This document shows positions 1 to 64,000 of a DNA stretch of 64,000 nt, in pieces. Both the position numbers and the translations under genes were made by a program. Source of the DNA: Rhodobacteraceae bacterium Alg231-04 (GTDB lineage: Bacteria > Pseudomonadota > Alphaproteobacteria > Rhodobacterales > Rhodobacteraceae); the NCBI GenBank assembly GCA_900143635.1, contig FREY01000003.1, positions 186,001 through 250,000 on the forward strand, in the 5' to 3' direction. Every line of letters begins with the position of its first letter. Within the stretch, counting starts at the first letter, position 1. The notes beneath the pieces were generated by a model, which did no database searches, was not told the DNA's origin, and was given only the letters and a program-made list of their open reading frames with translations.

Positions 1-258
1 TTGACGTTACGTGAACCATGCGGGTCTGCAATCGGCTGTTCATCGCCGGTTGCAACGGGTCAGAATTTTTTACCGTGAAAAACGAGGCCTTTAGCAGCTG
101 CCCAAATAGGGGGATCTAAGGGCCGTGGCCCATGCAGGCGCTGTTTTTGGGAGGTTTGGGAGCACTGCTACCTGTTGGAGATCAGATGCGCCTGCCGTAT
201 TGGCGGGTGTTTCAGCACCCTGCACCCAGATGAAATGGGTGCAGGGCAATTTCTGGGA
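1..258. other. Left-edge non-coding stretch
   Basis: I see no convincing gene here. The only clear structure is an 11-bp perfect inverted repeat, arms 218-228 and 236-246 around a 7-nt loop, just past the stop codon of the minus-strand binding-protein gene. It could end that transcript, but no T-run follows it on the minus strand, so it is at best a weak or processed terminator. Confidence 0.4.
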
Positions 259-2082
259 TCAGTCTTCCTGATACCACCACACGAAGGGCAGGAAGCCGCG
301 CGGATCACCGCCGTAGATCGGCAGGCTGTCGGCGGGGTAATGCAGGTTCTTGCTGTGGGCGATGCGGATTGAGCTGTCGTTCCACAGCGGGATCACATAG
401 CGACCCGAGATCAGAACCCGGTCCAGGGCGCGCACAGCGGAAACAAAATCATCGTTGCTGCGCGCAGTCAGCATATTGTCGATCATGGCCTCGATCGCCG
501 GGTTGCTGGCACCCATCAGGTTACGGGTGCCGGGTGTGTCCACCCCGTCCTTGCCCCAGTAATAGCGCTGTTCGTTACCGGGCGACAACGACAGGACCCG
601 CCAATAGGTGGTCATGTCGAAATCATAGCCCTGTTCACGCTCCACATATTGCGCGCTATCGACGGTCTCGACGTTCACCGTGATGCCGAGACGTTCAAGG
701 GCCGGGGCGTAGAGGTCGATGATGCTGCCGTTCTGCGCATCGCCCTGTCGCAGCAGAGCGGTGAATTCAAAGGCCTCTCCATCATCGTTGCGCAGGATGC
801 CGTCATCGCCGACAGTCCAGCCGGCTTCTTGCAGCAGGCCGCGTGCTTTGCGCAATCCGCCACGGTTGCGGGCAGATCCGTCCGACACCGGCAGTTCATA
901 TCCTTCCAGTGCGCCGGGCAGAAGATCGCCAGCGTAGGGGTCCAGATAGGCCTTTACCTGTCCGCTGGCAGCGCCGGGCTGCATGCTCAGCACCGAGCCG
1001 GAGAAGTAGGAGGTGATCCGCGACTGGCTGCCACCGTTCACGGTGTCGTTGACATATTCAAAGTTGAAGGCCTGGATCAGCGCCTCGCGGACGCGCCAGT
1101 CATCAAAAGGCGCGCGGCGCGTGTTCATGACCAGACCACGAATGCCCGAGGGTTTCTCGTTGCCGATCTCGGATTTCACCACATTGCCGGCCTGCGCCGC
1201 CGGAAAATCATACTGGTTGGCCCATTTATCGGCGTTCCATTCATAAGTGGCGGTCAGCTCTCCGGCTTTGAAGGCCTCAAAGACAACCGATGCATCGCCG
1301 AAATAGTCCAGTCGCAGGGTGTCGATATTGTTGGTGCCACGGCGAAATCCTATGTCGGCGCCCCAGTAATCGGGGTTGCGTTCAAATGTCATGTAGCGGC
1401 CAAACTCAAAAGCGCCGGGCTGGTAGGGGGCGGTGCCGATGGGGGCTTCGGTTGGGTCGTCGCCAAATTCGCGACCGTCCCATTGGGATTTCTTCAGGAT
1501 CGGGCGCAGACCGGCCAGCAAGGCCAGCTCCCGGTCTTCCGTGTTGAATGAAATGCGCACCGTGCGCGCGCCGGTGGCCTCGATTGCGTCGATTTTACCC
1601 CAGAAACCGCGGTAGCGGCCGTGGCCTTTGGTGCCCAGCGTTTCATAAGACCAAATGACATCTTCGACTGTGACGGGCGAGCCATCCCAGAATCGTGCCT
1701 CCTCGCGAATCGTAAACTCAACCCAGGATCGGTCCTCGGCTGTTTCAATCGATTCGGCCAAAAGACCGTAAAGTGTAAAAGGCTCATCCCAGGAACGGCC
1801 CATTAAACTTTCATAAGCCCAATAGCGCATTTGCCAGGGCGGGCTGCCCTTTTGCACAAATGGGTTGAGGGAATCGAAACCCTGTGTTTCCCCAAACACG
1901 ATCTTGCCGCCCTGCGGCGCATCTGGGTTGGCGTAGGGTAAAGACACAAAATCTGGCGGTAGGGCTGGGTCGCCGTACATAGCTATGCCATGCGTTGATT
2001 CTGCCGAGGCTAGACTGGCGCTGAAAGCCAGGGTGATTCCCGCAACTGCGGAGCGAAATGTGGGGAAATTCAGTGGGCGCAT
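259..2082 (-). CDS. YejA-like extracellular solute-binding protein (ABC transporter, family 5)
   Basis: 607-residue periplasmic substrate-binding protein of the oligopeptide/nickel family 5 (SBP_bac_5), closest in pattern to YejA. YejA is the binding subunit of the YejABEF importer for small peptides and microcin C. Residues 1-27 are a Sec signal peptide ending ASA. The mature N-terminus has the YejA-type HGIAMYGDPALPPDF stretch, followed by a GETQGFDSLNPF segment. The C-terminus ends in a Trp/Tyr-rich tail, also usual for this group. Length matches the family (about 600). No permease or ATPase gene is visible: upstream is a divergent gene, and the partners, if linked, would lie beyond the left edge. 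Family call is firm; the transported substrate is inferred only from the family. Confidence 0.88.
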   Translation of the reverse strand: MRPLNFPTFRSAVAGITLAFSASLASAESTHGIAMYGDPALPPDFVSLPYANPDAPQGGKIVFGETQGFDSLNPFVQKGSPPWQMRYWAYESLMGRSWDEPFTLYGLLAESIETAEDRSWVEFTIREEARFWDGSPVTVEDVIWSYETLGTKGHGRYRGFWGKIDAIEATGARTVRISFNTEDRELALLAGLRPILKKSQWDGREFGDDPTEAPIGTAPYQPGAFEFGRYMTFERNPDYWGADIGFRRGTNNIDTLRLDYFGDASVVFEAFKAGELTATYEWNADKWANQYDFPAAQAGNVVKSEIGNEKPSGIRGLVMNTRRAPFDDWRVREALIQAFNFEYVNDTVNGGSQSRITSYFSGSVLSMQPGAASGQVKAYLDPYAGDLLPGALEGYELPVSDGSARNRGGLRKARGLLQEAGWTVGDDGILRNDDGEAFEFTALLRQGDAQNGSIIDLYAPALERLGITVNVETVDSAQYVEREQGYDFDMTTYWRVLSLSPGNEQRYYWGKDGVDTPGTRNLMGASNPAIEAMIDNMLTARSNDDFVSAVRALDRVLISGRYVIPLWNDSSIRIAHSKNLHYPADSLPIYGGDPRGFLPFVWWYQED

Positions 2083-2162
2083 ATTGGCAACAATCCTGCT
2101 CTGGCCTTGTTTTCTTAGGCTTTCAAGCTACCCGGTGTTTTCCACCTTTTCAAACTTTTAGC

Positions 2163-2191
2163 TTGGACGTGGCGGCAGAATTGCTTATAAA
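2163..2191 (+). promoter_or_regulatory. Sigma-70-type promoter for a candidate small RNA
   Basis: TTGGAC at 2163-2168 and TATAAA at 2186-2191 are separated by exactly 17 nt on the plus strand. This is one of the best -35/-10 pairs in the window. Transcription would begin near 2198, only about 50 nt before a strong terminator, so the promoter appears to drive a short non-coding RNA rather than a gene. Confidence 0.55.
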
Positions 2192-2197
2192 GGTCTC

Positions 2198-2274
2198 ACT
2201 GCTCGATAGGTTTCTTGCCTGTATGAAACCTGCCTCAATAACTTAACGTCGGCTTCGTGCCGACGTTTTTTTTG
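2198..2274 (+). ncRNA. Candidate small RNA (about 77 nt), or attenuated leader of bdhA
   Basis: The divergent gap 2083-2436 (354 bp) holds a promoter-like pair, a first stem-loop (7-bp perfect arms 2208-2214 and 2225-2231, 10-nt loop), a single-stranded linker, and a strong intrinsic terminator (9-bp stem 2245-2253/2259-2267, then eight T). This layout of promoter, hairpin, linker and terminator is typical of a Hfq-type small RNA. No ORF with a ribosome site fits inside. Alternatively it is a transcription attenuator in the leader of bdhA, which starts 163 nt after the terminator. I recognise no named RNA family. Confidence 0.5.
2245..2273 (+). terminator. Rho-independent terminator of the candidate small RNA
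   Basis: Stem AACGTCGGC/GCCGACGTT with a TTCGT loop, followed by an unbroken run of eight T ending at 2273. Because the only gene to the left is on the opposite strand, this terminator must end a transcript that starts inside the intergenic region. Confidence 0.8.
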
Positions 2275-2436
2275 GCTTAGAGCCGTAATCCTGCAGCTGC
2301 GAAATTGTTAAAAATTAGAATCATCATTCGCATTCTGATTGAATTTGTTTCTGCATCGCGGCTCTTCACCTCCGGTTCCCTTCGCATGTGCAGCATGGCA
2401 AGGTAAAGGCAGCAAACCAACGTATCGGAGGGAAGT

Positions 2437-3210
2437 ATGACCTTAACAGGCAAAACGGCTGTCATCACCGGATCCAATTCGGGCATCGGACTGGGGGTCG
2501 CGCGCGAACTGGCACGGGCAGGCGCCAATGTGGTTCTGAACTCCTTTACCGATCGCGAGGAAGACCACGCACTGGCAGCTGAGATCGCTGCCGAGTTTGG
2601 TGTGAACGCGCGCTATATTCAGGCGGATATGTCCAAAGGCGCAGAGTGCCGCGCGCTGATCGAAAAGGCAGGGGCCTGTGATATCCTGGTGAACAACGCC
2701 GGCATCCAGTTTGTGTCGCCGATCGATGAATTCCCGGTCGACAAATGGGATGCGATCATGGCGATCAATCTGAACTCGGTGTTTCACACCACTGCCGCCG
2801 CTCTGCCAGTAATGCGCGCAGCGGGCTGGGGCCGGGTTGTGAATATCGCTTCTGCCCATGGGCTGACCGCTTCGCCCTATAAGGCGGCCTATGTGGCGGC
2901 CAAACACGGTGTGGTGGGCATGTCCAAGACCGTGGCGCTGGAAACCGCCGAAGAGAACATCACCTGTAACGCCGTCTGCCCTGGCTATGTTTTGACGCCG
3001 CTGGTTGAGGCGCAAATCCCGGATACGATGAAAGAATACGATATGGACCGCGATCAGGTAGTGCGCGAGGTTATGCTGGCGCGCCAGCCATCGAAACAGT
3101 TCGCCACAGTGGAGCAGCTGGGCGGCACCGTTGTCTTCCTCTGCTCGGATGCGGCGGCACAGATGACGGGCACCACGCTGAGCGTGGATGGCGGCTGGAC
3201 GGCGCTGTAG
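2437..3210 (+). CDS. bdhA: 3-hydroxybutyrate dehydrogenase
   Basis: 257-residue classical short-chain dehydrogenase/reductase that oxidises (R)-3-hydroxybutyrate to acetoacetate with NAD, a step in poly-hydroxybutyrate use. Visible motifs: TGSNSGIG nucleotide-binding loop (11-18), NNAG (86-89), and the catalytic set N111, S139, Y152, K156 (YVAAK). The NIASAHGL segment around the serine and the PGYVLTPL segment are typical of hydroxybutyrate dehydrogenases rather than general SDRs. Length is exactly that of the family. ATG 2437 is preceded by GGAGG at 6 nt. Monocistronic: a candidate small RNA lies upstream and a GC-rich hairpin downstream. Confidence 0.93.
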   Translation: MTLTGKTAVITGSNSGIGLGVARELARAGANVVLNSFTDREEDHALAAEIAAEFGVNARYIQADMSKGAECRALIEKAGACDILVNNAGIQFVSPIDEFPVDKWDAIMAINLNSVFHTTAAALPVMRAAGWGRVVNIASAHGLTASPYKAAYVAAKHGVVGMSKTVALETAEENITCNAVCPGYVLTPLVEAQIPDTMKEYDMDRDQVVREVMLARQPSKQFATVEQLGGTVVFLCSDAAAQMTGTTLSVDGGWTAL

Positions 3211-3222
3211 ATCAGACCATCG

Positions 3223-3241
3223 CCGGGGGCACTGCCCCCGG
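3223..3241 (+). terminator. GC-rich hairpin downstream of bdhA
   Basis: Perfect 8-bp stem CCGGGGGC/GCCCCCGG with a 3-nt loop, 13 bases after the bdhA stop. It is followed at about 3251-3270 by ATATTTTTGGCAAGATGAAG. From memory, sequences very like this are common after genes in Rhodobacteraceae genomes, often just after a GC-rich hairpin. It probably serves as a terminator shared with the convergent DUF502 gene. Confidence 0.55.
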
Positions 3242-3294
3242 ATCGCGGGGATATTTTTGGCAAGATGAAGGGGCGGATCCTGTTTCGGGGTCCG

Positions 3295-3987
3295 TTATTT
3301 CTTGTCCGCCTCTGAGGGGGGGACAGAAGGATCTTTGGCGTTGGGGTAGACCAGCCCTGCCGAAATCACCAGTTTGGCGGCGTCTTCGACCGACATATCC
3401 AGTTCGATCACATCCTCGCGTGGCAAGAACAACAAAAAGCCCGATGTCGGGTTGGGGGTTGTGGGGAGAAAAATGCTCATCATGGCGCCAGAGGTTTCGG
3501 CGCGCTCGGCCACTTCACCTTTGGCGGTGGTCGAGATGAAGCCGATCGCCCAGATGTCCTTGCGGGGGTATTGGATCAGGCAGGCTTTTTCAAAGCTGCG
3601 TTCCGATTGAGCAAAGACCGTTTCGGAAATCTGTTTGATGCCGGAATAGATCGTGCGGACCACCGGCATGCGGTCAACCAGACCCTCGGCAAAGCTGATC
3701 AGCGAGCGGCCCATGATACCTTTGGCGATCCAGCCAACCACGATGGTGAACAGCAGGAAGATGAAAACGCCGATGCCGCGCAGATTGATGCCGATATACT
3801 CTTCCGGCAGGAACTTGGCCGGCACCAGTGGCAGAACCACGCCATCCACCCAGCCGGCCAGCGACCACAACAGCCAGATTGTCAGCCCCACCGGAGCAAT
3901 GACGACAATGCCGGTGAAAAAGGAGGAGCGTAGCCGCGAGAACAATCCGGGCCCGCGATGCGGTTCTTCGTCAAATGGCGTGTTCAT
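3295..3987 (-). CDS. DUF502 membrane protein
   Basis: 230-residue inner-membrane protein of the DUF502 family. Two hydrophobic helices are evident, roughly residues 24-48 and 70-92, before a soluble domain with the family's VVRTIYSGIKQ and IGFIST elements; the C-terminus is charged. The domain is widespread in Proteobacteria, Chlamydiae and plants (COV proteins), and its bacterial function is not established. The gene stands alone, convergent with bdhA and about 80 bp downstream of psuG. No strong ribosome site is visible at ATG 3987, but the N-terminal segment is in line with the family length. Confidence 0.85.
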   Translation of the reverse strand: MNTPFDEEPHRGPGLFSRLRSSFFTGIVVIAPVGLTIWLLWSLAGWVDGVVLPLVPAKFLPEEYIGINLRGIGVFIFLLFTIVVGWIAKGIMGRSLISFAEGLVDRMPVVRTIYSGIKQISETVFAQSERSFEKACLIQYPRKDIWAIGFISTTAKGEVAERAETSGAMMSIFLPTTPNPTSGFLLFLPREDVIELDMSVEDAAKLVISAGLVYPNAKDPSVPPSEADKK

Positions 3988-4067
3988 GGGCGCTTTTTTT
4001 TGTTGAGTGGCGGCAACGTAGGAGTTTTGGGGCAGCCTCGCAATGGGGGAGGCGGCCCTAAGGGCAG

Positions 4068-4982
4068 TTATCCTTGCGCAACGATGAGTTCGCGGGCAAT
4101 TTGTGCAGCAAGGCGGGCATTGTTGCGAACCAATGCGATATTGGCCTCCAGCGATTTGCCATTGGTCAGCTCAAATATCCGTTGAAGTAGGAATGGGGTC
4201 ACGCCCTTGCCGGTCACGCCCTGCGCATCGGCCTCGGCCTGCGCCTGCGCGATCACCGGCGCCAGGACCTCGGACGCGATCTCGGCCTCGGCAGGAATGG
4301 GATTGGCGATCAGCTGGCCACCGGGCAGGCCAATGGCCTGGCGCATGGCGTGGGCTTTGGCAATATCGGAGGGGCTGTCCATCCGCAGGGGCGCGGCAAG
4401 ATCGGACTGGGCAGACCAGAAGGCGGGGAAGCTGTCCTGTCCGAAAGCAATGACCGGCACGCCCTGTGTTTCCAGCACTTCCAGCGTTTTTGCCACATCC
4501 AGAATGGCCTTGGCACCGGCTGCAACGACGGTGACCGGCGACTGGGCCAGCTCCATCAGATCAGCGGAGATATCGAATGTGGTTTCTGCGCCTTTGTGGA
4601 CACCGCCGATGCCGCCGGTGGCAAAGACCTCGATACCGGCAAGGCGGGCGGCGATCATGGTGGCGGCCACAGTGGTGGCACCGGTGCCGCCGGTGGCGAG
4701 ACAGGCGGCGAAATCGGCGCGGCTGAGTTTGGCGACCCCTTTGGCCTGACCAAGCGATTGCAGCTGCTCCGCTTCGAGCCCCACATGCAGGGTGCCGTTC
4801 ATCACGGCCATTGTGGCGGGGACCGCGCCAGCGTCGCGGATGTCCTGTTCAACCTGCGCTGCGACCTCGACGTTCTGCGGGTAGGGCATGCCGTGGGTGA
4901 TGATGGTGCTTTCAAGCGCCACAAGGGCGTGGCCGGCGGCCTTGGCGGCCTGTACTTCGGCCGAATAACGGATGTCGATCAC
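4068..4982 (-). CDS. psuG: Pseudouridine-5'-phosphate glycosidase
   Basis: 304 residues. Splits pseudouridine 5'-phosphate into ribose 5-phosphate and uracil, breaking the C-C glycosidic bond during RNA-nucleoside salvage. Family marks: ALESTIITHGMPYPQN near the N-terminus (E24 corresponds to the proposed acid residue), TGGTGATTV (98-105), ATGGIGGVH (121-129) and GAKAILD with K158, which matches the catalytic lysine (K166) of E. coli PsuG. Length is the family norm. The start is GTG at 4982, which overlaps the psuK stop by 4 nt, so the two genes are translationally coupled as kinase then glycosidase, the usual pathway order. Confidence 0.95.
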   Translation of the reverse strand: MIDIRYSAEVQAAKAAGHALVALESTIITHGMPYPQNVEVAAQVEQDIRDAGAVPATMAVMNGTLHVGLEAEQLQSLGQAKGVAKLSRADFAACLATGGTGATTVAATMIAARLAGIEVFATGGIGGVHKGAETTFDISADLMELAQSPVTVVAAGAKAILDVAKTLEVLETQGVPVIAFGQDSFPAFWSAQSDLAAPLRMDSPSDIAKAHAMRQAIGLPGGQLIANPIPAEAEIASEVLAPVIAQAQAEADAQGVTGKGVTPFLLQRIFELTNGKSLEANIALVRNNARLAAQIARELIVAQG

Positions 4983-5887
4983 AGCGGGGGTTCTCCGGAT
5001 ACGTAGGTTGCGGCGGCCTGAACTGCGATGGACAGGGCCTCTGTTCGCTCAGCGCCACGCGATTCTGCGGCGATATGGGCGGCCATGAAGGTGTCGCCAG
5101 CGCCAGTCACACGGGCAACGGTGACGCGCGGCGGAACAAGGGTGATGGGGGCATTGTCGCGGCCAGCCTCAGATGCGGAACTGCCGCCATCGGTGACCAG
5201 CACCCGTGCAGCGCCGCGCTCAAGCAGGCCCAGCGCGGCGTCTTCGCTTGAGGTAAACTCCTGCTGGCACAGCAGGCTGGCTTCCTCGAGGTTTACATAT
5301 AGCGTGCCGCGTTTGCGCGTTAGAAACGGCCGCAGCCGTTCGGCCTTGCCGGGTGAGGCCGGGGCGACGCGCAGATCAGCGGCCGCGAAGGCCGGGCTGG
5401 CGGCAATATTGTCCAGCAAGGACAGGGTCAGGTTGCCGTCTAGTGCGACCAGCCCACGATAGGGGGCATCGGGCGATCCCAGCGTGCCATCCATCAGCGG
5501 GTGCAGGATCTTGTCGCCCGCGGCCTCAAGCGAGTGGGCGTCGGCAATGGCTGCGATCAGCCCATTGGCGCCCTCAACTGCCATATAGCGGTCGGTCGGC
5601 AGATCCTGTGAGCGGTAGAGATGGTCGGTGATCAGCCCCAGATGGGTGCAGGCGGCAATCAGTTCGTCGCCTTCGGGATCCTGGCCAACGGCGCTTAGCA
5701 GCGCAGGCTTCAGGCCAAAGCGCGCAAGGGTCATGGCAATGTTCATGGCAACCCCGCCGGGCAGGCGGGTGATACGTCCCGGCAGGTCCGATCCGCGGCG
5801 CATCTCGGCAGGCGCGCGGCCGATGATGTCCCAAAGGACCGAACCGATGCACAGAATATCACTGGTAGAAGAAGTCACTGGTTTCAT
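4979..5887 (-). CDS. psuK: PfkB-family pseudouridine kinase
   Basis: 302-residue ribokinase-fold sugar kinase. The C-terminal PfkB signature VTGAGDTFMAA with its catalytic Asp is clear, as are the early GSVLWDIIG and the substrate-side GGVAMNIAMTLARFG. Coupling to psuG makes pseudouridine the likely substrate, giving the 5'-phosphate that PsuG cleaves. I chose ATG 5887 (MKPVTSS...) because the longer reading frame to 6004 adds 39 residues with no kinase similarity and runs to within 17 bp of the divergent HupE-like gene; the chosen start gives a normal family length. The substrate is inferred from context. Confidence 0.9.
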   Translation of the reverse strand: MKPVTSSTSDILCIGSVLWDIIGRAPAEMRRGSDLPGRITRLPGGVAMNIAMTLARFGLKPALLSAVGQDPEGDELIAACTHLGLITDHLYRSQDLPTDRYMAVEGANGLIAAIADAHSLEAAGDKILHPLMDGTLGSPDAPYRGLVALDGNLTLSLLDNIAASPAFAAADLRVAPASPGKAERLRPFLTRKRGTLYVNLEEASLLCQQEFTSSEDAALGLLERGAARVLVTDGGSSASEAGRDNAPITLVPPRVTVARVTGAGDTFMAAHIAAESRGAERTEALSIAVQAAATYVSGEPPL

Positions 5888-6021
5888 GGCTCTGTTCTGA
5901 CCGCTTTTTGCAACCTGTGCAAGCTGGGGTTCCAACACCGGTTGAATGCGGGAAAGCGCTTGCACCTCGCGCGGATCCCCACAACAGTTGAAGCAACCAA
6001 ACAAGGAGGCAGAGCAGCCTT

Positions 6022-7152
6022 ATGGGGCGGACAATGCGCGGGTTTGCAAGGGTGTTGCAGGCAGTGACGGCACTGGTGTTTAGCGCCGGACTGGCGACCG
6101 CCCACGAAGTGACCCCGGCAATTGCGGATCTTCGGGTTGAAGAGGGACAGATTGCGCTGGATATCCGGCTGAACCTTGAAGCCATGGTTGCGGGCATTGA
6201 TCTCGACGGGCTGCGCGACACCGACACCTCCGGACGATCCGCAGATTATGATGAGCTGCGTGGGCTGAGCGAGGCGGAGCTGCGCCCGATGGCCGCCACC
6301 TTTGCTGAGGATTGGTTGCAGGAGCTGTCGATCATCGCCGGTGACAGGGTGGCGCTGGAGGTGACTGAGATCATGATCCCGGATCCCGGCGACACCACTT
6401 TGCCGCGTCAGTCCATATTCCTGCTGAACGGCACGGTCCCGGCGCAGGCCGGCCATCTGGTTTTGCACTGGCCCGCCGGATCCGGCAGCGTGGTGCTGCG
6501 CCAGCACGGGGTCGAAGGCGCTTATGCCGGCTATTTGCAAGGCGGGGAAACCTCACCGCCGATCCCGCTGGCGGGGGGCGGGGCCTTGCAGCCGACGGAG
6601 GCCTTCATGGCCTATGTCCCCATTGGGTTTGCCCATATCCTGCCCAAGGGATGGGACCATATCCTGTTTGTTCTGGGGCTTTTCTTTCTCAGCCCAAAGC
6701 TGCGACCTCTGTTGTTGCAGGTCACCACATTCACTGTGGCCCATACGGCGACACTGGCGCTTGGCACGTTGGGGATTGTCACCGTGTCCCCGTCTATTGT
6801 GGAGCCGTTGATTGCCGCCTCGATCGTCTATGTCGGCATTGAGAATATTTTCGCCCGGCACCTGCACACCAGCCGGACGCTGGTGGTCTTTGGGTTCGGA
6901 TTGCTGCACGGGCTGGGCTTTGCCGCTGTTCTGGGCGAGGTCGGGCTGCCGGACGGGCAGTTTCTTGCCTCGCTGTTGGGGTTCAATGTCGGCGTTGAAC
7001 TGGGCCAGCTGGCGATCATCGCACTGGCGTTTCTGACTGTTGGGCTCAGATACCGGGGCAGTCTGAAATACCGGGGCAGGGTGGCGATACCTGCCTCTGT
7101 GACCATTGCGGCCATTGGCGGTTATTGGTTTGTGGAACGGGTGTTTCTGTAA
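6022..7152 (+). CDS. HupE/UreJ-like membrane protein
   Basis: 376 residues. An N-terminal signal segment (about 1-25) leads to a roughly 165-residue periplasmic domain, then about six membrane helices with the HupE/UreJ-2 marks GFAHILPKGWDHILFVLGLFFLS, FTVAHTATL and GLLHGLGFAAVL. The conserved His residues in helices 1, 2 and 5 are the presumed metal ligands. HupE and UreJ proteins are linked to nickel or cobalt supply for hydrogenase and urease. No such enzyme is nearby, so the cargo here is unknown. AAGGAGG lies 12 nt before ATG 6022; ATG 6034 is possible. Confidence 0.85.
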   Translation: MGRTMRGFARVLQAVTALVFSAGLATAHEVTPAIADLRVEEGQIALDIRLNLEAMVAGIDLDGLRDTDTSGRSADYDELRGLSEAELRPMAATFAEDWLQELSIIAGDRVALEVTEIMIPDPGDTTLPRQSIFLLNGTVPAQAGHLVLHWPAGSGSVVLRQHGVEGAYAGYLQGGETSPPIPLAGGGALQPTEAFMAYVPIGFAHILPKGWDHILFVLGLFFLSPKLRPLLLQVTTFTVAHTATLALGTLGIVTVSPSIVEPLIAASIVYVGIENIFARHLHTSRTLVVFGFGLLHGLGFAAVLGEVGLPDGQFLASLLGFNVGVELGQLAIIALAFLTVGLRYRGSLKYRGRVAIPASVTIAAIGGYWFVERVFL

Positions 7153-7157
7153 CAAAA

Positions 7158-7178
7158 GCCCGCGCCATTGACGCGGGC
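7158..7178. terminator. Hairpin between convergent genes
   Basis: 7-bp perfect stem GCCCGCG/CGCGGGC with a 7-nt loop, flanked by A-rich and T-rich sides. It sits between the stop codons of the HupE-like and ThiE-like genes and so could serve both strands. Confidence 0.6.
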
Positions 7179-7208
7179 CATTTGTGTTTTCTGACCTCGC
7201 GGTCGGGA

Positions 7209-7841
7209 TCAGCTCATTGCGGTGACAAAGCGCTGCAGCGCGGCCAGAGGGTCATCCTGACGCCAGATTTCATCGCCGATGCCAAAGAAATCTGTATAGG
7301 GCGCCAGGTTTCTGGTTATCTCTTCGGTCAGGCCGCCTTCGGCGACGACCGGCACTTCGATCATCTCGGACCACCACTGGAACAGGTCGGTTTCTGCCAC
7401 GGCGCCATCGCCAAGACCAGATGTGCCGACAGGGCCAAAGCTGACATAATCCGCGCCCGCTTCACCCGCGGTCATGCCGGCGTGGTTGGAGGCGCCGCAG
7501 AAACAGCCGACAATGGCGTCAGCGCCCAGAGCGGTGCGCGCAGCGCGCACGGTGCGCGAACTGTCAGAGAGATGCACGCCGTCCAGACCCAGCCGTTCGG
7601 CCAGCACCTGATGGTCGGTGATCACAATGGCCACATCGCGGGCATGGCAGACTTCGCGCAGCGCATCGCCTGCGCGGCTCAGCATGTCCTCATCGCGGCT
7701 GGCCATATCAAGGCGCAGGCAGGCAATGTCCGTATTGTCCAGCACCTTCGCGAGCTGATCCGGATAGTGGCTCAGCTCGAAACTCGGCGGGGTGATCAGG
7801 TAGATCTGCGGCTGCTCGGGGCCGTTCTCGTCGCTTGCCAT
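7209..7841 (-). CDS. Divergent thiamine-phosphate-synthase-fold protein (ThiE/TenI-like)
   Basis: 210 residues with the TIM-barrel pattern of ThiE/TenI: IYLITPP at strand 1, VAIVITDH, GLDGVHLSD, GADYVSFGPVG and VPVVAEGGLT. True ThiE has a QLR-E-K segment and a GPIFPT-T-K loop that bind the diphosphate; here the matching places read ACLRLDMASRD and GPVGTSGLG, without the lysine. It is therefore unlikely to be an ordinary thiamine phosphate synthase. ATG 7841 is chosen over an upstream ATG (7934) because the added 31 residues show no fold similarity and would overlap the divergent gene. No thiamine gene is adjacent; the real reaction is unknown. Confidence 0.75.
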   Translation of the reverse strand: MASDENGPEQPQIYLITPPSFELSHYPDQLAKVLDNTDIACLRLDMASRDEDMLSRAGDALREVCHARDVAIVITDHQVLAERLGLDGVHLSDSSRTVRAARTALGADAIVGCFCGASNHAGMTAGEAGADYVSFGPVGTSGLGDGAVAETDLFQWWSEMIEVPVVAEGGLTEEITRNLAPYTDFFGIGDEIWRQDDPLAALQRFVTAMS

Positions 7842-8005
7842 GGTCCGGATCCTTTTTTCGTCTTGCCGCTGTTTAGCGAATTTCGGGGTCTGCGCAAGAT
7901 TTTTACCCAAGTTCCAACGTAATGGAGCCCGCAAGAAAGCGCCAGATCTTGCCCCGCGCGCCCATGCAGATTACAGCAGGGCGATCTTTTGACCCGGAGC
8001 CCGCA

Positions 8006-8755
8006 ATGCCCAGCGATACCCCCCAGCCCGCCATTGTCCTTGTCCGCCCGCAGATGGGTGAAAACATCGGCGCCGCCGCGCGGGCGATGTGGAACTTCGG
8101 CCTCGACCGGATGCGCATCGTCGCGCCGCGCGATGGCTGGCCCAACCCCAAGGCGGTTGCCATGTCCTCGGGTGCGGGGCGTCTGCTGGACGAGGCGCAG
8201 CTTTGTGCCGATCTGCCCGAAGCACTGGCCGATTGCACCTATGTCTTTGCCACCACAGCGCGCCAGCGTGGGCTGACCAAACCGGTCTACAGCCCCGAAG
8301 CGGCAATGAAACTGGCCGCCGAGAAGATCGCCGCCGGTGAGAAGGTCGCCGTGCTGTTTGGCCCCGAACGTGCCGGGCTGGAAAACGATGATATCGCCAA
8401 GGCAAACGCCATCATCTCGGTTCCGGTGAACCCGCTCTATGCATCGCTGAACCTCGGTCAGTGCGTTTTGCTGAACTCTTATGAATGGATGCGCCAGTCG
8501 GCAGACATCGTTCACGAGACCACAGATCTGGGCCGCGGCGACTGGGCCACCGGTATCGAGGTGGAAAAACTGGTCGAACATTATGAGGAACGCCTGGACG
8601 AGGCCGGTTTCTTCTATCCGCCTGAAAAGGAGGAGAGCATGAAGACAAACCTGCGCAACCTCTGGTCGCGGATGCGGATGACCCGCGCTGATGTGCAGAT
8701 GATGCACGGCGTGATGCGTCAGATGGTTCGCTGGAAAGACCGCAGCAGCAAATAA
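8006..8755 (+). CDS. trmJ: TrmJ-like tRNA 2'-O-methyltransferase
   Basis: 249-residue SPOUT-class RNA methyltransferase. TrmJ methylates the ribose 2'-OH of nucleotide 32 in the tRNA anticodon loop using SAM. Seen: an N-terminal IVLVRPQMGENIGAAARAM (family start IVLV-P-N-GN-GA-ARAM), the motif 2 segment VAVLFGPERAGL and the knot motif 3 NLGQCVLLNSYEW with its conserved Asn. A C-terminal helical part contains charged RMRMTRADVQMMHG. ATG 8006 is preceded by GGAG at 6 nt; an upstream in-frame ATG (7922) lacks homology and a ribosome site. Divergent from the ThiE-like gene. Confidence 0.9.
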   Translation: MPSDTPQPAIVLVRPQMGENIGAAARAMWNFGLDRMRIVAPRDGWPNPKAVAMSSGAGRLLDEAQLCADLPEALADCTYVFATTARQRGLTKPVYSPEAAMKLAAEKIAAGEKVAVLFGPERAGLENDDIAKANAIISVPVNPLYASLNLGQCVLLNSYEWMRQSADIVHETTDLGRGDWATGIEVEKLVEHYEERLDEAGFFYPPEKEESMKTNLRNLWSRMRMTRADVQMMHGVMRQMVRWKDRSSK

Positions 8756-8814
8756 GGCGACTGGACCTTGGCCCTGAGCGGCCCTAGCGTGTCGAAGAAT
8801 TGAATGAGGCAAGC

Positions 8815-9960
8815 ATGAGCAACAAGCGCAGCATTTTCGAAGAGGTAGAGGGCGACCGCCCCTCCGAGGCCCCGGTACAGCCCGGCCTGATCGACCGTGG
8901 ACGCGGCGGTGCACGCCGCGCGATCCGGGTCTGGCTGATGATGCTGTTTGCGCTTGTGGTGGCGATGATTGTTGTTGGCGGGCTGACACGGCTGACCGAT
9001 TCAGGTCTGTCGATTACCGAATGGAAGCCGGTGACCGGAGCCATCCCGCCTCTGAGCGAGGCAGACTGGCAGGCTGAGTTCGACAAATACAAGCAAATCG
9101 ACCAGTGGCAGATCGAAAACCAGTGGATGGAACTGGCGGATTTCAAATCGATCTACTGGTGGGAATGGGGCCACCGTCAGCTGGGCCGGGTCATTGGCCT
9201 TGTCTGGGCGATTGGCTTCTTTGGCTTCCTTGCGCTGCGCAAAATGCCCACCGGCTGGGCCGGACGACTGGCACTGCCGGGTGTCTTGGGCGGCGTGCAG
9301 GGCGGTATTGGCTGGTGGATGGTTGCCTCGGGCGTCACCCGGGGCGAAGGCATGACCTCTGTGGCCTCCTACCGATTGGCGGTTCACCTTGGACTGGCCT
9401 TTGTGATCCTCGGGTTTCTCGCTTGGTACATATTTCAGATGGGCCGCGAAGAACGCGATCTGATGCAGGCGCGCCGTGGCAAAGAGGCCAAGCTTTGGGG
9501 GCTTTCAACAGGCTTGCTGCACTTTGCATTCCTGCAAATCATCCTCGGTGCGCTGGTTGCCGGCATTGATGCCGGGCGCAGCTATACTGATTGGCCGCTG
9601 ATGGGCGGGCAGATCATTCCGCCAGACCCCTTCCTGTTCGAACCTCTGTGGAAGAACTTCTTCGAAAATCCGGGCCTTGTGCAGTTCATTCACCGTATCT
9701 GTGCCTATCTGCTGTTTGCCTTTGGCGTTGTGGTCTGGCTGCGCGGTCGCAAGTCGGCGCATAAGATCACCCAGTTTGCTTTCAACTTTGTCTTTGCAGC
9801 CCTGCTGCTGCAACTCGCGCTGGGTGTGATGACCGTGGTCTATGCGGCCCCGGTTCATGCAGCGATCTCCCATCAGATTGTGGCGATCCTGCTCTGGGTC
9901 TTGATCCTGCGCGCACGTTTCCTGTCGGGCTATCCCGTCGCTACCTCGATTAAAGGGTGA
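8815..9960 (+). CDS. ctaA: Heme A synthase (COX15/CtaA type)
   Basis: 381-residue integral membrane enzyme that oxidises the C8 methyl of heme O to a formyl group, giving heme A for cytochrome aa3 oxidase. About eight helices. Marks: GGLTRLTDSGLSITEWKPVTG after helix 1, WEWGHRQLGRVIGL with the heme-ligand His, and later His residues in AVHLGLAF, QFIHRICAYL and AISHQIVAILL. The two-half duplicated architecture and the length fit class-2 (alphaproteobacterial) CtaA. ATG 8815 has GAGG 5 nt upstream; the ATG at 8800 contains that ribosome site and is less likely. The next gene follows after 6 bp. Confidence 0.94.
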   Translation: MSNKRSIFEEVEGDRPSEAPVQPGLIDRGRGGARRAIRVWLMMLFALVVAMIVVGGLTRLTDSGLSITEWKPVTGAIPPLSEADWQAEFDKYKQIDQWQIENQWMELADFKSIYWWEWGHRQLGRVIGLVWAIGFFGFLALRKMPTGWAGRLALPGVLGGVQGGIGWWMVASGVTRGEGMTSVASYRLAVHLGLAFVILGFLAWYIFQMGREERDLMQARRGKEAKLWGLSTGLLHFAFLQIILGALVAGIDAGRSYTDWPLMGGQIIPPDPFLFEPLWKNFFENPGLVQFIHRICAYLLFAFGVVVWLRGRKSAHKITQFAFNFVFAALLLQLALGVMTVVYAAPVHAAISHQIVAILLWVLILRARFLSGYPVATSIKG

Positions 9961-9966
9961 TTTTTC

Positions 9967-11436
9967 ATGAGTGCATTTGACGAACTGATGGCGTTTGAAC
10001 GCGACACGCAGGCCTTGGGGCAGATCGCTGGGCGGCTTGGCTGGGATCAGGAAACCATGATGCCCCGCGGCGCGGCCCCGCAGCGCGGCGAAGAAATGGC
10101 CGCCATTCAGGCGGTTCTGCACGAACGCCGCTCGGACACGCGGGTGGCCGACTGGCTGGCCGCAGCCGAAGCCCCGGATGAGGCGGGCGCCGCCCAGCTG
10201 CGCGAAATCCGCCGCTCCTATGAGCGCACGATGAAAGTACCTGCCGATCTGGCCAAGAGATTGGCGCAGGTCACTTCCATGGCGCAGGGCAAATGGGCTG
10301 CAGCCCGCAGCGACGAAGACGTCGCGGCCTTTGTGCCGGTGCTGGAAGAAGTGGTGGCGCTGAAACGCGAAGAAGGGGCAGCCCTGGCCAATGGTGGTGA
10401 TCTCTATGACGCCATGGTCGAGGATTACGAGCCCTATACCACCGCCGATCAGATCGCCGCGATCTTTGACGCCATGCGTCCGCGTCTGGTGGATCTGCGC
10501 GCCTCGGTACTGGCGCAGCCGGCCCCCAAGGCGCTGCAAGGCACGTTTGATGAAACCAAACAGATGCAGCTGACGCGCAAAATCGCCAAGACCTTTGGCT
10601 ATGACATGTCGCATGGCCGTGTCGACAAGGCGGTGCATCCCTTCAGTTCCGGCTCGGGTCTGGACGTGCGTATCACCACCCGCACCAGCGAGACCGATCC
10701 GTTCAACTGTTTCTATTCCACCATTCACGAGGTCGGCCACGGCGCTTATGAACAGAACATCAGCCCCGACTACCTGCTGACCCCGCTGGGCGCAGGCGTG
10801 TCCATGGGCGTTCACGAAAGCCAGAGCCGCATCTATGAGAACCAGATCGGTCGCAGCCGCGCCTTTACTGGCTGGCTGTTTGGTGAGATGCGCAACAGCT
10901 TTGGCGACTTTGGTATCGCGGATGCAGACGCGTTTTATGCGACGGTCAATGCGGTCCATAATGGCTATATCCGCACCGAAGCGGATGAGGTGCAGTACAA
11001 CCTGCACATCATGCTGCGCTTTGATCTGGAACGGGCGCTGATGTCCGGTGATCTGCAGGTCAAGGATCTGGAAGCCGCCTGGAACGACCGCTTCAAGGCT
11101 GACTTTGGCTATGCGGTCGACAAGCCCTCAAATGGCTGTCTGCAGGATGTGCATTGGTCGGTTGGCCTGTTTGGCTATTTCCCGACTTATTCACTGGGCA
11201 ACGTCTATGCCGGGTGCCTGAACGAGGCCCTACGCCAAGCGGTTCCCGATTTGGATGCACAATTGGCTGAAGGCGATACCAGCGGGGCGACCACCTGGCT
11301 GCGCGAGAACCTGCAGCAGTTTGGCGGCCTTCGCGCACCGCGCGATACCATTCAACACGCGGCGGGTACCGTGCCAAGCCATGAACCGCTGCTCGCCTAC
11401 CTGGAAGACAAGTTCAACGGCATCTACGGCCTGTAA
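9967..11436 (+). CDS. M32-family metallocarboxypeptidase (Taq type)
   Basis: 489-residue zinc carboxypeptidase of family M32. The zinc motif HEVGH is at residues 254-258, inside FYSTIHEVGHGAYEQN, and is followed by GVHESQSRIYENQIGRS, which supplies the third ligand (Glu). Further family marks are DVRITTR just before the motif and a C-terminal NGCLQDVHWSVGLFGYFPTYSLGN segment. Cytosolic, no signal peptide; removes C-terminal residues from peptides. It follows ctaA after only 6 bp and probably shares its transcript, although no functional link is known. Confidence 0.94.
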   Translation: MSAFDELMAFERDTQALGQIAGRLGWDQETMMPRGAAPQRGEEMAAIQAVLHERRSDTRVADWLAAAEAPDEAGAAQLREIRRSYERTMKVPADLAKRLAQVTSMAQGKWAAARSDEDVAAFVPVLEEVVALKREEGAALANGGDLYDAMVEDYEPYTTADQIAAIFDAMRPRLVDLRASVLAQPAPKALQGTFDETKQMQLTRKIAKTFGYDMSHGRVDKAVHPFSSGSGLDVRITTRTSETDPFNCFYSTIHEVGHGAYEQNISPDYLLTPLGAGVSMGVHESQSRIYENQIGRSRAFTGWLFGEMRNSFGDFGIADADAFYATVNAVHNGYIRTEADEVQYNLHIMLRFDLERALMSGDLQVKDLEAAWNDRFKADFGYAVDKPSNGCLQDVHWSVGLFGYFPTYSLGNVYAGCLNEALRQAVPDLDAQLAEGDTSGATTWLRENLQQFGGLRAPRDTIQHAAGTVPSHEPLLAYLEDKFNGIYGL

Positions 11437-11553
11437 CCTACTTCAATTAAACATTTTTCCGGTGCAGCCTGCCTGCTCCGGAAATACGTTTCTGGACGTG
11501 CTTTCAAATCTCCAGCTGCGCTGAATTCGCGACAGGACACCATGCCCGAATGG

Positions 11554-11904
11554 CTAAATTAGCGCCATACGTTCGGCGCGTTCCGGGTCAGGGAAGGGGC
11601 GGTATAGCCCAATGTCCGAGGCAGCAATCAGCGTTGTGACATTGGTATAAAGCCGCTCAACCTCTTCATCTTTGGCGCCGAGTGTGCGGAATGCCTGATC
11701 CATCTGGCTCATATCGCTGAATTCGATTTCCAGCAGGAAGTCCCGGCAGCTGTCACTGGCGAGGTTCAGTTTGCGTCGGCATAGACGCCAGTCCCGTATC
11801 TTCCCTCGTTCGACAAGATAGAACATCCATTCATCAACGGCCTTGGCAAAGGCCAGTGCCTTGGTGTCATCTTTCAGGTCGATCGAGCAGTGATAGAGGT
11901 TCAT
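11554..11904 (-). CDS. Conserved hypothetical protein (116 aa, roseobacter type)
   Basis: 116-residue soluble protein starting MNLYHCSIDLKDD and ending RPFPDPERAERMALI. I have seen this pattern in Rhodobacteraceae (possibly the family named DUF6614), but I do not know a function. It has an alternating alpha/beta look similar to ferredoxin-like dimeric barrels: a strand YHCSIDL, a helix AFAKAVDEWMFYL, then a strand DWRLCRRKLNLAS. ATG 11904 has GGAGA just upstream on its strand; the in-frame ATG at 11943 adds 13 unlikely residues. It stands alone between the M32 peptidase and gyrA. Confidence 0.75.
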   Translation of the reverse strand: MNLYHCSIDLKDDTKALAFAKAVDEWMFYLVERGKIRDWRLCRRKLNLASDSCRDFLLEIEFSDMSQMDQAFRTLGAKDEEVERLYTNVTTLIAASDIGLYRPFPDPERAERMALI

Positions 11905-12033
11905 GGGAGTCTCCGCCGGTTGCAATGCGAAGTAATCCTGCACCTTCCGGGTTAGCTTTCCGTAAACCTCCCTTTTGTCGGTTTCTGGTCAGGCAATCTG
12001 GGTCGCTTTCCATGCCGATGCCCGCAAAAACGA

Positions 12034-12064
12034 AAATAGGCGCCCCGTTACGGGGCGCCTATTT
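12034..12064. terminator. Strong terminator downstream of gyrA
   Basis: 14-bp perfect stem AAATAGGCGCCCCG/CGGGGCGCCTATTT around a TTA loop, about 25 bases past the gyrA stop. The symmetric A/T ends make it usable on both strands, but gyrA (minus) is the only gene that points into it. Confidence 0.85.
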
Positions 12065-12088
12065 AGAACTGTTTTTCCGAAAGGAGGA

Positions 12089-14824
12089 TCACTCCTCGCC
12101 GGTTTCGTCCTCTTCACCGTTTTCGGCAATCCAGGCGACCGAAACCACCTCTTCGCCTTTGCCGGTGTCGAATACCTTCACCCCACCAGCAGACCGCGAA
12201 CGGAAGGAAATACCATCGACCGGTACCCGGATCGATTGCCCCTTGGAAGTGGCCAGCATGATCTGGTCCTCAAGATCCACAGGGAAGGAGGCAACAAGTT
12301 CGCCGCCGCGCATTGCCTTGTCCATGGCGGCAACGCCCATCCCGCCACGTCCACGCACAGGATAGTCATGGCTGGACGAAAGCTTGCCAGATCCACCGGA
12401 GGTGATAGTCAGGATCAGCATTTCGGAGGCGGACATTTCCGCATAGCGTTCCGGGCTGATGGTTGCGTTGGGATCCGCCTCATCATCGGCTGCACCCTCG
12501 GCATCATCCGCAAGACCGGCAACCGCGCGGCGCATCTTCAGATAGGCAGCACGTTCATCCGAGGCGGCCTCGAAGTGGCGGATCACCGACATCGACACAA
12601 CCGTATCGTCGCCGTTCAGCTTGATACCGCGCACACCAGTGGATTTGCGGCCCTTGAAGACCCGCACATCGGTAGTCTGGAAGCGGATCGCGCGGCCAGA
12701 GTTGGTGATCAGCATGACATCGTCGTCTTCGGAACAGATCCGCGCGTTCACCATCTCCACACCCTCGGGCAGGTCCATGGCGATCTTGCCGTTGCGTTTG
12801 ACGTTGACGAAGTCAGACAGCGCATTGCGGCGCACGTCGCCTGCGGTGGTGGCAAAGACGATCTGCAGATTGGCCCATTCGTCCTCGGGCACATCGACCG
12901 GCATAATGGCGGCGATGGAGACACCCGGCGGGATTGGCAGGATATTGACCACTGCCTTGCCCTTGGAGGTTCGGCCGCCCTGCGGCAGGCGCCAGGTCTT
13001 CAGTTTGTAGACCATGCCATCGGTGGTGAAGAACAACAGCTGTGTATGGGTATTGGCCACGAAGAGCGTGGTGATCACGTCCTCTTCTTTGGTCTGCATC
13101 CCCGAAACACCTTTGCCGCCACGCTTTTGGGCGCGGAAATCGGCCAGCGGCGTGCGCTTGATGTAGCCGCCGGAGGTCACGGTCACCACCATGTCCTCGC
13201 GTTCGATCAGGTCTTCGTCGTCCATGTCACCGGACCAGTCGACGATCTCGGTGCGGCGCGGCACGGCGAATTGCGCGCGGACCTCGGCCAGCTCATCTCC
13301 GATGATGCCCATGATGCGTTCGCGGCTGGACAGAATCTCAAGGTATTCCTTGATCTTACCGGCCAGTTCTTCCAGCTCATCCGTGACTTCCTTAACGCCG
13401 ATCTGGGTTAGGCGCTGCAGGCGCAGTTCCAGAATGGCGCGGGCCTGCGTTTCGGACAGGTTATAGGTGCCGTCTTCATTGGCGGTATGGGTCGGATCAT
13501 CGATCAGCTTGATATATTCAAGGATCGGCTGGGCCGGCCAGCGCCGGGTCATCAGTTTCTCACGCGCCTCGGCCGCATCGGCAGAAGAGCGGATGGTGGC
13601 GACGATCTCGTCGATATTGGTGACGGCGACGGCCAGACCACAGAGGATATGGCTGCGTTCGCGGGCTTTGCGCAGCAGATAGGCGGTGCGACGGGCAACC
13701 ACATCTTCGCGGAAATCGATGAAAGACGTCAGGAAGCGGCGCAGGGTCAGCTGCTCGGGTCGGCCACCGTTCAGCGCCAGCATGTTGCAACCGAAATAGG
13801 TCTGCATCGGGGTAAAGCGGAACAGCTGGTTCAGCACCACCTCGGGCGTTGCGTCGCGCTTCAGCTCAACAACCACGCGCACGCCGTTGCGATCACTTTC
13901 ATCCTGAACATGGGCGACGCCTTCGATCTTCTTCTCGCGCACTTGTTCGGCGATCTTTTCGATCATTGCCGCCTTGTTCACCTGATATGGAATTTCATCC
14001 ACAACAATGGCATAGCGGTCTTTGCGGATCTCTTCCGTGCGGGTCTTGGCGCGAATAACAACCGAGCCGCGCCCCTCAAGATAGGCTTTGCGCGCACCGG
14101 AACGCCCCAGCATGATCGCGCCGGTGGGGAAGTCGGGGCCGGGTACATAGTCGATCAGCTCTTCGCTGGTCAGATCCGGGTTTTCGATCAGCGCCAATGT
14201 GGCGTCGATCACTTCGCCCAGGTTGTGTGGCGGAATATTGGTCGCCATGCCGACGGCAATGCCGCCCGCACCATTGACCAACATATTCGGGAAACGGGCC
14301 GGCAGAACAGTGGGTTCGCGGTCCTTGCCATCATAGTTGTCCTGAAAATCGACAGTGTCCTTGTCGATGTCGGACAGCAGGAAGGCGGCAGGCTTGTCCA
14401 TCCGCACTTCGGTATATCGCATCGCAGCCGGGTTATCACCGTCCATCGAGCCGAAGTTACCCTGCCCATCCAAGAGCGGCAGCGACATGGAGAAATCCTG
14501 CGCCATCCGCACCAGCGCGTCATAGATCGCGCTGTCACCATGCGGGTGGTATTTACCCATGACATCGCCAACGGGACGCGCCGATTTGCGGTAGGATTTG
14601 TCGTGGCTGTTGCCGGTTTCATGCATCGCATAAAGAATGCGGCGGTGCACCGGTTTCAGCCCGTCGCGCAGGTCAGGAATGGCCCGGCTGACGATGACCG
14701 ACATCGCATAGTCCAGGTACGACGTCTTCATCTCGGATTCGATGGAGACAACCGGTCCGTCGTACGCAGGGCGTGCAGGCGGGGTTTCATCCATGTTTTC
14801 AGGGGTTTCCGGCGTATCGCTCAC
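12089..14824 (-). CDS. gyrA: DNA gyrase subunit A
   Basis: 911 residues. The DNA-cutting subunit of gyrase, which introduces negative supercoils with GyrB. The catalytic tyrosine is Y137 in [10 protein letters not shown]. The quinolone-determining region reads [13 protein letters not shown], with Ser98 and Asp102 at the positions of E. coli Ser83 and Asp87, i.e. the susceptible form. The GyrA-box QKRGGKG opens the C-terminal beta-pinwheel, so this is gyrase rather than ParC. It is longer than E. coli GyrA (875) because of insertions in the C-terminal half (acidic stretch [18 protein letters not shown]) and an acidic tail. Transcribed alone and divergent from usg. Confidence 0.98.
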
Positions 14825-15017
14825 GTTTGCTGCCCGTCTTTATTATGGGGTCTATATCTTGTGGATGCACTCTATCAGACCCGGCATATAAGGTGCAAGT
14901 CAGCAGCCCGGTCGCATGCAGTTTCATCGTTCACGCTTCGGTAACACTTTGTTTTCGTATGTTATTAACCATAAGCGCGCTACCATTATCCTACCGTTCC
15001 AGAAATGGAGGCAAATT

Positions 15018-15287
15018 ATGGAGCAGAGCGAAACCGAACTGATGCTGAAGGGCTATGGGCTGACCACAGCCGAGTTCACCTATCACATGCCCGACTATTC
15101 GCATGTGCTGAACACCTTCGTCTGGCAGGAATATGACCTGCTGCCAGACCATCCCCGATTGTTCAAATTCATAGAATTCTGGCAGAACGAGATTGAAGGC
15201 CCGCTGCATTCGATACGGTTCTCGCATCGAAAGATGATCAGCCCCGGCGAGTGGCGCAATGTGAAGGGCGTGCTGCGGCTACACTAG
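15018..15287 (+). CDS. Usg family protein
   Basis: 89-residue small protein of the Usg family, found almost only in Alphaproteobacteria and historically named for a position near trp genes; its function is not established. Characteristic residues are GYGLTTAEFTYHMPDY near the start and WQEYDLLPDHPRLFKFIEFW in the middle. ATG 15018 is preceded by ATGGAGG at 7 nt. An upstream frame to 14916 has no ribosome site. Divergent from gyrA, and followed after 70 bp by a convergent radical SAM gene. Confidence 0.88.
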   Translation: MEQSETELMLKGYGLTTAEFTYHMPDYSHVLNTFVWQEYDLLPDHPRLFKFIEFWQNEIEGPLHSIRFSHRKMISPGEWRNVKGVLRLH

Positions 15288-15357
15288 CCGCGCCCTCCGC
15301 AAGACCGCGATTTTCCGGATGGATCGGGCGGTATCTGTCCACTCGTCAGAAGGCCGG

Positions 15358-16311
15358 TTAGGCGGAACAGCTTGCGCCACCCAACACGCAGAACTTGGCG
15401 CAGTGGGGATGGTTCAGCTGCACATCTGCTTCGGCGTCTTTTAGGGTTTTTCCCATCTCGAATTCCGATGTGTAAGGCAGCAGGGTGCAGGCAAGAACCG
15501 ATGGTTGTTCGGCGCCCTTGCGCTTTACCACCATCCGCGAGGAAGCACACATGACATCCTTCGGAGATTTGTTCAGGATGTCCCAGCAAGCCGTTGTTAT
15601 TTCAGGAACTTCCACCTGTTCATCCATCTCTGGAAACAGCACGCAGGCGGCCGGGTTGGCGGCATCGATGGCATAACCCTGTGCCGCAAAAAGGGCCGCA
15701 AAGCCCGCACGGGCTTCCGCGTCGCTTTCCCCCCAGACCGTGCGTCCGGCGACTGCCATTTGAATGCCATTGTCGCGCAGCCAGTCCATGCCCTCCAGCG
15801 TTTTGGCAAAGCTGCCATTGCCGCGTTCTACGTCGTGGTTGTGTTGGGCGTGGTGATCCAGTGAAATGCGCAAAGTCAGTTTGCCGGGAAAATCCGCCTC
15901 AAGCGCCAGCAGGCCTTCGCGCACTGATTTGCGCATCATCGGCCGCATCGCATTGGTCAGCACCAGCACCTCATAACCGCGCTCCAGTGCGGCGCGGGTC
16001 ATCGCGTTCATCTCGGGGTTCATATAAGGCTCACCACCGGTAAAGGCGATTTCGCGGATCGGCCAGCGACGCTCTTCGATCTGATCCAGATAATCTTCGA
16101 CCTCAGATGCGGACAGGTAGACCAGCGCATCATTGCTGGGCGAGCTGAGAATATAGCAGTTGCTGCATTCGATATTGCACAGGGTGCCGGTGTTGAACCA
16201 CAGGGTTTCCGGGTGGCTCAGCGGTACCGAGGCACGGGTCTGGCCGTCAGCCGTCACGAAACTGTCCTGAAACTTGCCTAGATTGGCGGTGGGGTGGGGC
16301 AAGTCTTTCAT
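15358..16311 (-). CDS. Radical SAM protein with C-terminal cysteine cluster
   Basis: 317-residue radical SAM enzyme. The 4Fe-4S motif is C45-x3-C49-x2-C52 (LCNIECSNCY), followed by the SAM-binding FTGGEPYMN and VLTNAM segments. Further cysteines sit in the C-terminal third (ACW, MCASS, ACTLL) and at the very end, C304, C308 and C315 (HCAKFCVLGGASCSA), suggesting auxiliary iron-sulfur sites as in SPASM or twitch proteins. No precursor peptide or maturation partner is adjacent: it is flanked by convergent usg and divergent zwf. The substrate is unknown. Similar stand-alone genes occur in other roseobacters. Confidence 0.85.
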   Translation of the reverse strand: MKDLPHPTANLGKFQDSFVTADGQTRASVPLSHPETLWFNTGTLCNIECSNCYILSSPSNDALVYLSASEVEDYLDQIEERRWPIREIAFTGGEPYMNPEMNAMTRAALERGYEVLVLTNAMRPMMRKSVREGLLALEADFPGKLTLRISLDHHAQHNHDVERGNGSFAKTLEGMDWLRDNGIQMAVAGRTVWGESDAEARAGFAALFAAQGYAIDAANPAACVLFPEMDEQVEVPEITTACWDILNKSPKDVMCASSRMVVKRKGAEQPSVLACTLLPYTSEFEMGKTLKDAEADVQLNHPHCAKFCVLGGASCSA

Positions 16312-16463
16312 TAAACAGCGATCCTGAGCGGTTTCATTCAGAACTGTCTAGCCTATACTGTGGATCAGTTCATAGACGGATTGCGGCGTTCTGACACGGA
16401 AGTGATACCCTGTTGCCGCAGTTAAGGACACGGCAGAAAGCCGCGTAAAAACAAGGAATAAGA

Positions 16464-17939
16464 ATGGTTTCTCGTGTCATCCCTGTAGATCCGTTTGACT
16501 TGGTGATTTTTGGCGGCACCGGCGATCTGGCGCAGCGCAAGATCCTGCCGGCGCTGTTTCGGCGGTTCCGGGGTGGTCAGATGCCGACAGGGGCACGGAT
16601 CATTGGCGCCGCGCGCGCGAGCATGGACACGGATGCCTATCGCGCCTTTGTCATGTCAGCCTTGCAGGAATTCAGCGGTGATGGCAGCGCGCAGGAGATT
16701 GCCGACTTTCTGAGCCGTATTCACTATGTCATCCTGGATGCGGACGGGGATACCGGATGGTCCACGCTGCGCGGTTTCTTTGATCAGGACGACGAGTTTG
16801 ACGAGGCCAACCCACCGGTGCGGGTCTTTTATTTTTCGGTTCGGCCGCGTCTGTTTGGCGGGCTGGCTGAACGCCTGTACCGCTATGGCATGGCCAAGGG
16901 TGGGCGCATTGTGGTCGAAAAACCCTTTGGCAATGATTTGGAGACCGCTCGCACCCTCAATCAGATGCTGGCCGCCTATTTCCACGAAAGCCAGATCTAC
17001 CGGATCGATCACTATCTGGGCAAGGAAACCGTTCAGAACCTGATGGCGATCCGCTTTGGCAATATGCTGTTTGAGCCGCTCTGGAACAGCCAATACGTGG
17101 ATCACATCCAGATCACCGTGGCGGAAACGGTCGATGTGGAGGGGCGTGAGGATTATTATGACCGCGCCGGCGCCATGCGCGACATGATGCAAAACCATCT
17201 GATGCAGCTTTTGTGTCTGATTGCGATGGAACCGCCGGCCAAGTTTGATTCAGATGCGGTCCGGGATGAAAAACTGAAAGTCATTCGCGCGCTTGATCCG
17301 GTGCAGCCGCATCATATCGTGCGGGGGCAATACAGCGGGGATGCAGACGTGGGCCTGCCGTCTTACCGGGATACTGTGGGAAATCAGCGCTCCACCACCG
17401 AAAGCTATGTGGCGCTCAAGGCGCATGTGTCGAACTGGCGGTGGGCCGGTACGCCGTTTTATCTGCGCACGGGTAAACGGCTGGTGGCGCGGTCTTCGGT
17501 GATCAATGTGATGTTCAAGGATGCACCCCATTCGATTTTTGGCGCCGATGCTGGTCGGCACGCCAATCTGCTGACCATCCGTCTGCAGCCAAACGAAGGC
17601 ATTACCCTGCAGGTGACCATCAAGGAGCCGGGGCAGGGCGGGATGCGTTTGGTCGATGTGCCGCTGGATATGAGCTTTGCCGAGGCACTTGGGAAAGAGG
17701 GAAGCCACCCGGCCGATGCCTATGAGCGACTGATCATGGATGTGATCCGCGGAAACCAAACCCTTTTCATGCGCGGAGACGAGGTCGAAGCGGCCTGGGC
17801 CTGGACCGATCCGGTGATTGCGGGCTGGACGGCGCGCGGAGATGTCCCTAAACCCTATGATAGCGCTAGCATAGGCCCCGGAGATGCGGATTTGCTCATG
17901 CGGCGCGATGGACGCGAATGGCGGGGGATACGCCCATGA
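16464..17939 (+). CDS. zwf: Glucose-6-phosphate 1-dehydrogenase
   Basis: 491 residues. Oxidises glucose 6-phosphate to 6-phosphogluconolactone with NAD(P), the entry to the Entner-Doudoroff and pentose phosphate routes. Marks: nucleotide loop FGGTGDLAQRKILPAL at the N-terminus, the VEKPFG segment, the active-site RIDHYLGKETVQNLM with its catalytic His region, and the substrate-site GKRL. Length matches the family. It heads a tight zwf-pgl-pgi cluster and overlaps pgl by 4 nt. There are 152 bp upstream after the divergent radical SAM gene, enough for its promoter. Confidence 0.97.
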   Translation: MVSRVIPVDPFDLVIFGGTGDLAQRKILPALFRRFRGGQMPTGARIIGAARASMDTDAYRAFVMSALQEFSGDGSAQEIADFLSRIHYVILDADGDTGWSTLRGFFDQDDEFDEANPPVRVFYFSVRPRLFGGLAERLYRYGMAKGGRIVVEKPFGNDLETARTLNQMLAAYFHESQIYRIDHYLGKETVQNLMAIRFGNMLFEPLWNSQYVDHIQITVAETVDVEGREDYYDRAGAMRDMMQNHLMQLLCLIAMEPPAKFDSDAVRDEKLKVIRALDPVQPHHIVRGQYSGDADVGLPSYRDTVGNQRSTTESYVALKAHVSNWRWAGTPFYLRTGKRLVARSSVINVMFKDAPHSIFGADAGRHANLLTIRLQPNEGITLQVTIKEPGQGGMRLVDVPLDMSFAEALGKEGSHPADAYERLIMDVIRGNQTLFMRGDEVEAAWAWTDPVIAGWTARGDVPKPYDSASIGPGDADLLMRRDGREWRGIRP

Positions 17940-18607
17940 AGATTATCGAGTACCCGGATCAGGACTTTTTGGCGATTGATGTGGCCAATAAATTGGCCGG
18001 AGATCTGGAAACCCATCTGCTGCATCACGACACGGCCTCTTTCGCTGTGGCGGGTGGAAGCACGCCCGGTCCGATCTTTGACGACCTCTGTGCCGCTGAT
18101 CTGGAATGGGACCGGGTGCGGGTGATGGCAACCGATGAACGCTGGGTTCCCAGCGATCACGAACGCTCCAATGGCCGGATGATTGGCGAACGCCTGTTGA
18201 CCGACCGGGCCGCCGCCGCCCGGTATCTGCCGTTTTATGCTCCGGCCCGTGAACCTGAGGATGTGCTGGCCGAAGTGGAATCGCTGATTGCGCCCGAGCT
18301 GCCCATTTCCGTTCTGTTGCTGGGCATGGGCGGCGATATGCACACAGCCTCGCTGTTTCCCGGCACCATGGGGCTGGAAGAAGCCCTGGCGCCGGATGCG
18401 CCGGTTCTGTCGGTCCTGCGCCCCGACAGCCAGCCCGAGGCCCGCGTCAGCCTGTCGGCACGGGTGCTGGATGCGGCGATTGCCAAACATCTGGTGATTG
18501 TCGGTGAGGCCAAACGCGAGGCGCTTGATCGCGCCCTGTCTCTGCCGCCGGAACTGGCACCAATTCAGGCTGTTCTGTCTGAAACCACCATCCACTGGGC
18601 GCCCTGA
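17936..18607 (+). CDS. pgl: 6-phosphogluconolactonase
   Basis: 223 residues, NagB/DevB fold. Hydrolyses 6-phosphoglucono-1,5-lactone to 6-phosphogluconate, directly after Zwf. Visible: [12 protein letters not shown] (sugar-phosphate loop), [21 protein letters not shown] and [18 protein letters not shown], all diagnostic. The start ATG 17936 overlaps the zwf stop (ATGA), indicating translational coupling; a start six codons earlier is unlikely. pgi starts 19 bases after its stop. Confidence 0.96.
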
Positions 18608-18626
18608 TCTGCGAGAGACCTCTGTT

Positions 18627-20216
18627 ATGTTTACCGAATTGAAGCGCCTGAACGTTGCGGCAGTCAAACGCCGGATCGAAACTCTGTTTGAAGAAGACGC
18701 CAACCGGGCGGCTGGGTTCAGCCTGTCCTGCGGTGATATGCTGTTTGATTACTCCAAAACCGGGATAGACGCCGAGGTGCGCGCCGCGTTGACGGATCTG
18801 TGCGATCTGTCAGATGTCGCAGGACGCCGTGCCGCGATGTTTGGCGCCGGTGTGATCAATGAAACCGAGGGTCGGGCCGTGCTGCATACAGCGCTGCGCG
18901 ATCCGGACGGGGACGATCTGCTGCTTGACGGCACCGAATTGCGCGCGGGCATTCGCGAGACTCTGGACAGGATGCGGCGGTTTTCCGATGACATTCGTAC
19001 CGGCGGTCAGATTGATGACGTGGTGAATATCGGCATTGGCGGCTCGGACCTTGGGCCGGCCATGGCCGCACTGGCACTCGCGCCCTTTCATGATGGCCCG
19101 CGCTGCCATTTCGTGTCCAATGTTGACGGCGCGCATATTCACGACACGCTGAAGGGGCTGGATCCGCAGCGCACCCTGTTCATCGTGGCCTCGAAAACAT
19201 TCACCACAATTGAGACCATGACCAACGCCCGCACCGCGCGCGATTGGGTTGTGGCGGGTGGAGGCGACGCCGGCCGCCAGTTTGCTGCCCTGTCCACAGC
19301 CAGTGATCACGTGGCAGAGTTTGGTATTGCCGCAGATCAAATGTTCGGCTTCGAGGATTGGGTTGGCGGTCGTTATTCCATGTGGGGGCCGATTGGCCTC
19401 AGCCTGATGATTGCAATTGGCGGGGAGGATTTTGATCAGTTCCTTGCCGGCGGCAAGGCGATGGACGATCATTTCCAAACCGCGCCCTGGGCGCAGAACC
19501 TGCCGGCAATGCTGGCGCTGACCGGGATCTGGCACCATCAGGTCTGTGGTCATCCGACCCGCGCAGTTCTGCCCTATGATCAGCGGCTTTCGCGCCTGCC
19601 GGCATATCTGCAGCAGCTGGAGATGGAGTCTAACGGCAAATCGGTTGCGATGGATGGGAGCGACCTGGAATGCGTTTCAGGCCCTGTGGTCTGGGGCGAG
19701 GCAGGCACCAATGGCCAGCACGCCTTTTACCAGCTGATCCATCAGGGCACCGGCGTTGTCCCTTGTGAATTTCTGGTCGCGGCCCGCGGCCACGAACCGG
19801 CACTAAAGCATCACCACCAGCTGCTGGTGGCCAATTGTCTTGCCCAGTCCGAAGCGCTGATGCGCGGCCGGCCGCTGGAGGTGGCGCGTGAACGGATGGC
19901 CGCACAGGGTTTGGAAGGTGGGGAATTGGAACGTCAGGCCCGCCACCGGGTCTTTCCCGGTAACCGGCCGTCGACGACGCTGATTTACCCGCAGCTGACC
20001 CCCTTTGTCTTTGGCCAGATCATCGCGCTGTATGAACACCGGGTGTTTGTCGAAGGGGTGATCCTTGGCATCAACTCTTATGACCAATGGGGCGTTGAGC
20101 TGGGCAAGGAACTGGCGACATCGCTGGGCCCGGTTGTGGCGGGGGATGAAAGCGCCGAGGGGAAAGATGGCTCCACCGCGGCGCTGGTCGCCTATATTCA
20201 CGCAAACGGTGGTTAA
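18627..20216 (+). CDS. pgi: Glucose-6-phosphate isomerase
   Basis: 529 residues. Interconverts glucose 6-phosphate and fructose 6-phosphate. Marks: [21 protein letters not shown], the [13 protein letters not shown] signature, the catalytic Glu in [23 protein letters not shown] and the C-terminal [16 protein letters not shown] signature with the catalytic Lys. ATG 18627 gives a normal length; the longer frame from 18498 lies inside pgl and shows no homology. Grouping with zwf and pgl channels hexose phosphates, including fructose-derived ones, into the oxidative Entner-Doudoroff route. edd and eda are not in the window. Confidence 0.97.
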
Positions 20217-20689
20217 CCCAGCCGTTTGGCGCCCTCGACCTCTTCGAAATAGCGTTTCAGGCTCTCCGGCAGCGGATAGCCTGCGCTGCCGTCCGGCGTG
20301 CGCATCACCACCACACAGTCAAAATGCGCCCGCTTGTCGCCGGACCAGATCTCCTGCTCCATCGTGTAGGAGGTATTGCGGAACTCGGTCACTTTGGCCG
20401 TCACCACATAGGGTTCATCCCGCAGCATTTCCTTGATGTAATGGATCGAGGCGTTGCGGATCACCGTGCGCGGCTCCTCCATCCCGTCGTAATGCGGCAT
20501 GACCATCATCTTCAGGTGCCGGGTGCGCACCGCTTCGGTCCAGATCAGGTAGGCGGTGTTGTTGACGTGCTGAAGAATGTCCAATTCGCCATAGCGGACC
20601 ATATCCCCCATCGCCATCGGAGCCGTGTGGTCAAGGCCAGCTGCCAGTTGTTCTTCGGGGTTCAGCGGGGTGTGATAGCGCAATGTCAT
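20213..20689 (-). CDS. Acyl-CoA thioesterase-like hotdog protein
   Basis: 158-residue single-hotdog protein of the 4-hydroxybenzoyl-CoA thioesterase type. Seen: [32 protein letters not shown], where the D in the usual catalytic position (RYxDxDxxGHVNN) is replaced by E ([12 protein letters not shown]), then [14 protein letters not shown]. It likely hydrolyses an acyl-CoA in the cytosol; the substrate is unknown. Convergent with pgi: the palindrome TTAA at 20213-20216 supplies the TAA stop codons of both genes. About 75 bp upstream is the tRNA-Gly gene on the same strand. Confidence 0.82.
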
Positions 20690-20761
20690 GACAGATGGCT
20701 AACGGTCACAGAACTCCAACGCAAGCAGAGCTTTGATGCGGTCGGATGTCTGTTGAAATCT

Positions 20762-20835
20762 TGGAGCGGGTAACGAGAATCGAACTCGTAACTAAAGCTT
20801 GGGAAGCTGCCGTGATACCTTTTCACCATACCCGC
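20762..20835 (-). tRNA. tRNA-Gly (anticodon CCC)
   Basis: 74-nt cloverleaf on the minus strand. Acceptor arms GCGGGTA/TACCCGC pair perfectly; discriminator T is followed by an encoded CCA (20762-20764). D-stem GTGA/TCAC, anticodon loop TTCCCAA (anticodon complement at 20801-20803), T-arm ACGAG-TTCGATT-CTCGT. The anticodon stem has a G-U pair and one C/U mismatch at its outer end. The anticodon loop and inner stem are identical to those of E. coli tRNA-Gly(CCC). Confidence 0.95.
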
Positions 20836-20942
20836 GTTCCGGTCTAGCTTTGCTATCCAATGCGCTGAGAGAGGTCAATACGTGCAAGTGCGGTTTCCCG
20901 GTGAAAGCTGTGCTTACCGGAAAACCGCCTGGTCCTGAGGCT

Positions 20943-22988
20943 TTAACCGCGGCGTCGACGGCGGCGACCGCCACCCGCGTCTCCATCGCCGCCACCGGTG
21001 TTGAAATTCACCTGGGGCAGGGTGACCACGGTTTCCAGAATAGGGAAGGGATCGGCGGAGTTGGGGATGGCCGAGGCATTGACGAAATGCTCCTGGAACC
21101 TTGCTTCCACCGCGGTTTCGATCTTTTCGATATTGCGGACGGTTTCTTCGATCTCGCTGCGGGCTTTGGTATTCAACAGGGCAATCCGCGCTCCGGTGCC
21201 GGCGGCGTTGCCGGCTGATGTGACCTTGTCCAGCGGGCAATCCGGGATCATGCCCAGAACCATCGCGTGTTTGGCCGAGATATGCGCGCCGAATGCCCCT
21301 GCCAGAACCACCCGGTCAACGGTTTCAACTTCCAGCTTGTCCATCAGCAACCGCGCCCCGGAGTAGAGTGCGGCCTTGGCCATCTGGATGGCGCGGATGT
21401 CGGGGTTGGTGACGGTGATGGTGGGGCCACCCTCGGCGGATCCATCCCATATCAGATAGGAATTTGTGCGCCCGTCCTGAATGCAACGCGCGGTGCCGGT
21501 CTGTTCGGCAGAACCAATCAGCCCCGAGGCGTCCAGCACGCCGGCCAGCCGCATTTCAGCCACAGCCTCGATGATGCCCGAGCCGCAGATGCCGGTGATG
21601 CCGGTGGTGGCGATCGCCTCGCCAAAGCCGTCCTCATCCGACCAGATGTCGGAGCCGATCACCCGAAAGCGCGGCTCTTTGGTTTCTGCATTGATCTCAA
21701 TCCGTTCAATCGCGCCGGGGGCGGCGCGCTGGCCGGAAGAGATTTGCGCGCCTTCAAAGGCGGGACCCGTGGGAGAGGAACAGGCCAGAACCTTTTCCTT
21801 ACTGCCCAGCAGGATTTCGGCATTGGTGCCCACGTCGACGACCAACACCAGATCTTCCGATTTATCCGGCGCCTCGGACAGAGCCACAGCCGCCGCATCG
21901 GCGCCCACATGGCCCGCAATACAGGGCAGCAGATAGACACGGGCGGCCGGGTGAATGGTCAGGTCCAGTTCGACAGCGCGCAGCGACAGCGCGTTGGAGG
22001 TGGCCAGCGCAAAAGGCGCCTGTCCCAGCTCAAACGGGTCAATACCAAGGAACAGGTGGTGCATGACCGGATTGCAGACAAACACCGCATCCACGATCAG
22101 CGACTTGTCGATCTCAGCTTCAGAAGCGATCTGCACAAACAGCGCATTCATGCCTTCGCGCACCGCGCGGGTCATCTCCTGATCGCCGCCCTTGTTCATC
22201 ATCCCGTAGGAGACCCGGCTCATCAGGTCTTCACCGAAACGGATCTGCGGATTCATGATGCCGGAGGAGGCGACAACTTCGCCGGTTTTCAGATCACACA
22301 GATGCGCCGCAATCGTGGTCGATCCCAGATCCACGGCGAGGCCATAGACAGTACCCTCGTAATATCCGGGCCAGATATGCATGATCTTGGGCGGGTGGTT
22401 TTCGTCGCCAAGATGCACGGCCACGGTGACCTTCCAGCCGCCTTTGCGCAGGATGGGCTGCATCTGCTGCAGGATATGCAGATCGGTTTTGACGCCTTTC
22501 AGATCCCACTGGCTCTCCAGCGCTTCGATCAGCCGCTCCATATCGCCGGAGGGCTTGTGCATGTCGGGCTCTTCCACCTCGACGTAGAACAGGCGGGTCG
22601 AGGGGTTCATGGTGATGTCGCGCACTTCGGCCCGCTTGCGGACCACCTGCCGGTGCACCTGGCTTTCGGGTGGCACATCGATCACCACATCGCCTTCGAC
22701 CTTGGCCTGACAGCCCAGACGGCGCCCGTCGATCAGCCCGCGCTTGTCCTTGTAGCGCTGTTCGACCTTATTCCATTCGGTTAGCGCGTCCTCAGCAACG
22801 GTGACGCCGTGCTTGGGAAACTCACCATAAGAGGGTGTGATCTGACACTTGGAGCAGATGCCGCGCCCGCCGCAGACCGAATCCAGATCGACGCCCAGCT
22901 GGCGCGCGGCAGTGAGAACCGGGGTGCCAACGGGGAAATGACCGCGCTTGCCCGAGGGGGTAAAAACGACGAGGGGATCGGTGCTCAT
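20943..22988 (-). CDS. Corrinoid-activation (RACo/RamA-like, DUF4445) protein with N-terminal 2Fe-2S domain
   Basis: 681 residues. Proteins of this type reductively reactivate Co(II) corrinoid methyltransferases using ATP. Residues 1-100 form a ferredoxin domain with C39-x5-C45-x2-C48 and C93. A linker domain follows, then an ASKHA ATPase-like region with LAVDLGSTTIAAHL, VDVGTNAEILLG, GICGSGIIEAVAE and VVLAGAFGAHI. ATG 22988 (MSTDPLVVF) begins the ferredoxin domain; the frame reaches 100 residues further upstream without homology. No corrinoid protein or methyltransferase gene is adjacent. The tail is unusual: Gly/Asp-rich, then six consecutive Arg and a final Gly. Likely partners are methionine-synthase-like or methylamine corrinoid enzymes elsewhere in the genome. 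Confidence 0.87.
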   Translation of the reverse strand: MSTDPLVVFTPSGKRGHFPVGTPVLTAARQLGVDLDSVCGGRGICSKCQITPSYGEFPKHGVTVAEDALTEWNKVEQRYKDKRGLIDGRRLGCQAKVEGDVVIDVPPESQVHRQVVRKRAEVRDITMNPSTRLFYVEVEEPDMHKPSGDMERLIEALESQWDLKGVKTDLHILQQMQPILRKGGWKVTVAVHLGDENHPPKIMHIWPGYYEGTVYGLAVDLGSTTIAAHLCDLKTGEVVASSGIMNPQIRFGEDLMSRVSYGMMNKGGDQEMTRAVREGMNALFVQIASEAEIDKSLIVDAVFVCNPVMHHLFLGIDPFELGQAPFALATSNALSLRAVELDLTIHPAARVYLLPCIAGHVGADAAAVALSEAPDKSEDLVLVVDVGTNAEILLGSKEKVLACSSPTGPAFEGAQISSGQRAAPGAIERIEINAETKEPRFRVIGSDIWSDEDGFGEAIATTGITGICGSGIIEAVAEMRLAGVLDASGLIGSAEQTGTARCIQDGRTNSYLIWDGSAEGGPTITVTNPDIRAIQMAKAALYSGARLLMDKLEVETVDRVVLAGAFGAHISAKHAMVLGMIPDCPLDKVTSAGNAAGTGARIALLNTKARSEIEETVRNIEKIETAVEARFQEHFVNASAIPNSADPFPILETVVTLPQVNFNTGGGDGDAGGGRRRRRRG

Positions 22989-23352
22989 TTCAAGTGCCTT
23001 CTCATTCCGCAATCTGCGGCGACAATATTGGTTTTTGCGGCAAGGGAAAGGCGACGCGCGGCATTTTCCTGTCTGTGGGCGGCATTTGGTCGGAAAGATA
23101 TGTGGCAAATGCTTGTTTAATGCCTGCGTCACGGGTCCTTCGTGTTCAGGGGGGAGTCGCCAAGGTGGCGGGCCGAAAGTCGCCTCAGACACCAAACAGG
23201 ATTGCCCCTCCAGTCGAAATTCCGGGTGTGTAACCTGCAGGATCATGCGTTTTGGTTGAAAGTGCGCCTGAAATATACGCGCTTTCAACCGGTTATTAGT
23301 TGTTTGTGGGATAATCTAACGGACGAAATTGAAACAATCGGGGCGACTACCA

Positions 23353-23784
23353 ATGAAGGTGACCACTCTGGCGGACCTGATCGCTGGCCAAAAAAAATTG
23401 CACAAGACGTCTCAGGACGAAACGGTTCGGACGGCATGTATTGCGATGACCTCTGCGAATATCGGGGCGCTTCCCGTTGTCGACAACAGCGGCACACTGG
23501 TCGGAATTCTGAGTGAACGGGACGTGATCCAGCGCAGCATCATCGTTTACCGCCCCTCGGCGACGACCCTGGTCAAACAGGTTATGACGCCCAATCCGCA
23601 GTGGTTGGGGCCGGAAGCCAGGCTGGACGAGGCCTATCAAACCATGATCAAGGGCAAATTCCGCCATTTGCCGGTCTGCGAAGATGGCAAACTTCTTGGC
23701 ATTGTCTCGATCCGGGATTTCATCCCTCAGAACAGCTCTCTTGTGGAGCGGCTGCTGCGCAAATCCGTCGTCAAACAGTCCTGA
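23353..23784 (+). CDS. CBS-domain-pair protein
   Basis: 143-residue stand-alone pair of CBS domains, which usually sense adenosine nucleotides. First repeat: TVRTACIAMTSANIGALPVVDNSGTLVGILSERDVI; second: VKQVMTPNP...KGKFRHLPVCEDGKLLGIVSIRDFI. Both end in the G-L/I-S-x-RD motif that contacts ribose or phosphate. There is no attached catalytic domain, and the target is unknown. ATG 23353 is used; an in-frame TTG at 23329 is possible. Convergent with the Hint gene. Confidence 0.88.
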   Translation: MKVTTLADLIAGQKKLHKTSQDETVRTACIAMTSANIGALPVVDNSGTLVGILSERDVIQRSIIVYRPSATTLVKQVMTPNPQWLGPEARLDEAYQTMIKGKFRHLPVCEDGKLLGIVSIRDFIPQNSSLVERLLRKSVVKQS

Positions 23785-23846
23785 TGGCCGCAGCTCGCAG
23801 AGCCAAAGGCCGCGGCACCAGTGTTCGTGGCCACGTGCCCCTCTGA

Positions 23847-24893
23847 TTACTGCAGTACCAAGGCAGTCTCATGCGGTTTCAGGACCATACGGGCGGAGGG
23901 GAACGGAGTTTGACTGCTGTCCGCAAGCTCCGGGAAAATGGCCAGAATTTCCCGCCGCGTCTCGGCGCTGCCTGTTTCAAACAGCTGAGCGCCGGGCTGG
24001 AAGCTTTCAGTCCATAGACCATTGGAGAGCACCACCTGGTGTTGTTCGAACATGAGGTGCACATAAGTGGCCTGTGGCACGGCAACCTGGCGAATGCCGT
24101 TTTTCGAAGTCAGGAAAGACGCGGCGCAAAGCACTTCACGTGCTCCAAACGTGATTTCGCATTGGCTGTTGCGCAGCAGAACCCGGTGCTGCGGCGAGAC
24201 CCAGAGGTCCTGTTCTGGGCAGCCCGCTCCGAAGGTGTCGGCAGCAATGCGCACCGGCTGCAGGTGCGGGCAACTGGCAAGCCATTCGCGGTTCAGGCGC
24301 TTGATACCAGTCCAGACCAGCGGCTGGTAACCATTGTCGCGGGTCAGTACCCTATCGCCGGGCCGGAGGCTTTCGACCGCGCGGATGCCGCGGCTGGTGG
24401 CAATCGCGGTGCCCGCGACAAAACAGGGCACGAAGGTTTCATACTCCGCAGTGCCCGTGTTGCTGCCACCGGTTTTTTCGTAAATCGCGCCGTCGATCAG
24501 CGGCACATCGGTGGAAAAACCCCAGACATCCGAAGTCTTGCCGCCTTGTGAGAAAACGGTGACAGTGACCACTGGCCCGACCGGGTTGCCGAAAAGATCC
24601 TCCTGTTGGAGGTAGTGGAAAGATTCCGCTTCTATCATGGTGCCGTTTGCCACCAGCGATCCGCCGTCGGTGATGATATGGCCGCCTTCCTGATCATCCT
24701 CCAGCTTGTCGGCACTTCCCGAGGTGTCTTCGAGGTGGACAAGTTCACTGGGGAAACCAGCGGTATAGGTGAAGACCGTCCCGACCGGGGTGCTCGAATT
24801 GTTGATGATCGACGAGCCCTGCGTCATGCTGGGAGAGCTGGCATCAACTGTCAGAGCCTCGGAATCGAAGGCATAAAACGAACGGGCAACCAT
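23847..24893 (-). CDS. Hint-domain (hedgehog/intein-type) protein
   Basis: 348 residues. Residues 1-150 are Gly/Ser/Thr/Asp-rich without a classical signal peptide, like other secreted roseobacter proteins. A Hint_2 domain then begins at C157 (CFVAGTAIAT), with the SLRPGDRVLTRDNGYQPLVWTG segment, the second block WVSPQHRVLLR and the HLMFEQHQVVLSNGLWTESF block. The His-rich blocks match the self-splicing fold, so cleavage at C157 and transfer of the N-terminal part are possible but unproved. Such proteins are abundant in Rhodobacteraceae, often type I secreted; function unknown. Confidence 0.85.
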   Translation of the reverse strand: MVARSFYAFDSEALTVDASSPSMTQGSSIINNSSTPVGTVFTYTAGFPSELVHLEDTSGSADKLEDDQEGGHIITDGGSLVANGTMIEAESFHYLQQEDLFGNPVGPVVTVTVFSQGGKTSDVWGFSTDVPLIDGAIYEKTGGSNTGTAEYETFVPCFVAGTAIATSRGIRAVESLRPGDRVLTRDNGYQPLVWTGIKRLNREWLASCPHLQPVRIAADTFGAGCPEQDLWVSPQHRVLLRNSQCEITFGAREVLCAASFLTSKNGIRQVAVPQATYVHLMFEQHQVVLSNGLWTESFQPGAQLFETGSAETRREILAIFPELADSSQTPFPSARMVLKPHETALVLQ

Positions 24894-24992
24894 ATACCTG
24901 GACCAAGTGACTAATTAACAGGATTTAGGTTAGCATATGGCTCCTAAGGTTTGATTAATTGGGATATTTATCGTTCCGGAGGGGTGGCGGTC

Positions 24993-26147
24993 TCAAGCTT
25001 CTGTTCTGTCCAGCCAAGCCAGTATCGCCTCTCGGTTGCCGTCCAGCGCCGGCGCCGGGCTGCGGGTCTTTGGGTCGGTTAGACCGGACATCTTGATCGG
25101 ATTGCCAGCCGCCACGTACCGCGGCGTACCGTTTTCATCCAGCACATCGACGACCATGTTGCGGGCGCGGATCTGTGGATCATTCAGCACTTCTTTGACA
25201 TTCTGGATCGGCCCGGTCGGGATGCCGGATTCTGTCAGAACTTTGATCCAATGGGATTTGCCTTCGCCCAAAGTGACTGCTTCTATCAGCCGTTTCAGAA
25301 GGCGGGCATTGTCGCAGCGCGCCGGATTGGTGGAGAAGCGCGGATCATCGGCCAGCGGCAGTTGCAGCGCTTCGCACAGTCGCGCAAACAGCACGTCGTT
25401 TCCGGCGGCGATGACAAACAGCCCGTCTGCTGCGTGGAAGGTCTCAAAGGGGGTGATCGACGGGTGGCGGGCGCCAGAGGGGCGGGGGGGCTCGCCCGTG
25501 ACAGTGGTCAGCGCAATGGCGTGTTCCAGCAGCGCCAACTGCGAATCCAGCATCGAGATATCAACCTTCTGACCTTGACCGGTCTCGCGCAGTTCAAGCA
25601 GCGCCGCCAAAACGCCCTGGGCCAGGAACATGCCGGCAACGATATCACCGATCGAGGCGCCAACGCGCACCGGATCGCGGTCGCGCTCTCCGGTGATCGA
25701 CATCACCCCGCCGCGGGCCTGCACAACCATGTCGTAGGCGGGTTTCAAGGCTTCAGGACCGGTGTGACCAAAGCCGGAGACCGCACCATAGATCAGCCGG
25801 GGCATCCGGGCATGAAGCGCCTCCCAGCCATAGCCCATCCGCTCCATCACGCCAGGGCGGTAGTTTTCCAGAACAACGTCTGCGCGGGTCAGAAGCCGTT
25901 CGAAAATGGCCCGGTCTTCCGGGGCTTTCAGGTCCAGAGCGATGCTCTCCTTGCCGTGGTTTATGGTGGCGAAATAGGCGCTCTCACCTTCTTTGAAAGG
26001 GGGGAAGGCGCGGGTGTCGTCTCCGGTTCCGGGGCGTTCCACCTTGATCACCCGCGCGCCCAGATCTGCCAGTGTCATCGAGGCATAGGGCCCCGCCAAA
26101 ACATGGGTGAGGTCGAGGATAGTGACACCTGAAAGAGGTCCGGCCAT
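24993..26147 (-). CDS. Family III CoA-transferase (CaiB/BaiF)
   Basis: 384 residues. Moves CoA between carboxylic acids through an aspartyl-CoA thioester. Marks: LSGVTILDLTHVLAGPYASMTLADLGARVIKVERPGTGDDTR at the N-terminus, LDLKAPEDRAIFERLLTRADVVLENYRPGVMERMG, then SGFGHTGPEALKPAYDMVVQA, with D139 as the catalytic Asp. A GGVMSITGE loop follows. ATG 26147 has GGAGA upstream; the frame extends to 26291 without homology. It is divergent from guaB. The substrate cannot be told from the sequence. Confidence 0.92.
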   Translation of the reverse strand: MAGPLSGVTILDLTHVLAGPYASMTLADLGARVIKVERPGTGDDTRAFPPFKEGESAYFATINHGKESIALDLKAPEDRAIFERLLTRADVVLENYRPGVMERMGYGWEALHARMPRLIYGAVSGFGHTGPEALKPAYDMVVQARGGVMSITGERDRDPVRVGASIGDIVAGMFLAQGVLAALLELRETGQGQKVDISMLDSQLALLEHAIALTTVTGEPPRPSGARHPSITPFETFHAADGLFVIAAGNDVLFARLCEALQLPLADDPRFSTNPARCDNARLLKRLIEAVTLGEGKSHWIKVLTESGIPTGPIQNVKEVLNDPQIRARNMVVDVLDENGTPRYVAAGNPIKMSGLTDPKTRSPAPALDGNREAILAWLDRTEA

Positions 26148-26327
26148 GGGGATGTTCTCCGGTTGGATACACGTATGCACGCAATACAGGGGCCGGTGCC
26201 GCCTGCCTTGACGCAGATCAGACCGGATAAGTTTCCGCGCTGCGGCGAAATCTTGTCGCCGCCTCTTTCCACTTATCAGGAACTGTGCCATAGGGTCACC
26301 GCCAAACGGGGTTATGCATGGGGATGA

Positions 26328-27779
<1,452 letters not shown>

Positions 27780-27815
27780 GACTATGATGGCCGTTTGTAT
27801 CTTTGGGACAGGGAC

Positions 27816-28994
27816 ATGACCCCCGCCGCCCGCCTTCAGGCGGCCATCGAAATCCTCGACATTATTCTGGACGGGGATCCAGCTGAAAAAGCGCTCACAG
27901 GTTGGGCGCGACGCAGCCGCTATGCTGGTTCAAAAGACCGCGCCGCGGTGCGCGATCATGTGTTCACCGCGCTGCGCTGCCGCCGGTCGCACGCGGCCCT
28001 TGGCGGGGCAAACACCGGTCGCGGGCTTATTCTGGGCGGATTGCGCGATAACGGCGAAGATCCCGATACGCTGTTCACCGGCGATGGCTATGGCCCCGCC
28101 GCATTGAGTGACGCCGAGCGCGAAGCGGGTCGAACTCCTGCCGAGGGGGCAGAGGCCTGCGACCTTCAGGATTGGATTTATCCTGCATTTTCGCAAAGCT
28201 TGGGCGCCGAAACCGCCGCAGCTGCCGCAGCCTTGCGCCTGCGTGCGCCGGTGCATGTGCGTGTCAATCTGACAAAGGCCACTGTGGAAACCGCTCAGGA
28301 TGCCCTTGCTGAGGCAGGCATTCAAAGCATGACGCACCCGGCCGCACCAACTGCATTGGAAATCACCGAAGGCGCTCGCAAAATCCGCAACTCCGAGGCC
28401 TATACCTCCGGTCTGGTTGAATTGCAGGATGCGGCAAGTCAGGCCGTGATTGCTGCTCTGCCGTTGAGCGACGGTATGCGGGTGCTGGACTACTGTGCCG
28501 GCGGCGGTGGCAAGAGCCTCGCCATGGCCGCACAGGCCGGAATTGACCTCTTTGCCCATGATGCGGCGCCGCAACGGATGCGTGATCTGCCGGAGCGGGC
28601 AGAGCGGGCAGGGGCCGACATCACCGTGCTCTCGACATCCGAGGCGACGCAACAGGCGCCCTTTGATCTGGTCCTGTGCGATGTTCCCTGTTCCGGCAGC
28701 GGATCATGGCGGCGCGCACCTGACGCAAAATGGCTGCTGACACCCGAGACACTGGACGAGCTGCTGGTCGTGCAGGCCACTATTCTTGACGAGGCCGCAG
28801 ATCTGGTGACTGAGAATGGCAGTCTGGCCTTTGCGACCTGCTCGATGCTGGAGGCCGAGAACGGCACACAGGTTGAAGGCTTTTTGGCGCGTCATCCTGG
28901 GTGGAGTCTTGATTTCGACAAATCTTGGCGTGTTTACGGTGGTACGGACGGATTCCATGTTGCGATATTGACGCAACGGTCGGCCAATGCTTAG
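27816..28994 (+). CDS. RsmB/NOL1-type rRNA (cytosine-5) methyltransferase
   Basis: 392 residues. SAM-dependent m5C RNA methyltransferase of the NOL1/NOP2/Sun (RsmB) family. The SAM site is VLDYCAGGGGKSLAMAAQ; motif IV CDVPCSGSGSWRR and motif VI FATCSMLEAEN carry the two catalytic cysteines. The N-terminal helical part (about 1-130) resembles the NusB-like RNA-binding domain of RsmB but is divergent, so the modified position (C967 in E. coli 16S) is uncertain. ATG 27816 is chosen by domain start; 27795 is an alternative. Confidence 0.88.
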   Translation: MTPAARLQAAIEILDIILDGDPAEKALTGWARRSRYAGSKDRAAVRDHVFTALRCRRSHAALGGANTGRGLILGGLRDNGEDPDTLFTGDGYGPAALSDAEREAGRTPAEGAEACDLQDWIYPAFSQSLGAETAAAAAALRLRAPVHVRVNLTKATVETAQDALAEAGIQSMTHPAAPTALEITEGARKIRNSEAYTSGLVELQDAASQAVIAALPLSDGMRVLDYCAGGGGKSLAMAAQAGIDLFAHDAAPQRMRDLPERAERAGADITVLSTSEATQQAPFDLVLCDVPCSGSGSWRRAPDAKWLLTPETLDELLVVQATILDEAADLVTENGSLAFATCSMLEAENGTQVEGFLARHPGWSLDFDKSWRVYGGTDGFHVAILTQRSANA

Positions 28995-29021
28995 CGACCG
29001 TACCGTAAATACTGAATTTCT

Positions 29022-29037
29022 TTAACGCGCCCTTAAC
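29022..29037. promoter_or_regulatory. CtrA-type site upstream of cckA
   Basis: TTAA-N7-TTAAC (TTAA 29022-29025, TTAA 29033-29036, C 29037) is an exact match to the full CtrA box known from Caulobacter and other Alphaproteobacteria. It lies about 50 bp before the cckA ATG, where it could give CtrA feedback on its own activating kinase. Confidence 0.6.
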
Positions 29038-29086
29038 CTCGGTAACCGCGGAATGCCGCAAAGAGATTCAATAGAACGGAGCCGGT

Positions 29087-31393
29087 ATGATCGGTCGCCA
29101 AGACACCTCTGTTCCTGACCTGCGTGTGGCACCTCCCGAGAATGCCCGCTTGGTCGCCATCCTTGTCCTGTCGGTCACATTGGTGATTGCCGCCCTGCTA
29201 TTGGGGCTGCCACCCTGGATGTCACGCGGGCTGATTGCGGTGTCGCTTACGCTGTTTGCTGTGGCCGGGCTGATGGCCTTTCAGGCCCGCGTGCGTTTCA
29301 AGGCGCGCGACATGGCGACGGATCTGTTGACCGGCTTTATTGCCAAGGATTCCGCCCCCAGTTTCGTGGCCGATGACGACGGTGCGATCCACGCGTTGAA
29401 TGCCGCGGCCAAGGCCCGGTTCTCGGACGTCAAAACCGATACGCTGTCGGGGACGCTGCGCTCTGTTCTGGCCAATCCGGCCGCCGTTCTGTTCCGCCTT
29501 CAGTCCAAGGCCAAGGACGAGGGCGCCGCGCGCGAAGACGTGGTGACCCGGCGTGGTCATGTAAGGCTCGCGGTTCATCAGATGAGCGGTGGCAGCTTCC
29601 TGTGGCGGATCGAGGATATTGCCGAACGTACGACCAGCAGCCGCGGCTCTGAAAGCATCCCCATTCCGATGGTCACCGTCGGGCGCACCGGTGCGGTTCT
29701 GTTCATGAACGAAGCCGCGCGCAAATTGACGGGTGAACGTGTCAAGGCTCTGGATCGTCTGTTCACCGATCTGCCCGTGCGATCGGGTCAGATCCACACG
29801 ATGATGACCAAGTCCGGCCCGGTTGATGTAATGGTCATGGAAAGCAGCCGCACCCAGGGGCGGCGCGAGTTGTATTTCCTGGAGTCCGACCCCGAGGCCG
29901 CAGCCCGTGCCAGTGCCGGCTTTGAAAGCATGCCGGTGCCCTATATCAAGGTTGCCCCCAGCGGGGAAATCCTTGCAGCCAACACGCTTGCGCTCAGCCT
30001 GCTGGGCGTGCGCAGCTGTGAGGGCAGCAAACTGGGCCAGATGATGGAAGGTCTTGGGCGGCCTATGTCGGATTGGCTGCGCGATACGGCCGATGGCATT
30101 GCCCCGCATAAATCCGAATTCCTGCGCCTGTCGCGCCGGGACAAGGAGGTGTTTGTTCAGGTCACCTTGACCCGCGTGGTCGAGGAGGGGGCGACGGTTC
30201 TCATTGCGGTTCTGAACGACGCGACCGAGTTGAAAACGCTGGAAGCTCAATTTGTCCAAAGCCAGAAGATGCAGGCGATTGGCCAGCTGGCGGGCGGTGT
30301 TGCCCATGATTTCAACAACCTCCTGACGGCCATCTCCGGCCATTGCGATCTTTTGCTTCTGCGCCACGATCAGGGTGATCCTGACTATGGTGATCTGGTT
30401 CAGATCAGCGAAAACGCCAATCGGGCCGCAGCCCTTGTGAGCCAGCTTCTGGCCTTTTCACGCAAACAGACGCTGCAGCCAGAGGTTCTGGATCTGCGCG
30501 ACACCCTGTCCGACCTGACACATCTATTGAACCGTCTGGTTGGTGAGAAGGTCACGCTGACCCTCAGCCATGATCCGGTGATGAAGCCTATCCGTGCGGA
30601 TAAGCGCCAGCTGGAGCAGGTCCTGATGAACCTTGTGGTGAACGCGCGCGACGCGATGCCTCAGGGCGGGGAAATCCGTGTGGAAACGCAGGTCGTCAAC
30701 CTCACCCAAGCCTTGGAACGCGACCGTGCGACGGTGCCCGCCGGCGATTGGGTTACCGTGAAGGTCACCGATCAGGGCATCGGCATTGACCCCGATAAAA
30801 TCCAGAAGGTTTTTGAACCCTTCTACACCACCAAACGCACCGGCGAGGGCACTGGCCTGGGCCTGTCGACGGCCTATGGCATCATCAAGCAGACCGGCGG
30901 TTACATCTTCGTTGACTCGTTCAAGGGCAGCGGCACGACCTTCAGCCTGTATTTCCCGGTGAACAAACTGGACCCCTCCGAGATCGTTGCCGAGGTGGAG
31001 GAAAAACTGCCCGAAGCGCCCAAACATGGTGAAGGTGTGGTTCTTCTGGTCGAAGACGAGGCACCTGTGCGCGCCTTTGCGTCCCGTGCGCTGCGTCTGC
31101 GGGGCTATACGGTTCTTGAGGCGGAAAACGCCGAAGATGCCCTGCGCACCCTGGAGGATCCGGCCCTCAGCGTGGATGTTTTTGTCACGGATGTTGTGAT
31201 GCCGGGCATGGATGGACCGAGCTGGGTCCGCGAAGCGCTGAAAGAACGTCCCGAAACACGGGTGGTCTTTGTCTCAGGATATGCCGAAGGCGCGTTTGGC
31301 GAGGCAGAGCCTTCTGTCCCGAACTCGGTCTTTCTGCCCAAACCCTTCTCTCTCAGCCAATTGACAGACACAGTTCACGCACAGCTTCATTGA
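29087..31393 (+). CDS. cckA: Hybrid sensor histidine kinase CckA
   Basis: 768 residues. CckA starts the phosphorelay CckA-ChpT that activates CtrA in alphaproteobacterial cell-cycle and motility control. Order: two membrane helices (about 24-65), PAS-like regions (about 90-380), DHp domain with H407 in [21 protein letters not shown] (this sequence is diagnostic of CckA), HATPase with [17 protein letters not shown] and [12 protein letters not shown], and a C-terminal receiver with D702 in [18 protein letters not shown] precedes ATG 29087. A CtrA box lies upstream. ChpT and CtrA are not in the window. Confidence 0.95.
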
Positions 31394-31405
31394 AGGTGGT
31401 GACTG

Positions 31406-31439
31406 CGCCTCTGCGGCCCGGCCTGGGGCCGCAGAGGCG
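31406..31439. terminator. Long GC-rich hairpin between cckA and the sulfotransferase gene
   Basis: 14-bp perfect stem CGCCTCTGCGGCCC/GGGCCGCAGAGGCG with a 6-nt loop, placed between two convergent stop codons. There is no T-run, so release may depend on Rho or on the stem alone. Confidence 0.6.
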
Positions 31440-31452
31440 TTGACCGGGACCT

Positions 31453-32046
31453 TCAGGAAATCCCGTCATAAAGGGCAAATTCATCGGCGCATTTGCGGCG
31501 GTATTTTGACAAGACGTCAGGGCTCAGCGCCAGTTCCATTTTCGGGCTGACATTGACTTGGCCGAGGTCGATTTTGGTTTTCAGCCGGTGTTCCAGAAAC
31601 CCGGTTATGCCGGGTTTGTCCTCATAGCGAAACAAATGGGTCACCCGGCAACCGCTCTTTTGCGGCTCCAGAAACTTCGCTTGACTGCCGACATTGGCAA
31701 AGGCGGGCTTATCCCCCTTGCAATAGGCCAGCACAAATTCATCGAAACTTATGCCCTTGGTTGAATTGGGCTGGCCATCCAAAAACGGGCGCTGACGATA
31801 CCGGTACCAGCTGCCCAGCCAGCTGACGGGCTCGCGCATGACAGCCGCCAGTTCCATTTCGACACCACATGTTTTTTCAAACATCGGCCGGAACCAGCGG
31901 TTATAGCGGAACACGGGTGCATGTTTCAGCTCGGGCGGATCGGAAATGATCATGTCCGCGCGATCACGCAATGCAGCCTGTAATGCGGTTGTTCCGGTTT
32001 TGGGGACCGAAAGAAGAACCAGTCTTTCAGCGTGAAATGCAAGCAT
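31453..32046 (-). CDS. Sulfotransferase-like protein
   Basis: 197 residues. The N-terminal LVLLSVPKTGTTALQAALRD is the 5'-phosphosulfate loop of PAPS-dependent sulfotransferases, and the later AAVMREPVSWLGSWYRYR corresponds to the 3'-phosphate segment (R-P-xx-xxS-xY). It is shorter than typical sulfotransferases (250-300), so the C-terminal part is compact. No signal peptide, so it is cytosolic or peripheral. The acceptor (a surface glycan, lipid or small molecule) is unknown. CtrA-like sites lie directly upstream. Confidence 0.75.
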   Translation of the reverse strand: MLAFHAERLVLLSVPKTGTTALQAALRDRADMIISDPPELKHAPVFRYNRWFRPMFEKTCGVEMELAAVMREPVSWLGSWYRYRQRPFLDGQPNSTKGISFDEFVLAYCKGDKPAFANVGSQAKFLEPQKSGCRVTHLFRYEDKPGITGFLEHRLKTKIDLGQVNVSPKMELALSPDVLSKYRRKCADEFALYDGIS

Positions 32047-32050
32047 ACCG

Positions 32051-32093
32051 TTAATCGCCCATTAATACTTCCAGCGACTTAACAGCCGGTAAC
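32051..32093. promoter_or_regulatory. Cluster of CtrA-like sites before the sulfotransferase gene
   Basis: TTAA-N7-TTAA at 32051-32065, only 4 bp from the minus-strand start codon, then a near match TTAA-N7-TAAC at 32079-32093 (one base off). They lie on the sulfotransferase side of the divergent region shared with recA. Suggestive of CtrA control, but AT-rich spacing could produce one such site by chance. Confidence 0.4.
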
Positions 32094-32168
32094 CACTTTT
32101 TAACATCGCAGGACCGCAGTGGGTACCAGAAGTTTTTTCTTGCAATGTTCCCCTTTTGATCACATACA

Positions 32169-32183
32169 GAACAAGAGGTGAAC
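32169..32183. promoter_or_regulatory. SOS box (LexA site) of recA
   Basis: GAAC-N7-GAAC on the plus strand, i.e. GTTC-N7-GTTC on the other: exactly the LexA operator known for Rhodobacter and other Alphaproteobacteria. It lies 56 bp before the recA start. Confidence 0.85.
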
Positions 32184-32238
32184 AAAGCAGTCATTGCCGC
32201 CCGTCCGCGGGTGTGACACATAAGAGGGACCAGGCAAT

Positions 32239-33303
32239 ATGGCGGATCTTTTGACCATGAATGACAAGAAGAGCGGCGACAAGCAAAAGGCGCTGGACAG
32301 CGCATTGGCCCAGATCGAACGGCAGTTCGGCAAGGGCTCGATTATGAAGCTCGGCGGTGAAAATGCGCTGCCAGAAATCGAAGCCAGTTCAACCGGGTCT
32401 CTGGGTCTGGATATTGCGCTTGGCATAGGCGGCCTGCCGATGGGCCGCATCGTGGAGATTTATGGTCCGGAAAGCTCGGGCAAGACCACGCTGACCCTGC
32501 ACTGCGTTGCCGAACAGCAAAAAAAGGGCGGTGTCTGCGCCTTTGTCGATGCGGAACACGCGCTGGACCCGCAATATGCCCGCAAGCTGGGCGTCGATCT
32601 GGATGAGCTGCTGATCTCGCAGCCCGACACCGGCGAACAGGCGCTTGAGATTACCGATACGCTGGTGCGGTCCGGTGCGGTGAACATGGTTGTGGTCGAT
32701 TCCGTCGCCGCCCTGACGCCGAAATCAGAACTGGAAGGCGACATGGGCGACAGCTCGGTCGGTGTTCAGGCCCGTCTGATGAGCCAGGCAATGCGCAAGC
32801 TGACCGGGTCGATCAGCCGGTCGAACTGTATGGTGATTTTCATCAACCAGATTCGGATGAAGATTGGTGTGATGTTCGGCAGCCCCGAAACCACTACCGG
32901 TGGCAACGCGCTGAAGTTCTACTCCTCTGTCCGTCTGGACATCCGCCGTATCGGCGCGCTCAAGGACCGGGACGAGGTTGTCGGCAACCAGACCCGCGTG
33001 AAAGTGGTGAAAAATAAAGTGGCTCCGCCGTTCAAACAGGTGGAATTCGACATCATGTATGGCGAAGGCATCTCCAAGATGGGGGAACTTCTGGATCTGG
33101 GCGTGGCGGCAGGTGTCGTCAATAAATCCGGTTCCTGGTTCTCTTACGGGGATGAACGCATCGGGCAGGGGCGTGAAAACGCCAAGACCTATCTGCGCGA
33201 AAACAAGCACATCTCCTATGATATCGAGGATAAAATACGCGCCGCGCATGGGCTGGAGTTCGACCGCCCTGATGGTGCGGAAGACGATATTCTGGAGGCC
33301 TGA
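32239..33303 (+). CDS. recA: Recombinase RecA
   Basis: 354 residues. Forms ATP-dependent filaments on single-stranded DNA for homologous recombination and triggers LexA self-cleavage. Walker A GPESSGKT at 76-83, Walker [12 protein letters not shown]2/[12 protein letters not shown] segment and the [20 protein letters not shown] core are all present. The N-terminal extension ([13 protein letters not shown]) and the acidic C-terminus are normal. SOS-regulated by the box at 32169. The MOSC gene overlaps its stop codon by one base. Confidence 0.99.
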
Positions 33304-33866
33304 TGGCGCAGGCCACACGCAATGAACTGGATGCGGCCCTGCCGCATATTCTGGCCGCTCTCAAAGACGGGGCGGCCATTTCCATGCTGTGTCTGCGTCC
33401 CGGTTACGGCGAAAGACGCTTTGTTGATCGCATCGAAGCGGCACCGCATACGGGAATTCCCGGTGAACGCTGGGCCAGCCGCCCGTGGCTGACACTGGAG
33501 GATGGCCGTCCCGATCCGCGCATTCAGATCTGCATCCTGCAACAGCGGGTTCTGGATCTGGTATGGCGCGATCGTGAAACCACCCCACATCCCGGCGATA
33601 CTTTCATTGCTGATATGGATCTGTCAGAGGCGAACCTGCCGGCAGGTCAGTTGTTGCAGGTCGGAACGGCCGTGTTGCGGGTGTCCGAGGTGTTCAACGA
33701 TGCCTGCGTCAAGTGGAAGGTGCGCTATGGTGAAGCGGCAAAAGACTGGGTGAATGTCGCCGATCACCGCCGTCACCGGCTGCGCGGCATTCTGTGTTCT
33801 GTTGAACAGGCCGGGGCGTTTTCGACTGGGGATCTGCTGTGCAAACGGGGCAGCACTGAGGGTTGA
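33303..33866 (+). CDS. MOSC-domain protein
   Basis: 187 residues. MOSC domains, as in the C-terminus of molybdenum cofactor sulfurase and in YiiM, act in sulfur transfer or detoxify N-hydroxylated compounds with Moco. Visible: PHTGIPGERWASRPWLTLEDGR at the start, RQIQICILQQRVLDLVW-like core, then DLSEANLPAGQLLQVGTAVLRVSEVFNDACVKW, with the conserved Cys in NDAC. The start ATG overlaps the recA TGA (TGATG), so expression is coupled to recA and presumably SOS-linked. I cannot name its substrate. Confidence 0.8.
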   Translation: MAQATRNELDAALPHILAALKDGAAISMLCLRPGYGERRFVDRIEAAPHTGIPGERWASRPWLTLEDGRPDPRIQICILQQRVLDLVWRDRETTPHPGDTFIADMDLSEANLPAGQLLQVGTAVLRVSEVFNDACVKWKVRYGEAAKDWVNVADHRRHRLRGILCSVEQAGAFSTGDLLCKRGSTEG

Positions 33867-33958
33867 ACACGCGGCGCGGTTTTGAGCTGTGGACAGCCCT
33901 GTAACGGCAGGATAAACCAGTTCGCAACGCTGTTTTTCCCTGCGAACGAGACCCAGAA

Positions 33959-36631
33959 ATGCCGACGCTCAACGACATCCGTTCCACCTTCCTGAGTTAT
34001 TTCGCCAAACAGGGCCACGAGGTTGTTGCCTCCAGCCCGCTGGTGCCCCGCAACGACCCGACGCTGATGTTCGTCAACTCGGGCATGGTGCAGTTCAAGA
34101 ACTGCTTCACGGGTGTCGACAAACGCGACTATGTCCGCGCCACCACGGCGCAGAAATGTGTGCGCGCCGGTGGCAAGCATAACGATCTGGACAACGTCGG
34201 CTATACCGCGCGTCACCATACCTTCTTTGAAATGCTGGGGAATTTCTCCTTTGGGGATTACTTCAAGGAAGAGGCGATCCCCTTTGCCTGGAATCTGATC
34301 ACCGGCGAATTCGGTATCGACAAGAACCGTCTGTGGGTCACCGTCTATCACACCGATGACGAGGCTTATAATATCTGGAAAAAGCTCGGTGTGCCGGAAG
34401 AGCGGATCATCCGCATCGCCACTTCGGATAACTTCTGGCAGATGGGCCCGACCGGGCCCTGCGGCCCCTGCACCGAAATCTTCTATGATCACGGCGAGCA
34501 TATCTGGGGTGGCCCTCCCGGTTCCCCCGAAGAAGACGGCGACCGGTTCATCGAGATCTGGAACGTGGTTTTCATGCAGAACGAGCAGTTCGAAGACGGC
34601 TCGATGACCGCGCTGGACATGCAGTCGATCGACACCGGCATGGGGCTGGAACGGATCGGCGCGCTGCTGCAGGGCAGCCATGATAACTATGACACCGACC
34701 TGTTCAAATCGCTGATCGAAGCCTCTGCCGAGGTCACATCAGTCGATCCTTATGGTGATCAGAACGTGCACCACCGGGTGATCGCGGATCACTTGCGCTC
34801 GACCTCCTTCCTGATGGCGGATGGTGTGATGCCGTCCAATGATGGCCGCGGTTACGTGCTGCGCCGCATCATGCGCCGCGCCATGCGTCACGCGCATCTG
34901 CTGGGCGCTAAGGATCCGGTGATGCACAAGCTGGTGCCCTCGCTGGTTCAGAAGATGGGCGCGGCCTATCCGGAACTGGGGCAGGCGCAGGCGCTGATCG
35001 AAGAGACGCTGAAGCAGGAAGAAACCCGCTTTAAACAAACCCTTGATCGCGGCCTGAAACTGCTGGACGATGAGCTGGACGGTCTGGCCGAGGGCGCACC
35101 GCTGCCGGGTGGCGCTGCGTTCAAGCTTTACGACACCTATGGTTTCCCGCTTGATCTGACACAGGACGCGCTGCGCGAAAAAGGCCGCGAAGTTGATACC
35201 GATGGCTTTGACGCCGCCATGGCCGAGCAAAAGGCAAAGGCCCGCGCGGCCTGGTCCGGCTCTGGTGATGCGGCAGATAATGCGGTCTGGTTTGATGTGG
35301 CCGACAAGAACGGCGCCACCGATTTCCTCGGCTATGATTCCGAGAAGGCCGAAGGTCAGGTTCTGGCGTTGGTGGTGGACGGCGCTGTTGTCGACAAGAT
35401 CGAAGAAGGCGGCAGTGGCTGGGTTGTGACAAACCAGACGCCGTTTTACGGCGAAAGCGGCGGTCAGGTAGGCGACACCGGGGTTGTCCGTCGTCTGGAA
35501 AACCGCGATGACGCGGCCAAGGTGACGGCCACTCAGAAATTCGCCGATGGCAAGATCTATGCCCATCAGGTGACCGTTGAACGCGGCACCCTGAGCAAAG
35601 GCGATGCGGTTGAACTGGAAGTGAGTCATGCGCGCCGCACAGCGATCCGTGCCAACCACTCGGCCACGCACCTGCTGCACGAGGCCCTGCGCGACGCGTT
35701 GGGTGAACATGTGGCGCAGCGCGGGTCGCTAAATGCCGAGGATCGTCTGCGATTTGATTTCAGCCACACCAAAGCCCTGTCAGCGGCAGAGCTGAGCAAG
35801 GTTTCGGCAGATGTGAATGACTTCATCCGCCAGAACACTGCGGTTGAAACCCGGATCATGACGCCGGATGACGCGCGCGCTATGGGCGCGCAGGCGCTGT
35901 TTGGTGAGAAATACGGTGATGAGGTTCGTGTTGTCTCGATGGGGCGTGCGGACACCGGCAAAGGGCAGGATGGAAATACCTATTCCATCGAACTCTGTGG
36001 TGGCACCCATGTGCGCCAGACCGGTGACATCGGCACGTTTGTAATTCTCGGCGACAGTGCTTCCTCAGCCGGGGTGCGCCGGATCGAAGCGCTGACCGGG
36101 GCTGAGGCCTTTGCCCATCTGGAACGCGAAGCGACCCGTATGGGCGAGGTAGCCAATTCTTTGAAAGCCCAGTCCGCCGAGGTCATGGACCGTCTGAAGG
36201 CGCTGATGGACGAGCGAAAATCCTTGCAGAACGAAGTGGCGCAGCTGCGCCGCGAGCTGGCCATGGCCGGTGGTGCAGGTCAGGACGGTGGGGCAGAAGC
36301 CAAAGAGGTAAACGGCGTCAAATTCATGGCGCAGGTGCTGTCGGGTGTCTCTGGCAAGGATCTGCCAGCGCTGATCGACGAGCACAAACAGCTTCTGGGC
36401 TCTGGCGCGGTATTGCTGATCGCGGATGCGGGCGGCAAGGCGGCGGTTGCGGCTGGTGTTACCGCAGATCTGACCGGCACTGTATCAGCCGTGGATCTGG
36501 TCAAGGCGGCGGTGGTCGAACTGGGCGGCAAGGGCGGCGGCGGCCGTCCCGACATGGCGCAGGGCGGCGGCAAGGATGCCGGCAATTCGGACGCCGCCAT
36601 TGCGGCAGCCGAAGCGGTTCTGGCAGGCTGA
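33959..36631 (+). CDS. alaS: Alanyl-tRNA synthetase
   Basis: 890 residues. Charges tRNA-Ala. Class II motifs: [22 protein letters not shown] near the start, [23 protein letters not shown], and the editing-domain zinc set [11 protein letters not shown] plus CGGTHV. The C-terminal DHHA1-like domain is present ([25 protein letters not shown]). Length and order match bacterial AlaRS. The next gene starts at its stop codon (TGATG). Confidence 0.98.
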
Positions 36632-36918
36632 TGCCCGCGCTGTGGTTATCCCGCGTGACAGTGACGGACGCGGAGGCCTATGGCAAATATGCCAAACTGG
36701 CCGTGCCTGTGGTGGAGCGCCACGGCGGGCGCTTCATCGCCCGTGGCGGGCGCGTGGTGCAGATCGAAGGTACGGCCAGCGACCGCAATACGGTCATCCG
36801 TTTTGACACGGTCGAGGCGGCAGAGGCCTGTTACCAGAGTGAAGGCTACCAAGCGGCGCTTGAATTTGCGAATGAGGCTTCGGTCCGCAACCTGACGATC
36901 GTCGAGATCACCGAATAA
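36631..36918 (+). CDS. DUF1330 protein, copy 1
   Basis: 95 residues. DUF1330 proteins are small dimeric ferredoxin-like-fold proteins of unknown function. Seen: VTVTDAEAYGKYAKLAVPVVERHGGRFIARGG, the family core with the conserved GGRFIARGG, then a VIRFDTVEAAEACYQSEGYQ segment. The start overlaps the alaS stop by one base, suggesting co-translation with AlaS. It is a close paralogue of the gene at 37017; the two share about half their residues by eye. Confidence 0.87.
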   Translation: MPALWLSRVTVTDAEAYGKYAKLAVPVVERHGGRFIARGGRVVQIEGTASDRNTVIRFDTVEAAEACYQSEGYQAALEFANEASVRNLTIVEITE

Positions 36919-37016
36919 CGGGTCTGACGCGCGGTGGACCGGGCGCCGTTTGAGCATTTTTTGAAAGATGATGGCAGGGGTGATTTGCTCTTTGCCGATG
37001 GTAAGGGAGAGGACTC

Positions 37017-37304
37017 ATGGGCGCACTTTGGATTGCACATGTGACAGTTACGGATGCAGAGGCTTACGGCAAATATGCGGAGCTGGCTGGTCCGGCGATT
37101 GCCAAACACGGCGGTGAATTCATCGCCCGCGCCGGGCGGTTTGTACAGCTGGAAGGCAAGGAACGCCCGCGCAATGTGGTGGCGCGGTTTCCGTCCGTGG
37201 ACGCGGCAGTGGAATGCTATCACAGCGACGACTATCAGGCGGCCTTGAACCACGCGCGCGGCGCATCTGAGCGCGAGTTGATGGTTGTCGAAACCAGCGA
37301 ATAG
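37017..37304 (+). CDS. DUF1330 protein, copy 2
   Basis: 95 residues, the same length as copy 1 and aligned without gaps: MGALWIAHVTVTDAEAYGKYAELAGPAIAKHGGEFIARAG. The gene lies 98 bp after copy 1 on the same strand. GGGAGAGGA precedes ATG 37017, a good ribosome site. The pair is a recent or maintained tandem duplication; no reaction is known for either copy. Confidence 0.88.
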   Translation: MGALWIAHVTVTDAEAYGKYAELAGPAIAKHGGEFIARAGRFVQLEGKERPRNVVARFPSVDAAVECYHSDDYQAALNHARGASERELMVVETSE

Positions 37305-37457
37305 GGCGACGGACCCTGTAGCACATGGTTGTGCCCGCGATTTTCGTCAAATTCAGTGAATAAATACAGCTTGTTAGCCCTGCCGTACTAACGCGGGCGT
37401 AACAAGCTGTCCGCCATGTTGCCCACGCAGCCAGGAGGCTGTTTGCACCGGAGCAAT

Positions 37458-38000
37458 ATGGATTATCCTATGATTAATCAGTTTGGCGGCGTTATGTCGC
37501 AATTGAACACCCAGGCTCAGTTTATGCAGCTCGACAGCGAGCTGAAACAAGGATTGAGCGATCTGATCTCCAACTATGACACCGAAAACCTGTCGGATTC
37601 TGATGCCAAGGAACTGGTTTCCGGGATCTCTGATCTGGGCATCGCGCCGGGGCGGGCGTTGCACTCTGCACTGGCGGATTCCGGTATTGATGCACGCCAA
37701 CTGGCGGAGCAGGCGGGAATTTCCCCTCAAGGCGGTCCCGGTGGCCCGGGTGGTCCTGGCGGCCCGGGTGGTCCCGGCGGACCTGGTGGTCACGGTGGAT
37801 CAGGAGGCCCCGCTGGCGGTGGAGCCCAGGACGGTCTGTCCGGCGTGAATTCCGCGGCGGTGGAGGTTCTGGAAACCGTTTTGGAGGCGCTCAAGGAGCT
37901 GGAAGAGGAATCTGAGGATGACTTTCAGACGCTACTGGCGGCTCAGTTGGAAGAGGCGGGCCTCGATCCCGATCAGCCAATTGTCGATATCCGCTTCTGA
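37458..38000 (+). CDS. Gly-Pro-rich (collagen-like) hypothetical protein
   Basis: 180 residues, not recognised. Residues 1-90 are helical and acidic (MDYPMINQFGGVMSQL...), 92-122 are an almost pure GGP triplet run (GGP repeated seven times, then GGHGGSGGPAGGG) and 130-180 are acidic helical (LETVLEALKELEEESEDD). There is no signal peptide and no cysteine. The GGP run looks like a flexible linker between two helical parts, or a degenerate collagen-like spacer. GGAG precedes ATG 37458; the frame can extend to 37416, but that start has no ribosome site. It ends at a strong terminator shared with typA. Confidence 0.8.
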   Translation: MDYPMINQFGGVMSQLNTQAQFMQLDSELKQGLSDLISNYDTENLSDSDAKELVSGISDLGIAPGRALHSALADSGIDARQLAEQAGISPQGGPGGPGGPGGPGGPGGPGGHGGSGGPAGGGAQDGLSGVNSAAVEVLETVLEALKELEEESEDDFQTLLAAQLEEAGLDPDQPIVDIRF

Positions 38001-38016
38001 GCAGGACACGACAGAA

Positions 38017-38044
38017 AACAGGCCGCCCCGAAGGGCGGCCTGTT
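38017..38044. terminator. Bidirectional terminator between the Gly-Pro protein and typA
   Basis: 12-bp perfect stem AACAGGCCGCCC/GGGCGGCCTGTT with a CGAA tetraloop, flanked by an A-run on the left and a T-containing stretch on the right. It separates two convergent genes. Confidence 0.88.
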
Positions 38045-38047
38045 CTA

Positions 38048-39865
38048 TTAGTAGGTCTTGGCCATCCGCTTCCGCTCGTGCGGGTCCAGATGACGTTTGC
38101 GAAGGCGCACGGAATTTGGCGTCACTTCGACCAGCTCGTCATCGTTGATATAGGCGATGGATTCTTCCAACGACAAGGTCATCGGCGTGGTCAGGCGAAC
38201 CGCATCGTCGGTGCCGGAGGCACGAACGTTGGTCAGCTTTTTGCCTTTCAGCGGGTTCACTTCCAGATCGTTCTCGCGGGAGTGTTCGCCAATGATCATG
38301 CCGGTGTAGACGTTTGCCTGCGCGCCGATCATCATCTTGCCGCGGTCCTCAAGGTTCCACAGGGCAAAGGCAACCGAAGTGCCGTTTTCCATCGAGATCA
38401 GAACACCGGAGCGACGGCCTGGAATTGCACCTTTATGGGCGGTCCAGCCGTGGAACACGCGGTTCAGAACGCCGGTGCCGCGTGTGTCGGTGAGGAATTC
38501 GCCGTGATAGCCGATCAGGCCACGCGACGGGACATGGGCGATGATGCGGGTTTTGCCTGCGCCTGCGGGGCGCATTTCGACCAGCTCACCTTTGCGGGCA
38601 CCGGTCAGCTTTTCGATCACCGCGCCGGAGTATTCGTCATCCACGTCGATGGTGGCTTCTTCGACCGGCTCCATGCGGACGCCGTCAACTTCCTTCATGA
38701 TCACCTGCGGACGCGAGATCGACAGCTCGAACCCTTCGCGGCGCATATTTTCGATCAGAACGCCCATCTGCAGTTCGCCGCGGCCCGAGACCTCAAAGGC
38801 GTCGCCACCGGGGGTGTCGGCGACCTTGATCGCAACGTTGCTTTCGGCCTCTTTCATCAGACGGTCACGGATGACGCGAGACTGAACCTTCTTGCCATCG
38901 CGGCCGGCCAGCGGGCTGTCGTTGATGCCGAAGGTCACAGTAATGGTGGGCGGATCGATCGGCTGGGCGTCCAGCGCGTCTTCGACGGCCAATGCGCAGA
39001 TGGTGTCGGCCACGGTGGCCTTTGCCATGCCGGCAATGGAAACAATGTCACCGGCCTGTGCTTCGTCGATGTCCTGTTCACCCAGACCGCGGAAGGCCTG
39101 AATGCGGGTGACGCGGAACTGTTCGATCTTTTGGCCGATGCGGGACAGAGCCTGAACGGTGGCGCCCACTTTGAGGGTGCCGCTTTCCACACGACCGGTC
39201 AGCAGGCGGCCCACAAAAGGGTCGCTGCCCAGCGTGGTGGCCAGCATGCGGAAATCTTCGTCCTGGCGTTTGATCTGCTTGGGCTCGGGCACGTGGTTCA
39301 CGATGAGGTTGAACAGCGCGTGCAGATCTTTGCGCGGGCCGTCCAGCTCGTGATCGGCCCAGCCGTTACGGCCAGAGGCATACATATGCGGGAAGTCCAG
39401 CTGGTCGTCATTGGCGTCCAGCGAAGCAAAGAGGTCAAAGCATTCGTCCAGCGCGCGGTCGGGCTCGGCGTCGGGCTTGTCGACCTTGTTCAGCACCACA
39501 ATGGGGCGCAGGCCCAGAGCCAGTGCCTTGGAAGTCACGAATTTGGTCTGCGGCATCGGGCCTTCGGCAGCGTCAACCAGCAGCACAACACCATCCACCA
39601 TCGACAGGATCCGTTCGACTTCACCACCAAAGTCGGCGTGGCCGGGGGTGTCGACGATGTTGATCCGGGTGCCCTTCCACTCGACCGAAGTCGGCTTGGC
39701 AAAAATGGTGATGCCGCGCTCGCGCTCCAGATCGTTGGAGTCCATCGCGCGTTCGGCCACGGCCTGGTTTTCGCGGAAAGCACCGGATTGTTTCAGAAGC
39801 TCGTCAACCAGCGTGGTCTTGCCGTGGTCAACGTGGGCGATGATCGCAATATTGCGCAGTTCCAT
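38048..39865 (-). CDS. typA: Ribosome-associated GTPase TypA/BipA
   Basis: 605 residues. Translational GTPase of the EF-G group involved in 50S assembly and stress adaptation. G motifs: [31 protein letters not shown] and NKVDKPDA. Later the domain 2 and 3 segments and the TypA-specific C-terminal domain (ending [35 protein letters not shown]) are clear. Length is as expected. Stand-alone gene. Confidence 0.97.
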
Positions 39866-39990
39866 GAAGTCAGCCTTTTAAAGGGAGTTGACGCGCGCAT
39901 AGCCGTTCAGCGGCCCAAAGGCCAGCGAAAATGCATCTCGGGCGCACCAAAGATGCGGCGGCGCAGCGTTACGCTGGCATGTGTTGCGGC

Positions 39991-40326
39991 TTAGTGGCCT
40001 GACGCCTTTGAGAAAAGATGGATGATCAGAATGCCGATGACAATGAGCCCCATGCCAAGCACAGCCGGAAAATCCAGTTTCTGCTGGAAAACCACATAAC
40101 CGATGGCTGATATGAAGACGATTCCAAGGCCAGACCAGATTGCATAGACGATTCCGACCGGCATGAACTTCAACGTCAGACCCATCATGTAAAACGAGAA
40201 CCCGTAAGCAACCACAACAACCAATGACGGAAGTGCTTTGGAGAACTGTTGGCTCGCCTGAAGAGCAGTGGTCCCAATGGTTTCGGCGGCCACGGCAATA
40301 ATGAGATAGATGTAATGTACCGGCAT
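39991..40326 (-). CDS. Small multidrug resistance (SMR) family transporter
   Basis: 111 residues with four membrane helices: proton-coupled efflux of quaternary ammonium or guanidinium ions. E15 in AVAAETIGTTALQAS matches the essential Glu14 of EmrE, and the later GIVYAIWSGLGIVFI and VLGMGLIVIGILII segments are diagnostic. AGGAG precedes ATG 40326; the upstream frame (to 40464) has no homology. Sequence alone does not decide between a Gdx guanidinium exporter and a Qac transporter. Confidence 0.93.
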   Translation of the reverse strand: MPVHYIYLIIAVAAETIGTTALQASQQFSKALPSLVVVVAYGFSFYMMGLTLKFMPVGIVYAIWSGLGIVFISAIGYVVFQQKLDFPAVLGMGLIVIGILIIHLFSKASGH

Positions 40327-40581
40327 TCTGGGCTCCTGTTGCAGGTCCGCTGCGGCCTGCCGGACAGGATTAGCCCATCGCATCGGCCCGCGCCAGCCCG
40401 CTTGCGGCAGATCTGTGACGCCTTTGGATCGCCAGGCTGCATGGGTGAACAACTGCCTGTGCACAGGTTCACTCGACGAATGACTAAGAGCTGTGTAAAC
40501 GCACGTTCTGAAAAATGACGAAATGTTAGAACGATTTCCCGCGCTGCGCCGCCGGGGCGTTCAAAATAGTGAGATCGAAAA

Positions 40582-41364
40582 ATGTGTCGTTGGGCTGCTT
40601 ACACCGGGGAACCGGTGTTTCTTGAGGAAATCATCAGCCGGCCGGGTCACTCGTTGATTGCCCAAAGCCGCGAGGCTGAGCAATGCAAAATCACCACAAA
40701 TGGAGATGGGTTTGGGGTTGCGTGGTATGATCACCGCCCGGAGCCGGGATTGTTTCGGGATGTCTATCCCGCCTGGTCCGATCCCAATCTGCAAGCGGTC
40801 TCGCGACAGGTGAAATCCGGCCTGTTTCTGGCCCATGTGCGCGCCTCGACCGGTTCTGCGACCAGCCGCAACAACTGCCATCCCTTTGTGGCCGGGCGCT
40901 GGAGTTTCATGCACAACGGGCAGGCCGGAGGGTTTGGCAGCTATCGCAAACAGGCCGATATGGGCATTGCCGATGCGCTCTATCCGCATCGCAAAGGAGC
41001 GACCGACAGCGAGGTGATTTTTCTGTTGGCGCTAGGGCAGGGGATGGACGCGGATCCGATCGACGCAGTGGCGCGCGCGGTTGGGCAGCTGGAAACACTG
41101 TCGCGCCGCCATGGAGAGGCGCCGCATATGCGCGTGTCAGCCGCCTTTTCCGACGGCGAAAGCCTCTATGCGGTGCGCTATTCGTCTGACCATATTGCCC
41201 CCACACTCTATTATCGCTGGAGCGAGACCCGTAGAGGCTGGGCGGTTGTTTCAGAACCGCTGGAACAGGAACAGGACGGGTGGAGTGAGCTTGCCCCCGG
41301 AAAGGCCCTGATACTGGACGCAAACGGCTGTCGCATCACGGATTTCACACCTACACCCGTTTAG
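40582..41364 (+). CDS. Class II glutamine amidotransferase (YafJ/EgtC-like)
   Basis: 260 residues. The N-terminal nucleophile Cys2 follows Met1 (MCRWAAYTG), the typical self-processed start. Other marks: TTNGDGFGVAWYD, LFLAHVRASTG, NCHPF and FMHNGQ, the Ntn-hydrolase glutaminase pattern of YafJ and EgtC. There is no synthetase domain, so the acceptor amide, if any, is unknown; EgtC homologues act in ergothioneine synthesis, but no egt gene is nearby. Confidence 0.88.
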   Translation: MCRWAAYTGEPVFLEEIISRPGHSLIAQSREAEQCKITTNGDGFGVAWYDHRPEPGLFRDVYPAWSDPNLQAVSRQVKSGLFLAHVRASTGSATSRNNCHPFVAGRWSFMHNGQAGGFGSYRKQADMGIADALYPHRKGATDSEVIFLLALGQGMDADPIDAVARAVGQLETLSRRHGEAPHMRVSAAFSDGESLYAVRYSSDHIAPTLYYRWSETRRGWAVVSEPLEQEQDGWSELAPGKALILDANGCRITDFTPTPV

Positions 41365-41504
41365 TGACGCCCTGAGCCCCCCGACGCACGTTTGGGGTTA
41401 ATGTTCGAAACCTCCTGCGGAACAAGGCCGAACGATAGAGCCAAGGAAGCCAAAGTAACCGTTTCTACAGACCTACGCTGTATTCACTTTCTGAAAGGTG
41501 GAAT

Positions 41505-41804
41505 ATGCGTAAGTTTTTCTTCTGCACAACAGCGCTGCTCATCGCGAGCGGTGCACCGATTTTGGCATTGGCCGCATCAGGACCGCCCCTTCCGGGTGAG
41601 CCTGCGCTTGTCGTGTCTTATCCCTGGGGCATCCCCGCGGATCAAGCTGTGGCAGCCGCGGGTCTGAGCGAAATCGCTCCATTGTCGGCGCCGATGGGGG
41701 CTCTCACGGCCCTGGAGCGAGAAGAAGATGCGCATCTGTTGAAACGCCTTGGTGTTTGGCTCGTAATCGATGGAAGAAAGGTTTCAGTACTATGCGGAAT
41801 TTGA
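41505..41804 (+). CDS. Small secreted hypothetical protein
   Basis: 99 residues, not recognised. Residues 1-24 are a signal peptide ([16 protein letters not shown]...ALA), followed by a mature part rich in Ala and Pro and ending in a basic, hydrophobic tail ([17 protein letters not shown]). AAGGTGG precedes ATG 41505. The last 13 bases overlap the chemoreceptor gene in another frame, so the two are probably coupled; it may be a periplasmic partner of that receptor. Confidence 0.6.
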
Positions 41805-43366
41805 CTGGAGACAAGCGGCCTGCTGGCGCTGTCTTGAATAACTCATTGGATTCAATCCGCATTCAGCAGATTGCAAGTCTCATTATGGTGCCGGCCCCAA
41901 CCGCGGCGGCCCTTCTGTTTGGCGATGGGGGCAATTGGTGGATGGTTTCCCTGATCAGCGCTGTGCTGGCAGCCATTGCCTATTTCTCCGAAGAGATCGG
42001 CAAGGACCTGCGTGACTACATCGTTGCGTTCTGCCTCGCTGGGCAGGCGATCCTGTTCACCGCGGCCTTTAACGGGCATCCTTGGCAGATCGATTCCCAT
42101 ATGCTGTTTTTTGCAGTGTTGGCTGTGGTGTCGACCCTGTCCAACATCGGCGCCTTGTTGTTGGCTGCGGCGGTGATCGCGGTACATCACCTGTCGCTCA
42201 CATTTTTGATGCCAACGCTGGTTTATCCGTCCGGCGATCTGACCGGCAATGTCGGTCGCACAGTCATGCATGCGTTGATCGTGGTGCTGGAAACCGGTGT
42301 TCTGGTCGCCAGCATGATGCAGCGCAACGCCAAGGCCGCTGAAGTGGCTGCAAAGGAAGAAGCAGTGCGCGAACAGGCCAAACGGGCCGAAGCGGCGCAG
42401 GATCAGGCGCTGCAGGCGCAACAGGACACTGAGGCTGTGGTCGAGGTTCTTGGCCGTCATCTGGCACGGATCACCAGTGGCGATTTGAATTGCCAGATTT
42501 CGGAAACCTTCCCGCATGAATATGAAGGGCTGCGTAGCAGTTTCAACCAGCTTGCTGGCAGCCTGTCGTCCGAACTGGGAACTGCAGTCGGGGTGTCCGG
42601 CCAGTTTCAGGTCAATGCGAAAGAGGTCTCCGAATCTGTCCAGAGCCTGTCGTCGCGAACAGAATCCCAAGCGGCAACGCTGACGGAAACAACTGCCGCC
42701 CTGCAGGAGCTCAGCACCTCGGTTAAAGACACCGCATCCGATTCAGGGGCTGCCACCGAGAATGCAAATGCCGCCTACGCCGGTGCCGTTGAAAACGGTG
42801 AGCTGATGAAATCGGCCGTTGCAGCTATGGCGAATATCGAACAGTCTTCAAACGAGATTTCTTCGATTATCAGCGTGATTGAGGATATCTCCTTTCAAAC
42901 CAACCTCTTGGCGCTTAACGCCGGCGTCGAAGCCGCGCGGGCTGGCGAAAGTGGCCGTGGCTTTGCGGTGGTTGCCGCCGAAGTGCGTGCCCTTGCGCAG
43001 CGCACCGCTGAAGCTGCAAATGAGGTGAAGAACCTGATCGGAACCTCTGCCGATCAGGTGAAAGACGGCAGTGAAATCGTGAACCGTGCCGGCAAGGCGC
43101 TGGAAGACATTGTCGGCAAGGTGAGGGATACAAACGAGCTGATCGGCAAGATTTCGGGAACCACATCCGAGCAATCTGTCGCGCTTTCGGAAATGGCTGA
43201 TGCATTGGGTTCGCTTGATAATGCGACACAGACAAATGCCGCAATGGTGGAGGAAATGTCTGCAATGTCGATGACTATGGATACCAAGGCCCGCGAGCTG
43301 GAAAGCAGCCTGTCACGGTATTCCACCAGCAACTCTGCTGCCTTTTCTGCGGTCAGGTCGGCCTAA
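41792..43366 (+). CDS. Methyl-accepting chemotaxis protein with multi-helix membrane sensor
   Basis: 524 residues. The N-terminal 170 residues hold about six membrane helices and no periplasmic sensor loop, with His-rich elements [19 protein letters not shown] and [15 protein letters not shown] between them. A HAMP-like region and coiled coil lead into the cytosolic signalling tip [44 protein letters not shown] 41792 is chosen over 41756. It overlaps the small secreted gene upstream. The membrane sensor is unnamed to me; the His residues suggest a redox or metal input. Confidence 0.9.
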
Positions 43367-43398
43367 ACGCCTCTGGCAACATCGGTTCTGAACCAACA

Positions 43399-43424
43399 AA
43401 GCCGACCTAATCATAGGTCGGCTT
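43399..43424. terminator. Terminator after the chemoreceptor gene
   Basis: 11-bp perfect stem AAGCCGACCTA/TAGGTCGGCTT with an ATCA loop, running directly into TTT on the plus strand. Also usable by the convergent HD gene. Confidence 0.88.
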
Positions 43425-43469
43425 TTTCTGTTCTTGCATCGTTTTACGGTTCTCAGAGTGACTGTAAAA

Positions 43470-44633
43470 TCATCCGGAAATGCTGCGCGCCTCGAACCAG
43501 GGTTCAATGCGGCCACGTACATAGTGCCAGACGGCAGGCGCGCCGCGCAGAACCTTGGCACCGACGCGGCTATCGATCTGTGCCAGAGACACGTCGTATT
43601 CGATCCAGCTGCCTCCGCCGGCCAGTTCATTCAGCAGCACCGGTTGGACACGGTCGATCGCCTTGGCAAACAGCGCTTCCGGAGTCTTTGACGCTTCGAA
43701 CTCACGCCACAGGGTTTCGAAAGCGCGGCCCTGATCCACCGGCAGCAGCCCGAACAACCGGTCAGCGGCGGCATTTTCCTTGGCCTCGATCGCAGCACTG
43801 TCAACGGTGCCATGGATCGGTACATCACCGGCATCGATCTCGACGATGTCATGCAACAGCATCATCTGGATCACCCGACTGATGTCGATGTCAAAGGGGG
43901 CATGTTCCTCCAGCACCCAAGCATAAAGCATCACATGCCAGGAGTGTTCGCCGGTATTTTCACGCCGGCTGCCATCGCCAATCAGCGTAGCCCGCTCCAC
44001 CAATTTCAGCTTGTCCGCTTCATTCAGAAAGGGCAGCCGACTGGTCAGCGCGCTGCAATCCAGCCGTGAGGGGCGTCCCAAAAGCGCCCAGGCGTGATCA
44101 TGGGCTTCAGGGAAGGCGCGTTCCAGAACCGTCGCCCGGCCGCCCTGCAGATTTCCGCGAACGACTTCGATATGTTCGGCCAGCGGCGTGGCGCCATACA
44201 TGGTCTGAAAAATCGGCTGGCAGGTGTCCAGCCGTTTGGCGAACTGCGCATCCGGCGTCTCATCGGCCTCAAACTCCAGCCAGAGCGCCTTCATCGCGGT
44301 GCCTTGATCGGCGGGAAGAAGGCCAAACAAACGTTCAGCTGCTGCCCGTTCAGCGCGGGCTACCGCGTCCCAGTCGTGATCTTCGTTGATCGGGTGATCG
44401 CCTGCATCGATTTCGACTAAATCATGCAGGAGCAGCATCCGGATAACACGGTCGATCGACACATCCGGCCCGGCCAAAGGCGCCAATACCAGCGCATAAA
44501 GCGCCAGATGCCAGCTGTGTTCAGCAGAGTTTTCGGGGCGCGAGCAATCCAGAACAGGTGTAGTGCGATCCACGCCGCGCAGCTTGTCTGCTTCCAGCAG
44601 GAAGGCAAACTGGTCCGTCAGGCGGGCACTCAC
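43470..44633 (-). CDS. Protein with two tandem HD domains (HDDC2/YfbR-like)
   Basis: 387 residues made of two homologous halves (about 1-190 and 195-387). Each has the HD ligand set: EHSWH with H39, then LLLHD (H70-D71) followed by EIDAGD in the first; EHSWH with H230, then LLLHD (H261-D262) and EIDAGD in the second. Single-domain relatives of the HDDC2/YfbR type are 5'-nucleotidases of about 190 residues, so this is a fused duplication. It overlaps the 81-aa gene upstream by 4 nt. Substrate unknown. Confidence 0.88.
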   Translation of the reverse strand: MSARLTDQFAFLLEADKLRGVDRTTPVLDCSRPENSAEHSWHLALYALVLAPLAGPDVSIDRVIRMLLLHDLVEIDAGDHPINEDHDWDAVARAERAAAERLFGLLPADQGTAMKALWLEFEADETPDAQFAKRLDTCQPIFQTMYGATPLAEHIEVVRGNLQGGRATVLERAFPEAHDHAWALLGRPSRLDCSALTSRLPFLNEADKLKLVERATLIGDGSRRENTGEHSWHVMLYAWVLEEHAPFDIDISRVIQMMLLHDIVEIDAGDVPIHGTVDSAAIEAKENAAADRLFGLLPVDQGRAFETLWREFEASKTPEALFAKAIDRVQPVLLNELAGGGSWIEYDVSLAQIDSRVGAKVLRGAPAVWHYVRGRIEPWFEARSISG

Positions 44634-44875
44634 TTGGCGCTCTTTGCTTTGGCGGCGGCCTGCAGCTCAGCGAGTTTGTCGGACAGGAATTTTCGTGCAA
44701 TCCGCTCTGACAGACGAATGCGCACTTCTGTCAGGAAGGCTTCTTCCAGCGATTGAGAGGAAGCGGCCAACACAGTGGCCACTTCCATATACAAACGATC
44801 CTCGCCCGAGGCATCCTGAACTTTCAGTACATCCTCGGCCAATTTCGAGGCAAGCCTCGTGATCGTGTCGCTCAT
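44630..44875 (-). CDS. Conserved small helical protein (81 aa)
   Basis: 81 residues, all helical and charged: an N-terminal MSDTITRLASKLAEDVLKVQDASGEDRLY and a Lys/Ala-rich end (AAAKAKSAK). Not recognised. It overlaps its upstream neighbour (stop/start TAATG) and its downstream neighbour (ATGA), so it is the middle gene of a three-gene operon (alpha/beta hydrolase, this gene, tandem HD). No catalytic residue pattern is visible; perhaps an adaptor or regulator. Confidence 0.75.
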   Translation of the reverse strand: MSDTITRLASKLAEDVLKVQDASGEDRLYMEVATVLAASSQSLEEAFLTEVRIRLSERIARKFLSDKLAELQAAAKAKSAK

Positions 44876-45528
44876 TAGCGGGTGGACTCGGTCAGGCGGC
44901 GTTTCACGTACTCGGTGGTATTGCCGATCATGGTGTCCATGTGTTCACCCTGGAAGAAGTGATCCGCGCCTTCGATTTCCTGATGGGTGATCGTGATGCC
45001 CTTCTGCTCGTGCAGTTTGCCCACCAGATTCTGCGTATCCGCAGGCGGGGCAACACGGTCAGAGGTGCCGTTGATGATCAGACCCGAGGACGGGCAGGGT
45101 GCCAGGAAGGAGAAATCATACATGTTCGCCGGCGGCGACACCGAGATAAAGCCAGTGATCTCAGGGCGGCGCATCAGCAATTGCATGCCGATCCAGGCCC
45201 CAAAGGAGAAACCGGCAACCCAGCAATGTTTGGAGTTGGTGTTCATCGACTGCAGGTAATCCAGCGCCGATGCGGCGTCAGACAGCTCACCTACACCCTG
45301 GTCATATTCACCCTGGCTGCGGCCAACACCGCGGAAATTGAACCGCAGAACCGTGAAGCCCATGTTGTAAAAGGCGTAATGCAGGTTGTAGACGACCTTG
45401 TTGTTCATCGTTCCACCAAACTGCGGATGCGGATGCAGGACGATGGCAATGGGGGCGTCTTTTTCTTTTTGCGGGTGATAGCGGCCTTCCAGGCGGCCTT
45501 CGGGTCCGGGAAAAATGACCTCGGGCAT
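44875..45528 (-). CDS. Alpha/beta hydrolase
   Basis: 217 residues. The nucleophile elbow GFSFG has S108. The oxyanion-side IAIVLHPHPQFGGTMNNKVV is typical of the family annotated as YGR/COG2945-type hydrolases, and Asp (NGTSDRVAP) and His (EGADHFF) complete the triad. Cytosolic. It is the first gene of an operon with the 81-aa and tandem-HD genes and is divergent from iscR. The substrate is unknown (ester or thioester). Confidence 0.87.
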   Translation of the reverse strand: MPEVIFPGPEGRLEGRYHPQKEKDAPIAIVLHPHPQFGGTMNNKVVYNLHYAFYNMGFTVLRFNFRGVGRSQGEYDQGVGELSDAASALDYLQSMNTNSKHCWVAGFSFGAWIGMQLLMRRPEITGFISVSPPANMYDFSFLAPCPSSGLIINGTSDRVAPPADTQNLVGKLHEQKGITITHQEIEGADHFFQGEHMDTMIGNTTEYVKRRLTESTR

Positions 45529-45603
45529 GGGCGGTTGGATCCTACTCTTTGCTTTTTCGCGGGGGCGCCTGTCAGGTAATCTTGACGAATTCCGTAGGGC
45601 ACC

Positions 45604-45618
45604 TTAGAACTGTTCTAA
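45604..45618. promoter_or_regulatory. Irr-box-like palindrome upstream of iscR
   Basis: TTAGAAC-T-GTTCTAA, a perfect 15-bp palindrome followed by A, lies 106 bp before the iscR start. It fits the iron control element (TTTAGAA-N3-TTCTAAA) predicted for Irr in Alphaproteobacteria, where it typically lies near iron-sulfur genes. Inference: Irr represses the suf operon when iron is scarce or, as for some ICE sites, changes its level with heme status. Confidence 0.55.
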
Positions 45619-45724
45619 ATGGTGGCGACCCTTACAGGACCGGACCACGTCAGGGTGAGATACGCACTGGCGGCCAGAAGGTCAATGTTTTCGCAAGAGT
45701 GCCGCCGATTGGAGATGGTAAAAG

Positions 45725-46186
45725 ATGAAGCTTTCGACCAAAGGCCGCTACGCAATGGTGGCACTGGCTGACATCGCGTTGCAGCCTGGTGATGATCTGG
45801 TGGCACTGGGAGAGATCTCCAAGCGGCAGGATATCTCGCTGCCCTATCTGGAACAGCTGTTTGTGAAACTGCGCCGGGCTGATCTGGTGGCCTCGGTACG
45901 CGGTCCCGGCGGCGGCTACCGGCTGGCGCGCCCTGCCGCGGAAATCCGTGTTGTGGATATTCTGGCAGCGGTGGACGAAACCGTGGATGCCATGCATAAG
46001 GGCGCCGGTGCTTCGGGTGGGGCCTCTGGCAGCCGCGCCCAATCGCTGACCAACCGCTTGTGGGAAGGGCTGAGCGCACATGTCTATGTGTTCTTGCACC
46101 AGACCCGCCTGTCGGATGTCATCCGAAATGATCTTGCACCGTGCCCGGCGGTGCCCAGCCTGTTCTCGGTCGTCGACGCCGAATAG
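45725..46186 (+). CDS. iscR: IscR-type Rrf2 regulator lacking the three usual cluster cysteines
   Basis: 153 residues. Rrf2-family regulator heading the Fe-S assembly operon. The DNA-binding wing-helix is clear: MKLSTKGRYAMVALADIA and ISLPYLEQLFVKLRRADLVASVRGPGGGYRLARP. E. coli IscR binds its 2Fe-2S with C92, C98 and C104; here the same stretch (about 88-108) reads DAMHKGAGASGGASGSRAQ, with no cysteine. The only cysteine in the protein is C140 (LAPCPA). A similar atypical IscR, with a single cysteine, has been described in Rhodobacter sphaeroides. Presumed role: repressor of suf genes. Confidence 0.92.
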   Translation: MKLSTKGRYAMVALADIALQPGDDLVALGEISKRQDISLPYLEQLFVKLRRADLVASVRGPGGGYRLARPAAEIRVVDILAAVDETVDAMHKGAGASGGASGSRAQSLTNRLWEGLSAHVYVFLHQTRLSDVIRNDLAPCPAVPSLFSVVDAE

Positions 46187-46234
46187 CAAAAGGACTTTTA
46201 CACCGCGGCTTCGGCCTTCGGAAAAGATACATCC

Positions 46235-47278
46235 ATGAATCGCCTTTACTTGGACCATAACGCCACCGCGCCGCTCAGGCCGGAAGCCCGCGCTGCAATG
46301 ATTGCGGCGATGGATGTCTGCGGCAATCCGTCCTCGGTTCATGCCGAAGGGCGGGCAGCTAAGTCGCTGATCGAAAAGGCCCGTGCGCAGGTGGCTGCAG
46401 CCTTTGGTGCGGATGGCGCCGATATTGTTTTCACCTCCGGGTCCACAGAGGGCGCCGCGCTGGCCTGTGAGGGGCGTGATCTACATGGCGCGCCAATTGA
46501 GCATGACGCGGTAAGGTCTTGGATTTCTGAGGATCTGTTGGTTTCGCCCGAGGGTTTTGTCACCGTGACTGAGCCTGAGGTTTCTGTCTTGCAGTTGGCG
46601 AACTCGGAGTCGGGTGTCATTCAAGAATTGCCGCAGGGCCTGTTCATGACCGACGCCACCCAGGCGTTTGGCAAGATCCCGATCGCCTTTAACTGGATGG
46701 GCTCCACCATGGCGCTGATTTCCGCTCATAAACTGGGTGGTCCCAAGGGCATTGGCGCGGTTGTGCTGAAGCGTGGCACTGATCTGGCAGCCCGCATCAA
46801 GGGTGGCGGACAGGAAATGGGCCGCCGGTCTGGTACCGAAAATGTCATTGGTATCGCGGGCTTCGGTGCCGCGGCTGAAGCAGCTGCGCGTGATCTGGCC
46901 GACGGTGTCTGGGACAAGGTAGCGCAGTCACGTGATCTGTTGCAGGAATCCCTTGCAGCTGGCGCGCCAGAGACTATTTTTGTCGGGATTAATTCTCCCC
47001 GGCTTCCGAACACGCTGTGTTTCGCCACGCCCGGCTGGAAGGGCGAAACACAGGTGATGCAGATGGACCTCGCAGGTTACGCAGTGAGCGCAGGCAGCGC
47101 TTGCTCCTCGGGCAAAGTGCGCGCCAGCGCCGTGCTGACTGCGATGGGATATGACACCGCCACGGCACAGGGCGCGCTGCGCGTCTCGCTGGGGCCCGAC
47201 ACAACAGATGACGACGCGCTTCGCTTTGCCGATGCGTGGCTCACAAAAGAAAAGAAACACCGCGCCCGTGTGGCGTGA
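46235..47278 (+). CDS. Cysteine desulfurase, IscS/NifS type
   Basis: 347 residues. Removes sulfur from cysteine by a PLP mechanism for Fe-S cluster assembly. N-terminal [18 protein letters not shown] lysine K166 in [11 protein letters not shown], and the catalytic C290 in [14 protein letters not shown] are visible. It is shorter than E. coli IscS (404), lacking part of the C-terminus, as often in alphaproteobacterial copies. Second gene of the iscR-suf operon; SufS at 52609 is a second, class II desulfurase in the same operon. Confidence 0.93.
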
Positions 47279-47295
47279 GTTCTCAGGAGAATACC

Positions 47296-48816
47296 ATGGC
47301 CGCTGTGGACACCTATGAAGTCAAGGATGGCGTCGATCAGGAAACTGTCGACGCGGTCCGCAATATGGACACCTACAAATACGGCTGGGAAACCGACATC
47401 GAGATGGAATACGCCCCCAAAGGGCTGAACACCGATATCGTGAAGCTGATTTCGTCGAAAAACGATGAGCCCGAGTGGATGACCAACTGGCGGCTGGAGG
47501 CCTACGAGCGCTGGTTGCAAAAGGAAGAGCCGACCTGGGCGATGGTTGACTACCCTGAAATCGATTTTCAGGACCAGTATTACTATGCCCGTCCGAAATC
47601 GATGGAAGTGAAGCCCAAGTCGCTGGATGAGGTCGACCCCAAGCTGCTGGACACATACAAAAAACTCGGCATCCCGTTGAAAGAACAGATGATTCTGGCC
47701 GGGGTCGAGGGTGCGGAAGACATGCCCGCCGAAGGCCGCAAAGTGGCGGTGGACGCGGTGTTTGACAGTGTTTCCGTCGGCACCACCTTTCAGGCCGAGC
47801 TGAAGAAGGCCGGCGTGATCTTCTGTTCGATTTCCGAAGCGATCCGCGAACATCCTGAGCTGGTGAAGAAATACCTCGGCACCGTGGTTCCTGTCTCCGA
47901 CAACTACTATGCCACGCTGAACTCGGCCGTGTTCTCGGACGGCTCCTTTGTTTACGTGCCGCCGGGCGTGCGCTGCCCGATGGAACTGTCGACCTATTTC
48001 CGCATCAACGCAGAAAACACCGGCCAGTTCGAACGCACTCTGATCATCGCCGATAAAGGCAGCTATGTCAGCTACTTGGAAGGCTGTACTGCACCAGCAC
48101 GCGACATCGCCCAGCTGCATGCCGCGGTGGTGGAAATCATCATCGAAGAAGACGCCGAGGTGAAATACTCCACCGTTCAGAACTGGTATCCGGGCGACGA
48201 GGACGGCAAAGGTGGCATCTATAACTTCGTGACCAAGCGGGCCGACTGCCGCGGCGACCGGTCCAAGATCATGTGGACGCAGGTGGAAACCGGTTCTGCC
48301 GTGACCTGGAAATACCCCTCCTGCATCCTGCGCGGCGCCGAAAGCCAGGGTGAGTTCTACTCCATCGCAATCACCAACAACATGCAGCAGGCCGACACCG
48401 GCACCAAAATGATCCACCTTGGCAAAAACACCAAGAGCCGGATCGTCTCCAAGGGGATCTCGGCGGGCAAGGCGCAGAACACTTATCGCGGGTTGGTGTC
48501 GATGCACCCCAAGGCCCAGAACGCGCGCAACTATACCCAGTGCGACAGTCTGCTGATCGGTGACAAATGCGGCGCCCACACTGTGCCTTACATCGAGGTC
48601 AAGAACAATTCGGCTCGCGTTGAGCACGAGGCGACAACCTCGAAGGTCGATGAGGACCAGCTGTTCTACTGCCGCCAGCGCGGCATGGACGAGGAAGAGG
48701 CGGTGGCCCTGGTGGTCAACGGTTTCTGCAAGGACGTTTTGCAGGCATTGCCGATGGAATTTGCCATGGAAGCCCAGCAGCTGGTTGCGATCAGCCTTGA
48801 AGGATCTGTTGGCTAA
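47296..48816 (+). CDS. sufB: Fe-S cluster scaffold SufB
   Basis: 506 residues. Scaffold of the SufBC2D complex. Seen: the N-terminal [18 protein letters not shown], then the beta-helix core ([60 protein letters not shown]) and the C-terminal [18 protein letters not shown] region. Both cysteines of the scaffold (in the CILRG-side and LFYCRQR segments) are present. ATG 47296 is preceded by AGGAGA; the upstream frame has no homology. The next ORF overlaps its stop. Confidence 0.97.
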
Positions 48817-49025
48817 TGAACCGCAAGTTGCTCCAGCGCATACATTACCGGGTGACCACGGTCATCCCCTATGCCCTGCCGGTCTTTGGCGGGCTGATGG
48901 GTGTGATCTGGGTCAACATCAATGCGGCCAACCAGCCCAACCCGATTTTATGGATCGTTCTGGGCGCGCTGTCCGGTTGGGTGCTGGCCTGGATTCTGGT
49001 TCGACTGTTGGACCGTTTGTTGTGA
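48816..49025 (+). CDS. Small two-helix membrane protein in the suf operon
   Basis: 69 residues, two membrane helices (about 17-35 and 44-65), with a short basic N-terminus ([12 protein letters not shown]). The start overlaps the sufB stop (TAATG), so it is translated with sufB. Not recognised. It is unusual for a suf operon and may anchor or recruit an assembly component at the membrane. Confidence 0.6.
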   Translation: MNRKLLQRIHYRVTTVIPYALPVFGGLMGVIWVNINAANQPNPILWIVLGALSGWVLAWILVRLLDRLL

Positions 49026-49090
49026 TGGATTGGTTCGGGACCACGATGATGCGCAAACCCTTGATTACCAAAGAAGGGTCGCAGGCATGA
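49025..49090 (+). CDS. Tiny coupled ORF (21 aa)
   Basis: A 21-codon ORF ([21 protein letters not shown]) whose ATG overlaps the preceding stop (TGATG) and whose stop overlaps the following ATG (ATGA). It has no ribosome site of its own and no homology I recognise. It may carry ribosomes on to the YbjQ-like gene rather than make a useful peptide. Confidence 0.3.
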
Positions 49091-49125
49091 ACGGCAAGTC
49101 GCTAATGGGCAAAGGGGTATCGTAA
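49087..49125 (+). CDS. Tiny coupled ORF (12 aa)
   Basis: A 12-codon ORF ([12 protein letters not shown]) that links the 21-aa ORF (ATGA) to the YbjQ-like gene (TAATG). An internal GCAAAGGGG segment doubles as the ribosome site for the YbjQ-like ATG. Probably a by-product of coupling rather than a gene; listed because the chain is unusual. Confidence 0.2.
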
Positions 49126-49439
49126 TGATCGTCACCACAACCAACTCCGTCGAAGGCCGCAAGATTGCCGACTACAAGGGCATCGTGGTGGGCGAGGCCA
49201 TCATGGGCGCCAATGTCGTGCGTGATTTCTTTGCCTCGGTCACCGACATCGTCGGCGGCCGCTCCGGCGCCTATGAGAGCAAACTGCAAGACGCCCGCGA
49301 GACCGCGCTGGCAGAACTGGAAGACCGGGCCCGCGAAAAGGGTGCCAACGCCGTGGTCGGCGTAGATCTGAATTACGAAGTCATCGCCGATAGTATGCTT
49401 ATGGTTTCGGCAAGCGGCACCGCGGTGGTGCTGGGATAA
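49125..49439 (+). CDS. YbjQ/DUF74-family protein
   Basis: 104 residues. YbjQ-like (heavy-metal-binding domain annotation, UPF0145) pentameric small proteins. Seen: [54 protein letters not shown] and the core [19 protein letters not shown]. No metal ligand is proven for this family. Its place in the suf operon between sufB and sufC suggests a role in Fe-S handling, but this is inference. Confidence 0.88.
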
Positions 49440-49513
49440 AAAAGCGCAGGCTGCTGGCCTGCTGAAAACAACGGGAGCCTGGCAGCTCCCAACGAATATG
49501 AGACGAGGAAAAA

Positions 49514-50269
49514 ATGCTCGAAATCAAGAACCTGCACGTACAGCTTGAAGAAGAAGACAAGCAGATCCTGAAAGGTGTCGACCTGAAGGTTGAGGCCGGT
49601 AAGGTCCACGCGATCATGGGTCCGAACGGATCGGGCAAGTCGACGCTCTCTTATGTTCTGTCGGGCAAGGGCGGCTATGAGGTCACCGAGGGTTCGGCCT
49701 CGCTGGCTGGCGACGATCTGTTGGACATGGAACCGGAAGAGCGCGCCGCCGCTGGCCTGTTCCTGGCGTTCCAATACCCGGTTGAAATCCCCGGCGTCGG
49801 CAACATGACCTTCCTGCGCACAGCCGTGAACGCACAGCGCAAAGCCCGCGGTGAGGACGAACTGTCGGCCGCCGACTTCCTGAAGGTGGTCCGCGCCAAG
49901 GCCAAGACCCTGAAGATCGACGCTGACATGCTGAAACGCCCGGTCAACGTCGGTTTCTCGGGTGGTGAGAAAAAGCGCAACGAGATCCTGCAGATGGCGA
50001 TGCTGGAGCCGAAGATGTGCATCCTGGACGAGACCGACTCCGGCCTCGATGTGGATGCAATGAAACTGGTGTCGGAGGGCGTAAACGCGCTGCGCGACGC
50101 CGGTCGTGGTTTCTTGGTTATCACGCATTATCAACGCCTTCTGGATCACATCAAACCCGATGTTGTGCACATTATGGCCAATGGTCGTATCATCAAGACC
50201 GGTGGCCCCGAACTGGCGCTGGAAGTTGAACAGAACGGCTATGCCGACATCCTGGCAGAGGTGGCATAA
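49514..50269 (+). CDS. sufC: Fe-S assembly ATPase SufC
   Basis: 251 residues. ABC-type ATPase that powers the SufBC2D scaffold; cytosolic, not a transporter. Walker A GPNGSGKST, Q-loop AFQYPVEIPG, signature FSGGEKKRNEI, Walker B MCILDETDSGLD and switch His ITHYQR are all intact. The LDETDSGLDVDA stretch is typical of SufC. It starts 75 bp after the YbjQ-like stop and abuts sufD directly (stop at 50269, ATG at 50270). Confidence 0.98.
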   Translation: MLEIKNLHVQLEEEDKQILKGVDLKVEAGKVHAIMGPNGSGKSTLSYVLSGKGGYEVTEGSASLAGDDLLDMEPEERAAAGLFLAFQYPVEIPGVGNMTFLRTAVNAQRKARGEDELSAADFLKVVRAKAKTLKIDADMLKRPVNVGFSGGEKKRNEILQMAMLEPKMCILDETDSGLDVDAMKLVSEGVNALRDAGRGFLVITHYQRLLDHIKPDVVHIMANGRIIKTGGPELALEVEQNGYADILAEVA

Positions 50270-51550
50270 ATGGCGCTGCCCGAACTGAAACAATCTGCAA
50301 CCGAGGCGCGGCTGGCCACAATGGAGCTGCCGACTGGTGGTTGCCTGAAAGCCGCCCGTCAGGCGGCCCTGTCGCGGGTCCAGACCATGGGCCTGCCGAC
50401 GCGCCGCGATGAATATTGGAAATACACCCGCCCGGAAACGCTGGTTTCGGCAGAGGCGAATACGGCGGCTGTCTTCGATCACGACGAAGCTCCGATGTTC
50501 GACGGTCAGGACCGGTTGAAAATTGTCTTTGTTGACGGTGTGTTCGACGCCGAAGCTTCGGATGAACTGGCGCTGGAAGGCGTGCAGATCGACCGGATCG
50601 AAGACATCTGCTGCAAGGATATCCACTGGGCCAAGGACGTCTATGGCGTGCTTGAGGCGCGTGGTCAGTCGCCGGTGGAACGCCCGCTGGCGGCCCTGAA
50701 CACGGCCTTTGCCGCCGATGGTGTGGCCATCCATGTGACCGGCACCCCGTCAAAGCCGATCAACCTGATCTACATCCACGCAGAAGAGCAATCCGACGCG
50801 ATCCTGCACCACGTAATCCGTGTCGAGCCGGGTGCCGAGGCGACAATTCTGGAAAACGGTCCCGCCGCCTCGCGCTTTAACAAATGCGTGGAAATCGATG
50901 TGGCGGACACTGGCAAGCTGCATTTGGTGCGCGCGCAGGGCCGCGACCATGAACGCCGCGCCGCGACGCATCTGTTTGCCCGTTTGGGCGCCGAGTCGGT
51001 GTTCAAATCCTTCACCCTGACCGTGAACGGCGTGCTGACCCGCAACGAAGCGGTGATTGAGCTGACGGGTGATGATGCGATTGCCCATATTGCTGGCGCT
51101 TGTGTCGGCGATGGTGAATTCCACCACGATGACACCGTTTTCATCACCCATGACGCGGTGAACTGTGAAAGCCGCCAGGTGTTCAAAAAGGTGCTGCGCA
51201 ACGGCGCAACCGGTGTTTTCCAGGGTAAGATTTTGGTGAAAGACGGCGCGCAAAAGACTGATGGATATCAGATTTCCCAGTCTTTGATGCTGGATGAGGA
51301 CAGCCAGTTCCTCGCCAAGCCGGAACTTGAAATTTATGCCGATGACGTGGCCTGCTCGCATGGGTCCACTTCCGGCGCCATTGACGAGAACGCCTTGTTC
51401 TACCTGCGTGCCCGCGGTGTGCCCAAGGAGCTCGCCACGGATCTGCTGACACTGTCTTTCCTCGCGGAAGCGGTGGAAGAGATCGAAAGCGCCGAGATCG
51501 CCGAAGATATCAACGCCCGTCTTGAGGGCTGGCTGGCACGCCGCCGCTGA
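50270..51550 (+). CDS. sufD: Fe-S assembly protein SufD
   Basis: 426 residues. Paralogue of SufB that completes the SufBC2D complex. Seen: the N-terminal helical domain with GLPTRRDEYWKYTRPETL, the beta-helix, and the C-terminal CSHGSTSGAIDENALFYLRARGVPKE with the conserved His near LFYLRARG. It begins directly after sufC and ends in a TGATG overlap with the first YIP1 gene. Confidence 0.97.
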   Translation: MALPELKQSATEARLATMELPTGGCLKAARQAALSRVQTMGLPTRRDEYWKYTRPETLVSAEANTAAVFDHDEAPMFDGQDRLKIVFVDGVFDAEASDELALEGVQIDRIEDICCKDIHWAKDVYGVLEARGQSPVERPLAALNTAFAADGVAIHVTGTPSKPINLIYIHAEEQSDAILHHVIRVEPGAEATILENGPAASRFNKCVEIDVADTGKLHLVRAQGRDHERRAATHLFARLGAESVFKSFTLTVNGVLTRNEAVIELTGDDAIAHIAGACVGDGEFHHDDTVFITHDAVNCESRQVFKKVLRNGATGVFQGKILVKDGAQKTDGYQISQSLMLDEDSQFLAKPELEIYADDVACSHGSTSGAIDENALFYLRARGVPKELATDLLTLSFLAEAVEEIESAEIAEDINARLEGWLARRR

Positions 51551-52032
51551 TGGCAGTGACCAGCGATATCATCGCCACCTATCGGGGGCCGCGCCGGGTT
51601 CTGGCGCGGCTCTTGGGCATGGGCATTCGTGAAGATCGGGTACTTGCCTTCCTGATGGGAGGCTGCGTGCTGACCTTTGTGGCGCAGATGCCGAAACTGG
51701 CCCGTGACGCGCATATGAGTGGTCAGGAGCTGAACATGCTTTTGGGCGCTTCTCTTCTGGGCTGGATATTTTTTGCGCCGCTGTTTTTCTATTTCTTAGC
51801 CTGGGTTATGCACCTCATTACCGCGATATTTGCAAAGCACGGCAGCAGCTACAACGCCCGGCTGGCGCTGTTCTGGGCCTTTCTCGCGGCCAGCCCGCTG
51901 ATGCTGCTGAACGGGCTGACCGCCGGTTTCATCGGACCCGGCGTCGAATTGACGCTGGTGGGCATTTTGTGGCTCGCTGTGTTTCTTTGGTTCTGGATTT
52001 CCGGAATGATTGAGGCCTATAGGCAGGCATGA
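51550..52032 (+). CDS. YIP1-family membrane protein, copy 1
   Basis: 160 residues with four membrane helices (about 34-50, 65-90, 105-127 and 130-152). The pattern fits the YIP1 domain (Pfam YIP1), whose bacterial members have unknown function. Its start overlaps the sufD stop by one base and its end overlaps copy 2 by 4 nt (ATGA), so it is a bona fide operon member. It has been seen in other roseobacter suf operons. Confidence 0.78.
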   Translation: MAVTSDIIATYRGPRRVLARLLGMGIREDRVLAFLMGGCVLTFVAQMPKLARDAHMSGQELNMLLGASLLGWIFFAPLFFYFLAWVMHLITAIFAKHGSSYNARLALFWAFLAASPLMLLNGLTAGFIGPGVELTLVGILWLAVFLWFWISGMIEAYRQA

Positions 52033-52616
52033 GCATGACCCTGCAAACACTCGCCATTCAGACTGTAACCAAACCGGCCGAGGCCGCCCGCGTGATCCTG
52101 TCGCGCGACTGGCCGCGCGAGGTGCTTTGGACCGGCCTGATGCTGGCCATGGTGCTGAATACAATTCTATTTGTCCTTCAGGGCATTCTGTTTCCTTTGC
52201 CCGATGGCATGCCCGGTGCGCGGATGTCGGCGACCGGATATTTCGCGCTGTTTTTTGCGATGCAGATCGTCTTTATCTATGCGGTCTTTTTTGCAGGCCG
52301 CTGGATGCGTGGTGCCGCGTCGCTGGGCGAAGTCATGGCGCTGATGATCTGGATCCAGTATCTTCAGTTTGTTCTGCACGTTGGCCTGCTGGTGGTGGTG
52401 ATGATCGCTCCGGGCCTTGGCGGTATGCTGAATATCGTGGCCACTGTTGTTGCCTTTTTTGTCATGTTGCACTTCATCAACGAGGCGCATGGCTTTGGAT
52501 CGCTGATGAAATCCTTTGGCGTTCTTCTTCTGGCGACGCTTGCCGTTGCCGTGGGTCTTACCATCCTGTTCAGCATGTTCGGGCTCTCTATTCTGGGACT
52601 TTCCACCAATGTATGA
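52029..52616 (+). CDS. YIP1-family membrane protein, copy 2
   Basis: 195 residues with about five membrane helices and an N-terminal MTLQTLAIQTVTKPAEAARVILSRDWPREVLW amphipathic segment that is a YIP1 hallmark. Overlaps copy 1 (ATGA) and sufS (8 nt, other frame). As with copy 1, no function is established. Its steady place between sufD and sufS suggests a link of assembly to the membrane. Confidence 0.78.
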   Translation: MSMTLQTLAIQTVTKPAEAARVILSRDWPREVLWTGLMLAMVLNTILFVLQGILFPLPDGMPGARMSATGYFALFFAMQIVFIYAVFFAGRWMRGAASLGEVMALMIWIQYLQFVLHVGLLVVVMIAPGLGGMLNIVATVVAFFVMLHFINEAHGFGSLMKSFGVLLLATLAVAVGLTILFSMFGLSILGLSTNV

Positions 52617-53829
52617 CGTCGCAAAAATCCGCGCCGATTTCCCGATCCTGTCACGTGAAGTGAACGGCAAGCCGCTGACCTATCTCGACAATGGTGCGTC
52701 CGCACAAAAGCCGAGTGTGGTCATTGACGCGGTTAACCGCGCCTATGCCGAGGAATATTCCAACGTTCACCGTGGCTTGCACTACCTTTCCAATCTCGCG
52801 ACCGAGAAGTACGAAAGCGTGCGTGGCAAGATCGCCCGCTTTCTGAATGCGCCGCATGAAGACACCATCGTTCTGAATTCAGGCACCACCGAAGGCATCA
52901 ATCTGGTCTCTTACGGCTGGGCCGCGCCGCGGTTTGAGGCCGGAGACGAGATCATCCTGTCAGTGATGGAACACCACGCCAATATCGTGCCCTGGCATTT
53001 CCTGCGCGAACGTCAGGGGGTTGTGCTGAAATGGGTAGATACGGCGCCCGATGGCAGCCTTGATCCGCAGGCGGTGATCGATGCCATCACGCCAAAGACC
53101 AAACTGATCGCAATCACCCAGTGTTCCAACGTGTTGGGCACTATTGTTGATGTCAAAAGCATCTGCACGGGCGCGCGCGATAAGGGCGTTCCGGTGCTGG
53201 TTGACGGCTCTCAGGGGGCGGTTCACATGCCGGTCGATGTGCAGGACATCGATTGTGATTTCTATGCCATTACCGGCCACAAACTCTATGGCCCGTCCGG
53301 GTCGGGCGCGATCTATATCCGCCCCGAGCGCATGGCGGAAATGCGCCCCTTCATGGGTGGTGGCGACATGATCAAGGATGTCTCCAAAGACACGGTCACT
53401 TATAATGAACCGCCTATGAAATTCGAGGCCGGCACGCCGGGCATCGTGCAGACCATCGGTCTGGGCGTGGCGCTAGACTACATGATGAACGTCGGCATGG
53501 AGAACATCGCCGCTCATGAGGCTGATCTGCGCAGTTACGCTCAGCAACGTCTGACCGGACTCAACTGGATCAATCTGCAAGGTACCGCAGCGGGTAAGGC
53601 GGCGATCTTCAGCTTCACGCTGGATGGCGCGGCCCATGCGCATGATATCTCGACCATTCTGGACAAGAAGGGCGTCGCCGTGCGCGCCGGCCATCACTGC
53701 GCCGGACCCCTGATGGAACATCTCGGCGTCACCGCCACCTGCCGTGCCTCCTTTGGCATGTATAATACCAAGGCAGAGGTCGACACGCTGATCGATGCGC
53801 TGGAACTGGCGCATGAGCTGTTTGCCTAA
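52609..53829 (+). CDS. sufS: Cysteine desulfurase, SufS type
   Basis: 406 residues. Class II PLP cysteine desulfurase. N-terminal FPILSREVNGKPLTYLDNGASAQKP, PLP lysine in ITGHKLYGPSGSGAIY, and active-site Cys in RAGHHCAGPLM near the C-terminus, all diagnostic of SufS. ATG 52609 overlaps the YIP1 stop by 8 nt; a further upstream frame has no homology. It ends the operon: a strong terminator follows, and neither sufA, sufE nor sufU is present. Confidence 0.97.
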   Translation: MYDVAKIRADFPILSREVNGKPLTYLDNGASAQKPSVVIDAVNRAYAEEYSNVHRGLHYLSNLATEKYESVRGKIARFLNAPHEDTIVLNSGTTEGINLVSYGWAAPRFEAGDEIILSVMEHHANIVPWHFLRERQGVVLKWVDTAPDGSLDPQAVIDAITPKTKLIAITQCSNVLGTIVDVKSICTGARDKGVPVLVDGSQGAVHMPVDVQDIDCDFYAITGHKLYGPSGSGAIYIRPERMAEMRPFMGGGDMIKDVSKDTVTYNEPPMKFEAGTPGIVQTIGLGVALDYMMNVGMENIAAHEADLRSYAQQRLTGLNWINLQGTAAGKAAIFSFTLDGAAHAHDISTILDKKGVAVRAGHHCAGPLMEHLGVTATCRASFGMYNTKAEVDTLIDALELAHELFA

Positions 53830-53850
53830 GCCAACTGTAAAGTAAAGAAA

Positions 53851-53874
53851 AAGGGGCCACTTGGCCCCTTTTTT
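53851..53874. terminator. Terminator of the suf operon
   Basis: 8-bp stem AAGGGGCC/GGCCCCTT with an ACTT loop, extended by A/T pairs on either side and followed by a T-run. It lies 22 bp after the sufS stop and can also serve the convergent tmpB gene. Confidence 0.88.
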
Positions 53875-53922
53875 GTTGCGCGATCCGGCAATCGAACCAA
53901 TGCGCCGTGGAGACTTGGTAAC

Positions 53923-55697
<1,775 letters not shown>

Positions 55698-55744
55698 TCA
55701 TCAAAAGAACTGAGTGTTTGATTGCGTGAGGCCCAAGTATTCTT

Positions 55745-56641
55745 ATGTCTGGTACGGCGACAAATCGGGGCCTTCCGCCTCTAGACTGGCTTCGTGTGTT
55801 CGAAGCTGCGGGGCGGCACGGTAATTTCACAGCGGCGGCAGAAGAGTTCGGAACGTCGCAGGCCGCAATCAGCCAGCGTATCAGAAATCTGGAAACCTGG
55901 CTCGGACGTAAACTGTTTATTCGCGCCGCGCGAGGTGTCTCTCTAACGGTGGATGGCGAAAGCTATCTGCCGCTCGTACAGGATGCCCTGACCGCATTGG
56001 CGCAAGGGACCGAAGATCTCTTCACGGCCTCCCCGCATGAAATGCGGATCGCCGGGCTCGACTCTCATCTGACAGGGTTGCTGTTACCAAGGATCAGCTC
56101 CTGTCTTGAAGGGCTGCCAAACATAAGGCTGGTTACGGATTCTGTCCCCAAGCGGTCCGACTTTGAAGATGAAAAGACAGCCTTTCACATTCGATTTGGA
56201 CGCGGCAAATGGCCGGGGCGCATAACACGCCGTCTGCATCAGGAAGAGTTGCAGCCGATGGTTGCGGGGGGTTTTGACGGTGACTGGCGGGAACGACCAA
56301 TCATCACCGTTCGCGGAGAACGCCCCGGTTGGCAGGAATGGTCCAACCAGGCCGGTGTTGCTGCCCCACGATCAGCCCGGCTTTCCTTCGATTCTATGGG
56401 ACACGGGCTGGTAGCCGCTGTTTCTGGGCAGGGTGTTGTGCTCGGGTCCACCGTACTTGGGGCGCATCTGATCGCATTGGGCGCGCTAAAACCTTGTTCA
56501 GACGTCGGTCTCATGACGGATCAGGCTTATTGGCTTTCGTGGCCCGAGACATTCACCGCGTCACCCAAGCGCAAGGCTTTGGCGGACAGGTTAACCGAAG
56601 TGTTGCGAGCGCCTCCTCGTCTCCCCGACACCGAGGAATAG
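55745..56641 (+). CDS. LysR-family regulator (likely of tmpAB)
   Basis: 298 residues. N-terminal winged helix: LDWLRVFEAAGRHGNFTAAAEEFGTSQAAISQRIRNLETWLGRKLFIR, then a periplasmic-binding-like effector domain (about 95-290). Divergent from tmpA with 101 bp between start codons, the standard layout for a regulator of the neighbouring catabolic genes. The effector could be a quaternary ammonium phosphonate, but this is inference. Confidence 0.9.
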   Translation: MSGTATNRGLPPLDWLRVFEAAGRHGNFTAAAEEFGTSQAAISQRIRNLETWLGRKLFIRAARGVSLTVDGESYLPLVQDALTALAQGTEDLFTASPHEMRIAGLDSHLTGLLLPRISSCLEGLPNIRLVTDSVPKRSDFEDEKTAFHIRFGRGKWPGRITRRLHQEELQPMVAGGFDGDWRERPIITVRGERPGWQEWSNQAGVAAPRSARLSFDSMGHGLVAAVSGQGVVLGSTVLGAHLIALGALKPCSDVGLMTDQAYWLSWPETFTASPKRKALADRLTEVLRAPPRLPDTEE

Positions 56642-57262
56642 ATAGGGTTCGAGGTTTTCACGACATGAGCCTACAGGTTTTACAGAAGATCTGCATACCG
56701 CCATGCCATCGGCGTGCTTTTTGACGTGTCTCGTCACTCAATTGAGTTGAGATGCAGTTATGGGCGACCTGGAGTTCCTGAAACAGATCCTGTTGGTGTT
56801 CCCAAGGATGTGCCCGGTGTGGAACTGGTCGGAGCTCCAGGAGTGTCCTCTCGTTCGTCGTCGCCCGGTTCACGCCCCGGCGGCAGGCACTCAACCAAAC
56901 TGCCATCGGCGTCGTAAGGGGCGACGCAATTTTCAGGCGGGAGAACACATTTCGCTTCTTCAGGAACGGCACCAGGAACATAGACGACTCCACTCTCGTA
57001 GGATCCTCGCCACCATATTAGTAAACACAGGCCGAGGCGCCTCAAGTCGGACTGGTTCGTCCTGTGTGCAGTCAGCCACAAAAGCGACGGCAGCCAACAT
57101 GGTGGCGACTTTCTAGATCGGCTTTTGTCTCTCCCTGTTTTGGATTGGTGACTGCCGGGCGGATGTGCTGCCCGGAGCGCGGACCTGTCCTATCCGCAGG
57201 GGGAAACGTGATGCGACGATGCATTTTGACGAAACCATCGATTGGATGTGGCTTGCAAACCC
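56642..57262. other. Gap between the LysR and AlgX-like genes
   Basis: 621 bp with no intact gene I can support. 56758-57100 holds a probable frameshifted small-lipoprotein gene on the minus strand (listed separately). The stretches 56642-56757 and 57101-57262 show no ORF with a ribosome site and no convincing hairpin. Confidence 0.6.
56758..57100 (-). pseudogene. Possible frameshifted small lipoprotein gene
   Basis: Starting at ATG 57100, one minus-strand frame gives MLAAVAFVADCTQDEP, with a hydrophobic stretch before a lipobox-like Cys, and reads on to a stop at 56960. In the overlapping neighbouring frame, a 107-codon ORF ending at 56758 gives a plausible secreted sequence: GSYESGVVYVPGAVPEEAKC, then three-Cys CVLPPENC...ECLPPG, then a Pro/Gly/Thr-rich tail. 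A single frameshift near the VARI/GSYE region would join them into one lipoprotein of about 110 residues. The downstream position and strand match the polysaccharide genes. It may instead be non-coding. Confidence 0.35.
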
Positions 57263-58585
57263 CTAACGGTCCGTCAGGTTCAGGGTAATCTCGTCCTTGA
57301 ATACACCTCGGTCGCTGCGCAACGATACCTGTACGATCGTGCCAACCAGAAGCCCTTCCAGACTGTAGGCCATTCGGTTTGATTGTCGGTCACTTGGAAC
57401 ACGTGGTGAGCGGACGAGTGAGACAGTTTCCTTTTGACCGGTGGCATTCTTGAGCGTGACTTTGACGCGGCGCATGTCAGTTTCCCCAACTTCCACAACC
57501 AAGTAGTCCGGAACAGGGCTTGTTGGCTGTGATCCGATTCCCCCTTGTTCTGTAATCGTAAGGGTTTGGCCACCGCCCTTGTTGATGCGAAGCGCGCCAA
57601 GCAATTGGCGCATAAAGCTCTCCGTGTTCTTCCAAAAGGTATAAGGAAGCTCCCATACCACCAAGTCATAGTCCCCTGCGTCCAATGCACCGGACAGAAC
57701 CAAGCTTTCAATTCCAGCAATTGAGCCGCCGCCGGAGACCGAATAATTGTCCACCTGGGCATCAAAGGCGGCGGCAAGCGACTCCGCGACGCGGTAGTAA
57801 TCCTTTTTGTAGCGATCGCTATAGCTTGAGCCAGCAAGTGCAATCCGCGGTTTCTGAGGCCCATCTGCGAACAGATCTGTTTCACCGCTATGAAAAATAG
57901 GGAGTTTTACAACTTCTGCCGCCAACCGTTTGCCACAGACGGCATCCGTCATGTCCGACAGGGACCCTCGTTCCTGCAATGTCTGACTGTCATGATCCAA
58001 ATCTGCCAAACCTGTTCCCACATCTAGAAAGGCTTCAACTCCCTGCGCTGCGATCTGGGTAGCAAGGTCCTGAACGCTAGCCAATGCACCCATTGGCGTC
58101 CAATGCGTGTCACGTTTGAAGTAGTAGTTGTTTCTCAGTTCCGGCTGTCCGGTCGCTACTTTTGCAAGATCCGGAACAAGGGCACCAGTTTTTTGCAGTC
58201 GTTCCACCGTTTCCGAGAAGCTGTCTAGTGCACGTGCTGCGTCGAAATCATGCGGGCCACCAGCCAGATCATCAATTACCTGTTGTCCTGCGATGGCCGG
58301 GCGTGGTGGGGTCAGAAGGATGGCCAAATGGCTCCCGCGGTTTTCAAACTCCTGAACGATCTCCTGCAAAAGGCGCAGCGTCTCATCCGAGGCAGAATAG
58401 GTGGGCCGCAACTGGTCGTTGGTGATGATCCACCCACCGTCCGCGTCGCTGAGAACCGGCGCGAGCTTTTTGTATTTCTTCGGCATTGTGTCAGGCGACA
58501 TCAGCTGCGTACAGATTGGTTCGGCGGTGGCGGCTATTGCATTTAACATCAATGCAATTGTGATACTCATTGTTTTTAAAGTCAT
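57263..58585 (-). CDS. AlgX-like polysaccharide O-acetyltransferase
   Basis: 440 residues. Signal peptide 1-21 (MTLKTMSITIALMLNAIAATA), then an SGNH-hydrolase-like acetyltransferase domain with D159 and H161 (RDTHW) and nucleophile S254 (AGSSYS). The spacing D-H-S (159, 161, 254) equals that of Pseudomonas AlgX (174, 176, 269), which transfers acetyl to mannuronate in the periplasm. A C-terminal beta-rich region (about 340-440) matches the carbohydrate-binding module of AlgX. It overlaps algJ-like by 4 nt (ATGA). Last gene of the acetylation operon. Confidence 0.82.
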   Translation of the reverse strand: MTLKTMSITIALMLNAIAATAEPICTQLMSPDTMPKKYKKLAPVLSDADGGWIITNDQLRPTYSASDETLRLLQEIVQEFENRGSHLAILLTPPRPAIAGQQVIDDLAGGPHDFDAARALDSFSETVERLQKTGALVPDLAKVATGQPELRNNYYFKRDTHWTPMGALASVQDLATQIAAQGVEAFLDVGTGLADLDHDSQTLQERGSLSDMTDAVCGKRLAAEVVKLPIFHSGETDLFADGPQKPRIALAGSSYSDRYKKDYYRVAESLAAAFDAQVDNYSVSGGGSIAGIESLVLSGALDAGDYDLVVWELPYTFWKNTESFMRQLLGALRINKGGGQTLTITEQGGIGSQPTSPVPDYLVVEVGETDMRRVKVTLKNATGQKETVSLVRSPRVPSDRQSNRMAYSLEGLLVGTIVQVSLRSDRGVFKDEITLNLTDR

Positions 58586-59625
58586 TTCTTCGCCCTCCTT
58601 GTGCTCAAATATCGTTCAGGGATTTCCCAGATGACCAAGTCAGGCAGGGTATCGGTATCCGCCATCTGATCCAAAAACAGATGCATTGGATGGAACGGGC
58701 CGCGGCCAACTTGGGAGTAATTCACGACATCGGCTTGTAACGCCGATTTCAAAAACCCTTCGAAATGGAAATCTTCGAGGGTCGAGTAACTGGTTCCAAC
58801 AAGGGCGATAGGAACCTCTGCGTCACCGAATAGTCCCATATTCCCTCGGTCTGCGTCTGGGATAGACATGGTGGAATAGGTCGAAATTTTTTCGGCTTTG
58901 GGTCCGACATTTGTCCAGACACCGGTATCGGCAAACGCCAAAAGATCACCCACGAATGGCGCGGTGCCGGTCTGTTGGGTTCGAAAGCCTGTCCGGCTGA
59001 AGTTCGTAGCATCCACCGTCCCCGCAACGGCGTTTGCCACAGCTTCGGCTCCCTCTGGGCTCCAATGTGTATCGGTTCGCAGATACGATGGGGTGCTTGG
59101 ATCCATAGTTTGCAGAACCTGTCCCGCGTCTACGACTGTAATGCCCATTTCCATGAGGGTTGCTTTGTGAGCCTCGTATCGGTTTTCGAATGCAGCAGAG
59201 CGGCCTGTCGGCAGTTTGGCCGACATCACGCGGGCCTTGTCCGGGACAAGCACAACAAGGAAATCTGCGCCGAAACTGCCAATGGTGCCTGCGATATCGC
59301 GAAGCTCTTCCTCAAAGTCAGGTGCTGCGCTCGGTTCTTCGAATTCTTCCGCCGAGTACAGCCAGCCGTCGACCCCGAGAATGGCCCCGTTGGCCACCTC
59401 ACCGAAGGCTGCAATCTTGAAGGCTGCCCAGGTTGTTCGTGAAAGGTCCCTCAAAGGGAAGGCATCGTCGAACCGGGTTTCATACAGGCGCTGACTGCTC
59501 CCATTTCCCAATTGCCAACCCAAGTTTGATACGGAGGCTGTCGAAAGGGCAATACTGCCTGGGACAGCCGTCAACAGAGTCAGTGTCGCAACAAGCGGCA
59601 CGGTTTTCTTTTGGTTGATTTGCAT
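58582..59625 (-). CDS. AlgJ-like periplasmic acetyltransferase
   Basis: 347 residues. An N-terminal membrane anchor or uncleaved signal (about 8-30) leads into an SGNH-like domain: LGVDGWLYSAEEFEE, then D185 and H187 (RTDTHWSPEGAEAVA) and nucleophile S279 (VGTSYS). This matches AlgJ, the acetyl carrier or transferase between AlgI and AlgX. There is no C-terminal carbohydrate-binding module, unlike the neighbour. ATG 59625 follows AAGG and lies 14 bp after the algI stop; an upstream start would run into algI. Confidence 0.8.
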   Translation of the reverse strand: MQINQKKTVPLVATLTLLTAVPGSIALSTASVSNLGWQLGNGSSQRLYETRFDDAFPLRDLSRTTWAAFKIAAFGEVANGAILGVDGWLYSAEEFEEPSAAPDFEEELRDIAGTIGSFGADFLVVLVPDKARVMSAKLPTGRSAAFENRYEAHKATLMEMGITVVDAGQVLQTMDPSTPSYLRTDTHWSPEGAEAVANAVAGTVDATNFSRTGFRTQQTGTAPFVGDLLAFADTGVWTNVGPKAEKISTYSTMSIPDADRGNMGLFGDAEVPIALVGTSYSTLEDFHFEGFLKSALQADVVNYSQVGRGPFHPMHLFLDQMADTDTLPDLVIWEIPERYLSTRRAKK

Positions 59626-59639
59626 GGCCTCGGCGCCTT

Positions 59640-61067
59640 TCAGAATTGGAAGTACAAAAAGGGAGAGTCGGATCGGGCCTGCATGATCAACCCGCACAGG
59701 GCAAACAGCGCGACAACTGTCAAACTTCGCAATTGCTGGTGTGCCGGGATCGTGACCGGTGAGAGGTTCGCGGCACGCAAACGCGCGTCAAACACGGGCC
59801 AGACGGTCAGTGTCACACCAATTGCAAGAAACAGCAGCTCGGTCGGGCGTATCAACAGCAGGGTTTCGGCAGTTAGCAAGAAACCGTTTTCAGCCAGCAT
59901 TCCTTTATAAATGTTGATCGCATGTGCAACAGTTTCAGCACGAAACATCACCCAGCCAATCATGACAAATGCCATTGTGAGCGGCCAGGCAAGGAAGCGA
60001 GGCCAGACCGGGTCTTGAGACTTGGACCCCAGTCGACGTTCCAGTGCCATTAAGCCTCCGTGCCATATGCCCCATAAAACAAAGGTCCAGTTTGCACCAT
60101 GCCATAGCCCGCCCAACACCATCGTCAGAACAAGGTTTCGGTAGGTCTTGAGCCCGCCGCCCCGGTTGCCGCCAAGTGGAATATACAGATAGTCACGCAG
60201 CCAGTTGGACAGGCTGATGTGCCAGCGCTGCCAGAATTCGGTTACCGACCGGCTGATATAAGGATTGTTGAAATTTTCGACAAAGCGGAACCCGATCATC
60301 AACCCCAAACCAATCGCCATGGCGGAATAACCGGCGAAATCAAAGAACAGCTGGATCGAATAGGTGAGGGCGGCCAGCCAGGCCTCTGCCATTGTTGGAT
60401 CTGGCAAGGCAAACAACCGGTCCGCCATGGGCGCGACTGAATCCGCTATCAGCAGCTTCATGGCCAGACCGACAACAAAGCGTTGCGTTCCCTTCGAGAA
60501 GGCGTCCAAGGAATGGGATCTATGAGTGAGTTGGTCAGCGAGATCCTTGTAGCGCAGGATCGGACCGGCGATGAGCTGGGGAAACAGAGTGGAGAATGCG
60601 AGAAAGTCGATCAGGCTGCGTGCTGGTGGCGCGTCTTTTCGCGAAACATCCAAGATGTAGCTGATCGACTGAAACACAAGAAACGACAGGCCGATGGGCA
60701 AGATGATTTCGGGAAGATCAAAGGAGGCTTCGGAAGTCCCTAATTTGGTCATCGCCGCCTCGAACGAGCCCGCAATGAAATACGCATATTTAAACCAGCC
60801 AAGGCACAGCAGATTTATTGAAACTCCGATCCGCACCGCCCACTGACGGTGCTTGGCATCAGCTGCACGGATAGAGACATATCCGGCCACAAAGCTGACA
60901 GCTGCAATCCCCAGAACCAGCAGAAGATATGTCGCCTTCCACCAGCCATAGAAGAGGCAGCTTCCGACCAGTATGACGGCCGTTCTGCGCGTGGCGGGCA
61001 CCACGAAATAAACTGCCAGAAACAGGGGCAGGAAGGCGAAGATGAACAGTGGCGTCGAAAAGATCAT
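59640..61067 (-). CDS. AlgI-like MBOAT acetyltransferase
   Basis: 475 residues, about 11 membrane helices. MBOAT protein that moves acetyl from a cytosolic donor across the membrane to AlgJ/AlgX. Marks: FWQRWHISLSNWLRDYLYIPLGGNRGG, LGGLWHGANWTFVLWGIWHGG, with H323 in LWHG at the place of the essential His322 of Pseudomonas AlgI, and H336. ATG 61067 has one base between it and the algF-like stop, so coupled. Same order as in Pseudomonas, where algI-algJ-algF are adjacent, though with algF first here. Confidence 0.9.
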   Translation of the reverse strand: MIFSTPLFIFAFLPLFLAVYFVVPATRRTAVILVGSCLFYGWWKATYLLLVLGIAAVSFVAGYVSIRAADAKHRQWAVRIGVSINLLCLGWFKYAYFIAGSFEAAMTKLGTSEASFDLPEIILPIGLSFLVFQSISYILDVSRKDAPPARSLIDFLAFSTLFPQLIAGPILRYKDLADQLTHRSHSLDAFSKGTQRFVVGLAMKLLIADSVAPMADRLFALPDPTMAEAWLAALTYSIQLFFDFAGYSAMAIGLGLMIGFRFVENFNNPYISRSVTEFWQRWHISLSNWLRDYLYIPLGGNRGGGLKTYRNLVLTMVLGGLWHGANWTFVLWGIWHGGLMALERRLGSKSQDPVWPRFLAWPLTMAFVMIGWVMFRAETVAHAINIYKGMLAENGFLLTAETLLLIRPTELLFLAIGVTLTVWPVFDARLRAANLSPVTIPAHQQLRSLTVVALFALCGLIMQARSDSPFLYFQF

Positions 61068-61068
61068 G

Positions 61069-61677
61069 TCATCCACCTGGGGCCAAGGAAACGACCGGCC
61101 CAAAGCTGTTTTCGATCAGTGATCCGCCATCAATTGTCGCGAGGAACGTCAGGTTTTGACCGCGACGTAGTCGAAGATCGAAGTCAGACAGGACTTGTTC
61201 ATCAGACACGCGCTCCATCGACAGGTGCGCTGAGACTGGATTCACTGAACGTGATGCGGCAGCCGCGCTCTGGACTGGCGCAATAACTTCAGGGCCTCCA
61301 TCTGAGACGGTCAACCGAACAGGCCCATCGGACGCATTCACGATGAAAAGGTGAACTTTGGACCGGTCACTTCGATCTGGTTCTGAAATCACTGTTTTGC
61401 CGTCGGGGAGGACCGAATGAAACAGTCCCTCTGGCGGCTCGACCAGCTCGGCTTGGCTCAACGCGATGTAAGTTGTCCCATACTCAGGGTCATAAGGGAT
61501 GCGGCTGCCAAACACAGTCAGTGCAGTGTCGGGTTCGCCCAAAAACCGAATGAAAACAGCATCCTTTGGCGGGAGGGTGTCATAAAGCGCTTCTTCACCT
61601 GCCAATCCGGCACCGGCCGCCACGACATTGAACGAAATTAGCAGTGTAGCGTGTTTCCAAGTCACATTATCAAACAT
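61069..61677 (-). CDS. AlgF-like protein
   Basis: 202 residues. Signal peptide about 1-26 (cleavage near GLAG), then a beta-rich periplasmic domain with EALYDTLPPKDAVFIRFLGE at the mature N-terminus and SKVHLFIVNASDGPVRLTVSDGG in the middle. The former is the usual AlgF opening (L-Y-P-G-AFVR-), the latter the VQLYNLSD-like segment. AlgF helps periplasmic acetyl transfer in Pseudomonas. AAGGGAC precedes ATG 61677. The call rests on pattern and position beside AlgI, so it is slightly less firm. Confidence 0.7.
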   Translation of the reverse strand: MFDNVTWKHATLLISFNVVAAGAGLAGEEALYDTLPPKDAVFIRFLGEPDTALTVFGSRIPYDPEYGTTYIALSQAELVEPPEGLFHSVLPDGKTVISEPDRSDRSKVHLFIVNASDGPVRLTVSDGGPEVIAPVQSAAAASRSVNPVSAHLSMERVSDEQVLSDFDLRLRRGQNLTFLATIDGGSLIENSFGPVVSLAPGG

Positions 61678-61845
61678 GGCTATGTCCCTTCTTTCACAGG
61701 GTTATTGGTATCACCCGCTGGTTCATTCCGTGCGCCGGTAGGGGGATAGGAGGAGTTCTCTTTTGGATACCCACTTACACATTGGGGGAGGTGGGACATT
61801 GCCCAGCGCAGCTGCGAACGGGTCAGAGATCTTGAGAACACGCCG

Positions 61846-62913
61846 TCAGTTCTGAAACTTAAGCACGGCCAATTCCCGTGAGATCAGTTTGATTGCATCG
61901 GACTTCAATGGACCGTGCCGACAGACGTCGATTATGCCGACGTCCTTGCAGAATGCTGCAATGGCTCTGATCGTCTTGCCGGTAAGAAAGCCAGATGCCG
62001 GACCCGGTTGGTAGCCAAGGCCGACAAGTTCGTGCTGGGTTTCCAGAACAAAGGCATTTTTGCTAATGCGTGAGGCAACGAAAAGCGCCCGCGCATAGTT
62101 TGGCTGTTCAATTTCACTAAGCACACTGGCGGCATCAGTTGAAAAGCTTTGTGGAGATCGTTCGGCCAACAAATACAGCGTTTCTTCGGACCAGGTTTTC
62201 CCACGCACGCCGTCCAGCCCAAGAAGCGCCTGACGGGTCGATCTGGTGTGATCATCCTTGTCACCAAAAATTCGGAGATAGGGTAGAAGTTTTTCGGCGA
62301 CTTTTGCGTCCCCGGCGTCGGTAAAGGAAATTGCCAATAGAATCAGCTCATCTTCGCTGTCGAGCCGACTGCCTGTTTTAGTTGCCGTATACAACACGCC
62401 TAGCAGAGCTGCCCGATCACCCTCTTTTGCCAGTGAAATCAAAGAGTCAGTAGCCTGTTCCGGCTTTGAAAACGGTCCGAGGTTGTTGATGGCATGCTGG
62501 GTCAAAAACTCTACCCGCGCGCCTCCTAGGTTCAGCGCAAGAGCCGTCTCAAAACTCGAGATCGCCTGATCGTACTGTCCAAGCCTGGCTTGCGTTTTTG
62601 CCAAAGCCAATAGCGAACGGTCATGACCCAGTTTAACTGCAGTCTCATAATATAACACCGCTTGGTTCGGGTCGACGGGGGTGCCTAGACCCTTGAGAGT
62701 GAAGTACCCAAGCCTGTCATAAGCCCGCGCGTAACCTTGATCGGCAAGGTTCGCCATCTCGGCAAAGGCTAGATCTTGGTTGGTCTCAAGCAGCGACAGC
62801 GCATCTGCATAACGGGCCCTGATCGATGTCATGTCCTGACTAGCCATCGACATTTGCGGGCCCGTTGCCAGAGTTAAAACACCACTGAACAGTAGTTTAG
62901 CGAATACATGCAT
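61846..62913 (-). CDS. Sel1/TPR-repeat periplasmic protein (AlgK-like position)
   Basis: 355 residues. Signal peptide about 1-24 (cleavage near MASQ), no lipobox Cys. Sel1/TPR repeats run from about 30 to 145 (ADQGYARAYDRLGYFTLKGLG and YYETAVKLGHDRSLLALAKT) and helical repeats continue to about 290. A C-terminal peptidoglycan-binding-like segment is suggested by GLGYQPGPASGFLTGKTIRAIAAF. AlgK in Pseudomonas is a TPR lipoprotein that helps assemble the export complex; this protein takes a similar place but is not a clear orthologue. GGGAG precedes ATG 62913. Confidence 0.75.
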   Translation of the reverse strand: MHVFAKLLFSGVLTLATGPQMSMASQDMTSIRARYADALSLLETNQDLAFAEMANLADQGYARAYDRLGYFTLKGLGTPVDPNQAVLYYETAVKLGHDRSLLALAKTQARLGQYDQAISSFETALALNLGGARVEFLTQHAINNLGPFSKPEQATDSLISLAKEGDRAALLGVLYTATKTGSRLDSEDELILLAISFTDAGDAKVAEKLLPYLRIFGDKDDHTRSTRQALLGLDGVRGKTWSEETLYLLAERSPQSFSTDAASVLSEIEQPNYARALFVASRISKNAFVLETQHELVGLGYQPGPASGFLTGKTIRAIAAFCKDVGIIDVCRHGPLKSDAIKLISRELAVLKFQN

Positions 62914-63168
62914 TGAATTCTCCCTTCACACTCCCTGAACAGATCCTAACGACGTGGCTGAAAGGTGCTGACCCTTCAAAGGGATAGGGTGCGGCGCGTT
63001 GGAACAGTTGGGGCGGCGCGGAACAGGCCTGAGGGGGCAAAACAGGGTGAGCTTAGGCCCCGTTTGGGCAGGTCAGCTATACCATTGAGAGAACCGTGTC
63101 TCCGCATGCGCCCGCGAAACCTCGCCTCGTACAAGTAAACTGACCGGGTGAGAGAGAAGGAGTTGTTC

Positions 63169-64000
63169 GTGAAAATCCGGCACGAAAGACCAATGTCAGA
63201 ACTGGCATTTCGCGTGCGTGCGCCGCTGCGTCTGGAGCTTTCGGACGGCAGTGAGGTTGTTGTGCGGGAATGGAGTCTTGTTGGGCTTCGCTTTGCGGAC
63301 GACGTGGACATCCTTCCTGTCACTGGCAACCTTGTCATTCCGTTTCAGGGGGTGGAGATCAAGTTTCCGGTGCGTCTTAAACAGGATGAAACATCGGGGG
63401 AGGCGCGTTTCGTGGACCTGACTGGGCGGCAACGCGAAACGCTCGCTTTGTTTTATCGGTCGATCCTCAACGGCCAAATGGCAGCAACGGATCAGATCAT
63501 CACCAGTCTGGATACGCCGGTTGACCTGGTTCCAATGGGTGAAACCGAGGAAGAGGAGAATGACGGTAAGGCAAAGGCAGTGCCCAGACGCCTGCGCGCA
63601 GCTTTCTCGCTTGGGATCTATGCCTTGGTTGCGGTTTTGGTTTTTGGACTTCTGGGGAGTCAGCTGTGGAACAGGCTGAACATCATTCGCCTCAATAGCG
63701 GCTACATCAGTGCACCCATCAGCCAATATGTTGCGGGGCAGGGAGCCTTTGTAGAAGAGATAAGGGTCACCCCCGGAGAGCGGGTCAAAGCGGGGCAGAC
63801 GCTCATCGTACTCAGTGATCCAAACAGATCCGCCGATGTTGAACAAATCCGCTCTGAGATCCGTCTTGCCAAAGCCCGATTGGCCGAGGCCCGGATTGCA
63901 CTGGAGGATTTTGAGGCCCGGATAGAAGGCAAACGCCGTCAACTGGTACGCATCTATCAGCAGGAACAGCGAAAACTCCGGTTGCGCCAATTCCTTGGTG
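63169..64000 (+). CDS. Alg44-like protein (PilZ-like, membrane, HlyD-type), truncated by the window
   Basis: 277 codons visible; runs off the right edge. GTG 63169 follows AGAAGGAG at 6 nt, better than ATG 63193. Residues 1-110 resemble a PilZ domain: R17-x3-R21 (like R17/R21 of Pseudomonas Alg44), then EWSLVG in place of the D-x-S-x2-G motif, with Glu for Asp. A membrane helix follows (147-165), then a biotinyl-lipoyl domain (178-215, GYISAPISQYVAGQGAFVEEI) and a coiled coil (222 onward). This is the Alg44 architecture, in which c-di-GMP switches on the polymerase Alg8. Divergent from the acetylation operon. Confidence 0.8.
   Translation, partial: MKIRHERPMSELAFRVRAPLRLELSDGSEVVVREWSLVGLRFADDVDILPVTGNLVIPFQGVEIKFPVRLKQDETSGEARFVDLTGRQRETLALFYRSILNGQMAATDQIITSLDTPVDLVPMGETEEEENDGKAKAVPRRLRAAFSLGIYALVAVLVFGLLGSQLWNRLNIIRLNSGYISAPISQYVAGQGAFVEEIRVTPGERVKAGQTLIVLSDPNRSADVEQIRSEIRLAKARLAEARIALEDFEARIEGKRRQLVRIYQQEQRKLRLRQFLG

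What the first reader, a model, noticed from the sequence alone, without database searches (positions are those of the whole stretch)
57263..64000. Alginate-type acetylated exopolysaccharide locus in a roseobacter
AlgX-like, AlgJ-like, AlgI-like, AlgF-like and Sel1/TPR genes lie in one tight minus-strand operon, and an Alg44-like gene starts divergently next to it. The sequence shows the catalytic residues intact. Known Alg systems are best described in Pseudomonas and Azotobacter; a re-ordered set in a marine alphaproteobacterium, split into two divergent operons and next to phosphonate genes, points to an acetylated secreted polymer that may not be alginate. The synthase, porin, epimerase and lyase are not visible; they may lie beyond 64000.
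Basis: partly seen in the sequence, partly recalled or inferred. Interest (0 to 1): 0.8.

Follow-up and report, generated by a model that had tools for sequence, protein, structure and literature searches.

The report
Alginate-like polymer locus in roseobacters
A marine bacterium carries a gene set for making and acetylating an alginate-like sugar polymer, but in a version that pairs the polymer machine with a secreted calcium-binding protein and seems to have lost the usual c-di-GMP switch and the usual epimerase.

Summary
A tight minus-strand operon algX-algJ-algI-algF-Sel1/TPR (57263-62913) lies back to back with alg44. Past 64000, after a gap of 12 bp, comes an Alg8-like synthase, then algA, algD (best solved match GDP-mannose dehydrogenase) and an RTX protein gene. 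The precursor is thus most likely GDP-mannuronate, so an alginate-type polymer, probably O-acetylated poly-mannuronate, is likelier than an unrelated one. No AlgG epimerase was found in the genome; AlgE and AlgL searches found nothing, but those models are weak here.

The locus belongs to a lineage of alg44-alg8 loci ("type A"), in 30 of 394 genomes of the family and in 80 named loci (a capped list), distinct from canonical-like operons ("type B") of the same family. Two features mark type A. An RTX-repeat gene lies near alg8 in 61 of 65 loci, against 0 of 16 loci of the distant kind. The Alg44 N-domain is predicted to fold as PilZ, yet both arginines of the c-di-GMP motif are present in 0 of 65 aligned, while a sister Roseibium lineage keeps them; type B Alg44 seems to lack them too. 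The outer-membrane exit is unknown. Verdict: a new variant of the alginate kind; function untested.

The parts
57263..58585 (-). algX-like, 440 aa, SGNH acetyltransferase domain plus a C-terminal region; D159/H161/S254
58582..59643 (-). algJ-like, 353 aa, SGNH acetyltransferase with N-terminal membrane helix; D191/H193/S285
59640..61076 (-). algI-like MBOAT O-acyltransferase, 478 aa, motif GGLWHG at 322
61069..61677 (-). algF-like acetylation adaptor, 202 aa
   Evidence: PF11182 40.7 bits, cut-off 34.4
61846..62913 (-). Sel1/TPR protein, 355 aa, no cysteine in the first 40 residues (no lipobox); candidate AlgK-like scaffold, in the place that AlgE takes in some relatives
63148..64000 (+). alg44-like, 474 aa in all: degenerate PilZ domain (about 1-119), one membrane helix (151-169), HlyD-like adaptor; the gene runs 572 bases past the window. 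The rest of the locus lies outside, in L002 coordinates (L002 1 = window 60001): alg8 4585-6174 +, algA 6289-7716 +, terminator-like stem 7745-7773 +, algD 7910-9307 +, RTX protein 9323-11794 +, LuxR-type response regulator 11813-12427 -, Oxidored_molyb protein 12651-13169 +, PAS hybrid kinase 13180-15744 +
   Evidence: Alg44; genes outside:

Best explanation
An alginate-type, synthase-dependent exopolysaccharide locus of a lineage (type A) found mostly in roseobacters and their relatives. AlgA and AlgD make GDP-mannuronate; Alg8 with Alg44 polymerises it at the inner membrane; AlgI passes acetyl groups to AlgJ and AlgX, held together by AlgF, which O-acetylate the chain in the periplasm. With no recognisable AlgG, the product is most likely poly-mannuronate without G-blocks. 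The RTX protein, sent out by a type I system encoded elsewhere, is the likely calcium-dependent partner that holds the polymer at the cell or in the matrix, a job that Ca-bound G-blocks do in other alginates (recalled). The synthase is probably not switched on by c-di-GMP through the usual PilZ motif; the adjoining kinase and response regulator genes are the likelier control. Shown by sequence: gene identities, catalytic residues, order, conservation, absence of the RxxxR pair. Inferred: polymer identity, acetylation, the role of the RTX protein, loss of c-di-GMP control. Unknown: the outer-membrane exit.
For: Families and residues. Synthase, algA and algD follow alg44. 30 of 394 family genomes hold type A Alg8 (57-80% identity to ours, counted from the table); the other hits are 29-39% there. 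In the 80 named loci (best 80 of 190) an Alg44 match lies upstream of alg8 in 80 of 80, ending within 400 bases of it in 72; in the other 8 (seven Roseibium-type and L156) only the first half matches ours. Of 63 loci with at least 8.5 kb downstream, 44 have algD and 43 the propeller-RTX gene; 41 of these 43 have the response regulator. RTX-repeat ORF within 7.5 kb of alg8: 61 of 65 type A loci, 0 of 16 loci of the distant kind, 0 of 10 background stretches. PilZ fold with the Alg44 PilZ among the top matches; both R present in 0 of 65, kept in 7 of 7 readable Roseibium-type; type A stands apart from Roseibium in the Alg8 tree, support 91/94, below the tool's star threshold. No AlgG in the own genome, while 10 of 10 type-B-only genomes searched give one, one of them a self-match. 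Two PrtD-type T1SS ATPases above cut-off in the own genome.
Against: No polymer or phenotype data. 14 of 30 type A genomes give no AlgF at the threshold used, and in several the cassette lies elsewhere in the genome, so its tie to this synthase is loose. RTX proteins are common in the family: 19 genomes of 394 hold a 38-46% homologue of the RTX N-part but no type A Alg8, and 4 of 65 type A loci have no RTX ORF nearby. No Pseudomonas Alg8 sequence was at hand for direct comparison, and phmmer with Alg8 found no PDB match at 0.001. Type B Alg44 of the same family seems to lack the motif as well, so its loss is not special to type A, and c-di-GMP might bind another way.
Confidence: 0.65

Rival explanations
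1. An ordinary alginate system whose exporter (AlgE/AlgK), lyase and epimerase are merely scattered or too diverged to be seen; the RTX gene is incidental.
For: Six named type A loci carry an AlgE-like barrel next to algF, four of them seen only as its 3' part at the edge of the locus (PF13372 62 bits for the one in L075). 3 of 30 type A genomes have PF13372 matches, two beside algF. PF13372 finds nothing in 10 of 10 type-B-only genomes, so a negative with it means little. The Sel1/TPR protein could serve as AlgK.
Against: The AlgE of a type A relative also finds nothing in the own genome or in 27 other type A genomes (2 of 30 hit). AlgG is missing by two queries whose controls ring. The RTX linkage holds in 61 of 65 type A loci and 0 of 16 loci of the distant kind.
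Confidence: 0.25
2. The polymer is not alginate: Alg8 of this lineage uses another sugar, or makes a mixed uronic polymer.
For: Type A Alg8 is far from the distant kind (29-39% identity; long branch), and 19 of 63 type A loci have no algD on the same strand after alg8, though several carry one nearby on the other strand.
Against: algA and an algD nearest to solved GDP-mannose dehydrogenase adjoin in the own locus; algD follows in 44 of 63 relatives.
Confidence: 0.12
3. The acetylation operon serves a different polymer and only happens to stand beside alg44.
For: The cassette is not near alg44-alg8 in most relatives: F-I-J-X together in 12 of 69 loci with at least 6.5 kb upstream; copies on other contigs or over 1 Mb away in G210, G372, G230, G270 and G264.
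Against: AlgX and AlgF are alginate-type acetylation proteins, and the cassette lies within 10 kb upstream of alg8 in 12 named loci.
Confidence: 0.1
4. Alg44 still senses c-di-GMP through a non-canonical site.
For: The PilZ fold is kept and other residues are strongly conserved (invariant H12, A25, W42, P65, F66, Q67, R96, E97 and others), so the domain is under selection; most of the stretch before the first strand is modelled at pLDDT under 50 (residues 9-17).
Against: The position of the first arginine is D or E in 57 of 65 and never R.
Confidence: 0.25

Closest known systems
Pseudomonas aeruginosa / Azotobacter alginate system (algD-8-44-K-E-G-X-L-I-J-F-A; order recalled)
   Same: Homologues of Alg8, Alg44, AlgD, AlgA, AlgI, AlgJ, AlgF, AlgX; catalytic residues of AlgJ and AlgX (PMC4148444, passages read)
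   Different: Order and strands; no AlgG found; AlgE, AlgK and AlgL not recognised; RxxxR of the Alg44 PilZ absent; RTX partner and two-component genes present
Atypical alginate operons of Bundalovic-Torma et al. 2020 (PMC7112194, 12 of 17 passages shown)
   Same: Rearranged operons that lost outer-membrane (algKE) or modification genes, in environmental and deep-sea bacteria; they also note extra alg44 and algX diversity
   Different: The main text has no hit for 'alphaproteobac' or 'roseobacter'; in the passages seen the RTX partner and PilZ loss are not mentioned; its supplement was not read
Type B alginate-like operons of the same family (this work)
   Same: Alg8, Alg44, AlgD and AlgA in most, AlgI/AlgJ/AlgF in part; Alg44 seems likewise without RxxxR
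   Different: AlgG lies in 13 of the 16 fetched loci of the distant kind, with a Sel1-like lipoprotein-looking gene in many; no RTX gene within 7.5 kb in 16 of 16
Sinorhizobium meliloti WgeA (ExpE1) and galactoglucan (PMC2912261, passages read)
   Same: Secreted calcium-binding protein tied to an exopolysaccharide; TolC-dependent secretion; [quoted passage not shown]
   Different: Galactoglucan, not an Alg8 system; homology of WgeA with this RTX protein was not tested
Azotobacter vinelandii secreted RTX mannuronan epimerases (AlgE1-7; recalled)
   Same: RTX modules in a protein tied to alginate
   Different: Those carry a beta-helix catalytic module (recalled); here the N-terminal part is modelled as beta-sandwich plus propeller

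Membership tests
Canonical alginate system | Alg8-type GT2 synthase | tested here: met
   29-39% identity, E 1e-88 and weaker in fetched loci with AlgG, to Alg8 proteins of the distant kind, 13 of 16 fetched loci having AlgG nearby; not compared with Pseudomonas Alg8 itself
Canonical alginate system | Alg44 with cytoplasmic PilZ domain and periplasmic adaptor | tested here: met
   Predicted fold: 4xrn_C Z 11.9 and 4rt1_B Z 11.8, rmsd 2.8 and 2.6, 95 aligned each (tied); Foldseek 4rt0_C E 7e-5; HlyD_3 38.8 bits
Canonical alginate system | c-di-GMP motif RxxxR in Alg44 | tested here: not met
   Own E18/R22; both R in 0 of 65; 5 of 65 have some RxxxR string elsewhere in the stretch aligned to own residues 5-27
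Canonical alginate system | GDP-mannose 6-dehydrogenase AlgD | tested here: met
   1mfz 387.6 bits against 254 for the best UDP-glucose enzyme
Canonical alginate system | AlgA | tested here: met
   TIGR01479 583.8 bits, cut-off 372.95
Canonical alginate system | O-acetylation set AlgI, AlgJ, AlgF, AlgX | tested here: met
Canonical alginate system | AlgE outer-membrane porin | tested here: inconclusive
   No PF13372 match and no match to a type A AlgE in the own genome, but PF13372 also misses 10 of 10 type-B-only genomes
Canonical alginate system | AlgK TPR/Sel1 lipoprotein | tested here: inconclusive
   Sel1/TPR protein present, no lipobox; a near full-length homologue beside algF was seen only in G072; in the 80 named loci only its last 40-120 residues match, in L122, L127, L144 and L163
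Canonical alginate system | AlgG mannuronan C5-epimerase | tested here: not met
   A type B AlgG and NF038177 find none in the own genome; the controls ring in 10 and 9 of 10 type-B-only genomes, though no NF038177 match in any of the 40 genomes reaches the curated cut-off. Beta_helix hits in the own genome are a NosD, next to nosZ- and nosF-like genes, and a 761-aa protein that does not look related (names by my reading)
Canonical alginate system | AlgL lyase | tested here: inconclusive
   No PF05426 match; PF14099, the lyase family near some type B loci, was not searched in the own genome
Canonical alginate system | Polymer of mannuronate and guluronate | not testable with these tools
   needs chemistry
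Secreted RTX mannuronan epimerase (AlgE1-7 type) | beta-helix catalytic module joined to RTX modules | tested here: inconclusive
   The model at mean pLDDT 89.8 shows a propeller at about 163-469 and no long beta-helix outside the RTX array; a fold search alone does not exclude

The most novel reading that the evidence does not exclude
Type A is a distinct mode of alginate-type secretion: a poly-mannuronate synthase no longer switched by c-di-GMP, without epimerase and in many members without a recognisable AlgK-AlgE exit, in which a secreted RTX protein takes over the calcium-dependent cohesion that G-blocks give elsewhere, and in which the HlyD/EmrA-like adaptor of Alg44 may hand the chain to a TolC-like channel.
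Probability: 0.25. Interest if true: 0.75.

Novelty: new variant of a known kind. Interest (0 to 1): 0.52.

Why it matters
Alginate is studied mainly in Pseudomonas and Azotobacter. A separate lineage in marine roseobacters (Shimia, Ruegeria, Tateyamaria, Thalassovita, Sulfitobacter and others), several of them named strains, would offer a natural experiment: what an alginate synthase needs to work without the PilZ switch, how a uronic polymer leaves the cell without a recognisable AlgE, and whether a calcium-binding protein can replace G-blocks in a calcium-rich sea. It also bears on surface colonisation and on the polymers that marine bacteria release.

Tried and rejected
RTX protein as a hidden epimerase: rejected as unlikely after modelling. 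The fold search of the whole 828-residue model is filled by RTX and propeller matches (best row an RTX ice-binding protein, Z 23.3; best propeller a human apyrase, Z 14.6); no function is read from them.

Solved-structure search with Alg8 gave nothing at 0.001, and with Alg44 only chance-level biotinyl-domain matches. Rfam: no match in 50000-64000. Plasmid collection: 14 records, all under 60% identity, 9 of them Rhizobium; not followed. A scan for barrel ORFs upstream of algF in cassettes without AlgE gave nothing consistent, but its base-composition filter was too strict for several loci, so it proves nothing. The PF13372 matches of G342, and the second one of G139, were fetched and showed no alg genes around them.

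TolC exit: only an idea.

Literature: ten searches listed no paper that, by title and start of abstract, treats alginate-type loci with RTX partners in roseobacters. Four of the lists were cut (20 of 426, 12 of 21, 15 of 25 and 12 of 23 rows), and the library holds open-licence papers only, so this does not show that none is in print. [quoted passage not shown] PMC5770400 (passages) has no hit for alginate.

Rows dropped: the Alg44 alignment A3 holds 64 of 80 named loci plus the window. 12 of 80 did not pass the score cut (L157, L159, L164, L165 and L166-L173), and 4 more were skipped (L094, L107, L148, L154). L164-L173 were then read, L167 being unreadable there because of a wrong start. L157, L159, L094, L107, L148 and L154 were not examined for the motif. 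The Alg8 tree used 66 rows after thinning. The RTX count used 65 of 80 loci (those with at least 6.5 kb downstream).

Full report
WHAT IS THERE. The window is G000:C17:186001-250000, inside a contig of 606 kb. The five minus-strand genes and the divergent alg44 are real. AlgX and AlgJ carry the Asp-x-His and Ser residues of the solved enzymes (PMC4148444, passages read). To the right of 64000 come alg8 (12 bp after alg44), algA, algD, an RTX gene, then a convergent LuxR-type response regulator, an Oxidored_molyb protein and a PAS hybrid kinase. The best solved match of AlgD is GDP-mannose 6-dehydrogenase, aligned to the last residue.

WHAT IS MISSING. In the own genome there is no AlgG by a type B AlgG query or by NF038177. 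The same query found an AlgG in all 10 type-B-only genomes searched, one of them its own source; NF038177 found 9 of these 10, all far under its curated cut-off. No Alginate_lyase PF05426. No Alginate_exp PF13372 and no match to the AlgE-like barrel of a type A relative; but PF13372 also found nothing in the 10 type-B-only genomes, so the porin question stays open.

TWO LINEAGES. A search of 394 genomes of the family with Alg8 gave 60 with a match at 1e-30: 30 with close homologues (57-80% to ours, here type A) and 30 with only distant ones (29-39%); four type A genomes (G072, G264, G302, G340) hold a distant one too. Sixteen loci of the distant kind were fetched. Thirteen of them have AlgG nearby and look like alginate operons (type B), with algD, alg8, an alg44-like gene and algA in most, algI in 7 of 16, and algX/algJ-like genes; L065, L068 and L069 do not. 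Type A loci have alg44, alg8, often algA, algD and an RTX gene. A scan of named genomes with the Alg8 alignment kept the best 80 of 190 loci: Shimia, Ruegeria, Tateyamaria, Thalassovita, Sulfitobacter mediterraneus, Tritonibacter multivorans, Gemmobacter and others, and Roseibium at the far end of the kept list. An Alg44 match lies upstream of alg8 in 80 of 80.

THE RTX PARTNER. Of 63 named loci with at least 8.5 kb after alg8, 44 have algD and 43 the propeller-RTX gene; 42 of the 44 with algD have it. In the 394 genomes, the N-part of this RTX protein is found at 50% identity or more in 23 genomes (in one as two partial pieces), all of them among the 30 type A genomes; 19 further genomes hold 38-46% homologues and no type A Alg8 (counted by eye from the tables). 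A looser count of any RTX-repeat ORF within 7.5 kb of alg8 gives 61 of 65 type A loci (not in L105, L144, L151, L152), 0 of 16 loci of the distant kind and 0 of 10 background stretches. Related genomes are not independent, so these are descriptions rather than probabilities. In Roseibium the RTX protein precedes alg44 and has another N-part (DUF4114). The model of the Loktanella homologue (mean pLDDT 89.8) shows a small sandwich, a propeller and a long RTX roll. Two PrtD-type ATPases elsewhere in the genome could export it. A precedent is WgeA, to whose missing secretion the loss of galactoglucan in a tolC mutant is ascribed (PMC2912261, passages read).

THE PILZ DOMAIN. Residues 1-119 of Alg44 fold as a PilZ domain in prediction (mean pLDDT 76.3), with the Alg44 PilZ of Pseudomonas among the top matches. 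The canonical c-di-GMP motifs are RxxxR and DxSxxG (PMC8461298, passages read). At the place of RxxxR, judged from the range of the structural alignment, stand residues 18 and 22. Position 18 is D in 45 and E in 12 of 65 rows, never R; R at both is 0 of 65; D or N in DxSxxG occurs in 9 of 65. Seven readable Roseibium-type sequences have RLHYR there and DxGxxG, while L164 and L165 lack it; Pfam sees PilZ above cut-off in the two Roseibium-type proteins tested. In the Alg8 tree the 57 type A rows form one side of a branch apart from Roseibium, with support 91/94, under the tool's star threshold. With the motif in Pseudomonas Alg44 (PMC8461298), the simplest reading is one loss in the type A line. 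Against a clean story, the 9 Alg44-like genes of type B printed show no RxxxR in the corresponding region by eye (one, L073, has such a string near its start; only one was aligned), so the root state rests on Pseudomonas and Roseibium alone.

ACETYLATION AND EXIT. AlgF is found in 16 of 30 type A genomes, next to the synthase in some and elsewhere in others. In named loci with at least 6.5 kb upstream, 12 of 69 have F-I-J-X there, and 6 of 69 also an AlgE, full or nearly full in L138 and L141 and cut by the locus edge in L134, L137, L140 and L143. Five of the six fall in one clade with Sulfitobacter and Tritonibacter; L137 was thinned out of the tree. In the own locus and in G072 a Sel1/TPR protein stands in that place. 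AlgF is described as an interaction mediator of the acetylation proteins (PMC10641220, abstract and outline seen) and AlgK-AlgX as a modification and secretion complex (PMC9734138, abstract and outline seen).

JUDGEMENT. It works like an alginate system up to the periplasm; it fails two features of the canonical one that could be tested (AlgG, the c-di-GMP motif), so it is filed as a variant. Atypical operons without outer-membrane genes are known in outline (PMC7112194). What seems new is the steady RTX linkage, the lost motif with a sister lineage that keeps it, and the breadth among roseobacters. Everything about the product and its control is inference.

Noticed in passing
window 53923-55643: TmpB and TmpA, the 2-trimethylaminoethylphosphonate oxygenase pair, both above NCBIfam cut-offs, with a LysR-type regulator at 55745-56641.
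   Followed up: partly
L172 6149-21452 (Roseibium album); gene matches alike in L166-L173: Order in L172: RTX, alg44, alg8, an unassigned 444-aa protein, Sel1 protein, MBOAT, a 654-aa protein without Pfam match, hybrid kinase; the 654-aa protein is a candidate new modifying enzyme.
   Followed up: partly
L065 (G340:C23): A 504-aa Alg8-like GT2 (41% over part) beside the same kinase, Oxidored_molyb and response regulator genes, with no Alg44 recognised: perhaps a third kind of locus.
   Followed up: no
L037, L038, L046: algA is replaced by a short ORF of 142-152 aa matching only the C-terminal isomerase part of AlgA.
   Followed up: no
L139, L142: Type A Alg8 in MAGs labelled Acetobacteraceae and Reyranellaceae groups inside rhodobacterial sequences; transfer or binning error.
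   Followed up: no
L002 16307-17182 (window coordinates about 76307-77182): An rve-domain (IS-type) integrase gene just beyond the kinase.
   Followed up: no
G234:C27:252142-253044 and G040:C1:438568-439467: AlgG-like proteins at 178-201 bits to NF038177, higher than those of type B loci but under the cut-off, in two type A genomes without a match to the propeller-RTX N-part.
   Followed up: no
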